Assembly: GCA_026413225.1 (NCBI GenBank)
Contig: JAPMTP010000094.1
Coordinates: forward strand, 62,001-126,000
DNA length: 64,000 nucleotides
Direction of reading: 5' to 3'
Source: Otis tarda
Lineage: Eukaryota > Chordata > Aves > Otidiformes > Otididae
The notes under the pieces were generated by a model, which searched no databases, was not told where the DNA came from, and saw only the letters and a list, made by a program, of their open reading frames with translations. Of this stretch, positions 1 through 64,000 are shown one piece after another. The position numbers and the translations under genes are program-made. The number at the start of each line of letters is the position of its first letter. Position 1 is the first letter of the stretch.

Positions 1-2300
1 AGAGGCTCTGTGATGCTGCTGGGGTTTGGTGGTTTTTTGTGGTTTTTTTTTTAAAAAAACCAAACCTACAGTAAGAGGGGCTCAGTCTGTGGGCGCGGAA
101 GCGGTCAGGGCTCCCTGGAAGCTGCGACGTGGAGGACACGATGGGTGAGTAGCGCTGCAGCACGAGGACTAGACAAACTTTCCCCGGGACAGGGTTTTTC
201 AAAAGAGCGTGGGGAAAGAAACCTGGATGCCGCTGGGTCTGGTGCGCTGAAGTAACTGGAGACTGGCAGCAGCAAAAGTGTAATTTGTGGTGTTTTACAG
301 AAGGACCACCCCAGGTATCTTCTCACCCCCTCTCCCCCCGTGCCAGCCAGACTCTTCTGAGCCACCAAATCGATGCCAAATGAGGGTTTTCCAAGTGGAA
401 AAGGGCAAAGCTCCTTTTGTTAGTGCCCTTTCTTTCTGAGTAAGGGAAACGGCGTTGCCAGAGTAGCGCTGCGGTTTTCCCCGCTCCGATCAGGGCCTGG
501 GACAGTGGCCCGGGGCCAGGCCCGACTCCTGGCAACGTCTGGGCTTGCTGGCGGGCAGCGGGCAGAAACGAGCCCCGCGCTGCTCGGGGAGAGGACAGAT
601 CTCTTTCCTGGGTTGCTTTCTCTGTTGTGGTTTGCGCTCAGATGCGAAGGGGACGGTCCGTTTGAGGCACGTGGATCATTCCGGGGGCTTGGGAGCTGTC
701 GGGGTGCACCGCTGCCAGGTGTGCAGGGTGAAACGGCAGCTGAGCACGTGGTGCATGCAGACCTCTTTTGAATAAATGTTGTGCACAGTGTGTTTGTGCG
801 TGCGTGCGCACTCGTGCGTGGTTGGGCCGTGCCAGGGTCTGCGAGCCGGAGCGGTGTGAGAGCAGCCGGCTGGTTTAGGGCGGATGCCGCTGCACGGGCA
901 GTCTCGGCCGCGCGCCGCCTCCCGGGCTTCCAGCCAAGCGGTCGACGACAAAGGCTTCTGCCTGTTCAGCCCCGGGCTGCCTCAAACGGGGTGGATCTGG
1001 GAGGTGTGGGCAGAGAGCAGGATCTCTGCGGAAGCTGGAGCGAGTGTAGATGACTCCCAGCCACTCTGGGCTGCTGGTAGGGATGTGGTTGGGGTGGTGG
1101 GAGGCTGATGTCGATGTAGTTACGGTCCCTGCGACCAAAGATACAAAAGGAGCACAAATAGCCAAAGCCCAAGCCGAGAGGAGGTGCTGGTCCAGACCCA
1201 TGTCCCAGTTGCTCTTGTTGGTTCTTGTTTCTTAGTGCATCCTGTGAGTTCTGTGGGTGCATTGCAGCAATTTCACTTTGCGGTGCCCCAAGGCACGGTG
1301 CCAGGTGGGCACAGTAACGCCAGGACGCTAGGGACTCCTTTATCCCAGAGAAGGGAAAGAAAGGAGAAGAATATACCGCAGAATGAGGGAGCTGGGCTGG
1401 GGGGTGCCATGAGGGGTGGTTCTTGCTGTGGAGGGCTTGGGAAGGTGGTGCGGCTCCTTGGAAGGTGTCGCGCAGGCGTGTGTGCGCGTGGGAGCCCGCC
1501 CACAGCGGGAGGCCGGGCACGAAGGTCTGTCTGCCTGGTGAAGAAACCCAACCCGATCGGGTGTCCTAGAAAATCGGGGTGAATGAAGCGAGGCATCCTG
1601 TCTGAGCAGCTGGGACCTGAAGGTTCATGGAGCGTCCTTGCCAGGAAGTCCCGTGTCATGGAACAGACGGGCGATAGCAGCATCTTTCGCAACGGCTCAA
1701 GTAGGAAAAGAGCTGGGGAAATGGCGGGAAGTGCAGTGACCGCGGGGAAACGGGCTGTGACTGAAGTAGGAATTCTGTCCCGAATGGCTGACTGGCAAAA
1801 GAGCCTCGCTGGCTGCCCGCGTACTTGTCTGCTGATGGTGTGTTGGAAAGCCAAGGAAGGCGTGGGATGCTGAGGAACACCAGTGCTCCCAGACCTGTGA
1901 CCATGGCTGTCCTAGCACGGCTCGCCCCTGTGTGCGAATGAGGGGGCACTGGGATACGTTGTAAGAGAGCAGGTATTCCTGGAGGGGAGCGTGATGGAGA
2001 CGGCTTTGCCAGGTAAGACGTGCTGGTAGGTGAGAAATGAGGATATGTTTTTCCTAGGCGGTTTGTAAGAGTGCCCGTATATCCCGGCCTCTCTGGAGGG
2101 TCACTTACGGTCAGCGGAAAGGCACGGGATGTGCAGATCTGGTGTTCCTCTGTACAACCGAGGAAGTCTGATGTTGTGAGGAAAGCAGGGGATGCGTTGA
2201 GTGTGGCGGAACGCTGGCACTGGTTGCCGGGGAGGCGGTGGATTCCGCATCCCTGTAAACATTCCGTGCCAGGCGGGACCGGGCTCAGAGCGGCTGATCC

Positions 2301-2331
2301 GATTGGAGTGGCCTGAGTCGCCGCTGGCAAC
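2301..2331 (+). promoter_or_regulatory. Candidate FHAD1 promoter elements (inverted CCAAT box and X-box-like palindrome), copy A
   Basis: GATTGG at 2301-2306 is an inverted CCAAT box. At 2317-2331 GTCGCCGCTGGCAAC resembles the RFX X-box, with half sites GTCGCC and GGCAAC. A non-coding 5' exon appears to end at 2629 (CAG|GTGAGT) and the ATG exon starts at 2725 after TTGCAG, so these motifs sit where a core promoter would be. FHAD1 is known as a gene of ciliated cells and testis, where RFX factors act. The assignment is inference from motif and position. Confidence 0.4.
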
Positions 2332-2741
2332 CTAGAACCACAACGGAACGTCTGCGTTGCCATGGTTCTGTTCCGCGCCCGGCTGTGTCAGTTGGTGTGT
2401 GGCAGAGCTGCTGTTGGCACCCAACTTTGTCGTGTTGCTGGGCCAGTGGCCAGGCAAAAGGAGAAGTTTTGGCGTTTTGTTTTCTTCCAAACCCCAGCGA
2501 GAGGAGCACCCAGGAGGGCATCAGCGAGGGCTGACGCGGCTGGGATTTCCAAGGCTGCAGCGAGGTGGCAGCCACGCTGCCGGCCGGGGCAGAGCCGCCC
2601 TTGGAGCGACGTTGTACCATCTCTAGCAGGTGAGTTGGTCAGCACGTTTGTGGCTGGGTTGCTGTGCGTCGGACGGGGGATTTACTAAATGGTAGTAGTT
2701 GTTCTTTGTAACGTAAGCCTTGCAGGTGAAGGGGCTGGAGG

Positions 2742-5700
2742 ATGCCGGCCTTTCTAAAGAGTTCGGAGGCGTGTTATCAGCTGAAAGCGCCCAGGACGAC
2801 CATAGGCAGGCACGAAGGGTGCGACATCGTCCTGCAGGTAGGGACGGGGAAGCCAGCCGTGGTCAAACGGGCGGTGGTTTGGGTGCAGGGAGGTGGGTGC
2901 GCTGGGGTCCTTCGTGCCAGGCGTAGGGGCTGCCAGCTTGCTTAGGCAGAGACGTGCGGCAGGGGGAGAGAGGGGCGGGAGGGCTTGGCAAATCACTCCC
3001 CAAACCTGACCTGCCCGCTGATTGCCCGTGCCAGACTGCAGGCGTAGCAGATCGTCACGCGGCCCTCGAATTCAGCGCTGCCATCAACGGCTTTGTCCTT
3101 ACGGACTTCAACTCCCGCTGTGGTACCTTTGTCAACGGCTGCCAGATCCAAAACGTGTCCGTGAAAGTGAATGCAGGCGATATCCTGCGCTTCGGAGCAG
3201 CGGGCACGTCCTTTGAGCTGGTGGTGAGTGCTGCTCCCCAGGGAAGGGTGAGATGGGGCTCCCCGGGGAAGGGTGGGCGACGCGGGGCAGCCAGGCTGTG
3301 CTCTGGGGCCAAGCTGGTCTGGGTGATCCTGGGGCAAGGCGAGGTGCGGAGGCTGGAAAGCTTGAGCTCCCTCCGCTGAAGAAAGCGGAGCAGGTCCGTA
3401 GGGAAAAGGAGAAGCCCGGGGCAGGTTTCCCAAGAGCAAGTTGGAGGCGGTGAGCAAGGTAGGGGTGGGAAATGTCCTTTTCCTCGACGTGCGTGTTACT
3501 GTTCCGCAAAAGCTAATGACCCTGGGAGAAGTTTGCTGTCGGATCAAACCTAGAGCAAACCGAAAGGTGCAGGCCTGAGCGGCGCTGTGCTCAGCGGCAG
3601 CGTGCGTGGCTGGCGCTACCGTGGTGTTCTGCACAGCGCAGCCGGGGCATCGCAGTCAGCTTTGGAGCGGAATTAAAATTCAAAGGAAGTGTAAGCTGGG
3701 AAAGAATGTAGTCGAATGCAGTGGCAGTCTCCTGTTTCTGGTGGGGGGAAAATAAAAAAGGAAACCCAAACTGGTAAGGGCTGTTTTTGGAGGTCGTGGA
3801 GCTTTTGGGTTATTTTATAGGTAAGGATTGATAAAGTGCAGTGTTATTTGCATTGCAAATGCATTCTCCTGAGGAATCCTAGGGCATAGATGCGGAGGCA
3901 GAGTCCCGGAAGCGCGTGTGTGGCAGGAGGTGCAGAGCCTGGTCTCTTGGCAGAGCCTGTGTACGAGGAGAACTTTGTTGGAGTCAGACAGTTTGTGCCC
4001 CCAGATACTGGGTTTGGTGGTCTCAGCAAGATTGCTGGTGTGGCAAGCTGAGCTGGGGAGTCCAAAGTTGTCTAGAAAGCCATGACCAAGGGGAGGGAAA
4101 AAAAAAAAAAAGCCCACTTGCACCATGAAGCTGGAGCAGCTGATGTAGGAGACCATGAAGGTGGCTCGTCGGTGCCGTCTGGGGAAGCTCTGCTTGTCGG
4201 GAGGATAGCGGAGAGTGTCCGAATTACGTGTGTGACAGCCCCGGCGCAGGGGGCGGTGATTGCCATGGCAAGGCAGGAGTGCAGTGAGAGGCTTTGGGTC
4301 GGCTCGCTGCACGGGAGAAGTGAGAGGGTGGGGCCACCTGCGTGGGAGCCGGGAGAGGCGGGAAACGAGGGTGTTCGGATAGTGCCGACGACGTGCAGAA
4401 ATAGGGCGGTCGAATGGAGAGAGAGGGGAGAGCTGGAAAAGCATCAAAACCCAAGGATTTTTTTTTTTTTTATTTTGGCCAAAGATGGGGGAGTCTGGAT
4501 TTAAATGTGATCCTTGGGGAACGGAAAGGGGAGAGGACTCAAAGTCCGCCTGCGCTGAGGTCTGTGCCTGGGGTTTGTAGGACATAACGCACGCGGCCCA
4601 AGGGCTAAGGAGGTGCCTGAAGTCTTGCTGCTATTGCGGTCTTTTTTCCCCTCACAGGTGTCCTGTACCCCCGTGGGACGTGGCACAGCATGGAACAGGC
4701 AGCTCAGGGTGGCTTCAAAGGCCGAACTCTCAAAGTTTGTGCCTCATCCGCCCCTCTCCTCGCCGTGGGGGCGGCACGCCCCCGCCTCTTCCAGCAGCCG
4801 GACTCCCGGCACGACCAGCCGCGTGCCCCGTCCGCCGTCACCGAAGCGATCTGGGAGTCCTCGGCCTAAGGGCGTGACCAGCTGCATCCCGCTGGACACT
4901 TTGAGCAGGACCTCCGCCGTGAGGCCAGGTACTCCCCGATGCCGAAGCGGGTGGTTGGTAGCCTGGTGTCCCCTGTGAGGGCCTTGGCCTGGAGCGGAGC
5001 GGATCCGAGCAGAGGCAGTTTTGAGAAGGGCCGCGCCTCGGCAGCAGTGGGCTGTGAGTCCTGGTCCAGTGGAGCTGGCGGGGGGTCGTGTGCAGTGCCG
5101 GGTGGCATGTGGGTCAGTTAAGAAATGGGTTGGATGTCCCAAGGGCAATGCCGTTGCCCTGGTAGCCGAGAGGGACGTTTCCTCTTCCTTTTTCCCTGTG
5201 TGTGATCGGGAAGGGCAAAGTGATGGTTTTTCCTCCTTGGAAGCGCGGTTACTGGCTGCCTTGAGTGCAGAAACCTGAAAGGAGGGTTGTAGCGAACACG
5301 CCTCTGGAAATTCTGCGTGCAATAGCGATGAAGCAGAGGCAGGGGCTTGGAGGAATGGTCCAGCTGGAAAACAAGACTGTTGCCGTGAATGTAGCTTGGT
5401 ACGGCCCGACTCTCAGTCTGGGGCTTTTCCTGCCCTGAGATTTGGGTGGATGGAGCTGGCCGAAGCCGTACGAAGTCAACAGTGAGGCAGCAAAGGAGAG
5501 CTGGTGCAATGGGGAAGTATCACCGGAGCCCTGGTCTGCGGTGTCTCCGCTGCCCTTGAGGCTCGTTGGGGTCCCAGCGGTGTGTTGTTTCTCTCTGGTG
5601 TGCCGATGTTTGCACTGGTTTCTTGTTAGTGCCGAGGAGTTGGTGTCTGTTGTGGTTGTGAGGCGAGCTCGTGGTCTGTAAAGTAGCCGCTGCCTTGGAG

Positions 5701-8700
5701 TAGGTTTGAGGCGAGTGAGCGGGACGCGGCGTGCAGCCGGTTCCCGTGCTGACGTTTGCTGCCGTGGGGTGTGCTTTTTTCCAGTCCTGACCAACATCCC
5801 AGGCAGCAGTGCAACCGGTGCAGAGGAAACCGCTTTCCTGGGGATTCAGGAAGGGGATATCATCCCGCAGGAGAAGGTGAGGTGGGGGAAGGTGTGAGGG
5901 GCACCGTCCCTGTCCCCGTCCTGGGCAGAGCAGGCGAGCCCCGCCAAAAGATTTTGGCTCTGGACAGCCACCCCAGCAGGGTGCAGGGACCGTCAGCGAA
6001 GGGGAGTTCTCCTGGGGATGGGGGTGGGCAGAGTGAATGGCTGTGGATTTGCAGCAATGGAAAAGCTGCCTGGGGCCCCCGGGGCTGCAGGTGGGGGTCA
6101 CCACACCTGCCAGCCTCGACCTGGCCGAGCATCCTCCCCGAGCAGCGCTCTGGAGAAGAGCTGTGCTGCAAATCAGCCCGTTAACCGGTGGGAAAGCTTG
6201 ATGTGGACGAGCTTGAGCTGCCATGCGCGGGAGGGGGACCAGGCTTCCCAGTGACACATCCTGCTGGGTGGCTGGTGGCACTTGTCCCGCAGCACTCATT
6301 TCAAGGCAGAGAGTGCGTCCCCGAGCTTCCCTGGGTGGGTTTCCTCCGCTCCGTGGATGCGGGAAGAGCCGGAGGGAGGCAGGAGCTGGTGCGAGGCGCT
6401 CGGGTGGGACTCTGAATCCCCGATACCCTGGAGCGCAGAGCTGAAAGGCACAGTCTGATACAGCGACGAGTATCCTGGAGATGTCTGTCGCCATCACGGT
6501 CGGGTGGCTGTGGATGTTTGTAGTTTGCGATTGTTGCCTTGGATCCTTTCCCCCCATCCCTGTCGTAGTCTTTCCGATGCCGGAGGAGTTTAGCTCTGTC
6601 ACTGGGTACTCCCTGCAGGTGTTTGTCCTTCCCTCAGCCAGGCAATTCCTTAAAAAGGGGCATTTCCAGGTGCGGGCACTCTCGTGGTCACTGTGCCTTG
6701 TCGGCCCCATGGCGGGCACTCCATCATCGGAGTACGTAGCAGGGCTGGGGCACCAAAGTACGGGTTGAGACAGTTGCTGCAGGAATGACGGTATCTGCCT
6801 GCCCTGACGTCTTTTTTTTCCTTCTTGGGCACCGTTCATTCTAGTGCTCTAGAATTAGAGAGGAAGTGAAGCAGGAGCTCGGAGAGCAAGAATTGACTCC
6901 GTGCCGAAATGTGAGTCGCAAAGCGTTCAGGGCGATGGAGCGCGCGGGCGAGCAGCGAGCATGGGAATGCATCGTTGAGAGAAAAAGCGACCAGGCATTT
7001 TGAGGGAGGTGCTTTGCCTCCGACTCCTGTAATAGAAGGCGCATAATGTGCAGAGGGAGACGGAGGAATGTAAGCTCTGGTAGAAATCATAGAATCATAG
7101 AATCATAGAATGGTTAGAGTTGGAAGGGACCTTCAAAGGTCATCTAGTCCAACCCCCCTGCAAGAAGCAGGGACATCCCTGACTAGATCAGGTTACTCAG
7201 AGCCTCATCCAGCCTTGCCTTGAACATTTCCAGGGATGGGGCATCCACCACCTCTCTGGGCAACCTGTTCCAGTGCTCTACAACTCTCATTGTAAAAAAT
7301 TTTTTTCTAATATCTAATCTAAACCTACCTCCTTCTAATTTAAACCCATTACCCCTTGTCCTATCACAACAGGCCCTACTGAACAGCCTCTCCCCATCTT
7401 TCCTGTAGGCCCCCTTGAGGTATTGGAAGACCGCTATCAGGTCTCCCCGGAGCCTCCTCTTCTCCAGGCTGAACAGCCCCAACTCTCTCAGCCTGTCCTC
7501 ATACGAGAGGTGCTCCAGCCCTCTGATCATCTTTGTGGCCCTCCTCTGGACCCTTTCCAACTGGTCCATGTCCTTCTTGTGTTGGGGGCTCCAGAACTGG
7601 ACACAGTACTCCAGGTGGGGTCTCACCAGGGCAGAGTAGAGGGGCAGAATCCCCTCCCTCGACCTGCTGGCCACGCTCCTCTTGATGCAGCCCAGGATGC
7701 TTTGGCCTTCTGGGCCGCAAGGGCGCATTGCCGGCTCATGTTGAGGTTCTTGTCCACCAGCACTCCCAAGTCCTTCTCCTCAGGGCTGCTCTCAATGCAT
7801 TCCCCGCCCAGCCTGTATTTGTGCCTGGGATTGCCCCGACCCAGGTGCAGGACCTTGCACTTGGCCTGGTTGAACTTCATGAGGTTGGCACAGGCCCACC
7901 TCTCCAGCCTGTCCAGGTCCCTCTGGATGGCATCCCTCCCTTCCAGCGAGTCGACGGCACCACACAGCTCGGTGTCATTGGTGAACTTGCTGAGGGTGCA
8001 CTCTATCCCACTGTCCATATCGCCAACAAAGATCGTAACAAAATCGTAACAGCGCACTGCATTGCAGGAGAATGGTGTCTGAAATAAGAGTGCAAACCAC
8101 TCGAAAACCAATCTGACCGCAGGAAACGTTGAGAGGAAGAAGCTCTGGGCTAAAGGAAATGGGCCAGATGGGGAAAATGTCGGGCTTGGTGGGAGAAACC
8201 CTCTGGAGAGGCGGTGCCGAGCTCCTCTGGTGAGAGCCTGCGCTGTCCCGGGACTCTTGCAGCGCATCAAGGAGCTGGAAGGCGACGTGGAGCGGCTGCA
8301 GGGGGAGGTGCAGAAGTATCGCGCGGAACAGAAGACCATGCGAGGGCAGCTGGCCGAGAAAGCCAAGGTGAGGGTCCGGCTGTGGGGTACGCAGCGGAGG
8401 GCAGGGAGGGATGGGCACGAGATAGTCTGGGTAGAAGGGCTTCTGGCACGTTTGACCGGTCTGGCTTTGATGTGCAAATGCTCTTGGCTTGCAGGCTGAG
8501 AAGACGCTGAAACAATACCGCGCCAGGCAAGCTCTGCGGCTGAAGGCCGTGGGGCGCAAGGAGGAGGTGCTGAGATCCAACCTGGAGCAGGCCAAGGAGC
8601 AGGTAGGGCAGCGGTGGGCATGGGGCAGGACCCTGCGGATCCACGGTCCGGGCTGGAGGCAGCTGCAGGACGCGTGTTCCCAAGGGGAAGGTAAGGTCAT

Positions 8701-9043
8701 TGTGCCTGAGCGCAGGAGCCTCGGAGTCGGAGGAGGAAGGCGCCAGGACAGCCTTTGCCTTGGTATGTAGAGGGCTGGGTCGAGCAGAGCTGCTGTCAGT
8801 TTTCAGTGATTTGTGTCTTCCCGTCTTCCCGTCTTCCCCTCCTGCTGGAAGAGCAGCTGGAGACCGTTGTGCAGGAGAAAGAGTCGGAGAAGTGGCTACT
8901 GCAGGAGGAAATAGCGGAATATGAAGAGCAAAGCAGGCAGCAATCGGAGACAATTTTGGCTCTAGAGGAGAAGATGCTGGAGGCCAAGAAACAGCAGAAG
9001 ACGCTGGAGGAGGAAGTTGCCACGCTCAAGGGAAAAATGGAAG
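2742..9043 (+). pseudogene. FHAD1: FHAD1-like gene, copy A, internally deleted and 3'-truncated
   Basis: Exons matching copy B: 2742-2837 (ATG), 3035-3223, 4658-4928, 5785-5876, 6845-6910, 8263-8367, 8495-8602, and a remnant of the exon ending at 9043. The first two encode a complete forkhead-associated domain (TTIGRHEGCDIVLQ, then DFNSRCGTFVNG), a phosphothreonine-peptide binding fold; the rest is coiled coil. The exons equivalent to B exons 5-7 are absent, but their total length is 480 nt, so exon 4 to exon 8 still joins in phase. Exons 11-17 are gone, and the deletion end lies inside exon 18, removing its splice acceptor. Nothing downstream of 9210 continues the gene until an orphan exon at 27247. 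It could still make a truncated FHA protein, but I read it as a decaying duplicate. Confidence 0.85.
7089..8040 (-). mobile_element. CR1 LINE, 5'-truncated, inserted in a copy A intron
   Basis: The plus strand starts with three ATCATAGA-type units, the reverse complement of the CR1 3' tail, so the element reads on the minus strand. It encodes the C-terminal half of CR1 reverse transcriptase: the end at 7183-7728 ([20 protein letters not shown]) and, in another frame, the part upstream to about 8025 ([20 protein letters not shown]). There is a frameshift near 7690-7740, and the catalytic FADD motif reads FTND. AAATC flanks it at 7084-7088 and 8041-8045, a possible short target duplication. Copy B has an empty site at about 38191. 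Confidence 0.95.
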
Positions 9044-9210
9044 GTAGCTAAGGGTTGTGCAGGGCGAGTGGGTGTGGGGACCACCTGAGGTGCCGTGAAA
9101 CACGCTTAGAGATGGAGGAGTGCCGTGATGGGGAAAGGGTAGTGTGAGAGGGTGGTCAGAGGCTTGCCCGCATGCGAGGCGAGCTCTCAGAGCCCCCAAA
9201 GTGGCCGTTT

Positions 9211-9956
9211 GAGAGATTATAAAGCCTCAACATCAACACCTTATGTTCTGATAGCCCAGCAAATGTGGGAATTTATTCATAGACATAAACTGTTCTCTCC
9301 TGGAACATCCAGGGCCACTGAAAACAACCACAAACATCCCAATTCTACTCTGTCACAAATTATTCCAAGACTTCCAGGGACAGAACACAACCGGGCAAGA
9401 GGAAGTCCTCAGGTATTCTGCCTCTGCTCTCTAAGTATCAAAAACAGGAAATCTGTGCTACAGTGTCGTGTTCTTAAATAACCAGCCATCAAACCAGGAA
9501 GGTAACTGTAGCCAATCTGTAGATCCCTGCTGTCACGAACAGGCACCAGATACAGAACTGAGTTTCTAAGAAAGAACAGTGATGGCCTAGACACTGTGAA
9601 GGGCAAGTGTACTTAGCGCAAAAAGATCAGTCACCTGACCATATTTAGCCATGGCAGCGCCAAAAATACCAAATGTGTTACATCTGCTGTATGGACTGAA
9701 AACAGGAGTAGAAATGTCACCTGACAGCAGTTCCTAGGATCTGGTGTGATTTAGGAGTCCTGTGACAAAAGTACTGTCCCAGCAGGCTTAAAAATGTCCG
9801 TCTGCTTTGGGACATCAAACCTACCCCATCACAACAAAAATTAACAGCAGCTTTAACAGGAAAGAGAAATCTGAATGCCTCTGTACGCCAATATCCAGGA
9901 AAAAGTGAACAGACTGAACCCGCTACCAAAGAATACAATGCTTTAGGGACACTCAC
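9211..9956. other. Intron 2 sequence of the RBBP6-like fragment, starting at a breakpoint
   Basis: From 9217 on the sequence matches the last 110 bases of the window (63891-64000), which lie in intron 2 of the minus-strand RBBP6-like gene. The FHAD1 similarity ends at 9210, with GA shared by both sides. No exon was seen here. Confidence 0.8.
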
Positions 9957-12939
9957 GGGACAGAGGTTTTCCTGGGAGCTTTAACTCCTCCAGCAGGGAT
10001 TCGTCTAACAATTACTGAGCAGTTCCTCGGAATCAAGGCATCATCATCTGTGTATTCTGAAAGCAATACAGAAAGAAAAAATCAGTCAGTTTGTATGAAT
10101 GTACATTAATATGCAATTCCGTAGCATTCAGAGGATCCCTGTACAGATTGAAATGCCAAATGTTATATGTAAGATCCCTCTTTTATCCTCTCAACACACT
10201 AACAGGACATCTCAAGAAATCTGCAGGTTTGAGAATCAAACACAAGCAGCGATTTCTGTTTGATTCTTTCAAAAGAGTTTGAATGCCAACAGCAACATGG
10301 TCTGAAAGGTCACTAAAGGAGAGTCTGCCAGTGCATGAGGTTCTTTCCTGATCTAGCTGAAGTTGCTTTTGCCCATTTGCCTTTGTCCGTTTTGCCTTCC
10401 TAGCGTCTTAACACGAGTCCATCATACCATTTTTCCCACTGGCTCTTAAAACCCCGCTTGCTTTGAGCTTACGTTAGCATTGCTTCTGTCACTAGGTTGC
10501 CATTATGGAAAGCAACAGTGACTGAGCTGGAAAGGGTTCGAGTTCTCTGAACAAGCAGGCCATCTTCACTCAAGTGTCACTTTGCTCTTTCCGAGATCGT
10601 TTCCACATTTAGTCAGGACTCCTGCACAGACACAGTGACACAAAAACCATACTCGATGTCCACATGTAAGAGCTCCAAACATCCCATTTAGGCAGAAGAT
10701 CCTGGTCTAGTTTTTCCCTTCCTCTTCTGAAGGTGAGTTTAGGCATCTGCAGTGATTAAGAAAACCTGAAAGTCACCATTATGCACACAGACCAACAGTT
10801 TGGCACACAGACCTGCTACTGAAATGTATTCCCTAGCTTGGCTCTGAAAACCACTGGGGGATTTTTGCGTTTTCCCATGGAAAACACCCTTACGAAAGCT
10901 TCCGGAAGCATCTGTGTCACTAATAGACCAACTTTAACATTTGACACTCATGCAACACACCCTGCCTAGAGGAGGATCTTGCCGCTGTTAAACAGCAGGG
11001 ATGCTCTGTGAAGTACGAAGCAGAGTCCTCCTTCAACTTCACCCTTAGGCAGCACCACACTTAACAGAACCCAGTGAAGCAGAGACTTTTTCTTCTCTGC
11101 AGGCTGATCACGTACAAAAACAAGGCAACACACCTTGGACAACTGGTGCGATGTCTGTTGGAGGAACCCTTGATGGGGTAACATACTGATGAGCATCAAC
11201 TTTTCTCCTAAAACTTGACCTTCTATTCCTCACCTGCTATAACAGAATCTACCTCTTTGCCCCATTTCAAAACATTTCTTCTTTTGGAGCGCATCATTGG
11301 GCTCCGTCGCGGGCTGTGAGCATCCAACATTCTGGTTTTAAGGCTCCGTTTGAGACAGACCCAGCTGTTACAGGAGTGGTGTCAGCCAGCTGGCCATTCA
11401 GCCTGCTCGCGTTTGTGAAGCTGAAAGTACCGTAGCAAATAAAGACAAAATTCAGAGACCCTTCTGCAGAAAAGCCCTTAAAGCAAAACAAACATTTTTC
11501 AAAAGCTCTTGACAGTTTTATTCAACACCACAGAAAAAACAAAGCCTTCTGAAATGTATCTCCACCTACATATGTCACGGCATCCTATGGCCTCCTGAGA
11601 CCCCTAACACTGTGCTGTTGAGTCTCCTCACAGACATTCTCCTGAAAATGGTTTCACTGTCTGTCGATACACAGCGAGCTTTAGGTCCAACCACTGTAAA
11701 GGCTGGGGCTGAAGTTACACTTCCCGCAGCGAACATACGATTCTGTTTAAGTTTAAACACAAAAATCAGGAAGAGGAAAAAAACGGTAGAACACATTCTA
11801 AAGAAAAGACTGTTGTAAGGGTGCCAGAGAACTAAAGGAAAAAAATAATGTTTAAAAAGTGAAAACAATATACAAGTCTCATTCTTTCTGAAAAGTCCCA
11901 TCCCAAAGTCTCCAATCACATTCAACCTCCTCAAGATGGCAGATCACCAAACGGAAACATCATACTAAGTAATACAAACCCATTATCAGCTCCAAGAATC
12001 AAGCACCACTGAGCAGATTTAAATGAATTTATGACTTCTCTAAGAACCCTTCTTGCTTATATTCACCATAAATGTTCTGCCACAAAACTTCAGTACCGGC
12101 CTGACACCGTTAACGTGCAGTATCAGGGAAAAAAACCACCCACAGTTAGAAATGAATGACGAACTGATGCTCAATAGCATCTGCGTGGCAGTGTCCCTGG
12201 TGTACAGCAGCAGTTCTATTAACAAGAAATGCCAAAATGTCCTTCAGAGGCACCGAACACTCAAGTGCACGATGGCTTTAAGGGCTCTGCTGAGATTCCA
12301 ACTCACAGCTGCACTCTTGGCCCAAAATGTTGCTGGGGAGCAGTTTCTGCAACAGCCACAGAACCAGTTTTCCAGTGCCGCGGCGTACAAGAAGTTGAAG
12401 GCAAAGTTAAGTGACCAGACCCGCTGTTTTTCTTCAAGTCAGCCACCTGTTCCATTGCCATCCCTTTCAGCTTTCTCCAGCAGATTTCAAAGAAATCTGG
12501 CAAGCCTGTTCTTATCAGATATCCTCCCACATTTCCGTATCATTTTCCCTGAAGAATTCCCGGAAAGCAAAACCTTAGTGAGCTCTCCGCGTTGCACGTG
12601 AAGCGCGGGCACTTGTAGCCTGGCTGTGTGGCTAAAACACAGCTCTGGCGGTGGTTGTCAGAAGAGCCGCGAGGAAGGAACAGCTCTGTGGGGCTCCCAG
12701 CACCAGTCCCAGCTACGGACGGAGGGCGAATCCCATTGTCGCTTCCCACCCCGCGCCCGCCGCCCCCACGCACCTTCTTTGGTCTGGGCGTTGGTGATCT
12801 GCAGGTCGCTGTTGGGCGCCTTCAGCTTCTCCCGGGCCATGATCTGGCGCTTGAGGTCGCGCAGGGAGATGTGGAGGCCGTTGAAGATGAGCGTGTGGTA
12901 CTTGAGGCTGGAGGAGAACTTATAGTGCAGGCAGGACAT
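9957..12939 (-). pseudogene. RBBP6-like gene, 5' fragment (DWNN domain, exons 1-2)
   Basis: Exon 1 is 12939-12774, starting at the ATG and encoding MSCLHYKFSSSLKYHTLIF through to DLQITNAQTKE. Exon 2 is 10056-9957 and encodes EYTDDDALIPRNCSVIVRRI and the following residues. Together they give about 88 residues covering the whole DWNN domain, the ubiquitin-like fold found only in RBBP6-family E3 ligases. Splice sites are G|GTGCGT, TTTCAG|AA and CC|GTGAGT. Exon 2 ends two bases into a codon, and the right-hand gene's exon 3 (63812) starts with exactly the one base needed. Here, however, intron 2 runs into FHAD1 DNA at 9210, so the downstream exons are missing. A short DWNN-only product is possible, as with the human short isoform, but no alternative terminal exon was found. 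Confidence 0.9.
10057..12773. other. Intron 1 of the RBBP6-like fragment; nothing else recognised
   Basis: This is AT-richer than its surroundings, with no recognised repeat or exon on either strand. A plus-strand open frame at 12053-12601 has no recognised similarity. The interval is bounded by good splice sites of the minus-strand gene. Confidence 0.6.
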
Positions 12940-13313
12940 GGTGAGGGCAAGGCGGTGTGTCCTCGGCAGCGGCGCCTACCGCAGCACACGGGGTGGTGGG
13001 CTCTGCTCTGAGCTGGGGCCCGCAGCCCCGGCTCGGCCTCCGCTCCCTGTCTGGCACACAGCGCTGCCAGGCCGGTGTGTTTGGTGGCTACGGCGACTGC
13101 GGTGCCCCGGCCTCAGCGTTCCGCCAGGGCTTTAGGGGCACCAAGCAGAGGGGCTGGGCCAGCGGTGGTTCTAGGCCACGTTCCGTTGCCCCGACAAGAG
13201 GTTGCCTGGCGCCACGAGCGGAAGCAAACAGAACAGTCCGGCCACGCCCGGTCACCTGTCTGCTCGCCGTGCAGCCAGGGCCACTGGACTGGATCATCCT
13301 GACCGGGAGGAAG
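12940..13313. promoter_or_regulatory. Shared bidirectional promoter interval, RBBP6-like (minus) / USP36-like (plus)
   Basis: Only 374 bases separate the two divergent start codons. The interval is GC- and CpG-rich, as expected of a CpG-island promoter. There is no stop in the USP36 frame upstream to 12957, so a longer USP36-like N-terminus cannot be excluded. Transcription start sites are not visible from sequence. Confidence 0.55.
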
Positions 13314-16300
13314 ATGGAGGAGGCGCTGAAGCTGGGCCACAGGGAGGCGGGCGAGGAGGGGGAGCTGGGTGGGCTGCTGGCTGCCTCGTTGGAGAAGGCG
13401 CTGCGGCAGGAGATGGAGTTGGAGCCCACCAGCCGCGGCTCCTCCTGCCCGTGGGAGCGGCTGCGGGGCAAGTACCCGCTGCTCGGCCCCCAGGCTGAGG
13501 CCGCTGAGGGCCAGCACTGCCCCGAGGAGGGGCTGCCCGGCAAGCAGGGTAGGCAGAGAGGGCGAGGGGGAGCCTCCCCGCGCTCGCAGCCCTGCGGCTC
13601 ACCGCCCCTCTCCCCGCAGGCAGCGGCCGTGAGTCGGGGAGCGTGGGAGATGGCATCCCCGCACCCCAGAAGGTGCTCTTCCCTGCGGAGCGCCTCTCCA
13701 TGAAGTGGGAGCAGAGGTACCCAGTCGGCGCCGGGCTGCACAACATGGGGAACACCTGCTTCCTCAACTCCGGCCTGCAGTGCCTGACCCACACGCCGCC
13801 GCTCGCCAACTACCTGCTCTCCGGGGAGCACAGCCAGACCTGTGAGTGGGGAGGCCCGGCTCGGCGGGCGGCAGGGGAGGAGGAGCGCCCGCCTGTCCTG
13901 CTCCCGGCGCCGCGCTCAGCACCTCTGTGCGTGGCTCTGGCCAGGGCCGTGCGGGTGTCGGGATGCGCCTGCTCTGCTCCCTCCTGCCTGTTTCTCCGTC
14001 CAGAGGTCATCCTTGTGTCCGGGGAGGCTTTGTCTCTGCTGGGCGTAGCCAGGACTGAGATGGGTGCAAGGGGGTCTGCTGGCTTCCTGGGGGCTGAGCT
14101 GGGGGTCCCACACAGCCCCTGCCTGCGGGGAGCGCGTGAGGGCAGGGCCCAAGGCTGCGTGCAGGCAGCAGCTGCTGTTGCTGGGGGGCTTTGAAAGGGA
14201 GTCCAGCGGGCACCGCTCCCAGCTGTGCCCAAGGGGAGCACGCGGGGCTCGCAGCCCTGTGCGTAGGGCTCTGCTGGGATCTGCCCCTCAGGGCCGAGCG
14301 CTGGGCTCCTCCAGCGCGTCCCTGTGACCTGTTTTCTGTCCACGTGGACAGTGTCTCGTCTGGGGGGTTGCGCTGGCTGGTACTGTGACTCGGGCTGCGC
14401 CAGCTGGGGTGGCGTGTGCTGGTCCCTGTGCCCCCGGGATGCCCCCGAGCTGCACCGGAGCACAGAGCTCCTAGGGAAAACTGAGCGCGACTGAGCTGTG
14501 TTGGACCGGAGGTCCCCCGCCACCTGTCCTGCCTCCATCTCTCCTCAGTTTGTCCCGACGTCCTGTCTTCTCTCCTGCTGCAGGCCAGCGAAGAGGCTTT
14601 TGCATGCTGTGTGTTATGGAGAAGCACACGATCCAGGCTTTTTCCAGCAGCGGCACAGCAATAAAGCCAGTGTCTGTCATCCAGAGCCTCAAGCGTAAGG
14701 ATGGCTGCCCTTCCCTCCCCTCCCGTCGCCGTGCAGGAGCGCGGTGCCTAAGGCGGGAGCAGAATCTTTGAGATCGGGGCGGGTCTTGGCAGATGGCTCT
14801 TCTGAGGTGACTCACGGAGCCTGCCGGGGGCTGCGTGGAGCTTCCCCCGTGGCCGGCATGAGTCTGTCGTCTGGTTTGGGTTGAGGGGGCTCAGACCCCG
14901 AGTCCCTGCCCCGAGGGAGGGAGGGAGGGCCAGCATCTGTTGCAGCACGTGCTGGGGCTGATTCCTCCCTCTCCTGCAGGGATTGCCCAGTACATCCAGT
15001 TCGGCATGCAGGGGGACGCGCACTACTTCTTGCGTTGCACCCTTGATGCCATACAGAAAGCCTGCCTGAATGGCTCTAGCAGGTATGTGGGGCCTCTGAC
15101 GGCCCACGGCTGCTCTTCTGCGCTGCCCCCTCGCTGGTCCCCTGCGCCCGTGGGAGGGGACGGTGGGGTGAGCGTGTCCCCCAGTTGGGACTCCTAGAGG
15201 GAGGTGCTGCCTCCAGGGGCCTGGGGTGCATGGCCCCACTCTGCCCCTCTGTGACACAGCTCTGGGCTGTTGTCTGCCTTCTCCCTTCTCCTGACCCCTC
15301 TGCCCCAGCACAGCTGCGCTCCTGTCCCCAAATGCTGAGGCTGCTACAGGTTTGGATGCTGTCCCAGCGGTTGAGGAATGCAGGCGTGCTTGCTAGGGCA
15401 GCCCCAGCTCTGTGGCTGCGGGAGAGCAGCTTTCCCCTGGGCCCTCTGTCCCGGGCAGCCTGCGTGGCCTCTGTGTGCAGCGCCCAGCTCTGAGCTGCGG
15501 CCAGGAGTTTCTGCTCCTTCTAGAGGAAGGTGCGCGTGGGAGCCCGGTGTCACCCTGTGAGCCCCGGCACTGGGAGGGCAGCCTGGCAGAGGCTGCGACT
15601 TCCCTCTGCTCCCGCAGCTCTGCAGCCCCTTGGCTGGCCGGAGCGCGCAGGGGAGCTGCCCTGAGCAGACAGCGGCGGCCGGCGGGGGTGGCCGTTGTGG
15701 AGGGGTGGTGCGTGATCTGGTGCTGCTGTCTCTAGGTTGGATCGCCAGACCCAGGCCACGACGCTGGTTCACCGGATCTTTGGCGGCTACCTGCGGTCCC
15801 GTGGTGAGTGCTGGCCGCCAGGTCCTGGGCCTGTGACTCTCAGCGCTGCTGCTTCCCTGACAGCCTTGCAGTACAAATCTTTGGGAAGATTGCTGAGCTG
15901 TGCAAATTCCCCACAGCTGGGTGTCTGCAGTTGCTCATTCTTGCGGCACCTGTGGGTGGTGGCCCCTGTGGCGGCCACGGAAAAGGCTGTTGGCTGCGGG
16001 TCCCCGGCTCGCTGCCACCAGCAAAGGAGCCTGTGTTGCCAGCTTTCCAGCAGCACTTGCTGTCCCAGCGCACCGTGGAATTGCCAGCCTTCCTCCTTGC
16101 CAGGCTGTGAATCGCGGTGCTGCCATCCCAGAGCCCACACCCGCAGAGCAGGAATACTGCAGCTGCCTGCGCTGCGCTGGGCTGGTGGCGGGTGCAGGTG
16201 TGGTGCCAGGCTGTGCTCACTCCTCTGTCTGTCGCAGTGAAGTGCTCGCTGTGCAAGGGCGTCTCGGACACCTATGACCCGTACCTGGACCTGACGCTGG

Positions 16301-19300
16301 AGATCGAGGTAGTGCGGCAGGGTCGGGGGCGGGGAGGAGCTCTGCTCTCGCGGGGATGTTCCTGCAGCTGCCCCGTGCCTGCTCTCAAGGCTCCTTCACC
16401 TGCCAGTGCCAAGGCACGCTGCAGGCCAGGGGGAAGCAGCTTCCGTTGTTGCGCTGCCTTCTGTGCTGGGCAGAGCAGCGCCCGTTGCCTGAGCGCGAGC
16501 CACGACTCCTCCGCCGGGGCTCTGTGGTGGTGAGGGGCCGTGGGCCGTCCCTCGCGGCATGCTGGCCAGCGGCTAGCTGGTGCCCGGCTCACAGGTTTGG
16601 TGCCATCCGTGGCCCCGTGCTCATGTTCTGGGTTCTGTCTTGGGGCCGGCGTCTCGGCAGGGAGCCGATCTGTCGTGTGGACACGCCGCTCGTGCCCTGA
16701 CCTCTCCTCTGTCCTTGCAGCAAGCCGCAAACCTCGAGCAGGCGCTGGAGCAGTTTGTGAGGCCAGCTGTGCTGGGCGAGGAGGACGACTACACGTGTGC
16801 CAAGTGAGTGTGTGGGGCTGCGGGCGGGAAGGGGCCCGCGGGTGTGCTGGTGGGAAGCAGGTGGAAAGCCTGCCGCTCTACGGGAGGGCTCCTCTACCTG
16901 CTCCATGGCCACACTGTGAGGTATGTGGCCACAGAAGCCTGCGATGAAGCCCGCCACTCCTCAGCTCCCTCCCCTCAGGAACGTGGGCCAGCAGACGTGG
17001 CCGTGAGCAGCTGCCCTGGAGCGGTGCTTGGTGTCGTCAGGGTCGTTTCCGTGGGGTTTGCCGCTTGGCCAGGGCTGGCAATCATCTGGGTGGTGGAACA
17101 GCTTGAATAGCTCCAGTTCTTCCTCTGCAGGTGCAAGCAGAAAGTGTCAGGAAGCGAAGGTGTCACCATCCACCGAGCCTCCAACATTCTCGTGCTCAAG
17201 CTGAAACGTGTTGCTGGTGGAGGCAAAATCACAAAGGTGAGTGCTTGGCAACGCCGATGAGGGGCTGTCTCCTGGCCCCAGGCCCCGCTGCCCAGAGCAG
17301 GGTGGGAGGGGGTCCTGTGCACAGCGTGAGCTCTGCTGCAGTCCTGCAGCCCCTCCCCAGCTGTGCGGTGCAGGGGGGGCTTGGCTCATCCCGGCATCTT
17401 CCTCAGCGTGACCTCTGCCTGTGGAGAGCGCGTCCCCCTCCCTCGAGCGATGGGACGCGTAGGACCGCTGAGCTGCTCTTGCTCTAGCAAGAAAGCCGTC
17501 TGCTGTGCAGGCTCCCAAGGCGTCCTCTCTCCGCAGAACGTGCCGTATCCCCAGCTCCTGAACGTCCGCCCTTACATGTCCCAGAAGAACGGGGATCCTG
17601 TTGTGTATGGGCTCTATGCCGTGCTGGTGCACGCTGGGATCAGCAGCCAGTCAGGGCACTACTACTGCCACGTGAAGGTGAGCCCGCGGCGCTCTCTTGG
17701 CTCCAGTCTGGGCTGGGGGCTGCTGGGGGGGGTGGGTCCCTGTGGGGCGCAGGAAGGAGGGTGCTCAGCAGATGGAGTGGTGTGGAGCACTGGGTGGGGG
17801 GTGCAGGCTGTGCTCTGCCACAGAAGCGTGGAGGTCTGCTCTCGCAGAGTCCCCTTGCCTGCCCTGGGCCGCCTGTGGGTTTTGGGGGGAGGAGGTCTGC
17901 TGGTGGGCGCTGTTCCTGCTGCTCTTCAGGCCAGGAGGGTCCCCGGACACAGCCCGACCCCCTTCTTTCTTCTCCTTCCGCAGGCCAGCAACGGGCAGTG
18001 GTACCAAATGGACGATGACCTGGTCCGCCCCAGCAACATCTCAGTGGTCCTGGCCCAGCAGGCCTACCTGCTGTTCTACCGGAGGTGAGAGCGCCCGGAG
18101 TCTCCCGGCCCCTGTCCCCTGCTCTCAGCATCTGGGACAGGGCTGGTAGCACGTGCCTGCCTGTTGGAAGGAGCTGGGCCCACGTAGCCCCATGCCCGTG
18201 CGCACGCGCTGGCTGGGAGGAGGGTGGCAGGGAGAGGTCCAGCCCCATGCCATGACCTTGTGCAGGGCAAAAGCCCCTCACCTCCTCGGAGCTCCTGGCT
18301 CCTGTTGTTGCGTGCATCTCTGGCGAGAGCACTACGATCACGCAAACCCTCGCAGTTAATGCGTGCGCTGCTGTGCCTTTGCCAGAATCCCCAGCCCCAA
18401 GAAGAGCCCGGAGGGGCCCATGGCCAAAGCTGCCTCCGGCCGGCCTGGCCACACTGGCGCCGTCTGTGGTCGGGTCAGGAAAACGGTGTCTTCCCCGCCG
18501 CTGGGCCCGGTGAGTCCTGAGGGCTGCTCTCGGCCAGCGCTCCCGGGAGCTGGCAGCTGCTGCCCCCCTGTCTGCTCTGCGCGGGCGGGTGGGCTGCAAC
18601 TTGGCGGGGAGGCAGGCGCGCTGCTCCGAAGGGGCAGGCGCGAGGGAGGAGGGTTTGCAGGAGGGATCCTGTGTGGGCGTGGGGAGGGATGGGGAGGGCA
18701 GTGTGGCTCTGTGTCCTGGCTGCTCCAACTCTCTCCTCTCTGAACTTCTCTCTCTCTCTCTGTCTAGAGACCAGACGTGCTGCCGGGGAGGAAGCTGCCA
18801 GGGCTGGAGAAGGTGGGAGGCCCTGTGGCCCGCAGCACGTTCAGGACGGGGACGAAGCTGCCAAACAGCACTGCTCCGCTGAAGCGGCCCGCTGAGTCCC
18901 CATGGCCCAAACTGCCCCTCCCTGCTGGCCCCGGCACCAGGCCAGCTGCACCCCGAAGTGCCCCCCCAGCAAATCTGAGTCGGTCCCTGTGGGCCAGCGC
19001 TGCTCTGGACCTGAGCAGCACCGCGTCACCACCACGGGCCAAGAAGCCGGCACTCTCTGCCAAAAAGGTGAGCCTGAGCTTCTGCCCGCAGACTTTAGCA
19101 GGCACCTCGTGCCTTCGGAGCTGGGGCTTGTGTCGGGGGCGAGCGTGGAGCCAGCACTGGGGATCTTGCGAAGGCGGCGGTGGGTGGGGAGAGCCCCCCA
19201 GCCCCAGGGCTGTGGCAGTGTCTCTGCCCTCCGTCTGGGTCGGGGCGCGGGGCCGGGCCCCCACTGTTGCTCACATCCCTGAGTGCTGCAGGAGAAATCG

Positions 19301-19381
19301 GTCCTGCCCTCTCGCTCAGGATGGAGGGGCGGCTCTGCCAGTCTCTCCGGCGGGGCGGCCTCGCCGGCCGTCGCGGGGTAG
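13314..19381 (+). CDS. USP36-like ubiquitin carboxyl-terminal hydrolase
   Basis: Thirteen exons join in phase into 584 codons plus stop: 13314-13548, 13620-13841, 14584-14694, 14980-15082, 15736-15803, 16238-16308, 16721-16803, 17131-17236, 17537-17677, 17984-18084, 18386-18509, 18768-19067, 19292-19381. The peptidase C19 (USP) fold is complete. The Cys box is [12 protein letters not shown] (nucleophile near residue 125), zinc-binding pairs are CSLC and CAKC, and the His box is SGHYYCHV followed by [12 protein letters not shown]. The N-terminus ([18 protein letters not shown]), [11 protein letters not shown] after the fold and [10 protein letters not shown] all match USP36 rather than USP42. 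Family members cleave ubiquitin from substrates; USP36 acts in the nucleolus. Two differences stand out. The QEDAHEF motif reads MQGDAHYF, and the protein is about half the length of human USP36, lacking the basic C-terminal region. The start was chosen by alignment with USP36 and a good Kozak context. The last exon (stop TAG) is the least certain. Confidence 0.88.
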
Positions 19382-19786
19382 CGCGTCCCCTGGGGTGAGT
19401 GGGAGCAGGTGAGGCCGCAGCTGGAGGGCTGGGGAGCTGCCTCTTCCCCGGGCAGCGGCATGGGACCGGCCCTCTGGGCGCCGCTGTGCAGCCAGGGCTG
19501 GCGACGGTGCGCGGGGTTTCTGTTCTTCAGATTCCTTCCTTTTCTCCTTTGTGCTTCTGACTGAAAACAACTCTGATTTCTTCTCCTACCACCCCCTACT
19601 TCCCTCCCTCTGCCTCTGTCTGTTCCGCCCCCCTTTCTCTGGGCTCCACCTGTAATTTTCTCCTCTTGGCGCACAGAAACTTCTTTTCTGTAGACCACAG
19701 AGTTTTTATTTATGTCAATAACTGCAGGGGAGCACCCGGGGGCAGGCGAGCAGAAGTGACCACCAGGCACAACTTTCCGGCCACCC
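19382..19786. other. USP36-like 3' flank; no gene seen
   Basis: This is pyrimidine-rich DNA followed by TTTTTATTTATGTCAATAAC near 19701. No canonical AATAAA was found. Similarity to the right-hand RBBP6-like locus starts at about 19787. Confidence 0.5.
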
Positions 19787-20078
19787 CTTGAGCTTGTGGA
19801 CTGCTCGCTGGACTGGACAGAGGAAAAAAGTCGAGTCAAAACATCAAGACAGAGCCTTCTCCACAGCTTCCAACGTTACAACAGTGAAATATCAAAACCG
19901 TACAGGTATTTGCTTCGTACTAGACATTTTGTACGCTGTTGGACAATTAGAGCTCCATGCTCTCCATTCAAGACCACATTCACCCATTAATCAGAGATGT
20001 CTTTTTATCATTGATTAGAACTCTCAAAATGTCCTTGCTTGGGCTAAAGTCTGTGTTGATGATTCTAATTCTTCACAG

Positions 20079-22262
20079 GCATTAGAACAGCACTGCTGGA
20101 ATCTGAGGAGCACACCTGCCCAACGTGTCACCAGACAGATGTTTCTCCGGATGCATTAGTTGCCAACAGGTTCCTACGCCAGGTAACGTGATGACTTTTC
20201 CGTAAACTGATTGTCAGAAAAGGCTACTTGCAAACAGCTGGCAGGGAAGGAAGCATTCGCTGACACGGCCTTAAGCAGGGCTGGATTGCATACGGCTCAG
20301 TTTCCTGCTCAAGTACATGATCTGCTGTTACAGAAGCTCACAACGCTGTGGAGGCCATGGGGCAAATTCAGGTCCCGCTGTTGTTTAACAGGATTGCCTC
20401 CCTTTCAAGTTTGGTGTTAACAGTGGAGTCCTTCAAAGACAGAGACTCTGCGTTGCCAGTCATTGATACCGGTGTTTAATGCCATCTGTTCACACCTCTG
20501 TGTGTCGATTTATTGTAGGACTGATAGCACGGGCAGGAATACACAAGGGGTTGTACCCTGTGGAGGCTTTTCTTCGTACATCTCCTGAAGTTTCCTGTCA
20601 CCTCTTTGTAAATGTTTCTCTGCCTCTAGGCTGTGAACAGCTTCAGCAATGGAACTGGCTACACAAAAAGGCGCTGTGCGCAGATTCGGGAGCCGCAGCA
20701 GCAGCCGCCGCCACTGCCACCACCTCCACCACCACTCCTGGCTGTTACCCCTCCTGCTGCTCTGGTGAGTGCTGCTGAACTCGCTACATCTTCCTCGCTG
20801 TCCGTCGGCAGTGTGTTGGAAGAGAAGCTCAGTTTTACGTCAACACAAGCAGCGAGTCTTGTATTTCAGTAGAGCTTATTTTGCAACTCTTGCATGTATT
20901 CACAAGGGCTGTCAGGCTCCTGTACTGAGACAGCCAGCACTGCCGAGTCTGCTGGGCCCCCCAGGACAGCCCATCCCCACAGCTGGTAAGTGACAAGAAC
21001 TTCAGAATTTCTTAAATAAAAAAATCTTCAGATAAACTGAGTGGGATTCTTTTTCCCTTTTCCCTCTCCCCACTCCAAAAGGTCACCCCATGAGAGCCAC
21101 TGCAGTTCGCTCCTCAGGTGCCAGACCGGGCTGGGAACGGTAAGTGTTCTACAGAAATGCAGTAGGTGACTACTTGTCACCTGTTAAATGAGGCCGTAAC
21201 ACATCACTTATACAGCAGCTGATTTATAATGGAATACGTATGCGCAGAGAGCTGTGGAAAATACAGGTGGTAATTAATTTTTATATGGTTTAATAGAAGC
21301 GTTACGATATGATTTTGCTTGAAATGCGATCGCTGTCCTTGGTCAGAGCGAGAGGTATGTGCCAGATTTTGCTGGGACACCTGGCTAGAAGTGTTGATCA
21401 AATAGCCCTGTATGTAGGATTGCAGGACAAGTATTTTTCACCCCGTTCCAATCACCACCGAGGTATGAAGCTAAGTAGACTAAGCTGGCCTTTTAGAGTT
21501 GAGCTTTACTGTCTCCAGGCTAAATCACGTTTTCTTGGTGTTTGTTACTGCCCTGTAGCCGTCAGGACTTGCTCTTTTTCTATCTTACTGCAACACAACT
21601 GATTTGCACTGGATGTAGTTGTGGAGCAGTGAAAAATGTGCACGTTCACATACCAGTAGCGGCCAGTATGCACCAGTTTAAATCAACGGTCGTTCATGGG
21701 ACAGACCATACATACACTGACCCTTCCTGTTTGCTTTTCCACTGACAAAGCAGCAGTTGTGGAGAGGTAAAGAAACCAAACCAAATTTGGGAGGTAAAGA
21801 ACTGGGGAGAGTGACTGTTTTGAATTAACATCATCTATTTTTTGTGTGTGCTGTGGATTTTTAAGATCCAAGTCTCCTCATAGTGCTTCATCTTACTCTT
21901 CCAGCTACTCCAATTCAAGATCAAGTTCCTCCCGCACTAACTCCTCCTCTCGATCACTTAGCCGTTCCCGTTCCCGTTCCTACCTGCGATCATCACCTCA
22001 TCCAAGAAGAGGCAAAGGGAAGAGCCGTAACTCTCGTTCCAGGTCAAGGTCACGTGGCTCTCACCATTCCAGACCAAGGTCACCCCCCTACAGAAGATAC
22101 CGTTCACGATCGAGGTCCCCAGGGTTTAGAGGTCGGACTCCCACTGAACGGACTGTACCTGAAGGGGGACGAGAGCGGGGGAACGTTAACAGATACAGAG
22201 GTGTTCCACCATATCACAGGAAGGCTTATGAAAGAAGGAGTAGCCATGACAGAACAACATGA
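20079..22262 (+). pseudogene. RBBP6-like gene, 3' fragment (second half of RING to RS domain)
   Basis: Exons 20079-20182, 20630-20764, 20916-20985, 21082-21139 and 21866-22262 join in phase. They encode the second half of the RING finger (HTCPTCHQTDVSPDALVANR), a proline-rich stretch (PPPLPPPPPPLLAV), a short segment like the RPGWE region of RBBP6, and an arginine/serine-rich tail (SRSRSRSYLR, PPYRRYRSRSRSP) ending at TGA. All splice sites are canonical. The first half of the RING and everything before it are absent: similarity to the complete gene starts at 19787, inside the intron before exon 20079. The fragment lies on the same strand as, and just downstream of, the USP36-like gene. ATTAAA at 22483-22488 could be its polyadenylation signal. 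Confidence 0.88.
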
Positions 22263-22579
22263 TGGAGGAGGGGAAAGACTATGCAAGAGGAGGAGGCCGT
22301 TTGATTAGAGTATGTCTAAAATGCCATATTTTAATTTTGTTCTATTCCTAGTAAATTTTTGCAGGTTTTGGATGTTTTTTGTAAACCGTTTCAGTTCAAA
22401 CAAATTAGTCATGTAGCAGTAAACATTTCTGTTAATGTTAATGGAACTGGATTACGTTACTGTGTATATGAAATAACCATTTATTAAAATCTTAAAAGTA
22501 GTTTTTTCCTTCTGTAAATGAATGCATATGAAAACGAAATCACGAGTGGTTGATCTGAGCGACAGGGGCTTGAAGGACC

Positions 22580-23217
22580 AAATAACTGACAGTCACTCCC
22601 TTAGACCCTGCTGGGGTCTGGACCAGTGTGTCATAAAAACATCTGAACAATTCTACTTAACAAAAAAAACCACAACTGCCTTCAGTAATGTGTTCTGCAT
22701 AAGGCTGATGTTACAATTTGTATGTTGAAAGGACACAGTCAGCTGGAACAAAAACCTGCAGGTTGTGCTAACTGTCATTACATCACTTAATGTGAAGTCG
22801 TTAGTAGCGGGGGAACGCGCAGTTTGGCCTGCCTACAGCACACGGTGGCCAGGTTTCTATGGAAAGGAGTATTTTGTCCTGACAAGGGATTATAAAAAAC
22901 CTGATTCCTTTTAAAGCTTCTGTGTCTGAGACTGAATTCCAGCAAGCAAAATTAATCTCCCAGCTCCCAACCTGTGTGTCCTTTTATTGCTGTAAAATGA
23001 AATCATGACACTTGCATCTGTCTGTCTCAATTCAAGGTACAGTGGATATCTTCTCCTTCAAATAGTCTGCAGCTTAAATTCCAGTTTAAAAATGCTGGCG
23101 AGTATAAATTGTTCTACGCACAGCTTCCCTTTGAAGAAGGCTGGATGGGTCACACACTTCTGTACGTAAGGGGCAAACAGAGCCCAGGGTTCTGAGTGCC
23201 CCAGAGCGCTCTTTTCA
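22580..23217. repeat. Dispersed 0.6 kb repeat, copy 1
   Basis: It runs from near GTCACTCCCTTAGAC to AGAGCGCTCTTTTC. Inverted copies lie at 54596-55225 and 61137-61772. Read on the minus strand it has GCAATAAAAGGACACACAGG, a possible polyadenylation signal, and read on the plus strand a TATAAAA. It may be an old LTR-type or other non-autonomous element, but I do not recognise the family. Confidence 0.75.
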
Positions 23218-23695
23218 CTGACACCCTGAGCACGATGTCAGATGGGATGGAACAGCCCTTGGGCTCAGTTGGGTAAATTAACCCCAGCTGTTAACTAACT
23301 ATCCCAGCTGGGTGCCCCAGCCATAGGGGCCACCAGCTCCAGTTCTCTGCCCAGCTCAGGTGAATATTGACTCTGTCCTAGCCAGAACCAGGACACCCAT
23401 CTGCGCTGCCGCACTGTGGCAGGATATTGCTGCCTGGCTGGAGAATCTGGTTGTAAAAGTCCGTCACGTAGATGCTCACGTACCCAAGAGTCGAGCCACG
23501 GCAGAACACCAAAATGACCAAAGGGTGGATCAGGCTGCTACGATTAAACTTTCCCAAGTGGGCCTAGACTGGCAACACAGGGGTGAGCTATTTTTAGCTC
23601 GGTCGGCCCATGACGCCTCGGGCCATCAAGGAAGAGACGCAACATACAAATGGGCTCATGATCGAGGGGTGGACTCGACCATGTACACTATTGCA
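23218..23695 (+). mobile_element. Endogenous retrovirus fossil, rearranged 3'-region and pol fragment
   Basis: The first part (about 23218-23390) is the untranslated type of sequence found near the 3' end of avian endogenous retroviruses. The following part, from about 23390 to 23690, encodes the junction of RNase H and integrase, recognisable by VRHVDAHVPKSRATAEHQND. It is a broken remnant with parts out of their usual order and no complete gene, flanked by no recognised LTR pair. It is probably old. Confidence 0.8.
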
Positions 23696-23699
23696 CAGG

Positions 23700-23880
23700 T
23701 TATTTTTTTTTTTAGAATACAACAAAATAGTGTATTTAAGTTGGAAGGGACCTACAACGATCATCTGGTCAAACTGCCTGACCAGTTCAGGGCTGACCAC
23801 GTTAAAGCTCGTTAATACGGACAACTGCCCAAGTGCCTCTTAAACACTGACAGGCTTGGGGCATCGACTTCTCACGGCCA
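23700..23880 (-). mobile_element. CR1 LINE 3' fragment
   Basis: GTTGGAAGGGACCTACAACG and then ATCATCTGGTC, followed by CCTCTTAAACACTGACAGGC, is the reverse complement of a CR1 3' end. It is diverged and short, with no coding capacity, and it abuts the retroviral fossil. Confidence 0.75.
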
Positions 23881-24310
23881 AAGCCTCATTTTTACTTTCC
23901 AGACCTCAATTTTGAGGGCCTGAACTCTCTCTTACAGATTTCAAAGCCTCATTTTTATGGTCCAAACCTTCACTTTAGGTCCAATGTCTAAAATGTGGCC
24001 TGACACCTAATTTTCAGGGTCAAAGCCTCGGGTTTAGGTTGCAAAGTCTCCTTTTCAGAGCCCAAACATTGCTTTAAGACACTGAAGCTCATTTCAGTGT
24101 CCAAAGCCTCATTTCCGTTTCCAAACCATCCGTTACAGGGCTCCAAGCTTCATTTCTGGAGTGCAAATTCTCATTCACAGGGCCCTAACCCCACTTTTAC
24201 AGCTCAAAGCCTTCATTTTAGGAATCACAACATTATTCAGGCCTAAAGCTTCATTTTAAGCGTCTAAACTCTCATTTTTAGGGCAAACCCCACTTTTTAT
24301 AGGTCCAAAG
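23870..24310. repeat. Decayed minisatellite with CAAAGCCTCATTTT motif
   Basis: The core GTCCAAAGCCTCATTTTyAGG recurs about every 20-30 bases in diverged form, for example near 23880, 23943, 24024, 24097 and 24206, with degenerate units between. Units vary in length and sequence, so it is an old array. Confidence 0.7.
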
Positions 24311-24394
24311 ATGCACCAAGAGAGTCTGCATTATCAGTTTTGGCCTGCAGGAAATGCGGCAAGAGTGGAAAAAGCTGGGCACCCTGCAGGGGCG

Positions 24395-24690
24395 GGGCAC
24401 GCTGGCTCCACCAATCACGCCGTGTGGGAGAGCAGCACGTGATGATTGATAAGCTGTCTGACCTGTCATTAGATGGGAGGAGCAAGAGGGATATCCCAGG
24501 CAGCCAATCAGAGGAAGCATAGCCCAGGGTGGAGGGCGGGCACTTCAGCCCAGCAGCCTGACCACACGGGGCCAATTAGATCCAGCATTGCCTCAGGGCG
24601 GGCCCAAACCAGGGCAGAGTGGCAGCCCAGCGGACCAATCCCAGGCAGCATCCCCCCGGGCGCAGGCCGGGCAGCGCCCCCGCGCGGCCT
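24395..24690 (+). promoter_or_regulatory. Tandem CCAAT-box / GC-box array, left copy
   Basis: CCAATCAC, CCAATCAGAGG, CCAATTAGA and CCAATCCCAGG recur at about 60-70 base spacing, each followed by a GGCGGGC-type GC box and by CAGCCCAGC. The same units occur in reverse orientation at 52770-53150. Such spacing of NF-Y and Sp1-type sites resembles a strong housekeeping or germline promoter built by tandem duplication. No coding start that I can support follows it. Confidence 0.6.
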
Positions 24691-25214
24691 GGCCTGGGCA
24701 GCAGCTCCGCAGGACGCCAAGGACGCCGTGCGGGTGTGCGGGCGTAGAACTGGCAGTGCCAGCGCCCAGCGAGAGCTGGATCTGCCGCTGCCGTGAGAGA
24801 GCGTGAAAGCTGTGTCTGCGCAGACAGCAGCAGCAGCAGGAGGGCTGAGGAGCATCCCCGCCCCTGGCGGGGCAGGGGCAGCGCGGGGACAGAGGCTGAG
24901 GAAAAGGCTGCGGCGCTGAACGCCTCCTGTGCCTCATCTGTGCCGGCGAGCTGTGCTCAGGGTGCCCAGCCCCCGAGCCAGAGACCGGCACGGGGAGCAC
25001 CATGCAGCCCCCACCCCCGGGGGAAATGGTCAGCGCCCTGCGACCGCACTGCGACACACACAGATCTGCGGGGCCGGGTGGGACCCACCCGGTGGGGCTG
25101 AGGGTGCTGGCAGAAGCGCTCACCAGGCCACTTTCCACCACTGCCCAGCAGCCCTGGCCAAGCGAGGAGGCCCCGGCTGACGGGAGGGCAGCACGCGTGA
25201 CGCCTGTCCACAGG
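24691..25214. other. GC-rich unique DNA; no gene supported
   Basis: This is CpG-rich DNA after the CCAAT array, with short open frames on both strands but none with recognised similarity. It could be a 5' untranslated region driven by the array. Confidence 0.4.
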
Positions 25215-25325
25215 AAGAGCCAAAGGAGGATGCAGGGAACCACAGGCCTGTCAGCCTGGCCTCAGTGCCGGGGAAGGCTGTGGAGCAGATCAGCGTGAGT
25301 GCCGTTGCCTGGCCCAGACAGGACA
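25215..25325 (+). mobile_element. CR1-like reverse transcriptase fragment
   Basis: One frame reads GNHRPVSLASVPGKAVEQIS, matching the conserved RPVSLTSVPGK motif of CR1 reverse transcriptase. Only about 100 bases are recognisable. Confidence 0.6.
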
Positions 25326-25544
25326 GCCAGGTGAGCGTTGTGAGCTTTTCTTGGCCTCAGAAAGTGTCCATGGCCAAGGGAAGGCTGAGGGAACGTAGTC
25401 ACGGACCCCCGCTGCATGCTAAGTGAAAATCATTTATTGTTACAGCTGATGTGCTTATCTACCCTCCGATCGCCCATCCACCCCCAGATGTCCTTTCTCT
25501 TGTTCTCCTTCTCTCGGAAAGTCCCTTGTTTCTCATTTCCGTGG

Positions 25545-26727
25545 TGTTCTGGTTTTGTTAGTGAGGGGAGGCCTAAGGTGGTAGCTTCTGTAGGAAACTG
25601 CTAGAAGTCGCTCCCCTTTGTTCAGTGGACTCGGGGAGGCCTAGGGCGGACCCGCTGCTGGCCAAGGCCGAGCCAATTGGTAGCAGAATGTCCCATGATA
25701 ACGCCTCTGCGATAACGTATTTAAGTCAGGGAAAACAGAAAAAAAAAAGAGAGGAGAAGATGTGAAGCAGCTGAGTGGGGGGCAGAGAGGGGGAGGTGCA
25801 AGCCTTGTGGGCCTTGCAGACCTCACCCTCTGGCCTCACGCCGGGCAGCCGACTGGGCCCAACTGGGCCCGGCCTGGCTGCAAGAAGTGGAGAGGAGATG
25901 AGAAGTTAATAAGATGTAAAAAGGATCCTGAGAGGCGTCTGCCAGCCTGTTGTAAGGAACGGCTGCAGACGCCAAGGCCAGTGAAGAAGGAGGGGGAGGA
26001 GTAATGCGGCTCCTGGCCAAGATTCCTCTGTAACTCGTGGTGAAGACCATGGTGGAGCGGGTTGTCCCCCTGCAGCCCGTGGAGGTCCACGGAGGGGCAG
26101 AGATCCCCCTGCAGCCCGTGGAGGACCCCACGCTGGGGCAGGCGGGTGCCCGAAGGAGGCTGTGGCCCGTGGAGGGCACGCTGGGACAGGCGGGTGCCCG
26201 AAGGAGGCTGTGGCCCGTGGAGGGCCCGCTGGGACAGCTGTTCTGGAGGGACTGCACCCCGTGGAAGAGATGACCCACACCGGAGCAGTTTCACGAAGGA
26301 CTGTGGCCCGTGGGAGGGACCCCATGCTGGAGCAGAGGAGGAATGCGAGGAGTTCTTTCCCCGACGATGACACAGCAGCGTAAAACAAAGCGTGATGAAC
26401 TGACCGCAACCCCCATTCCCTCTTCCCCCCTGTGCCTCTCGGGAGGGGAGGTAGTAGAGATAATGTTAAGCCCGGGAAGAGGGAAGTGTGGGGGGAGGTT
26501 ATCTTGTTCCCTGTCTCATTCTCCTGCTAGTTTTAGAAATAAATGAATTGTTTTCCCCAAGTCAAGTCTGTTGTGCCCATGACGGTAACTTTAAGGATTT
26601 CTCCCTGTCCTTATCTCAAACCTTGAGCCGTTTTTCTTATATCATCTCCCCCTGTTCTCTCGGAGGGTGGGGGGAGCGAGAGGGAGACTGCGTAGTCTGG
26701 TCCCGATCGAGGCTGAACTATGACACA
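25545..26727 (+). mobile_element. Avian ERVL-type solo LTR
   Basis: The element starts TGTTCTGGTTTTG and ends near ATGACACA. It has the familiar internal array of GTGGAGG...CTGGGACAGGCGG units (26065-26340), the GCGTGATGAACTGACCGCAA segment, and AATAAATGAATTG as polyadenylation region near 26537. A 20-base sequence (CTTGTTTCTCATTYCCGTGG) occurs just before it at 25525-25544 and again just after it at 26734-26753. It is about 1.2 kb, which is normal for this family. No internal retroviral genes are attached, so it is a solo LTR fossil of moderate age. Confidence 0.85.
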
Positions 26728-26799
26728 TGGCTTCTTGTTTCTCATTCCCGTGGCTTCTGGTCCTCGTTGTCCCCAGCAGCACCAGATACAGCACCTGAG

Positions 26800-27105
26800 C
26801 AAACACTGTTGTCTGTCCTACGCTGAGACACTGTTATGACAGATGGAGCCCCAAGTTATGGACTGGATAAACTCAACGGACCTTGTGGAGGGATGGGCCA
26901 TAGACTAAGGGAGTTACATCTGTGTGTGTGCATACAAGTAGGTCAAAGAAAGAAAAAGTTGATGATTGATTGGAAGGTGTAGGATCTGGGCATGATGTAG
27001 CTGGTGTGGAATAAGGGGTGGATAATGTCCTGGTTAATTTACCCAACTGAGCCCTAGGGCTGTTCCATCCCATCTGACATCGTGCTCAGGGTATCAGTGA
27101 GGAGC
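26800..27105. mobile_element. Endogenous retrovirus fossil, 3'-region fragments
   Basis: CCCCAAGTTATGGACTGGAT and the following bases up to about 27035 resemble the segment before the 3' LTR of avian endogenous retroviruses. Bases 27040-27105 are the reverse complement of 23221-23285. This is broken, non-coding debris whose right edge is the border with FHAD1 DNA. Confidence 0.65.
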
Positions 27106-27246
27106 GTGCAAGGTGCTGCTGCTCCGCTGTCCTTCAGCGTCACCCCATGGTGTGGGGAGGGTCCTAGGAGGGTGCAAGTGCGGAGGCCAGCTGTGTTTTG
27201 AGGGGTTGACGAGGTGACAGACGCTTTCCCCTCCTGTTTTGCGCAG

Positions 27247-27412
27247 GCTGAAAGAAGCGTCCCTGCAAGTGTGCCAGGAGCAGATAGCCAAACTGGAAAA
27301 GAAAGTCTGCAGGGAGGCAGAGGAGAAGGCTGTGCTGAGAGAGGCCCTGGAGAGGACGCAGCTCGAGCTGAGCCGGGAGAAGCAGCTGCTGCAAGCGGCC
27401 ACACTGCAGAAG
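27247..27412 (+). pseudogene. FHAD1: Orphan FHAD1 3' exon
   Basis: After TTTTGCGCAG the exon encodes RLKEASLQVCQEQIAKLEKK and continues to EALERTQLELSREKQLLQ, then QAATLQK and a GTGAGG donor. This matches the C-terminal coiled coil of FHAD1. The preceding intron (27106-27246) matches copy B 49355-49500. It is therefore the remaining 3' end of copy A, cut off from its body by the block at 9211-27105. Copy B keeps only the first eight residues of this exon. Confidence 0.88.
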
Positions 27413-27887
27413 GTGAGGTGGGAAGGCGTTGACGCTCTCCAGGCGCTCGGTTGCCCACGATGGAGGCAGGAGACCTCTCCCTCGGCAGGTGCGGACGCGT
27501 CATTTTGCTCTCTCCCAGAGGGCCGCTCAGGCGGCAGCGGGGAAACGAGGAGCAGGGGTTGTGGCGCGGGACCCCCGGGGCATCAGCGGGCTGAAAGTTG
27601 CCAGAGCAACTCTGGGGACGCATCTCTTGCGTGGGGCACCTGCGGGGCGTGCATGCTGCGGCCGGAAAGGCGACAGAGCGAAGACAGACGTACGTCACAA
27701 GGAAACAATAACGTGTCTGAATGTAGGTGAGGTTGCGATCTGTTCTGTCACAGCGACAGGAACTGGTGTGAGGTAGAAGGGCAAAGAAAATGTTTGGGAT
27801 TTTTTGCTGTTGTATTATTCTCTGCTCCCTGCCCCTAGTGAAGCTGAAAAGATGTGCTACTGATAGCCTGAATTTTGTTCCCTCTAG
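27413..27887. other. Junction interval between FHAD1 and TMEM51 exons
   Basis: No FHAD1 terminal exon and no transmembrane exon of TMEM51 was found here. The unit boundary of the tandem duplication should lie in this interval. Confidence 0.5.
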
Positions 27888-28299
27888 TCCAGAAGAGGAC
27901 GAAGACACGTCTTCCCAGTACTACGTCCCCAGCTACGAGGAGGTGATGAACACGGGGTGCTCTGAGGCCAGAGACTCGGACAGGAGCAACAGGATCAGCG
28001 TCTCCCTGCCCTCCTATGCGCCGCTGACGGGCCTCGACGAAAACACCCAGCCGCCGGGCGCTGCCGGCGCGGAGCCTGACACAGAGCGGCAGCCCAGCCA
28101 GCCCAGCTCACACCTGAGCAAGCGCCTGAAGCCGCTGAAGGTCTGGAGGATCGAGTCGGAGAAGCTGCACATGAAGGACATCAGACTAAACCTCGTGGAA
28201 GGGAACAGCACGGCCCCTGTCACGATAGAGCCGCTGACCCCTCCGCCCAAGTCCGAGGAGATCCAGGAGAGAGCACCGGGGAGCCAGCAAATGACCTGA
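27888..28299 (+). CDS. TMEM51: TMEM51, last coding exon only
   Basis: After CCCTCTAG the exon reads (S)PEEDEDTSSQYYVPSYEEV, then SVSLPSYAPLTGLDE, HLSKRLKPLKVWRIESEKLH and IEPLTPPPKSEEIQE, and ends at TGA 28297-28299. This is the cytoplasmic C-terminal half of TMEM51, with the PSYEEVMNT and LTPPP motifs of the family. The first exons, which carry the two membrane segments, are not in the window upstream; what lies there is FHAD1 and retroviral debris. TMEM51 is the upstream neighbour of FHAD1 in human, so this exon is in its syntenic place. It is either a partial duplicate or one exon of a gene with a very long, disrupted intron. Confidence 0.9.
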
Positions 28300-28301
28300 A
28301 A

Positions 28302-31300
28302 AGAGGCTCTGTGATGCTGCTGGGGTATGGTGGTTTTTTGAGCCACCAAATTGATGCCAAATGAGGGTTTTCCAAGTGGAAAAGGGCAAAGCTCCTTTTG
28401 TTAGTGCCCTTTCTTTCTGAGTAAGGGAAACGGCGTTGCCAGAGTAGCGCTGCAGTTTCCCCCGCTCCGTTCAGGGCCTGGGGCAGTGGCCCGGGGCCAG
28501 GCCTGACTCCTGGCAACGTCTGGGCTTGCTGGCGGGCAGCGGGCAGAAACGAGCCCCGCGCTGCTCGGGGAGAGGACAGATCTCTTTCCTGGGTTGCTTT
28601 CTCTGTTGTGGTTTGCGCTCAGATGCGAAGGGGACAGTCCGTTTGAGGCACGTGGATCATTCCGGGGGCTTGGGAGCTGTCGGGGTGCACCGCTGCCAGG
28701 TGTGCAGGGTGAAACGGCAGCTGAGCACGCGGTGCATGCAGACCTCTTTTGAATAAATGTTGTGCACGGTGTGTTTGTGCGTGCGTGCGCACTCGTGCGT
28801 GGTTGGGCCGTGCCAGGGTCTGCGAGCCGGAGCGGTGTGAGAGCAGCCGGCTGGTTTAGGGCGGATGCCGCTGCACGGGCAGTCTCGGCCGCGCGCCGCC
28901 TCCCGGGCTTCCAGCCAAGCGGTCGACGACAAAGGCTTCTGCCTGTTCAGCCCCGGGCTGCCTCAAACGGGGTGGATCTGGGAGGTGTGGGCAGAGAGCA
29001 GGATCTCTGCGGAAGCTGGAGCGAGTGTAGATGACTCCCAGCCACTCTGGGCTGCTGGTAGGGATGTGGTTGGGGTGGTGGGAGGCTGATGTCGATGTAG
29101 TTACGGTCCCTGCGACCAAAGATACAAAAGGAGCACAAATAGCCAAAGCCCAAGCCGAGAGGAGGTGCTGGTCCAGACCCATGTCCCAGTTGCTCTTGTT
29201 GGTTCTTGTTTCTTAGTGCATCCTGTGAGTTCTGTGGGTGCATTGCAGCAATTTCACTTTGCGGTGCCCCAAGGCACGGTGCCAGGTGGGCACAGTAACG
29301 CCAGGACGCTAGGGACTCCTTTATCCCAGAGAAGGGAAAGAAAGGAGAAGAATATACCGCAGAATGAGGGAGCTGGGCTGGGGGGTGCCATGAGGGGTGG
29401 TTCTTGCTGTGGAGGGCTTGGGAAGGTGGTGCGGCTCCTTGGAAGGTGTCGCGCAGGCGTGTGTGCGCGTGGGAGCCCGCCCACAGCGGGAGGCCGGGCA
29501 CGAAGGTCTGTCTGCCTGGTGAAGAAACCCAACCCGATCGGGTGTCCTAGAAAATCGGGGTGAATGAAGCGAGGCATCCTGTCTGAGCAGCTGGGACCTG
29601 AAGGTTCATGGAGCGTCCTTGCCAGGAAGTCCCGTGTCATGGAACAGACGGGCGATAGCAGCATCTTTCGCAACGGCTCAAGTAGGAAAAGAGCTGGGGA
29701 AATGGCGGGAAGTGCAGTGACCGCGGGGAAACGGGCTGTGACTGAAGTAGGAATTCTGTCCCGAATGGCTGACTGGCAAAAGAGCCTCGCTGGCTGCCCG
29801 CGTACTTGTCTGCTGATGGTGTGTTGGAAAGCCAAGGAAGGCGTGGGATGCTGAGGAACACCAGTGCTCCCAGACCTGTGACCATGGCTGTCCTAGCACG
29901 GCTCGCCCCTGTGTGCGAATGAGGGGGCACTGGGATACGTTGTAAGAGAGCAGGTATTCCTGGAGGGGAGCGTGATGGAGACGGCTTTGCCAGGTAAGAC
30001 GTGCTGGTAGGTGAGAAATGAGGATATGTTTTTCCTAGGCGGTTTGTAAGAGTGCCCGTATATCCCGGCCTCTCTGGAGGGTCACTTACGGTCAGCGGAA
30101 AGGCACGGGATGTGCAGATCTGGTGTTCCTCTGTACAACCGAGGAAGTCTGATGTTGTGAGGAAAGCAGGGGATGCGTTGAGTGTGGCGGAACGCTGGCA
30201 CTGGTTGCCGGGGAGGCGGTGGATTCCGCATCCCTGTAAACATTCCGTGCCAGGCGGGACCGGGCTCAGAGCGGCTGATCCGATTGGAGTGGCCTGAGTC
30301 GCCGCTGGCAACCTAGAACCACAACGGAACGTCTGCGTTGCCATGGTTCTGTTCCGCGCCCGGCTGTGTCAGTTGGTGTGTGGCAGAGCTGCTGTTGGCA
30401 CCCAACTTTGTCGTGTTGCTGGGCCAGTGGCCAGGCAAAAGGAGAAGTTTTGGCGTTTTGTTTTCTTCCAAACCCCAGCGAGAGGAGCACCCAGGAGGGC
30501 ATCAGCGAGGGCTGACGCGGCTGGGATTTCCAAGGCTGCAGCGAGGTGGCAGCCACGCTGCCGGCCGGGGCAGAGCCGCCCTTGGAGCGACGTTGTACCA
30601 TCTCTAGCAGGTGAGTTGGTCAGCACGTTTGTGGCTGGGTTGCTGTGCGTCGGACGGGGGATTTACTAAATGGTAGTAGTTGTTCTTTGTAACGTAAGCC
30701 TTGCAGGTGAAGGGGCTGGAGGATGCCGGCCTTTCTAAAGAGTTCGGAGGCGTGTTATCAGCTGAAAGCGCCCAGGACGACCATAGGCAGGCACGAAGGG
30801 TGCGACATCGTCCTGCAGGTAGGGACGGGGAAGCCAGCCGTGGTCAAACGGGCGGTGGTTTGGGTGCAGGGAGGAGGGTGCGCTGGGGTCCTTCGTGCCA
30901 GGCGTAGGGGCTGCCAGCTTGCTTAGGCAGAGACGTGCGGCAGGGGGAGAGAGGGGCGGGAGGGCTTGGCAAATCACTCCCCAAACCTGACCTGCCCGCT
31001 GATTGCCCGTGCCAGACTGCAGGCGTAGCAGATCGTCACGCGGCCCTCGAATTCAGCGCTGCCATCAACGGCTTTGTCCTTACGGACTTCAACTCCCGCT
31101 GTGGTACCTTTGTCAACGGCTGCCAGATCCAAAACGTGTCCGTGAAAGTGAATGCAGGCGATATCCTGCGCTTCGGAGCAGCGGGCACGTCCTTTGAGCT
31201 GGTGGTGAGTGCTGCTCCCCAGGGAAGGGTGAGATGGGGCTCCCCGGGGAAGGGTGGGCGACGCGGGGCAGCCAGGCTGTGCTCTGGGGCCAAGCTGGTC

Positions 31301-34300
31301 TGGGTGATCCTGGGGCAAGGCGAGGTGCGGAGGCTGGAAAGCTTGAGCTCCCTCCGCTGAAGAAAGCGGAGCAGGTCCGTAGGGAAAAGGAGAAGCCCGG
31401 GGCAGGTTTCCCAAGAGCAAGTTGGAGGCGGTGAGCAAGGTAGGGGTGGGAAATGTCCTTTTCCTCGACGTGCGTGTTACTGTTCCGCAAAAGCTAATGA
31501 CCCTGGGAGAAGTTTGCTGTCGGATCAAACCTAGAGCAAACCGAAAGGTGCAGGCCTGAGCGGCGCTGTGCTCAGCGGCAGCGTGCGTGGCTGGCGCTAC
31601 CGTGGTGTTCTGCACAGCGCGGCCAGGGCATCGCAGTCAGCTTTGGAGCGGAAGAAAAATTCAAAGCAAGTGTAAGCTGGGAAAGAATGTAGTCGAATGC
31701 AGTGGCAGCCTCCTGTTTCTGGTGGGGGGAAAATAAAAAAGGAAACCCAAACTGGTAAGGGCTGTTTTTGGAGGTCGTGGAGCTTTTGGGTTATTTTATA
31801 GGTAAGGATTGATAAAGTGCAGTGTTATTTGCATTGCAAATGCATTCTCCTGAGGAATCCTAGGGCATAGATGCGGAGGCAGAGTCCCGGAAGCGCGTGT
31901 GTGGCAGGAGGTGCAGAGCCTGGTCTCTTGGCAGAGCCTGTGTACGAGGAGAACTTTGTTGGAGTCAGACAGTTTGTGCCCCCAGATACTGGGTTTGGTG
32001 GTCTCAGCAAGATTGCTGGTGTGGCAAGCTGAGCTGGGGAGTCCAAAGTTGTCTAGAAAGCCATGACCAAGGGGAGGGAAAAAAAAAAAAAAAAAAGCCC
32101 ACTTGCACCATGAAGCTGGAGCAGCTGATGTAGGAGACCATGAAGGTGGCTCGTCGGTGCCGTCTGGGGAAGCTCTGCTTGTCGGGAGGATAGCGGAGAG
32201 TGTCCGAATTACGTGTGTGACAGCCCCGGCGCAGGGGGCGGTGATTGCCATGGCAAGGCAGGAGTGCAGTGAGAGGCTTTGGGTCGGCTCGCTGCACGGG
32301 AGAAGTGAGAGGGTGGGGCCACCTGCGTGGGAGCCGGGAGAGGCGGGAAACGAGGGTGTTCGGATAGTGCCGACGACGTGCAGAAATAGGGCGGTCGAAT
32401 GGAGAGAGAGGGGAGAGCTGGAAAAGCATCAAAACCCAAGGATTTTTTTTTTTATTTTGGCCAAAGATGGGGGAGTCTGGATTTAAATGTGATCCTTGGG
32501 GAACGGAAAGGGGAGAGGACTCAAAGTCCGCCTGCGCTGAGGTCTGTGCCTGGGGTTTGTAGGACATAACGCACGCGGCCCAAGGGCTAAGGAGGTGCCT
32601 GAAGTCTTGCTGCTATTGGGGTCTTTTTTCCCCTCACAGGTGTCCTGTACCCCCGTGGGACGTGGCACAGCATGGAACAGGCAGCTCAGGGTGGCTTCAA
32701 AGGCCGAACTCTCAAAGTTTGTGCCTCATCCGCCCCTCTCCTCGCCGTGGGGGCGGCACGCCCCCGCCTCTTCCAGCAGCCGGACTCCCGGCACGACCAG
32801 CCGCGTGCCCCGTCCGCCGTCACCGAAGCGATCTGGGAGTCCTCGGCCTAAGGGCGTGACCAGCTGCATCCCGCTGGACACTTTGAGCAGGACCTCCGCC
32901 GTGAGGCCAGGTACTCCCCGATGCCGAAGCGGGTGGTTGGTAGCCTGGTGTCCCCTGTGAGGGCCTTGGCCTGGAGCGGAGCGGATCCGAGCAGAGGCAG
33001 TTTTGAGAAGGGCCGCGCCTCGGCAGCAGTGGGCTGTGAGTCCTGGTCCAGTGGAGCTGGCGGGGGGTCGTGTGCGGTGCCGGGTGGCACGTGGGTCAGT
33101 TAAGAAATGGGTTGGATGTCCCAAGGGCAATGCCGTTGCCCTGGTAGCCGAGAGGGACGTTTCCTCTTCCTTTTTCCCTGTGTGTGATCGGGAAGGGCAA
33201 AGTGATGGTTTTTCCTCCTTGGAAGCGCGGTTACTGGCTGCCTTGAGTGCAGAAACCTGAAAGGAGGGTTGTAGCGAACACGCCTCTGGAAATTCTGCGT
33301 GCAATAGCGATGAAGCGCAGGCAGGGGCTTGGAGGAATGGTCCAGCTGGAAAACAAGACTGTTGCCGTGAATGTAGCTTGGTACGGCCCGACTCTCAGTC
33401 TGGGGCTTTTCCTGCCCTGAGATTTGGGTGGATGGAGCTGGCCGAAGCCGTACGAAGTCAACAGTGAGGCAGCAAAGGAGAGCTGGTGCAATGGGGAAGT
33501 ATCACCGGAGCCCTGGTCTGCGGTGTCTCCGCTGCCCTTGAGGCTCGTTGGGGTCCCAGCGGTGTGTTGTTTCTCTCTGGTGTGCCGATGTTTGCACTGG
33601 TGTCTTGTTAGTGCCGAGGAGTTGGTGTCTGTTGTGGTTGTGAGGCGAGCTCGTGGTCTGTAAAGTAGCCGCTGCCTTGGAGTAGGTTTGAGGCGAGTGA
33701 GCGGGACGCGGCGTGCAGCCGGTTCCCGTGCTGACGTTTGCTGCCGTGGGGTGTGCTTTTTTCCAGTCCTGACCAACATCCCAGGCAGCAGTGCAACCGG
33801 TGCAGAGGAAACCGCTTTCCTGGGGATTCAGGAAGGGGATATCATCCCGCAGGAGAAGGTGAGGTGGGGGAAGGTGTGAGGGGCACCGTCCCTGTCCCCG
33901 TCCTGGGCAGAGCAGGCGAGCCCCGCCAAATGATGTTGGCTCTGGACAGCCACCCCAGCAGGGTGCAGGGACCGTCAGCGAAGGGGAGTTCTCCTGGGGA
34001 TGAGGGTGGGCGCGGTGGGTCGTGGGAGGCCATGGCGAGCAGGTTCCAGGCGGTCGATGGCCATGAGCGGGTACCACCCGGAGCGGGCGGCCCGGTGTCT
34101 CCATAGCCAGAGAGTGACAGCCAGCACCCGTAATCTGCCCACAGGATGCAGGGCTTCTGCAAGTGGACAAGGAACTGGATCACCTGCCGTGTTGGGAAAT
34201 ACGATTGAAGGAGAAAGATGCAGTGATAAGAGATCTGCATGATGAGATCGGAAGGATGGCGAGGATGCTGGCTGAGGTGACAGCAAGGACCAAGGCAGAG

Positions 34301-37300
34301 CTGTCCCAGAAGCAGCGCACCTTTGACCGAGAGCTGGGAGCCAAAACGGAGGAGATCAGAGCCTTGAGGCAGCAGGTACTGACGGCCTCCATGGGCACCG
34401 TGTGGGGAAAGACCTCTCTGTGACAGATGTGTTTTGTAGCGTAATGCTCAGTTTGTAGGAGGAGCAGGGCTGCACCTAAGGGAAGGGAAGGCGAAGTGTT
34501 TTTTCCAGCATGGTTGTGCTTGTGTTTCTTGTTTGTATTTTACCTGCTTGCTTGCTTTCTGTGCAAGTTTCCAGCAAAGAAGCTGGTACCGAAACGTGGC
34601 GTGTGTGTGGTGGGATCTGTCGAGCTGCAGTGGGGAGGGGAACAGGAGCTGAAGGAGCCTTTGGTAGAGAAGAGGTGCACACAAGCATGGTGGGCCAGGC
34701 AGCCAGAGCCCTTGCTTCCCTCTCACCTCCCCCTGGCCCCTCTTACCTCATGGGTGCGTTTCTGGGGTTGGGGGAGAATAGCCATCGTGAAGGCAGCGCA
34801 GTCCCTGGGCATCCTGTTGGCAACAGGTGGCTGAGTAGAGGAGAGAGGGCTTCTAGTTGTCATGTGCAGGGGTACGGTAATAGCACGCACCTGCGTTTTA
34901 TGGGAGCTTGGAAAATGTCCTGGAGAGACAGTGACAGAGTCCTGCCGCGTCTCTCTGGCACGGGAAAAGGCTCAATGCAAGGTGTCGGTGCGATGGAGGC
35001 ATGCAGGTCAGGAGCCAGGCATCTTGGCCAGCCCGTCCCAGCTGCGTCCTGCCCTCCCGTGGCATCTGGGGTGTGACGGAGGCTGGAAAATGCTTTGGGC
35101 TCGTCCTGACTGTCTGTGGTACAGAGGAGCCTGTGAGAAGCAGGTTCCTGGTGGAGGGAAGGCGAGAGAGTGTCGGGGTGCTGGCAGCATCGCTGCCGTG
35201 ACAGCGCTGAGATGAAACAATGAGCGGTGTCTGTGTTTGCGGCGTCTTTCCTTTCCCCCACCAAAGGCTCTCCCACCTCTTCTATGCCCTCCAGTCACTG
35301 CTTAGTGAAACCAGTCGTTTGAGCAGCGGGAAGCGGTTTTGTGCTTTACGCATGCTGCCAGTGGTACGGAAGCGGGTAGCAAAGGGTGTTTCCCACTGTC
35401 CGTTTCCAGCAGAGCCTGTAAAAACGGCGTTTGCGGTGGGAACGGGAACAGGAGTTCCCCTTAGCGGCTCTGGATTGGCGTTTGTGGCAATAAATACGTG
35501 CGCCCTGGCAAGGCGCTAGGTGTACAGGTGTGTCTGCGTGCTGCCGCGTTAGCAGGGTCACCCGGCCCCAGCCAGGCGTTGCCGGCCTGGGAGACAGCGC
35601 CTCAGCGTGCCTCTTGTCTGAGGGGTGCGGCAGGAAGGGTCACAAGGAATCTAAGATGGTCCTCTCTGAAGCGAGGACTGCGGGGAGCCAGTGCACGCGG
35701 CTAAAGAGTAACCCCATGGGAGCGTGACCTGGGAAGCGCCAGATTTCCCTCTCTGGAGGGGGCTGTAAGGGAGGGAAAGAGGATTCTGGGGAGGAGCACG
35801 AGCGAGTCTGTGTTTTGCAGGTCAGCAAACTGCAGAAAGAGGTGAGTGAGGCCCATTGCGCCTGCAGCAGAGACCTGGAGATCGTAAGGCTGCAGCAAGA
35901 AAGCGAGAAGTGGAAGAGGGACCGCGCTGCGGTTAGCGGTATGGTATCCCTGGAGCTCTGTGGAGGGGCACAAAGCGGGTGGGGAGCGGCTCCTGGCAAG
36001 GAGGGAGCCTTGGCCAAAGTGTCCAAGCAACAGAAGTTTTGGAGGGGCTCCTAGAAATCCTGCGCATCTGTGCCCTGAAGCTCAGTGGGGGCTGCAGGGC
36101 AGCGTGTGACGCGACGAGGGCCCCCAGAGCGAGGGACAGTGCGGGCGCCGAAGGCAGAGTGTTGGGGTGGAGAAGTGTGTTAGGGGAGAAAAGCGCCGCT
36201 GGCGGGGCGGGCTCTGAGCTGCTGGCACGCGGTGCTGCTGAGTGGGCGGCCGTTCACCCCGTGGGGGAGAGCTCGCTCGGCAGGGAGGGCAGCATCGGAG
36301 TTGCGGATCTGATGCAGTAAGGCGGCTGAATCGGATCCGTAAGAGCTGCTCCCGGGAGCGTGTGCCACGAGGCCCCGCGGAGCTTGGTAGCGATGCTGTC
36401 ACGGAGCGATGGGCAGCGTGGCGTGCCGAAAGCTGAATCCGCTGTCCAAGGGGGACGGTTGTCAAAGAGGGAGGGTGGTCCTGTGCCAGGGACCTAGGGT
36501 AGCCTGTCACCGGAGCGGTTTTCTCCTCAGGTCTAGTGAGCAGCCTGCTAAGGGAGGTGGCTGAGAAGGAGCAGGAGATGCTGCAACTCAGACAAGATGT
36601 TGAGAACGTGAAAGAGGAAAACAGAGAGAAGGACAAGCAGCTAGCAGTCGTGTCTGCTGAGGTGATCATCCCTGATGGGGGGCTCAGGAAATGTCAGTCT
36701 CGTGTCTGGAGTGAGGTGTGAAGCCAGGAGGGGAAGAAGGGCCTGGCGTCTCTCTGTAAAGGAGCCCAGCAGCTGGGTGTGTCGGGGTTCCCCTTGTAAC
36801 CCGAGGCTCCTGGCCGCAGCACCGCTGGGATGGAGCGGCGACGGGGCAGCAGGTGGGTCTGGGGGCCGTGCGATGCCCACAGAGCCGCGTGGCCTGCCCC
36901 AGCTGAATCCCGCTGCGTGTTGGGCGAGCAGGTGCTATGTGCCCTGGATTTCGGTGAGCACAGCTGGTTGTAGGTGCCAAGCGCTCCTGCTGAGATTCTT
37001 TCCTGTGGAAAACTCGTCTTTGTGGGTGCTCCCTGCAGCCCAGCCTGGTTTTTCTCCCAAAGGAAGCGGGCTGTGCAGCCGGCTGTTGTTTTCCGTATTA
37101 GCAGCTCCCTCCCTAACTGGCAGAGCTGCATGGTAAGCGCAGAGCGGGCGCAGCGTGTTGGCTGGCTGAGTAGGCAGCGTAATGGGAGAACGGAGTGAAT
37201 GGCTGTGGATTTGCAGCAATGGAAAAGCTGCCTGGGGCCCCCGGGGCTGCAGGTGGGGGTCACCACACCTGCCAGCCTGGACCTGGCCGAGCATCCTCGG

Positions 37301-40300
37301 AACCGGTGGGAAAGGGTTGATGTGTATGAGCGCTTGAGCTGCCATGCGCGGGAGGGGGACCAGGCATCCCAGTGACACATCCTGCTGGGTGGCTGGTGGC
37401 ACTTGTCCCGCAGCACTCATTTCAAGGCAGAGAGTGCGTCCCCGAGCATCCCTGGGTGGGTTTCCTCCTCTCCGTGGATGCGGGAAGAGCTGGAGGGAGG
37501 CGGGAGCTGGTGCGAGGTGCTCGGGTGGGACTCTGAATCCCCGATACCCTGGAGCGCAGAGCTGAAAGGCACAGTCTGATACAGCGACGAGTATCCTGGA
37601 GATGTCTGTCGCCATCTGGATGTTTGTAATTGGCGATTGTTGCCTTGGATCCTTTCCCCCCATCCCTGTCGTAGTCTTTCCGATGCCGGAGGAGTTTAGC
37701 TCTGTCACTGGGTACTCCCTGCAGGTGTTTGTCCTTCCCTCAGCCAGGCAGTGCCTTAAAAAGGGGCATTTCCAGGTGCGGGCACTCTCGTGGTCGCTGT
37801 GCCTTGTCGGCCCCATGGCGGGCACTCCATCATCGGAGCACGTAGCAGAGCTCGGGCACCAAAGTACGGGTTGAGACAGTTGCTGCAGGAATGACGGTAT
37901 CTGCCTGCCCTGACGTCTTTTTTTTTTTCCTTGGGTGCCGTTCATTCTAGTGCTCTAGAATTAGAGAGGAAGTGAAGCAGGAGCTCGGAGAGCAAGAATT
38001 GACTCCGTGCCGAAATGTGAGTCGCAAAGCGTTTGGGGCGATGGAGCGCGCGGGCGAGCAGCAAGCGTGGGAATGCATCGTTGAGAGAAAAAGCGACCGG
38101 GCATTTTGAGGGAGGTGCTTTGCCTCCGACTCCTGTAATAGAAGGCGCCTAATGTGCAGAGGGAGCCGGAGGAATGTAAGCTCTGGTAGAAATCGTAACA
38201 CCGCACTGCAATGCAGAAGAATGGTGTCTGAAATAAGAGTGCAAACCACTCGAAAACCAATCTGACCGCAGGAAACATTGAGAGGAAGAAGCTCTGGGCT
38301 AAAGGAAATGGGCCAGATGGGGAAAATGTCGGGCTTGGTGGGAGAAACCCTCTGGAGAGGCGGTGCCGAGCTCCTCTGGTGAGAGCCTGCGCTGTCCCGG
38401 GACTCTTGCAGCGCATCAAGGAGCTGGAAGGCGACGTGGAGCGGCTGCAGGGGGAGGTGCAGAAGTATCGCGCGGAACAGAAGACCATGCGAGGGCAGCT
38501 GGCCGAGAAAGCCAAGGTGAGGGTCCGGCTGTGAGGTACGCGGCGGAGGGCAGGGAGGGATGGGCACGAGATAGTCTGGGTAGAAGGGCTTCTGGCACGT
38601 TTGACTGGTCTGGCTTTGATGTGCAAATGCTCTTGGCTTGCAGGCTGAGAAGACGCTGAAACAATACCGCGCCAGGCAAGCTCTGCGGCTGAAGGCCGTG
38701 GGGCGCAAGGAGGAGGTGCTGAGATCCAACCTGGAGCAGGCCAAGGAGCAGGTAGGGCAGCGGTGGGCATGGGGCAGGACCCTGCGGATCCACAGTCCGG
38801 GCTGGAGGCAGCTGCAGGACGCGTGTTCCCAAGGGGAAGGTAAGGTCATCGTGCCTGAGCGCAGGAGCCTCGGAGTCGGAGGAGGAAGGCGCCAGGACAG
38901 CCTTTGCCTTGGTATGTAGAGGGCTGGGTCGAGCAGAGCTGCTGTCAGTTTTCAGTGATTTGTGTCTTCCCGTGTTTGTTTCTGCTGTAGCTGAAGTCCT
39001 TCAAAATCCAGGTGATCCAAGCCTGGTCTCCAGCAGCAGCACGTGGAGCAGAGGAGGCTCTGACGGAGGAGCAGGTGAGTTCGGAGAGCAGTACGCGGGG
39101 GTGCTCCGTACCACCGAAGCGGCTCGAGTCGGTCGCTACGGAACGGCCATGGTGCCTGCTCCGTGCGGTGGTAGCATGCAAGGCTCTCCAGGCTGTAAGC
39201 TGGGCAGCAGCTCTCCCGGGTTCGTGGCGCTGCCGCCTGACGTGAAAGACACGATCCTCTGTGTCCGCCAAAGCTCGGACGGAGTCGGTGGGCTGCAAGC
39301 GGGAGAAGTCCGGGAGTCTGATGGGGCTGCTACATTGCACAGAGCTTTAATTATAGGCCACAGAGACAGGCTGTGTGGCAGCGGATGTTTCCCTCAGCTG
39401 GAAAAGGATGGTAAGATGGCGCTTTATTCTCTGTCGTGTGCTTTTGCCAGGTGATAGACAAGGTCAGGGAGATTTCTGAAGAAAACCAACAGGGTCAGAA
39501 GAGAGTGAAGTCTCTGCTAGAGGAAATAAACTCCAGGGTCTCCAGGGAGGAGGAGGTGTCGGCAAATGTTGAGGTGTTCCGGAAATCCCTGGGCAAGCTC
39601 CAGGTCAGTCCTTTAAAGGCCGTTGGCCAACTGGCAGCTGGCAGATAAGTGGCATGGGGCAGTTGTTGGGCCTGAGGCGAGGACAGGGAAAAGAGATGCT
39701 TGGGCATGCGGACTAGGCAGCACGCGGCTCTGCAGAGCAGCGAGAGGGAAGTGTAGCCCCCAAAAAGTGTTGGTTGGCAGGCAATGGGGGAGGTGGGGTG
39801 GGTGCGTCCTCCCCAGGGCCTGCCAGGAGCCATTCCCACCCCAGATACCGACCCCAGAAGCGAAGTGTCGTACCGACGCCTTCACCAGGCTGTCCCCAGG
39901 ACTTTCTCAGAGATGTTGTCTGTTGTGCCAAGGCCTGGAAGTCCGCAAACTGTGCAGGCTAGCGTGTGGACCGGCTGTGTTTTCTCCAGGCGTGCCTGAG
40001 GAGCCCCTGCAGCAGCGACAGCCTGCGAGAGGAGCTGGGGAGGCTGGAGGCGGTGTGCCTGGACCCCTCCATCTCGGCCATTGGGGCGGCAGTGGTGGAA
40101 ATGGCACGCGTGCTCTTGTCCTGGCTGGAGGGCGCGGAGCGGCTGCTGGCCAGCGCAGGGATGGACCAGATGACCTCTGGCAAAGGTCTGTGTCCCGCTG
40201 GGTGTCCGGGTGAGCTCACCTGCTCCAGGTGGGATGTCCTAGCTTTCCAGCTGTAGAGGAGAAAGGCTGGCGTGAGCCTCTGCCTGGGGACGTTGGGCCC

Positions 40301-42995
40301 CTGCTCTGGTGCGAATCTGGTGCGAGGCTGGTGAGGGCAGTGCTGTTGCCCACGGGTCTCCCCTTCCCCGACAATTGCAGGTCCGCTGCCCCAGGATGGG
40401 CAGCCCCCCTCGAGCGTGGCTGTGGGTAACGAGCGCAGGGGGTGACTGCGTGGGGAGTTAGTGGCCGTCCCCTCTCCTCCCTGCTGCCTATGTCCTCCGC
40501 CATCAGGCGAGTGGGGTGAGGGCCAGGGCTGAAGGTCAGCAGCGGCCGAGGAGGCAAGCAGCGTGCCCAGGCCGCTGAGGATGCTCCGGGTGGTGAACGT
40601 GGGCTGTGTGAGCACCCCGGGCAGCGAGGCTCCCTTGGCTTTTGCAGGGCTGCAGCCCACTCTCCAGAAACTGGTGGAAAGCAGTCGGGAAACGGCACGG
40701 AAGAATCTGATGCTACAGGTACGGAAACGCGTGTGTCTGTGAGCCGAGGTGCTGGGGAGTGTTTGTGTCGGTAAACGCGGTGGTTGAGTCAAGCAAGGCA
40801 GCGTGGCCCCCGGCCTGGGAACGCGCAGTAGCAGTGGTCCCTGGGGTGGCAGTAAATGCAGGGAGGGTGGAGAAGCCAGAGCTTGTGCTCTCAGTGTGCC
40901 AGCGGCCGTATCTCTAATGCAGCAAGGATGCTCTTGTGAAACGTGTGGTAGGGAAGGCACACGGGATGCTTGTTTCTTGCTCTCCTGCCGACGCGCTTCC
41001 TGTAACTCCTCCGTGTCTGCTGGTTCCCTGTAGTACCAACTGGAGAGGCTCCAGGAGTCGCAGGCAGCGTTGCTGCAGAAGCACGTGAAGGAGCTGGAAG
41101 CGAAACACCAGCAAGACTTAGAGAGGAAAATGAATGAAGTTGTAACGGAGAAGGACAAGGAGAGCAAAGAGGTATGGCAGTGTGGTGGCTTGTGAGGAAG
41201 AGGACTGGTACGCAGGAGAAATAGGCGTCCATGGCAGCGTTGCCTAGGGAGAGGCATGTCCCTCGCTGCGACATGCCTAGGAGCCGTCCCAAGAGCCGGG
41301 CCGTCCTCCCATGGTGATGTGGGAGATCGTAACTCCCCAGAGTGTCCGCCCTGGAACCAGAAAGCATGCAGGTAATGGCAGGGTGCGCTGCAGCCGGTCC
41401 GTCCCTGGGAGAAAGTGGGAAGCGAGGAGCAGCATCCAGATAACGTGAGCTTAGGGAGAGGTTGCGTTGTGTGTAGGAGCTGGAATGCCAGCGCAGGCTG
41501 GCCTCCTCGCAAGCCGTGTGCTCCCTCTGTTCCCCGTGCTGAGCTCCTCTGAGGTGTGTCGAGGTCTGTTGTGGCTGTGGAGAAGGTGGGGGCGGTGGCG
41601 GGCTGGCAGGTTCTCGCTGGGTCAGCTGCAGTCCCGGGGAAGCCCGGGGCGTGGAGGTGATGGGGCTGGTGCAGGACACGGTGTCGGCCAAGGCGTGAGT
41701 GAGCGTTTTGCCATGTCTGTGCAGCGTGATGGGGACAGCCTATTGCGGTGGTCTGGCGAGGCAATTCCTAGCACACTTTTGTGTGTGTGTCGCTTTGGGA
41801 ATGGCTTTTTCCAGCTTCGTTTTTTCCAAGGAAGCAGGTAAGGAGCAGCTCAGTAGCGGCTCCTCCTTGGTCTCTGTGCTGTGCTGTTCCCCAGGCGCTC
41901 TCCTCCCCTCCACCTCCCAGTCACCTCGTGTCCTGTCCAGCTTTTTTCCCCGTGACGTGCCCCTGCTCCAGAGCGGTGACCTTCCCGATTGCATTCCGGA
42001 GTCTGTTGCCAAAGGATAGGTTGGGTTTTTTTTTCTGTACCGAACCGGTGGGCTGTCGATCCTCAGATGCTGGAGAGTGCTGTCGCCAAGGAGAAGGACA
42101 AGTGCAAGGAAGTCTTGGAGGAAGGACAGAAGAAGATCCAAGACCTGGAGAGCCAGCTGAGAAGCGTAACTGAGGTGAGTGGCACGCGCAGGAGGCAAAG
42201 CAGAAGTGCTCACGCTTGGAAGAAGGAAATGTGGAAGGGCTCTGCAGCACGGTGGTCCAGTTTGGTCAGGGGGCTGTCAGTGGGCAGTGGGTGGTTTCCC
42301 CCCGTATAGACAGGGATGTGCATCAGCCACGAGAAAGTCCTGCAAGCCTGGTAACAGTCGCTGCCAATCCTCTCTTGTAGGCCATGGAAAGGAAGGCCAA
42401 GGAGCAAGAGGTGACAAGCTGCGAACTGCAAGCAGCTGTGCACAAGCTGGAGGGATTGACGGTGCAAGAGGTAGCTCCCCGGAAGCCATCCCTTCGCGCA
42501 GTCCTTCCCACTGCCAGCCGGGAGAGATGATGCTGATCTTGATGGCAAAGGGAAGTGCGTGCGAAGCCTCTAAGCGGCAGCACGCCTCTTGTTTTCTAGG
42601 TGGCGTTAGAGCAGCAGCTCCTCCTGCTGGAAGAGCAGCTGGAGAGCGTTGTGCAGGAGAACGAGTCGGAGAAGTGGCTACTGCAGAAGGAAATAGCGGA
42701 ATATGAAGAGCAAAGCAGGCAGCAATCGGAGACAATTTTGGCTCTAGAGGAGAAGATGCTGGAGGCCAAGAAACAGCAGAAGACACTGGAGGAGGAAGTT
42801 GCCACGCTCAAGGGAAAAATGGAAGGTAGCTAAGGGCTGTGCAGGGCGAGTGGGTGTGGGGACCACCTGAGGTGCCGTGAAACACGCGTAGAGATGGAGG
42901 AGTGCCGTGATGGGGAAAGGGTAGTGTGAGAGGGTGGTCAGAGGCTTGCCTGCACGCGAGGCGAGCTCTCAGAGCCCCCAAAGTGGCCGTTTGAC
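28302..42995 (+). repeat. Segmental duplication, copy B (region shared with copy A)
   Basis: This matches 1-9210, with the copy A deletions and insertions listed there. Copy B continues past 42995 with the rest of FHAD1, so B keeps the fuller structure. One B-specific difference is the loss of the 320 bases present at 40-359 in copy A. Confidence 0.93.
30279..30312 (+). promoter_or_regulatory. Candidate FHAD1 promoter elements, copy B
   Basis: The same inverted CCAAT box and X-box-like palindrome (GTCGCCGCTGGCAAC at 30298-30312) lie about 410 bases before the start codon. The non-coding first exon would end at 30610 and the ATG exon start at 30706. They are unchanged from copy A. Confidence 0.4.
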
Positions 42996-45900
42996 AGGGA
43001 GCGGCCCAGCGTGTAGGTGTGGGGCTTTGGGGACGATGGGTAGCGCGCCACAGTCATAGACGGGGCTTTGCCACTGGCGAAGGGCGCTCCGCCCTCTGAA
43101 GAGACGAGACTGGAGCGCCTGGGGCTGCACCCGGGCAGAAGAGATGCTGAGCGAGGAAGGATGTGAGGAACTGTCTAACCAGTACTGGAAGGGGCCCCTG
43201 AGCGTGGTGGGTTTCTGCAAATGGGTGGTCCCCAGTCGATGGGGCTGTTGGGGAGGAAAAGATAAACACAGCGGAAGCGAGCGGGCCAAACGTGCGCATG
43301 ACCAAGAAGTAATGTGCCGGTGTTAACGTGTGCTGTAGAGCTTCAGGGCGATGGCCGTGAGTCGAGACTGGGAACCTCGCTGGATGCATCTTCTGTCAGC
43401 GAGCCGCCCTGTTTTCTGAGGTGAGGTGTGCTGGCTGGGCTGGAGGGGCTGGGAGAAGAGCGGCTCTCACCTGGGGAGCCCAGGGAAGGCCAAGGGGCAG
43501 AGCGCAAGCAGCCCTGAGGTGTTCAGGTGGAAAGAGTCCTCTCGGAAGGCTGAGAGGGTCTTAAGTGCGTGTAGTTTCCAAGTGATGCGGAAGAGCGTGT
43601 AAGTGCTCCGCCGTCCCATGCGGACGGCTGCGGGTAAGAGAGAGGGAGCTGGCGAGGGCAGAGGCATGAACCTCGGGGAGCGAAGGGCAGGTAAAAGAGC
43701 GACGTGCGTGTATGGATGATGAGATGAGGCTCAGGAAGGCGTGCGCGGGCTCCGGGAGATGAGTCTGTCGAAGCAGCTGTGAGAGCGGCGGTTATCTTTG
43801 TCAGGAAATGCAGGGAGGAGCTGGCAGAGATGCAGAACGTGATCCTGTCCAAGGAGGACGTCATCAGCAGGCTAACCAAAGAGCTCGAGGAAACCAGAGC
43901 CAGGATGTCGGACTTGAGAGGTGGGTGAAGCATACTGCATGGCCTCCGTCTTCCCGTCCCTCCTGCAAGCGGTAAGGAGGGTGGTAGGCGTGAAGCGGGC
44001 GCAGCGCAGCTACGGGGAAGAGATGTGCCCATGCGAAAGCGAAGCTGTAGGGCAGCTTGGGGCAAAGCAGGCGGTCCGTTCCCTCTGGGGGTGGGTGAGT
44101 TCCTCGCTGTCCTTGGGTGAGCGGTAGCAGTGCTGGTGAGTGAGGGTGAGCAGATGCCCCGAGGGAGATGGGGACACACACACAAATGGAGCCCATCTGT
44201 CTCCAGGATGCCACTGCTTGGGCTCCCTTTGGGCCGCAGGTGGCCTGAGGCTTTAAATTGGGAGAGCCTGGCCGGGGATCCCTCAGTGGGCGTGACGTTG
44301 CTTTGGGGAGGCTGTATGGGGCAGAAAGGAGCCTGAGGTGTGAGACGAAGGGGTGCGCGTGGCCCGCGTTTGCTGGCCATAACGGCGCAAAACGAATGAG
44401 GAAGGCAGGTGGGTGAAAGCGGGCAGGCCAGGAAATGCTGGCGACCCGGCTTTTCTCGAAGCAGAAGGCAAGTGGCTGTAGCGAGCCGTGACTGCGGCAT
44501 CTGCCCTGACAGAGACTGGCCCTGCGCTGTGACTTGGGGAAGCAAGGTCTGGTGGCAGGGCCCAGGAGGCGAGGGCTGCGAGCGAGGGCAGGGCGAGGGT
44601 TTGCGGGGACAAGCCCCATGAGGGATGACGACCCTCGTGACAACGCCTTGGGAAAAAGGGACGTGGCCGCGGACGTCGGATCACTGGGAGGCGCAGATCC
44701 CCCAGGGCTTGGGTGATGGGGGAGCCAGACACCCATGGAGCTGTGGTGTGCCTAGGGGAGCTGAGCGAGGAGCTGAAGTCAGAAGTGGAGCAGAACATCT
44801 GCCAGGTGAAACAGCAAGAGCAGGAGCTGCACCTGCTTAGAAGGGAGCTGCTGGAGATGTCCATGGTGATGAAGGAGAAGGATCGAGCTCTACAAGCAGC
44901 AGCTAATGAGTTAAGGTACACGCAGCCATGAACTGGGGCCTTGGTCAAAGCTGCTTAGTGGATTCCCAGCAGCTGGTGGCATTTTGGGACCTCCCCGGGA
45001 GCCAAAGGTGTGTGTGAGGGCCGCGGAGCGGAGCGGAGCTCAGCGATGGGGGCTCTATGCAAACGCCACGTGAACTGAGATAGGGGTTGAGTGGAACGCG
45101 TGCCAGTGGCCGTGTGTTGAAGTCACCACGAATTGAGCTGAACGTTCCCACCCACACCGCGACAGTCACCAGCGGGTGCCCGGGGTGCTGCTCTCCACAG
45201 GCTGTTTGGGCAGCTGCTGTTCGTCACGGTGTCCCTCAAGGGTCTTGTCTCTTGGCACAGGCAAGCCCGAGCAGAGTGTCAGGCGCTGAGGGACGCCTCA
45301 CAGGAAGCAGTGGTGAAGGTGGAAGAGGCTCCCGGGATACCGGCCAAGGTGGCTGAAGCCTTTGGGAGGGTGAGTCCGCGCGGAGGCTGCCGAGCTCTGG
45401 GTTTGCTGAGGGTATCGATGGCGCACGTGGTGTTTGTCAGTGTGCCGGTGAGAGTGGCCAGTGCCCCAGCCCGCCTCATGCGTGCTCCGAGCTGGCCGAA
45501 GGCAGGAGCAGGGCTGCCCGTGCCACCCACGAGCCACGTCAGCTGCGCTGCTGCACGGGCATTGCCAGCGGGTGAGGAGCTGGGTGTGGGCGCAGCGCTT
45601 TGGAAGCGCGAGGTGTGGTGTGTGCGGATGGCTATGCTAATTGCCAAGCAGAGGCGGGGGCGACGGAGGGGAAGCTCTGCAAGCGTTGGCTCCTTTTCCC
45701 AACCTTGCTGGTGGGATTGGCACCACAAAAGCAGTGACAGGGCTGAGCGCGCAGGAGCAGGGGTAGCGTGTTGCACAGGACGGGAATGGAGGGACTGTTG
45801 TCCCCCGCGCTGAATCCCCATTTGAGTTCCCTGGCACGGGAAAAGGGAAGAACTGCAAGGTGACTGCGGCAGCAGCTGGAGGGACTGTAGGAATCGTACA

Positions 45901-48900
45901 TCCTGTACGGCAAGGGTGGCAGAGGGCGTGCCAGCGAGGAAGGCTGAGTGCCAGGCGGTGACTCGGAGCCTGATGCTGAGCGGGCCGTAGCGCCTGCCCT
46001 GGTGCGCACGTCGCGATGGGGAGGGGAAGCGCCGGGCGCCAGAGGTGCAGCCCAGCACAGCTGTTGTTTGAGAGCAAATGGCGGGGCGACAGCGGCCAGA
46101 GCCGAGCGGGGAGCTTGCAGCAGTGGGCAGGGTGGGATGAAGGGCCTCCCTTCTCCTGAGTGTCTGGATGTTTGGGGCGGTGCAGCAAGCAAGGGAACCG
46201 CGGGGGTCTGTGTGCAGGGGTGTAGCGCAGAAGAGAATCACGCATGCCATCGGTAGAACATCGTCGGTAGAGCACTGTCCCAGGTTGCCCAGAGATGTGG
46301 TGGATGCCCCATCCCTGGAAATGTTCCAGGCCAGGTTGGCCGGGGCTCTGAGCAACCTGGTCTGGTTGGAGATGTCCCTGCTCCTTGCGGGGGGGTTGGG
46401 CTGGATGGCTTTTAAAGGTCCCTTCCAAGCCAAACCATTCTCTCATTCTGTGATCACGTAGAAAGGCAGGCCACCGAGCGGATCGGTGTGCCTGTGTCCA
46501 AGACAATAAAATCCTCTGCAGTGGCGCCAAGTGCCAGAGAAAAACGCTGAGGGGGCCCCTGAGAGCCACGCGCCGTCCCTCTCCCAGCTCTCCGCAGCGT
46601 TTGCAGGGCTGATGCCCTTGGCGGCGTGAGGCCGGCACAGGGGACCACGGAAGGGGTCTCTGCTGCCGCTCCTCTACCCCACCAGTCTGCCAAGAGGCTG
46701 TGGGGAGAGACACCCCACGGGCTTGGCTCTTGGCACCTGCTGAGGGACCGGCGTCTTTCAGCGTGGCGGTGTCTAAGCCGGGGTCAAGCTGAGCTCGTGT
46801 TGAGCCGGAGGCGATTTGGGCAAGAACTGACTGGGCTGCTTCTTCCTGCAGCCGGTGTCGGCCTTGGTCAACCTGGGCATGAGGTGCCGAGGCCAGAGGC
46901 ACGAGGAAACAATCCAGCGCCAAAAAGCAAGCATGGACGAGCTCCGGGGCAGACTGAAGATGGTGGAGGAGAGTCAGTCCTCAGGTAAGTGAGGCTGTCA
47001 CGGCTGTAGGGGGAAGAGGCATCCGTTAGGGCCTGACAGGCATGGTGGAGCCCGTAACGCGGAGGAGGGGGCAATGGGCCGTGCCAGGGGCACAGGCTCC
47101 TCACGTGCATGGGGCTCAGGCTGTTCCCGTGCAAAGGCAGCTCTCCCGTGCATGGTAGTGTGCGCAGGTGCTAGGAAAGCGTTGCAGAAGAAAAAGTGCC
47201 AGGCTTCAGAAAAGTGCTTGGTGCTGTGTGAGGAGGTGGCGTTGGCAGGAGGCGGCCGGCAAAGGGCTTGGCAGCAGGAGCTGCTGCGCAGTGGGAGCCA
47301 GCAGCGAGCAGGCGCCCGGCGCTGTGCGTGAGGGCTCCCACGCTCGGCTGCGCTCCTCGAGGCAAGCGAGAGCAGCCAGCGCCTCAAGGAACGGAGCCGT
47401 GGGTCTCGTAAAGCCTTGGGATTAGCGTGCGGTGTGAGAGTCCTCTGCCAGCCCTGGGCCATTCTCTTTCGGTCCCTCTCCCTCGAGTCTCTCCCTGTAC
47501 GGAGAGCAGTGTGGACAAGCGGTGCCATCGCTGGTAGAAGCTCCCAAGCAGAGGAGCAGCGAGAGGTGCAATCTCCGACTTGTCCCCCAGGGAAGTAGGG
47601 TTGCATCCTAAATATGTAGAGAAAGCAATGGCCAGACGCTCGGGTAGCGATATCTGCAGGGCGGGCGTGTGGGGGCTGTTTTCCGTAGCCTGTGCCCGTC
47701 TCCGAGCCCGGGCAACCCGGCGAGGCTCCAAGGGGCCGAGCTGGGAAGGCGCAGCGTGTCGTACGGAGAGTGGCACATGGCGGTGGGTGTTTGTTTGCCT
47801 CCAGCTGGCGAGAAGAAGGGTTCGGAGCCGCGAGTGGTCCTGGTGAAAGACTTGCCAGGGAACATAGTGCGAAAAACAGGTCTTGTGAAGCAGCCAGCAC
47901 CGGTGCCAGGAACAGTACCAAAGACCGCCAAGGTGAGAAGGCAGGGCGTGGTTTATGGCGCCTGCGGCCTCGGTGGGAAAGCCAGGATGCCTGGAGCTGG
48001 CTGGGGTGGGAGGCTGCGGACCGCAGCGTGGCCAGGGCAGCCTGTCCCGTGCAGCGGAAGGCAGGCGCACAAGGCAGCTCAGCCCAGCGCCAGGCAGTGC
48101 GGTGGCTCCATTGCTCTTTCCCTGTCTGCGCAGGCTCCTGACGCCGTTCCTCACGAGGGCTCGTGCGAGGCTGCTGATGGGGCGATGAGCTCGGAGGCGG
48201 CTAAGGCAGCGGAGCTCAGCGAGAAGACGGTAGGTCAGCGACAGACGTGTAGAAACGGTACCCAGCGCTCGTAGAGGGGAGGGTGGTTTCAAACGCATTT
48301 CCGAAGTGAGCGATGGGCGCAAGGGCTCTTGCGGGAACGTGGGTGAGGCCAAAGTGTGGATGGCAGGTCCCGGGGCACGCCGGGCGTCTGCCGGGGCGTC
48401 TGGGGATGCCCGGACACGCAACAGTGCATCCTTCTCCCCTTCCCATCTCAGCTCCCTGGGGCTGTTACCCTCAGGGAGTTGGGGCTGATCCTTGAGGAGA
48501 GGGTGAGGAGATCCGTGAGGACAGAGCCCCTCTGAGAAGCTCGCCCAGGGAAAGCACGCGTGAAAAGTAGACAAAGCGGGAAGGGCAGCGCAGCAGGTTC
48601 CTCGCGGCATTGTCTGTCTCCCTCAGTGGAGCAGAAGGAGAGCAGGTGGCTGAGCAGGGTGATGGTAGGTGGCAGAGGAATTGGCAGCCGAGGAAATAAT
48701 GCATTCCCGGGGCTTTCCGCAGTACCTTGACATCATTAGTGCTCTGGCAAGTCTGATGAAGATGAAGGAGCTGTCAGGAACGCGGTCTCTGAAGCAGCTC
48801 CCTCAGGAGGAAAGGGAACAAGCGGGGCTGCAGAGGCAGAAACACCTGGAGCAGCTGTTGGAAAAGCTCAAGAGCCTCCAGAGCTGCATGGAGAAGAGAG

Positions 48901-49601
48901 AAGAAACGATGAAGCTCCGTGAGAGCAAGAGGTAGCAGAGAGGCCGGGTGGCTGTGGGTGGCCGCGGGTCCGAGTGAGCCAAGGTCCTGGGCTGCAAAGC
49001 GAGGGGAAACTCGGGGGAAGGAGCGGTGCAGCCTCGCGGCAGCGATACACGCCTGGTTGTGCCGCTGCCCGGGACTGGTCACGTGTTGGTGTGGTCCCAC
49101 CAAGAATTGTGAGGAGAAGCAGGGAGACGTGGTCTGGGTGCCTCGCAGGGCCCAGCGCAGTCAGGCAGTGGCAGAGTGGGGGACCCTTGGCAAATTCCCT
49201 GGTGCGGGGGGGCCGGCCCCAGGGAGAGCGGCGGCATCGGCTGGGGTGGAGGGCCGGTGTGAGCGGGACGGAGCCAGGCGTGGGAGCCGATGGGAAGGGC
49301 TGTCCAGGGCACGAGGAATGGGCACAGGGAAAGTGCCTGCTGAAGTTTTTGCCGGTGCGTGCGAGGCGCTTGCTGCTCCGCTGTCCTTCAGCGTCACCCC
49401 ATGGGGTGGGGAGGGTCCTAGGAGGGGTGCAAGTGCAGAGGCCAGCTGTGTTTTGGGGGGTTGACGCGGTGACGGACGCTTTTCCCTCCCGTTTTGCGCA
49501 GGCTGAAAGAAGCGTCCCTGCAAGCCCAGAAGCCTGTCCGCGTGGGCAAGCAGAAGGCCAGAGGGCCCACAGCAGAACCTGCCAAGAGAGGAGGCGCGTA
49601 G
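30723..49601 (+). CDS. FHAD1: FHAD1-like, forkhead-associated domain coiled-coil protein (copy B, intact)
   Basis: Twenty-seven exons join in phase into 1201 codons plus stop: 30723-30818, 31016-31204, 32640-32910, 33767-33858, 34145-34375, 35821-35938, 36531-36661, 37951-38016, 38412-38516, 38644-38751, 38991-39074, 39451-39603, 39990-40185, 40648-40718, 41034-41171, 42067-42174, 42381-42470, 42600-42825, 43339-43420, 43805-43920, 44756-44915, 45261-45369, 46852-46984, 47805-47932, 48134-48229, 48723-48931, 49502-49601. Residues 1-95 form the FHA domain (TIGRHEG, DFNSRCGTFVNG, GDILRFG). A serine/proline-rich linker follows, then almost continuous coiled coil (DAVIRDLHDEI, TLEEEVATLKGKM, SRMSDLRG-like RARMSDLRG). 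The family binds phosphothreonine peptides and is associated with ciliated and testicular cells. Human FHAD1 is about 1412 residues. The last exon shares its first 24 bases with the orphan exon at 27247 and then changes to a basic tail ending GGA and TAG. Confidence 0.92.
46255..46460 (+). mobile_element. CR1 LINE 3' end in an FHAD1 intron
   Basis: CAGGTTGCCCAGAGATGTGG, GATGCCCCATCCCTGGAAAT and GGGTTGGGCTGGATGGCTTT, then TTAAAGGTCCCTTCC, are the standard CR1 3' end, here on the plus strand with a weak CATTCTCTCATTCTGTGAT tail. It is about 200 bases, 5'-truncated, in the intron between 45369 and 46852. Confidence 0.93.
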
Positions 49602-50939
49602 GAGGGGGCCGCATGTGGGCCTTTGGAAGGTGAAGGCCTACAGCAGGCATGGCCCATTATGCTGTGGACTCCAGTTTTGGATGCAGAACGAGGTGTGGGT
49701 TTTTTTTGAGGAGTCTCGTAGGTTCTTGGGCCCGTTGGCGTGACTGTAGTGCGTGTAGGACCTTGGTTTTCTGTAGTAGTGCGGTTTTTGTTGTTAGAAA
49801 AGGTTGAGTTACTGTAGCCTGCTGTGGTTTTTTTTGTGTGTGTGTGCGTGTATGTACAGAATTGTCCCCGTATGAGTGCAAATCCCGTGACCCCCGGTCC
49901 CCACGGCATCCCAGGGAAGCTGGAGCCTAGGGCATGTGGGAAACGTGGGACGTGGGATGCCAGGAATGCTGGAACGAGCTGCCCTGTGGTGCTGGGAAGG
50001 GAGGAAGAGAAGCTGCGTGGGCCGTGCCCTTGTGTTACAGCGGCCGGGTGAGAGGAGAGCCAAGTCCCGGTCGGCGGGGATGCGGCACTGACGCGGGCTC
50101 ACTCGCCCGCCGTCACCATCAGATGCAGCCCTGCCGCCAGCGTTTGCGTTCCCGAGGGCGAGAGCAGCCCCTGGTTTCTGGGGAGCAGCGGCGTTTTGGG
50201 GAGGGGGTCTGTGCGTGGAGCGGGCAGCTCGAGCGCACGTGGCCCCTGCAGCCGCTCTGCCCTCGCATCGCGCGGAGCAGGCTGTGCCGAGGCCTCTGCA
50301 GCTCCTTTCGGCCGAGGCTACTGTGGGTGCGAGCGCAGCCCCGGCGGGGGATTTGAGAGTTTTTTGGTTTTTTTTTTTCTTTTTAATGGGATGAAAAAGC
50401 CTAAAAGCAGCACAGAGGGGCTGCGGCGTGCTGACACAGAAACCGCAGCGTCCGCGGGCGCATTTTCTGGCAGGGCTCCCCAGGGGCACCCAGGGGTGTG
50501 CGATGGCCGGTGCCCGATGCCCAGGTTTGAGCAGGGGGCGAGCGACCGTGCCGCAGGGTCTGGTTATGGATGCGTCCCATGTTTCCCCTCTCAGATCTGG
50601 CAGGGGCTCCCCTCCATGGGCTGGCCTGGGCTGATTTTGGGGACAAGGCGCATCCTTGTGCGCCCACATAGGGTGACCCTTGTTCTGCGGGCACCATCTG
50701 GGGCTGCAAGGGATGGTTTGGGATGGGCACTGCCTGCATCCCACCCTGGGCCCCCCGCCCCGTCGCTGAGGGATGCAGCCGGGAGGGGGGCGCAGGGGTC
50801 TGTGAATGCGTTGAGGCGGGGCTGGAGAAGGCCGTGATCCCAAGGGATGGCAGCAGCATCCCTGGGAGAGCCCCGGGGCTGCGGGGGGAGGCGGGGGGGT
50901 GGGCGCAGGCGGGGCGGGGGGCGCGGGCATCCTGACAGC
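49602..50939. other. FHAD1 3' flank and EFHD2 upstream CpG-rich region
   Basis: A short GT-rich run lies near 49827-49855 and a T-run at 50371-50380. The region becomes strongly GC- and CpG-rich towards 50940, as expected of the EFHD2 promoter. No further gene was recognised; the long open frames here are GC-driven. Confidence 0.55.
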
Positions 50940-51123
50940 ATGGCGGCAGCGGAGGAGCTGGCGGGGCCGGGCGGCGGAACCCGGAGCGGGAGTGCGGAGC
51001 CCAGTGGGACGGCTGGGGGGCGAGGGCTCGCCCGGGGGGGTGGCCGGCGGGTGTTCAGCCCCGCGGGGAGTTCCGGGAGTTCGGCCCGCGGCAGCTGCAC
51101 ACCATGGAGCGGCTCTTCCGACA
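50940..51123 (+). CDS. EFHD2: EFHD2-like, first coding exon only
   Basis: The ATG at 50940 opens MAAAEELAGPGGG and runs to GGRRVFSP. After a G-run at 51065-51068 the family sequence continues one frame over as GEFREFGPRQLHTMERLFRQ, matching the EFHD2 segment RRVFNPYTEFKEF...MEKMFKQ just before the first EF-hand. The donor is CA|GTGAGT at 51124. One G fewer than expected in the run explains the frame change; it could be a consensus error or a real lesion. EFHD2 (swiprosin-1) is a calcium-binding actin regulator and the downstream neighbour of FHAD1 in human. The EF-hand exons are not in the window. It could instead be the close paralogue EFHD1, but synteny favours EFHD2. Confidence 0.78.
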
Positions 51124-51159
51124 GTGAGTGCAGGGGGGGGACTGCGGGGGGAGCCCCCC

Positions 51160-51935
51160 TCCATCCGGGCAGGAGGGACCCCCAGGACCCCCGACCTTAG
51201 GGGAAGTACCCCCAGCCCCCTCCCAGTTCCTAGCAGGAGGGATCCCCCCCGTTTCCTGCAGGAAAGACCCTCAGGCTTCTTGTAGAAGGGACCCCCATAT
51301 TTTGCAGGAGGGACCCCCAGGACCCCCCCAGCTGAAGGGACCCCGCTATTTCTTGCAGGACGACCCCCAGGTCCTCCCCAGTTCCTTGCAGGAGAGACCC
51401 CCCCCATTCCTTGCAGGAACGACTTGGGGGATCCCCCACAGCTCCTTGCAGGAGGGACCCCGTCACTTTTTGCAGGAAGGACCCCCAGCACCTCCCCAGC
51501 TCCTTGCAGGAGGTCCCCCCTCCCATTTCTAGCAGGAAGAATCCCCCCATTCCTTGCAGAAAGGACCTGCAGGACCCTCCCCAGCTCCTTGCAGGAGAGA
51601 CTCCCCCATATTTTGCAGAAGGACCCCCAGATCCCCCCCAGGCTCCCTGCAGGAGGGAACCCCCATATCTAGCAGGAGGCACCCCCCATTCTTTGTAGGA
51701 AGGACCCCCGGGATCTCTCCAGCTCCTTGCAAGGGGGACCCCCTAAATCTTTGCAGGAGGGGTCCCCCGCAGGCTCCTTGCAGCCCCTTCCCCCCTTCTG
51801 TGCAGGGGGACCCCCCTAGGACTCCCCCAGCTCCTTGCAGGAGGCTTCCCCACCACCCCAGCCTTTTGCAGGAGGGATGGCTGGGACACCCCCCCACCCA
51901 GGCTCCTTGCGGGAGGGATCCCCTGGCACGCGGAG
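51160..51935. repeat. C-rich minisatellite in the first EFHD2 intron
   Basis: Units of about 30-35 bases and their doubles have the form CCAGCTCCTTGCAGGAGGGACCCCC with variants. More than 20 units are visible between 51170 and 51930. Strand bias is strong (C and pyrimidine on plus), so it may form non-B structure and be unstable or hard to assemble. Confidence 0.88.
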
Positions 51936-51954
51936 AAAGAGACTCCACATCCCA

Positions 51955-52540
51955 GAAGGTTGTAAAGTAGGTGTACTTTATTTCCGACGCACCGGGCGCA
52001 CAGGGGATCGCTTCCCAAAAAGGTGCGCGCCTGTGTCAGTGGACCTTTCTGTATTCATACACAGGAGCGTTTACATATTCATAAGGATTGCGAAACCCCG
52101 ATACAATTCATAACCTTCCCCGAAAAGGCGGACCCATTCCTGGAACTCGTTTCCCTGGTCCGCGCCCCGGCCTCCTCCTTGTTGCGCCTGCGCCGTGACG
52201 TCTGGTGGTCGCGCGCGGGGGTCTTTGGGGGTGAAGGCCGCGAGGAAGAGGAGGTGACACTTTTTACCTCTGGGCCTCGGTGTGCCATTAAGTGCTCACG
52301 GCAGCTGGCTGTTGTCCAGCCGTGCTCCGGATGTTTCGCCAGGAGCTTGTTTGTTCCACATTTCTCCTGCCGTCCTTGTCAGTTTGAGTAATATCTCCCT
52401 TCCCCGTGACCAGTTGTGTGTACTTACACCCTGTCAGATGAAATAAGCTACACATTTTACCATCTGTTGTCAAAGATCATCCTTAATTATCGTGCTGCTA
52501 TTGTCGGTGTTTTCCGTCCCCATCCCAACGGGGCACTGAC
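51955..52540 (-). mobile_element. Probable LTR of an endogenous retrovirus (fossil)
   Basis: Read on the minus strand, a body of about 500 bases leads to GGAAATAAAGTACACCTACT near 51985-51965, an AATAAA followed by a short tail ending near AGTCTCTTTCTCCGCG. That layout is typical of an avian LTR. No internal genes are attached and the exact ends are not clear, so it is probably a solo element. Confidence 0.45.
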
Positions 52541-52769
52541 TCTGTGTGCGGCGGGGGCTCCCGTGCAGATGGGGGGTTCCAGAGCACGGGGGCGGGCAGA
52601 GGGAGAGGAGACAAAGGGGGGCAGCGGGGAGGGATGAAGAGGGGCCCCGGGCCTGGGCCAGGCGCAGCTCAGCCTCGGGGCAGCCCCACCTGCGCCATGG
52701 CACCGCTGGGCCCGGCTCCGGCAGAGCCCGCCTTCTGCTCACCTCGCTCTTCACTGGCATAGGCTGGGA

Positions 52770-53150
52770 GGGCTGTCCGTCTCCTCCTCTGAGGCGATGC
52801 TGCCTCTGATTGGCCCCTGGGTAGTCAGGCTGCTGGGCTGCAGAGCCCGCCCTTCTCTGAGGGGATGACCTCTGATTGGCGGCCTCAGCTGTCACTCTAC
52901 CCAGGTGAGGTGCCCGCCCTGCGCTGATGGGATCCTGCCTCGGATTGGTCCCCTGGGCCGTCACTCCGCTCTGGTTTGGGCCTGCCCTGAGGGTGATCTG
53001 GCTCTGATTGGCCGCCAGCTGGTGGGGCTGCTGGGCTGCAGTGCCCGCCCTTCCCTGCAGTGATGCTGCCTCTGATTGGCTGCAGGGGATTTCCCGCTGC
53101 TCCTCCCATGCAATGACTGGTCAGACAGCTTATCAATCACCCGCGTGCCG
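52770..53150 (-). promoter_or_regulatory. Tandem CCAAT-box / GC-box array, right copy
   Basis: On the minus strand CCAATCAGAGG recurs at least three times, with CCAATCAGAGC and CCAATCCGAGG variants, each followed by a GGGCGGGC-type box and CAGCCCAGCAG at about 60-65 base spacing. GTGATTGATAAGCTGTCTGA and the following GACC(A/T)GTCATT bases match 24423-24455 in the left copy. This copy is more regular than the left one. Confidence 0.65.
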
Positions 53151-54595
53151 CTCCCCCAGGAGGCGGGACACCCCGAGCAGCCCTTCGTTTTCTGCGGGGG
53201 CGGGGCCGTGGCGCTGGGGAGAAGGGGTGGGGCCGCGCAGCGTCACGCGGTGGGGGCGGGAGCTGCAGGGCCTGGTGCTGCCACAGCCCCTGCCTGGCCC
53301 TTCCCCAAACCGCTCCGTGCCCGGGATTCCCCGCCCGGGAGAGCAGGGATCCTACAGACTGCTGAGGAGTGCTGGGAAGAGTCACTCCGTGCTGGGAAAG
53401 GATTTGGCACGGTGTCAGGGAAAGCCCTGAGGAACGCACGCCGTGGTACCAAAACGGAGCCCAAATCGGGAACTTTGGGTGGGCACCCTGGTTCACGCTC
53501 TGTTCAGCTATTTCCCGTCAGAAATCGTCTGAAACCCTGTGTCAGCAGCACCCGCTCCTTGGCTCCTCCCGTCTGTCTCAGCAGACGCTCTCCTCAGTCA
53601 GGAGTTGCAAACCGGGACAATCGGCCTCGGGACTGGACTGGCCCTGCCCAGAGCGCAGAGCTGTCGCGGGGAGATCAGCAGCGTTTGCACCGCGGGCTGG
53701 CGGGCGCCCGAGCGGGGCCAAACGCACTCGGCAGCACGGCGGTGGGTGAAGCGGTCACGAGACAAACGGTCTGGAAAACGAGAAGGGAAAGTACAGATGT
53801 GGCCCCTGCCCCGCTCTGTCAGCTGCAGGAATCCTTACGCCTGGAATACGTCTGCTACCGTGAATAAAGCCCTGCATGCTCTAGCACCTCAGCAAGGTGC
53901 TGCTCGGCATCGCTGTCATGAAGAACTTCTTCCAGGGCCTTGCTGTGGCCTTGACCTGGCACAGACACGCCCAGAAAAATGTGCTTGCGGCAGACTGTAC
54001 TAAAACCCAGATCCGTCAGGGCCGAGAGGGCTCACTGCAAACGGGAAATGCTCTCTCCTCTGCTGAAGTGCGGTTGAGGCGACTGAACTTAGGTCTTCGT
54101 TCTAGGGTTGATTTTAAGTTCCATCTTAATGGAAATTCTAAGTTTAGAGTACCTTTTCAGCTTAAATTCCCCTTCCTTTCCCTAGCTTAACAAGAAAGGG
54201 GGGATGCAAAGAAGGGTTTGTAAGGCAAGTATGGACCTTCCAGCTGTTTCCTTGAGTTTTCTGGCAAATAAATCTCTTGGGAGATGAAGCTGTAGTCACA
54301 TGATTCCAAACACCACTACTCATCATGCTTTTTAGGCTTGACTGACTCTCCCCGATGAGCGCGCTGTTGGCAAACAGTGCGGCATTCTCGCTCGGGGCTG
54401 GAGGGGCCGGTCTCACCCCCCTGGGCCCTCTGCCTCTGGAGTTCGGGGCAGGGCGGGACCAGCGTCTCCAGCCGGGCAGAAAAGCTTTCTGAGCAGCGGA
54501 GAGAAGCGGAGCTCAGAGTGGGGACTGAAGCTGCCGTCACAGACAGCAATGTCCTGTCTGAAGGGAGGTTTGCTGTCTCCTCTGCTGCCTCCTGG
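53151..54595. other. Spacer between the CCAAT array and the inverted-repeat arm; no gene supported
   Basis: GC-rich to 53760, then AT-richer, with GTGAATAAAGCCC near 53860 and GCAAATAAATCTC near 54264 as possible polyadenylation signals on the plus strand. A purine tract followed by GGGGGGATG lies near 54193. This could be retroelement debris, but no family was recognised. Confidence 0.4.
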
Positions 54596-55225
54596 AAAAG
54601 AGCGCTCTGGGGCACTCAGAACCCTGGGCTCTGTTTGCCCCTTACGTACAGACGTGTGTGACCCATCCAGCCTTCTTCAAAGGGAAGCTGTGCGTAGAAC
54701 AATTTATACTCGCCAGCATTTTTAAACTGGAATTTAAGCTGCAGACTATTTGAAGGAGAAGATATCCACTGCACCTTGAATTGAGACAGACAGATGCAAG
54801 TGTCATGATTTCATTTTACAGCAATAAAAGGACACACAGGTTGGGAGCTGGGAGATTAATTTTGCTTGCTGGAATTCAGTCTCAGACACAGAAGCATTAA
54901 AAGGAATCAGGTTTTTTATAATCCCTTGTCAGGACAAAATACTCCTTTCCATAGAAATCTGGCCACCGTGTGCTGTAGGCAGGCCAAACTGCGCGTTCCC
55001 CCGCTACTAACGTCTTCACATTCAGTGATTTAACGACAGTTAGCACAACCTGCACGTTTTTACAGCTGACTGTGTCCTTTCAACATACAAATTGTAACAT
55101 CAGCCTTATGCAGAACACATTACTGAAGGCAGTTGTGGTTTTTTTTGTTAAGTAGAATTGTTCAGATGTTTTTATGACACACTGGTCCAGACTAAGGAGG
55201 GTCTAAGGGAGTGACTGTCGGTTAT
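54596..55225. repeat. Dispersed 0.6 kb repeat, copy 2
   Basis: It sits in the 3' flank of the minus-strand RBBP6-like gene and is the direct-repeat partner of 61137-61772. It is the counterpart of copy 1 through the inverted repeat. Confidence 0.8.
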
Positions 55226-58015
55226 TTGGTCCTTCAAGCCCCTGTCGCTCAGATCAACCACTCGTGATTTCGTTTTCATATGCATTCATTTACAGAAGGA
55301 AAAAACTACTTTTAAGATTTTAATAAATGGTTATTTCATATACACAGTAATGTAATCCAGTTCCATTAACATTAACAGAAATGTTTACTGCTACATGACT
55401 AATTTGTTTGAACTGAAACAGTTTGCAAAAAACACCCAAAACCTGCAAAAATTTACTAGGAATAGAGCAAAATTAAAATATGGCATTTTAGACATACTCT
55501 AATCAAACAGCCTCCTCCTCTTGCATAGTCTTTCCCCTCCTCCATCATGTTGTTCTGTCATGGCTACTCCTTCTTTCATAAGCCTTCCTGTGATATGGTG
55601 GAACACCTCTGTATCTGTTAACGTTCCCCCGCTCTCGTCCCCCTTCAGGTACAGTCCGTTCCCCTCTAAACGCTGGGGACCTCGATCGTGAACGGTATCT
55701 TCTGTAGGGGGGTGACCTTGGTCTGGAATGGTGAGAGCCACGTGACCTTGACCTGGAACGAGAGTTACGGCTCTTCCCTTTGCCTCTTCTTGGATGAGGT
55801 GGTGATCGCAGGTAGGAACGGGAACGGGAATGGCGAAGTGATCGAGAGGAGGAGTTAGTGCGGGAGGAACTTGATCTTGAATTGGAGTAGCTGGAAGAGT
55901 AAGATGAAGCAAGATGAGGAGACTTGGATCTTAAAAATCCACAGCACACACAAAAAATAGATGCTGTTAATTCAAAACAGTCACTCTCCCCAGTTCTTTA
56001 CCTCCCAAATTTGGTTTGGTTTCTTTACCTCTCCACAACTGCTGCTTTGTCAGTGGAAAAGCAAACAGGAAGGGTCAGTGTATGTATGGTCTGTCCCATG
56101 AACGACCGTAGCTGTTGATTGATTTAAACTGGTGCATACTGGCCGCTACTGGTATGTGAACGTGCACATTTTTCACTGCTCCACAACTACATCCAGTGCA
56201 AATCAGTTGTGTTGCAGTAAGATAGAAAAAGAGCAAGTCCTAACGGCTACAGGGCAGTAACAAACACCAAGAAAACGTGATTTAGCCTGGAGACAGTAAA
56301 GCTCAACTCTAAAAGGCCAGCTTAGTCTACTTAGCTTCATACCTCGGTGGTGATTGGAACGGGGTGAAAAATACTTGTCCTGCAATCCTACATACAGGGC
56401 TATTTGATCAACACTTCTAGCCAGGTGTCCCAGCAAAATCTGGCACATACCTCTCGCTCTGACCAAGGACAGCGATCGCATTTCAAGCAAAATCATATCG
56501 TAACGCTTCTATTAAACCATATAAAAATTAATTACCACCTGTATTTTCCACAGCTCTCTGCGCATACGTATTCCATTATAAATCAGCTGCTGTATAAGTG
56601 ATGTGTTACGGCCTCATTTAACAGGTGACAAGTAGTCACCTACTGCATTTCTGTAGAACACTTACCGTTCCCAGCCCGGTCTGGCACCTGAGGAGTGAAC
56701 TGCAGTGGCTCTCATGGGGTGACCTTTTGGAGTGGGGAGAGGAAAAAGGGAAAAAGAATCCCACTCAGTTTATCTGAAGAGTTTTTATTTAAGAAATTCT
56801 GAAGTTCTTGTCACTTACCAGCTGTGGGGATGGGCTGTCCTGGGGGGCCCAGCAGACTCGGCAGTGCTGGCTGTCTCAGTACAGGAGCCTGACAGCCCTT
56901 GTGAATACATGCAAGAGTTGCAAAATAAGCTCTACTGAAATACAAGACTCGCTGCTTGTGTTGACGTAAAACTGAGCTTCTCTTCCAACACACTGCCGAC
57001 GGACAGCGAGGAAGATGTAGCGAGTTCAGCAGCACTCACCAGAGCAGCAGGAGGGGTAACAGCCAGGAGTGGTGGTGGAGGTGGTGGCAGTGGCGGCGGC
57101 TGCTGCTGCGGCTCCCGAATCTGCGCACAGCGCCTTTTTGTGTAGCCAGTTCCATTGCTGAAGCTGTTCACAGCCTAGAGGCAGAGAAACATTTACAAAG
57201 AGGTGACAGGAAACTTCAGGAGATGTACGAAGAAAAGCCTCCACAGGGTACAACCCCTTGTGTATTCCTGCCCGTGCTATCAGTCCTACAATAAATCGAC
57301 ACACAGAGGTGTGAACAGATGGCATTAAACACCGGTATCAATGACTGGCAACGCAGAGTCTCTGTCTTTGAAGGACTCCACTGTTAACACCAAACTTGAA
57401 AGGGAGGCAATCCTGTTAAACAACAGCGGGACCTGAATTTGCCCCATGGCCTCCACAGCGTTGTGAGCTTCTGTAACAGCAGATCATGTACTTGAGCAGG
57501 AAACTGAGCCGTATGCAATCCAGCCCTGCTTAAGGCCGTGTCAGCGAATGCTTCCTTCCCTGCCAGCTGTTTGCAAGTAGCCTTTTCTGACAATCAGTTT
57601 ACGGAAAAGTCATCACGGTACCTGGCGTAGGAACCTGTTGGCAACTAATGCATCCGGAGAAACATCTGTCTGGTGACACGTTGGGCAGGTGTGCTCCTCA
57701 GATGCCAGCAGTGCTGTTCTAATGCCTGTGAAGAATTAGAATCATCAACACAGACTTTAGCCCAAGCAAGGACATTTTGAGAGTTCTAATCAATGATCAA
57801 AAGACATCTCTGATTAATGGGTGAATGTGGTCTTGAATGGAGAGCATAGAGCTCTAATTGTCCAACAGTGTACACAATGTCTAGTACGAAGCAAATACCT
57901 GTACGGTTTTGATATTTCACTGTTGTAACGTTGGAAGCTGTGGAGAAGGCTCTGTCTTGATGTTTTGACTCAACTTTTTTCTGCTGTCTAGTACAGCGAG
58001 CAGTCCCCAAGCTCA
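54596..58015. repeat. Right arm of the large inverted repeat
   Basis: Reverse complement of 19787-23217. Similarity ends at 58015, just before the RING exon at 58474-58640, so the left arm received only the downstream five exons. The arms are separated by about 31 kb. Confidence 0.93.
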
Positions 58016-61000
58016 ACGTTAACGAATAAAACACATCTCAAAAAAACATTAGTAGGTTCCAGTTCTGAGGGTTTTATCCAGCTCTCCCGTGGAGAAGAAT
58101 GTGCATTAAATGCCTGACTATCCATTGGCTGCAGACCACAGTAAATCACCAGAGCTGGCTACAGAATTCTGTATGAGAGAACGGGCTGTGGACAAGCTCA
58201 ATGCTTTCAAGATCTCACGCTGTAATCACCTGCACAGTTCCGCACTCTCCTCACACTCATCCTTCCACATGTAAAGAGAATTTAACGAGATAGGTAAAAA
58301 GGGAAAAAAGCTTTCTGCCTTTTTTCCTTTATACGAGAAGAGTCCTCTCCTAGTCACAGTGTACTTCAGTGTGAAACAGAACTGGTCTCCAAGTACATCC
58401 GTTATCTCCTGTATCTGCTTTCAGAAGGTCAGACGCGATCTTTTGAATCAACAAACATGGGAGTAACACTCACATTCATCACAGTAACTGTTTCCACAGC
58501 AGGGAATCACAGCTGCGTCACTCATGATCTCCTTGCACATGGGACACAACAGCTCCTCTGGAACAGGCTGTGAGGAGGAGGAGGGTGGCTGCTCTGACAG
58601 AAAAGGAGGCTTCTCCTTCTTTCCTCTAGCGTAAGCTTCCCTGGAGGGGGTTGGGGAAGGAAAAAGACAAAAGTTAAAGATGGGTAAAGGAAAACATTTC
58701 CAAGCTTTGGATTTTACCACAGCAAGATCATAGAGTCATAGAATCTTTGAGGCTGGAAAGATCTCCAAGATCATAAAGGCCAACTGTCAACCTAACACCA
58801 CCACGCCTACTAAACCGTGTCCTGAATAACAGATGGAATTCTTCTCCCTGCACATTCCCCTTCTAAAACACAGGCTTAGTTGTTCAAAATACTTTTCTAC
58901 AGCGACAGCACTACAAGAGGGAGGGAGGAACAATTTTCCTTCTGCAGAATTCTCCCATTCATTGGATCAACGAAGAGATTAGCTCAGACTAGGAAAATAA
59001 CTTTTGGACAGCTACGAATCAGGTGAAACGAACCCCCTCTCCTTTGCCAGAGGGGAAATGTGAACTGCAGGCTCAGGATAAAGTTATCTCTGTGCAACTA
59101 CATTTTATAAATGACAGAAGTCTATGTCAGAGCTTCCACTAAAGGAGATCCGTGACAGAAGGACAGAAGTGCTGCCACGTGCATTGTCAAACAGCCACTC
59201 TTGTCAGCACACAGCAGGATTTTCTTAGTTTAGAGTCACAGGAAAACCTCAGTCTGCTTCACCATGAGATCTGATCAAAGTCAGAGCGGGAGGAAATCTC
59301 CCTCCAACAGCAACTGGTTACATTTTGCAAGAAGCCTTTGAAACATCAACCAGAAGCAAAACGAGCTCTCAATGAGAACGACTCGCCTGGAAACTCTACT
59401 GAAATGTTCTGCAGACAGACAGACCCTTAGCACACCCGCAGTTTAACCAACTTCCAGGGGCATGAGCAGTGGCACCACCCTATTTCCATATGGGAAAGGA
59501 TCCCGGATTTGAAGGTGAAGACACAACGACAGTGTTTCCTCCCTCGAAATGACACAGCCTGGCCAGCTGGCTTGCACTGCCACTGGGACATCTACGCATG
59601 CTTTCTCTCGTTCGCTTCATGGTCAGTCCAGTTAATTCCATACTTACGCATTAATAAATGGTATGACATATTTTCCATCGCTGGTTATCATCGCGCCCTT
59701 TGTGCTGGGATCTTTCACCTCCATCATGAAACTCCTTGGAATCCCTGTGCTCTTTCTCAGTCTGGGAACAGACCCCAGCTTTTTGTCCTGTTAAGAAAAG
59801 AAACGCAGACATCTCTCATCTTAACACCCACACTCAAAGTGACATTTCCATGATGATTTTAGGCGGCAAAGCCTTTACTCCTCTCCTTTCACCTATCGTA
59901 GGGGCTGCTTGACTGAAATACTAATTTCCTAAATGACTATAGCCAGGGTGACCCAAAGCCTTGAGCAGTGCTTTGAACTCAGTCGACGTTCTTTGGCTTA
60001 ACTTCAGGTTCCTAAGGGTGAAATATCCCTTGGCTCCTTCCACTCAGAGAAGAGACACAAACCCGCTCCTCCTGCAAAGCGCAGTTCAGAGGGAGAGCTC
60101 AGTTCAGTGCTCTGAACCAGTCACTGGGGAAACTGACATTCACCGTCTCTGTAGGAAGGCTGGATTCACACCTCATGCATATCCATTCAGTGTCCAACGC
60201 TAAATGGCAGGAATGCTCAACCAGAGGCTGTGGAATTCACATCAGCAAATATTCCACAGATGGGGTCAACAGAAACATCTTGTGTTTACACAAAATACTA
60301 AAAACTGTGAACTGTCTTTGAAAAAAAAACCTAAAACCATAAAAATTTCCAGTAATACTGAAATATAGAAAAATAAGCCCGAAAGTTCACAGAGAAACAT
60401 CCGTGGACAGATTTAATGTCCATGACGTAGAAAAACCAAAAAAGTTACACTGATAATTCCAGGTTTCCCTTCCAGTTTGAAGGCCTTTGCAGCATTGCCG
60501 TATAAGCTCTGTATTTCACCCCAGGAGAAACAACTCTTAACGTGAGCATTCACGGATTTGTTACCTAAGTGCCACGGCACAAAAATTAAAAGCTCAGTAA
60601 CACCACAAGTCCCCCACAGTCTTACCCCATGTGCTGGGCAGTTCTTTATGTAGTGGCCAGGTTTCCCACAACGGAAGCAAGTATATGATGGTGGAGGGGC
60701 AGCCAAGGGATTCTTCACGTAACTACAAGTTTTTTGGAAAAAAAAAGAAAAAGGTATGCACGTGTCTCTCTTGTTAGAACAAACACCTCTACAATTTGTC
60801 CACAGGCTCCAAAGAACACATTTGACATTATCAACACCTACTTGACTGGATCATATTCACGGCAAGACTGCGTCATCATAGCTTTTATCTTCTCTTCTTC
60901 GGTGGCACTGGCTTCAGCCAGGTTGGCAGTCTGTTTAACGGGGAATTATTTGACACACATTAGAAACACCCTTCAGCCCACACAGCCAACGACACCAGCA

Positions 61001-63812
61001 CTCCCCCACTGCTGTAAAGAGCAGCACGGCGCTGGCTGCGCTTGCGCAGAAACAGCTGCTCGTACAAAACACAGCTGTCCTGACGGTGTTCTGGGGGTCC
61101 TTACGCCGTTACATGGTGTTTCTGTGCCTGTGAACCCCCTGGAAAAGAGCGCTCTGGGGCACTCAGAACCCTGGGCTCTGTTTGCCCCTTACGTACAGAC
61201 GTGTGTGACCCATCCAGCCTTCTTCAAAGGGAAGCTGTGCGTAGAACAATTTGTACTCGCCAGCATTTTTAAACTGGAATTTATCTTCAGATAGTCAAAG
61301 GAGAAGGTGTCAACTGTACCTTTAATTGAGAAAGATGTATGCTAGTATCTTTATTTCATTTTACAGCAATAAAAGGACGCACAAGACTAGGAAAATTGTT
61401 TTTTGCTTGCTGAAATTCAGCCTCAGACACAGAAGCATTAAAAGGAATCAAGCTTTTTATAATCCCTCGTCAGGACAAAATCCTCTTTTCAGTAGAAACC
61501 TGGCCACCGTGTGCTGTAGGCAGGCCAAACTGCGCGTTCCCCCGCTACTAACGACTTCACATTAAGTGATGTAACGACAGTTAGCACAACCTGCAGGTTT
61601 TTGTTCCAGCTGACTGTGTCCTTTCAACATTCAAATTGTAACATCAGCCTTACACAGAACTACGTGTTCACATTATTGAAGGCAGCTGGGGTTTTTTTAA
61701 GCAGTATTTGCTCAAATGTTTTTATGACGCACTGGTCCGGATAGCAGCAGGGTCTAAGGGAGTGACTGTTGATTAGTAATAATAAACCAGAAATCTGTTA
61801 GCACCTTGCCCGCGTGCACTGCCAGTCTGCTCTAAAGAGGTTAAAGCAACACTTTTGAGCTGCTCTGTGTCGTGTTCCTGAACTTTCCTGAAATACTTGA
61901 TGTTATGCAGCCTTATGTAGAGGCTGCTCAGGTGTGCTCCCCTTCTGTCTTCCCAAACTGAGAGCTGCTCTTTACACGACAGCATCAAATATACACACAT
62001 TCCTAATCTTAAAAGAAATACTTTACATGATTAAAAATTTCAGTTGAAGTTGTGTTCAAATTACCACACTTAGCCAGCTGTACATCACCGTATAACATTT
62101 AGAAACACAGAGCAAACACTTTTTTTCTTTTAAGTATTTGACAGAACATATCTATACCTGCGTAAGCTGGGACACAGAAGTCGATGCGGAAGAGCCGTGC
62201 ACCTGTTCACAACACATTAAACACATAGTCAAGTTCTACAAGCAAAACACAGCAACAGTGAACCTCTGCTGTAGTCTGAACGTCTGCACTCTGTCCTCTG
62301 AGTGTCACTGAAAGGGGCATTTCCAACCTGCTCTCATTTGTGTTTGTGCAAAACACAGTCCCAGCCTATGACCGCTGAAGAGTGCCTCTGTGGTTCATGA
62401 GAAGAAATGAAAATAACCAAACCCGCTTGGGATCAACCTATTGCTCCAGAATATCTCGGAGGGGGACCCTGGCCCAATCCTCGGAAAGCAAACACGAAAT
62501 TAGGAAAGCTGTCTGTTGGAGTCCAGCATTAAACAGTTTAGCATTGCCCAGTTACTGAAACGGAACCGTTCAGAAACTGTTAATTAGTTCTTGTCCTTTT
62601 CCAGGAAGCAGTTGTTGTATGGCCTGCAGGCAACAGTCTGACTTCCTAAAGAAAGTGGTGGCACTCCTTTCTCCTAAACAAATATCAAAAGCAGCAAGTA
62701 TGCACAAAAGCTTATACTTTGTTCATGAACTTCTGGATTAGGTGACCCGAACAACTTATCCATGACCAGATCCAATGATCCAGGGTTAGAGGAACGCCTC
62801 TCACCATTCCAGAGAAGAGAAAGCAGTTATCCTTAAAAGAAAGGTGAAAAATACAAACCACCACCTAGTAACTTTTCTGCTATCTGGACTATTTTGAAAT
62901 GCATAGTTACGCATAGTATTCGACCCAAGTGACAAATCAAGATCTCGACCATCACCAGTCAAGTGTCTCCTTCTGTTACTTATTTATATTTCAGCAGCCG
63001 AATGGCAGTGCTGTCAACTCTGAAGAAAAATGCTGTCCCTTCTCCACAGGTAAATTCCAAGTGGCGGTACACTAAAGAAAGGCTTCACTTTGGGAAATTA
63101 AAGCAGCATCAACCCTGAAGTCACCCAGATCCAAAAATGTACTGCAGGCAGAAGTTCAGGAAAACGACAGGGATTTTACCCACAGGTGCACCAGGCTCTA
63201 ACCCTGCCGCAAGATCTCCACACTGGGTTTTAGATATTTTCATTTGCAGACAAACTGCTAAACTGAACTGCTTCATCAGATAAAGTGGAAAGATCAAATG
63301 CAGAGCTGTAGAAGACCACTTTGTGTCGCAACGAGAGTTAAATCCACTGCAATCTGTTAAAGATGCTTAAGCCCTCAGAGGGGCCCAACCAACATCACTT
63401 CAATTATGCAGTTCTAGGAATAAAGACCCAAGTATTGAAGGACGTGAAAAGGAATCAGTTAGCCTCACAGAACTGTTCTCAAAACGATGGGATGTGTTGG
63501 GTTTGGTATTTGTTGGAACACTCAAGTCCCATGTAAGGAACAGCACCAACTTTAACAAGAGTGGTTTCTCAGTGTTTTTTTCATAAGATTTGTAAAAAGC
63601 ATTAGGCAAAAAAAAAAAAGTATTTAAAACAAAAGCTAAGTGACACAAAGTGAAAATGGCAAAAATTACACAGATGTGTGTGTGTTTTTATATAAAGTGC
63701 ACAAGTGTGTGTGTATGTGGGTATGGAATGAAGTGCGGTGTGTAGGAACAAGTGTGAGAGTGTGTTTTTACATACTGCTTTTGGGGTTCCGCTCACTGGC
63801 TCAGCTGGACTT
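55545..63812 (-). CDS. RBBP6-like E3 ubiquitin ligase, exons 3-13 (5' end beyond the right edge)
   Basis: Exons in gene order: 63812-63776, 62202-62158, 60930-60842, 60722-60626, 59787-59648, 58640-58474, 57725-57622, 57174-57040, 56888-56819, 56723-56666, 55929-55545. All join in phase with canonical splice sites. Domains: the tail after DWNN (SPAEPVSGTPKA), a CCHC zinc knuckle CFRCGKPGHYIKNC, the STGIPRSFMMEVKDPS segment, a RING finger starting LLCPMCKEIMSDAAVIPCC and ending HTCPTC, a proline-rich stretch and an RS-rich tail. With the exons 1-2 seen at 9957-12939 (and the 397-nt left last exon) the protein would have 534 residues; the right last exon is 12 nt shorter. RBBP6 is a nuclear RING E3 linked to mRNA 3' processing and p53/Rb. 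The parent is over 1700 residues; the large Rb/p53-binding and lysine-rich C-terminal parts are absent here and the stop follows the RS region. Confidence 0.93.
58727..58830 (-). mobile_element. CR1 LINE 3' end in an RBBP6-like intron
   Basis: ATCATAGAGTCATAGAATCT and the following AGGCTGGAAAGATCTCCAAG and ATCATAAAGGCCAAC are the reverse complement of a CR1 3' end. About 100 bases, in the intron between the RING exon and exon 59648-59787. Confidence 0.9.
61137..61772. repeat. Dispersed 0.6 kb repeat, copy 3, inside an RBBP6-like intron
   Basis: It is in the same orientation as 54596-55225 and lies in the intron between exons 60842-60930 and 62158-62202. It starts at GGAAAAGAGCGCTCTGG and ends near GTCTAAGGGAGTGACTGT. 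It is more diverged from copies 1 and 2 than they are from each other. Confidence 0.8.
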
Positions 63813-63890
63813 CTAGAAAAAGAAAGAAAGAAAGGTGATCAGAACTTGAAATAGAGCACTGGTACCCCACAGAAAGCAGTGAAAACAGAT

Positions 63891-64000
63891 TATAAAGCCT
63901 CAGCATCAGCACCTTATGTTCTGATAGCCCAGCAAATGTGGGAATTTATTCATAGACATAAACTGTTCTCTCCTGGAACATCCAGTGCCACTGAAAACAA
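63891..64000. repeat. Window-end sequence shared with 9217-9326
   Basis: GATTATAAAGCCTCAGCATC and the following bases match 9217-9326 with few differences. It lies in intron 2 of the RBBP6-like gene, 79 bases upstream (in gene sense) of exon 3, and marks where the left RBBP6-like fragment was cut. Confidence 0.9.

Follow-up and report, generated by a model that had tools for sequence, protein, structure and literature searches.

This analysis asked whether two gene starts that stand head to head in 64,000 nucleotides of great bustard DNA (the whole stretch analysed, hereafter the window) form a pair in which a shared promoter co-expresses an RBBP6-like E3 ligase and an opposing USP36-like deubiquitinase, as the original prediction held. 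The gene structures and their translation bore out both start codons: the minus strand has an RBBP6-type DWNN start at 12939, the plus strand a USP36-type start at 13314, and 374 bases separate them. The span given for the pair, 9957..19381, has as its limits the final base of RBBP6-like exon 2 and the final base of the stop codon in the USP36-like gene.

12940..13313, no strand: inter-start gap, 374 bases, candidate bidirectional promoter, inside a CpG-island-like block (12326-13375)

The starts diverge and lie less than 1 kb apart, as in a bidirectional gene pair, with the distance measured between start codons and not between transcription starts. The gap is CpG-rich as described (GC 0.70, CpG o/e 0.68) but not distinctive: its block is one among 35 CpG-island-like blocks in the window, and of 341 windows of equal size taken across the 64 kb, 21.7% equal or exceed its o/e, for which reason CpG richness was rejected as singling out the gap.

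RBBP6-Like Copies

The left RBBP6-like copy, which contributes the minus-strand start, has two exons before a junction.

12774..12939, minus: first exon of the left RBBP6-like copy, with its start codon at 12939 and donor GTGCGT; in translation it matches 2C7H, human DWNN
9957..10056, minus: second exon of the left RBBP6-like copy, with which the ubiquitin-like DWNN domain is complete
9213, no strand: junction of FHA-gene DNA (to 9212) with RBBP6-like intron 2 (from 9214)

A DWNN domain was found in this copy, with an E-value of 6.8e-38 for the PDB match to human RBBP6 2C7H and a Pfam DWNN score above the gathering cut-off. Read-through of the exon 2 donor leads immediately to a stop, giving 89 aa with the C-terminus KTSVP; an AATAAA on the minus strand at 9277 could serve such a read-through transcript. 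Zinc knuckle (CCHC) and RING are absent from the left copy, which is limited to exons 1-2 because FHA-gene DNA replaces the rest from intron 2 at the 9213 junction. The predicted gene structure shows that this copy encodes the DWNN/UBL domain alone and therefore no RING E3 is possible; the left copy was rejected as an E3 ligase, and the label of E3 given to it has to be dropped.

The junction stands 74 bases before the expected start of exon 3, and its flanks match the right-hand unit of the window, 8838-9212 corresponding to 42620-42994 and 9214-9327 to 63887-64000 (114 bases at the right edge, 97.4% identity). The counterpart of the right-hand segment 42995-63886 is missing from the left unit, which we read as a deletion there; the left copy would be a deletion derivative of the fuller right-hand unit. 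Further RBBP6-like copies in the window are as follows.

19788..23216, plus: RBBP6-like 3' fragment on the same strand as the USP36-like gene and downstream of it, with exons 8-11 and RS exon
20079-20182, 20630-20764, 20907-20985, 21082-21139, 21866-22262, plus: exons 8-11 and RS exon of this 3' fragment
55545..63812, minus: second (right) RBBP6-like copy, made up of exons 3-11 plus the RS exon, with both zinc knuckle and RING
63776-63812, 60842-60930, 60626-60722, 59648-59787, 58474-58640, minus: exons 3-7 of the right copy
57622-57725, 57040-57174, 56819-56897, 56666-56723, 55545-55929, minus: exons 8-11 and RS exon of the right copy

Exons 1-2 of the right copy would fall past the right edge of the window. 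When its exons were joined computationally to exons 1-2 of the left copy a single frame of 518 aa resulted. In the right copy the Pfam models zf-CCHC_2, zf-CCHC and U-box scored above their cut-offs and both C3HC4 RING models below theirs, and the RBBP6 RING (3ZTG) was matched with an E-value of 3.2e-46. The elements of the RBBP6 1-335 core, namely the zinc knuckle, the RING and the pre-mRNA-sensing P195 and Y228, were all found in the right copy, the two residues being retained in the motifs GIPRSF and AEAYARG and numbered after what we take to be the human RBBP6 sequence. A bustard protein, P0241, has the equivalents of exons 1-4 joined in one chain. The pair had also been described as a duplicated module; a second pair is suggested by the 114 right-edge bases but was not seen, as the USP36-like gene and RBBP6-like exon 1 each occur once in the window.

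The left copy resembles RBBP6 isoform 3 (DWNN/UBL-only) in encoding just the DWNN, 64/81 residues being identical to the human domain, and the PDB match 2C7H carries the isoform 3 label. It differs in that its DWNN-only form does not arise by alternative transcription from a complete gene, the 3' part being gone, and in its C-terminus: 43/120 listed DWNN-only proteins end in a VCK-type tail, which probably comes from exon 3 read-through, and exon 3 is present only in the right copy. D43 is N in the left copy, as in 35/120 listed DWNN proteins, and R74 is kept; the two residues were mutated jointly in a CPSF73-interface mutant. According to passages of PMC8887125 RBBP6 activates mRNA 3'-end cleavage, its residues 1-335 switch on CPSF, and the UBL-only isoform inhibits through competition (PMC8887125).

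Rearranged copies of very recent origin surround the pair (99.4% identity across 5.7 kb and 98.0% across 3.4 kb), and the 3' fragment 19788..23216 matches 54595-58016 in inverted orientation at 98.0% identity. Such surroundings, the truncation of the left gene and the RBBP6-like 3' copies, which show no visible constraint, would fit duplication debris, with the left RBBP6-like exons dead, the USP36-like gene drifting under relaxed constraint and the head-to-head order accidental and serving no joint function. In the 3' copies (mid and right fragments) the differences number 9/760 in exon-like vs 35/2652 in other positions, about equal rates, these counts being approximate with exon limits up to 21 bases off. 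We consider this explanation possible but doubtful in view of the USP36-like gene.

USP36-Like Gene and Predicted Specificity

13314..19381, plus: USP36-like gene; 13 coding exons, 584 aa
13314-13548, 13620-13841, 14584-14694, 14980-15082, 15736-15803, 16238-16308, 16721-16803, plus: exons 1-7
17131-17236, 17537-17677, 17984-18084, 18386-18509, 18768-19067, 19292-19381, plus: exons 8-13
14980..15082, plus: exon 4, with E207G, E211Y and Y215C; RY motif becomes RC
17131..17236, plus: exon 8, with K313E and a changed blocking loop 1, in which F331 is V and both N333 and F334 are deleted

The gene is intact, with 12/12 introns of the GT-AG type and a single open frame. Its product matches human USP36 8BS3 with an E-value of 1.4e-169, and the UCH domain (5.1e-54) lies above the Pfam gathering score; judged by sequence matches, both family identities, RBBP6 DWNN and USP36, are far beyond chance. 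USP36 is the best match in the PDB and in the protein database, and the window protein shares its domain, with the catalytic Cys and His in place. The catalytic residues C131, H382 and D399 are kept, which supplies the Cys-His-Asp/Asn set of a UCH/USP catalytic domain. The window protein differs from USP36 in ending at 584 aa, where full-length human USP36 has about 1120 aa, and in carrying D at N398.

It also differs at F201, which is changed like the substituted residues of exons 4 and 8 listed above. Only R214 is kept from the Ub/Fubi-binding set (F331, F334, N333, E207 and the RY motif R214-Y215), while ten named contact residues are retained (L194, I197, A198, Q206, D208, H210, R214, V253, L294 and Y300). 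In passages of PMC10611586, F331/F334 and E207 of USP36 contact Ub, and RY disruption drastically reduces its reactivity towards Fubi. USP36 is a nucleolar deubiquitinase of vertebrates. It also processes Fubi-eS30, releasing Fubi in the course of ribosome maturation (PMC8354635).

The altered or deleted set E207, Y215, F331, N333 and F334 is shared only by a Chlamydotis macqueenii protein among the 120 listed homologs, and E207G, E211Y and F331V each occur in 1/120, this same protein, which is on a 45.7 Mb contig. Loss of RY is not unique, Y215 being missing in 13/120 and R214 in 7/120 listed homologs. Changes affect 4/13 conserved contact positions vs 13/152 other conserved positions (p 0.031), a modest enrichment that becomes 3/12 vs 14/153 (p 0.11) without E211, which is unnamed in the PMC10611586 passages. 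At otherwise conserved USP36 sites 17/165 are changed, a number exceeded only by P0012 (22) among the 120 listed homologs.

This last count also fits a drifting gene. Against drift, the USP36-like gene retains its 13 exons, all splice sites, the full frame and its catalytic residues, where frameshifts would be expected, and the same alterations persist in a bustard relative whose catalytic domain differs at 16 other places. As modelled, the USP36-like gene is shown to be intact and to keep its catalytic residues with several Ub/Fubi-recognition residues altered; its protein is USP36-derived, but not necessarily a USP36-type enzyme.

These results bear directly on the proposed pair of opposing ubiquitin activities, which could not be upheld: the RBBP6-like half is DWNN only, without zinc knuckle or RING, and the USP36-like half has lost several residues that hold Ub/Fubi. 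Co-expression of an E3 ligase and its opposing deubiquitinase from a shared promoter would agree with two starts that diverge at a distance of 374 bases within CpG-rich DNA, and the fuller RING-bearing right copy may be paired with another USP36-like gene outside the window. RBBP6 and USP36 are not known to oppose each other on a common substrate, however, and we regard this explanation as very improbable.

Relatives and Linkage in Birds

The protein searches covered the best 120 of 882 matches for the USP36-like and the best 120 of 209 for the RBBP6-like protein, and a further search covered the best 120 of 367; because only these were visible, statements of absence are weak. Trees comprised 47/120 listed proteins for USP36 and 54/120 for RBBP6, hand-picked mainly for birds. 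In the former the window USP36-like protein groups with the bustard protein P0001 (100/100), nested in a bustard clade (100/98). In the RBBP6-like tree the deep order is unresolved and bootstraps are unsettled, the window composite standing beside cormorant (94/89, not strong).

The parent genes RBBP6 and USP36 are on different human chromosomes. The pairing had been taken as derived, and bird contigs agree: among the matches listed 13 bird rows are named plain USP36, of which nine are on contigs >10 Mb, 7/9 of these being 11.3-15.1 Mb and the other two 21.5 and 95.4 Mb (the remaining four, on contigs <2 Mb, are uninformative), whereas the nearest relative is on a 45.7 Mb contig. The search with the best 120 of 367 matches yielded a bustard RBBP6-like protein, 96% identical, on a contig of 45,742,398 bases, the same size as that of the USP36-like relative. 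Because both proteins are on a contig of this size, the two families appear to be linked in bustard, at a separation that could be large.

P0001 continues into RBBP6-like exon 9, an order that the window shares. Such a fusion in a bustard database protein raises the possibility that the USP36-like exons are spliced to the RBBP6-like 3' exons downstream (19788 onward), so that a USP domain would carry the proline-rich tail of RBBP6, and an in-frame path exists in the window (short exon 12 ending at 18957, then 19092-19183, then 20630-20764). We find this unlikely: P0001 itself is presumably a gene prediction, the donor of the short exon 12 (GTGCCC) is less usual than the GTGAGC of the 584-aa model, and the remainder of the P0001 tail is unmatched in the window at E 1e-4. 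The AlphaFold2 model of P0001 (44 rows) had a mean pLDDT of 45.5, too poor for a fold test.

Near-identical repeats invite misassembly and the window is built of them, so that the pair could have been made by misjoined repeats. The copies are not identical, however, differing by about 2% near the 9213 junction and by 2% in the repeated RBBP6-like 3' part, and the bustard annotation has both families on an equal-size contig in the order USP36-like then RBBP6-like 3', which is independent only if the assemblies differ; an assembly artefact is thus extremely improbable.

Proposed Explanation

With modest confidence we favor a duplicated unit of the bustard lineage that combines a UBL-only RBBP6-like fragment with a USP protein of altered specificity, and not an opposing E3/deubiquitinase pair. 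In this segmental-duplication (ampliconic) unit, shortened RBBP6 and USP36 copies would have come to stand divergently at a distance of 374 bases, where the USP36-like exons adjoin, and may use, the CpG-rich promoter of the RBBP6-like gene. The UBL-only product, if made, may act like the UBL-only human RBBP6 isoform and compete with full-length RBBP6 in 3'-end cleavage. The USP36-like protein would have changed or weakened USP specificity, with Fubi processing the likeliest loss, and would not be the balancing partner of an E3. A USP36 copy that keeps its catalytic residues with an altered substrate channel would offer a natural test of how USP specificity evolves.

A bolder version is more doubtful even than the spliced fusion: the USP36 exons would have captured the RBBP6-like promoter to form a co-expressed pair in bustard, the enzyme would be re-targeted from ubiquitin/Fubi and the UBL-only RBBP6 would damp 3'-end cleavage, both belonging to an amplified system of germline conflict, with parallel cases in the RBBP6-like and USP36-like paralogs of many other birds.

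Comparison With Other Multi-Copy Genes

USP17-like genes are short and largely intronless. The mammalian USP17/DUB3 arrays resemble the locus as multi-copy USP genes in tandem, copy-number-variable DNA (PMC2874809), but the window gene is USP36-derived, keeps its introns and has an RBBP6-like partner head to head. Neither gene name occurs in the main text of the great bustard genome paper, in which the bird was a male (PMC10354230), and the open-access literature, with subscription papers mostly outside its scope, yielded nothing on an avian RBBP6/USP36 pairing or a bird RBBP6 family.

RBBP6-like and USP36-like paralogs of other birds belong to the same two families, and several species have more than one place for them; among the matches listed, Leptosomus has USP36-like sequences on at least four contigs and Pelecanus RBBP6-like sequences on at least four. 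They differ in that no further species among the matches listed was seen by eye to have both families on equal-size contigs, and in that the trees place copies from one avian order mostly together. Protein-search cluster sizes, such as the 54 members of the peafowl USP36 cluster P0014, were rejected as copy numbers, as clusters may pool species and isoforms. Paralogs named "-like" of both USP36 and RBBP6 are listed for many birds.

Divergent gene starts and domain content

The divergent arrangement put forward in the original prediction, in which an RBBP6-like start codon on the minus strand (12939) and a USP36-like start codon on the plus strand (13314) are separated by 374 bases, was borne out, and the pair of starts is regarded as real and derived. 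The RBBP6-like and USP36-like features of the window are the following:

12774-12939, minus strand: exon 1 of the left RBBP6-like copy, part of the DWNN domain
9957-10056, minus strand: exon 2 of the left RBBP6-like copy, rest of the DWNN domain
13314-19381, plus strand: USP36-like gene, 13 exons, GT-AG introns, one open frame (584 aa)
19788-23216, plus strand: third RBBP6-like piece downstream of the USP36-like gene, exons 8-11 and RS exon, 98.0% to 58016-54595
63812 down to 55545, minus strand: right RBBP6-like copy, exons 3-11 and RS exon, canonical splice sites

The DWNN domain encoded jointly by the two left-copy exons matched that of RBBP6 (2C7H, E-value 6.8e-38) and the Pfam model DWNN, and the USP36-like protein matched the Pfam model UCH, with human USP36 (8BS3, E-value 1.4e-169) as the closest solved structure; the best protein relatives among the matches listed were from birds, and the window accordingly looks like avian DNA. 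The gap between the starts is CpG-rich as predicted (GC 0.70, CpG o/e 0.68) but not distinctive within the window, since 21.7% of 341 same-size windows reach the same ratio.

Truncation of the left RBBP6-like copy

The left copy is no E3 ligase, as its DNA breaks off in intron 2. The proposed pairing of opposing E3 and deubiquitinase activities is unsupported there. At the junction inside this intron, positions 8838-9212 correspond to FHA-gene DNA at 42620-42994 and positions 9214-9327 to 63887-64000, and the intervening 20,892 bases of the right-hand unit (42995-63886) are absent on the left. We read this absence as a probable deletion in the left unit, because the right-copy exons continue through the corresponding stretch. 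When left exons 1-2 and right exons 3-11 plus RS exon were joined by script, one frame of 518 aa was obtained. The right copy has a zinc knuckle, its RING closely resembles that of human RBBP6, and it retains the counterparts of P195 and Y228, which according to excerpts of PMC8887125 are required for CPSF activation. Its exons 1-2, together with any USP36-like partner, would lie past the right edge of the window.

Excerpts of PMC8887125 describe residues 1-335 of RBBP6 as activating CPSF and a UBL-only isoform as inhibiting by competition. The left copy could encode such a UBL-only (DWNN-only) protein, judging from its reading frame. Read-through past the exon 2 donor meets an immediate stop, and an AATAAA motif is found at 9277 on the minus strand. 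In its DWNN domain R74 is retained and the interface residue D43 is replaced by N, as in 35 of the 120 listed DWNN proteins. A VCK-type tail, which we infer to derive from exon 3 read-through, terminates 43 of the 120 listed DWNN-only proteins and can be encoded by the right copy as well (AVCKNTLSHLFLHTALHS).

Catalytic and contact residues of the USP36-like protein

The USP36-like protein retains the catalytic Cys131 and His382 (USP36 numbering) and carries Asp in place of Asn398. Ten further named contact residues are retained, and the changes comprise E207G, E211Y, Y215C, K313E, F201I, F331V and the deletion of N333-F334. Excerpts of PMC10611586 describe the ubiquitin tail as held in USP36 structures by F331/F334 (blocking loop 1) and by glutamates including E207, and report that Fubi reactivity drops drastically when the R214-Y215 motif is disrupted; E211 is presumably another of the tail-holding glutamates. 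E207, E211 and F331 are each present in 119 of 120 listed homologs, the sole exception each time being P0001, the USP36-like protein of the bustard Chlamydotis macqueenii. The RY motif is lost more often (Y215 missing in 13/120 and R214 in 7/120 listed homologs). Conserved contact positions were changed in 4/13 cases vs 13/152 at other conserved positions (p 0.031), or 3/12 vs 14/153 without E211 (p 0.11), which suggests a modest excess of changes at contacts. A changed specificity may be read from these altered residues; the AlphaFold2 model was of too low quality to be used for this question.

The likeliest reading of these sequence features is a recently duplicated and rearranged unit, which would hold a USP36-like gene, intact but changed in function, along with an RBBP6-like fragment limited to the UBL domain. 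That the pair is duplication debris with no joint function is a serious, less probable rival.

Bustard relatives and phylogeny

C. macqueenii was the top row for both the USP36-like protein and the DWNN domain among the matches listed. P0001 (91% identity, 93% of the query) and the RBBP6-like P0241 (96% identity over the whole DWNN query) both lie on contigs of 45,742,398 bases, and P0001 continues into RBBP6-like exon 9 (97.8%), with the USP36-like gene followed by the 3' fragment as in the window. From the equal-sized contigs and this join it follows that both families are linked on one bustard contig outside the window, a statement on linkage only, orientation not included. P0241 combines exons 1-2 as in the left copy with exons 3-4 as in the right copy. 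The window also has an in-frame splice path (18768-20764) that connects RBBP6-like exon 9 with the USP36-like gene, the same kind of join as in P0001. With a longer RBBP6-like query no Chlamydotis was among the matches listed (best 120 of 209), and among the matches listed (best 120 per search), compared by eye, equal-sized contigs for the two families turned up in no further species.

In the 48-row USP36 tree the window sequence and P0001 form a pair (support 100/100) on a long stem (0.26), which is joined by a second Chlamydotis copy, P0007, from a 40.7 Mb contig (support 100/98). Pigeons (except the divergent P0012), parrots, Leptosomus and cuckoo form separate clades. Both families appear to have expanded in other birds too, lineage by lineage. 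Among the matches listed, USP36-like rows of Leptosomus (P0009, P0013, P0018, P0021) fall on four contigs differing in size, and RBBP6-like rows of Pelecanus (P0121, P0123, P0135, P0167) on four contigs.

Repeats and other elements

A GC-rich FHA-domain gene (Pfam FHA), which we take to be FHAD1, is duplicated in direct orientation (355-6029 / 28336-34011, 99.4% over 5.7 kb), with further blocks extending to 9212 / 42994. The 3.4 kb inverted repeat at 19788-23216 (plus) / 54595-58016 (minus), with 98.0% identity, encloses some 31 kb and could thereby favour inversion. Another repeat, of about 630 bases, is present in three copies (22589-23216, 54588-55218, 61142-61769), the third being 87-88% like the others. 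A further inverted repeat (7094-7281 / 46267-46454, 84.6%) presumably sits in CR1 LINE remains, and a stork RBBP6-like protein (P0225) weakly matched the nearby 7564-7725. The open frame at 23327-23815 looks like retroviral pol remains and had no Pfam match at E 0.001. A C-rich imperfect minisatellite occupies 51285-51768, its units being about 23-143 bases long.
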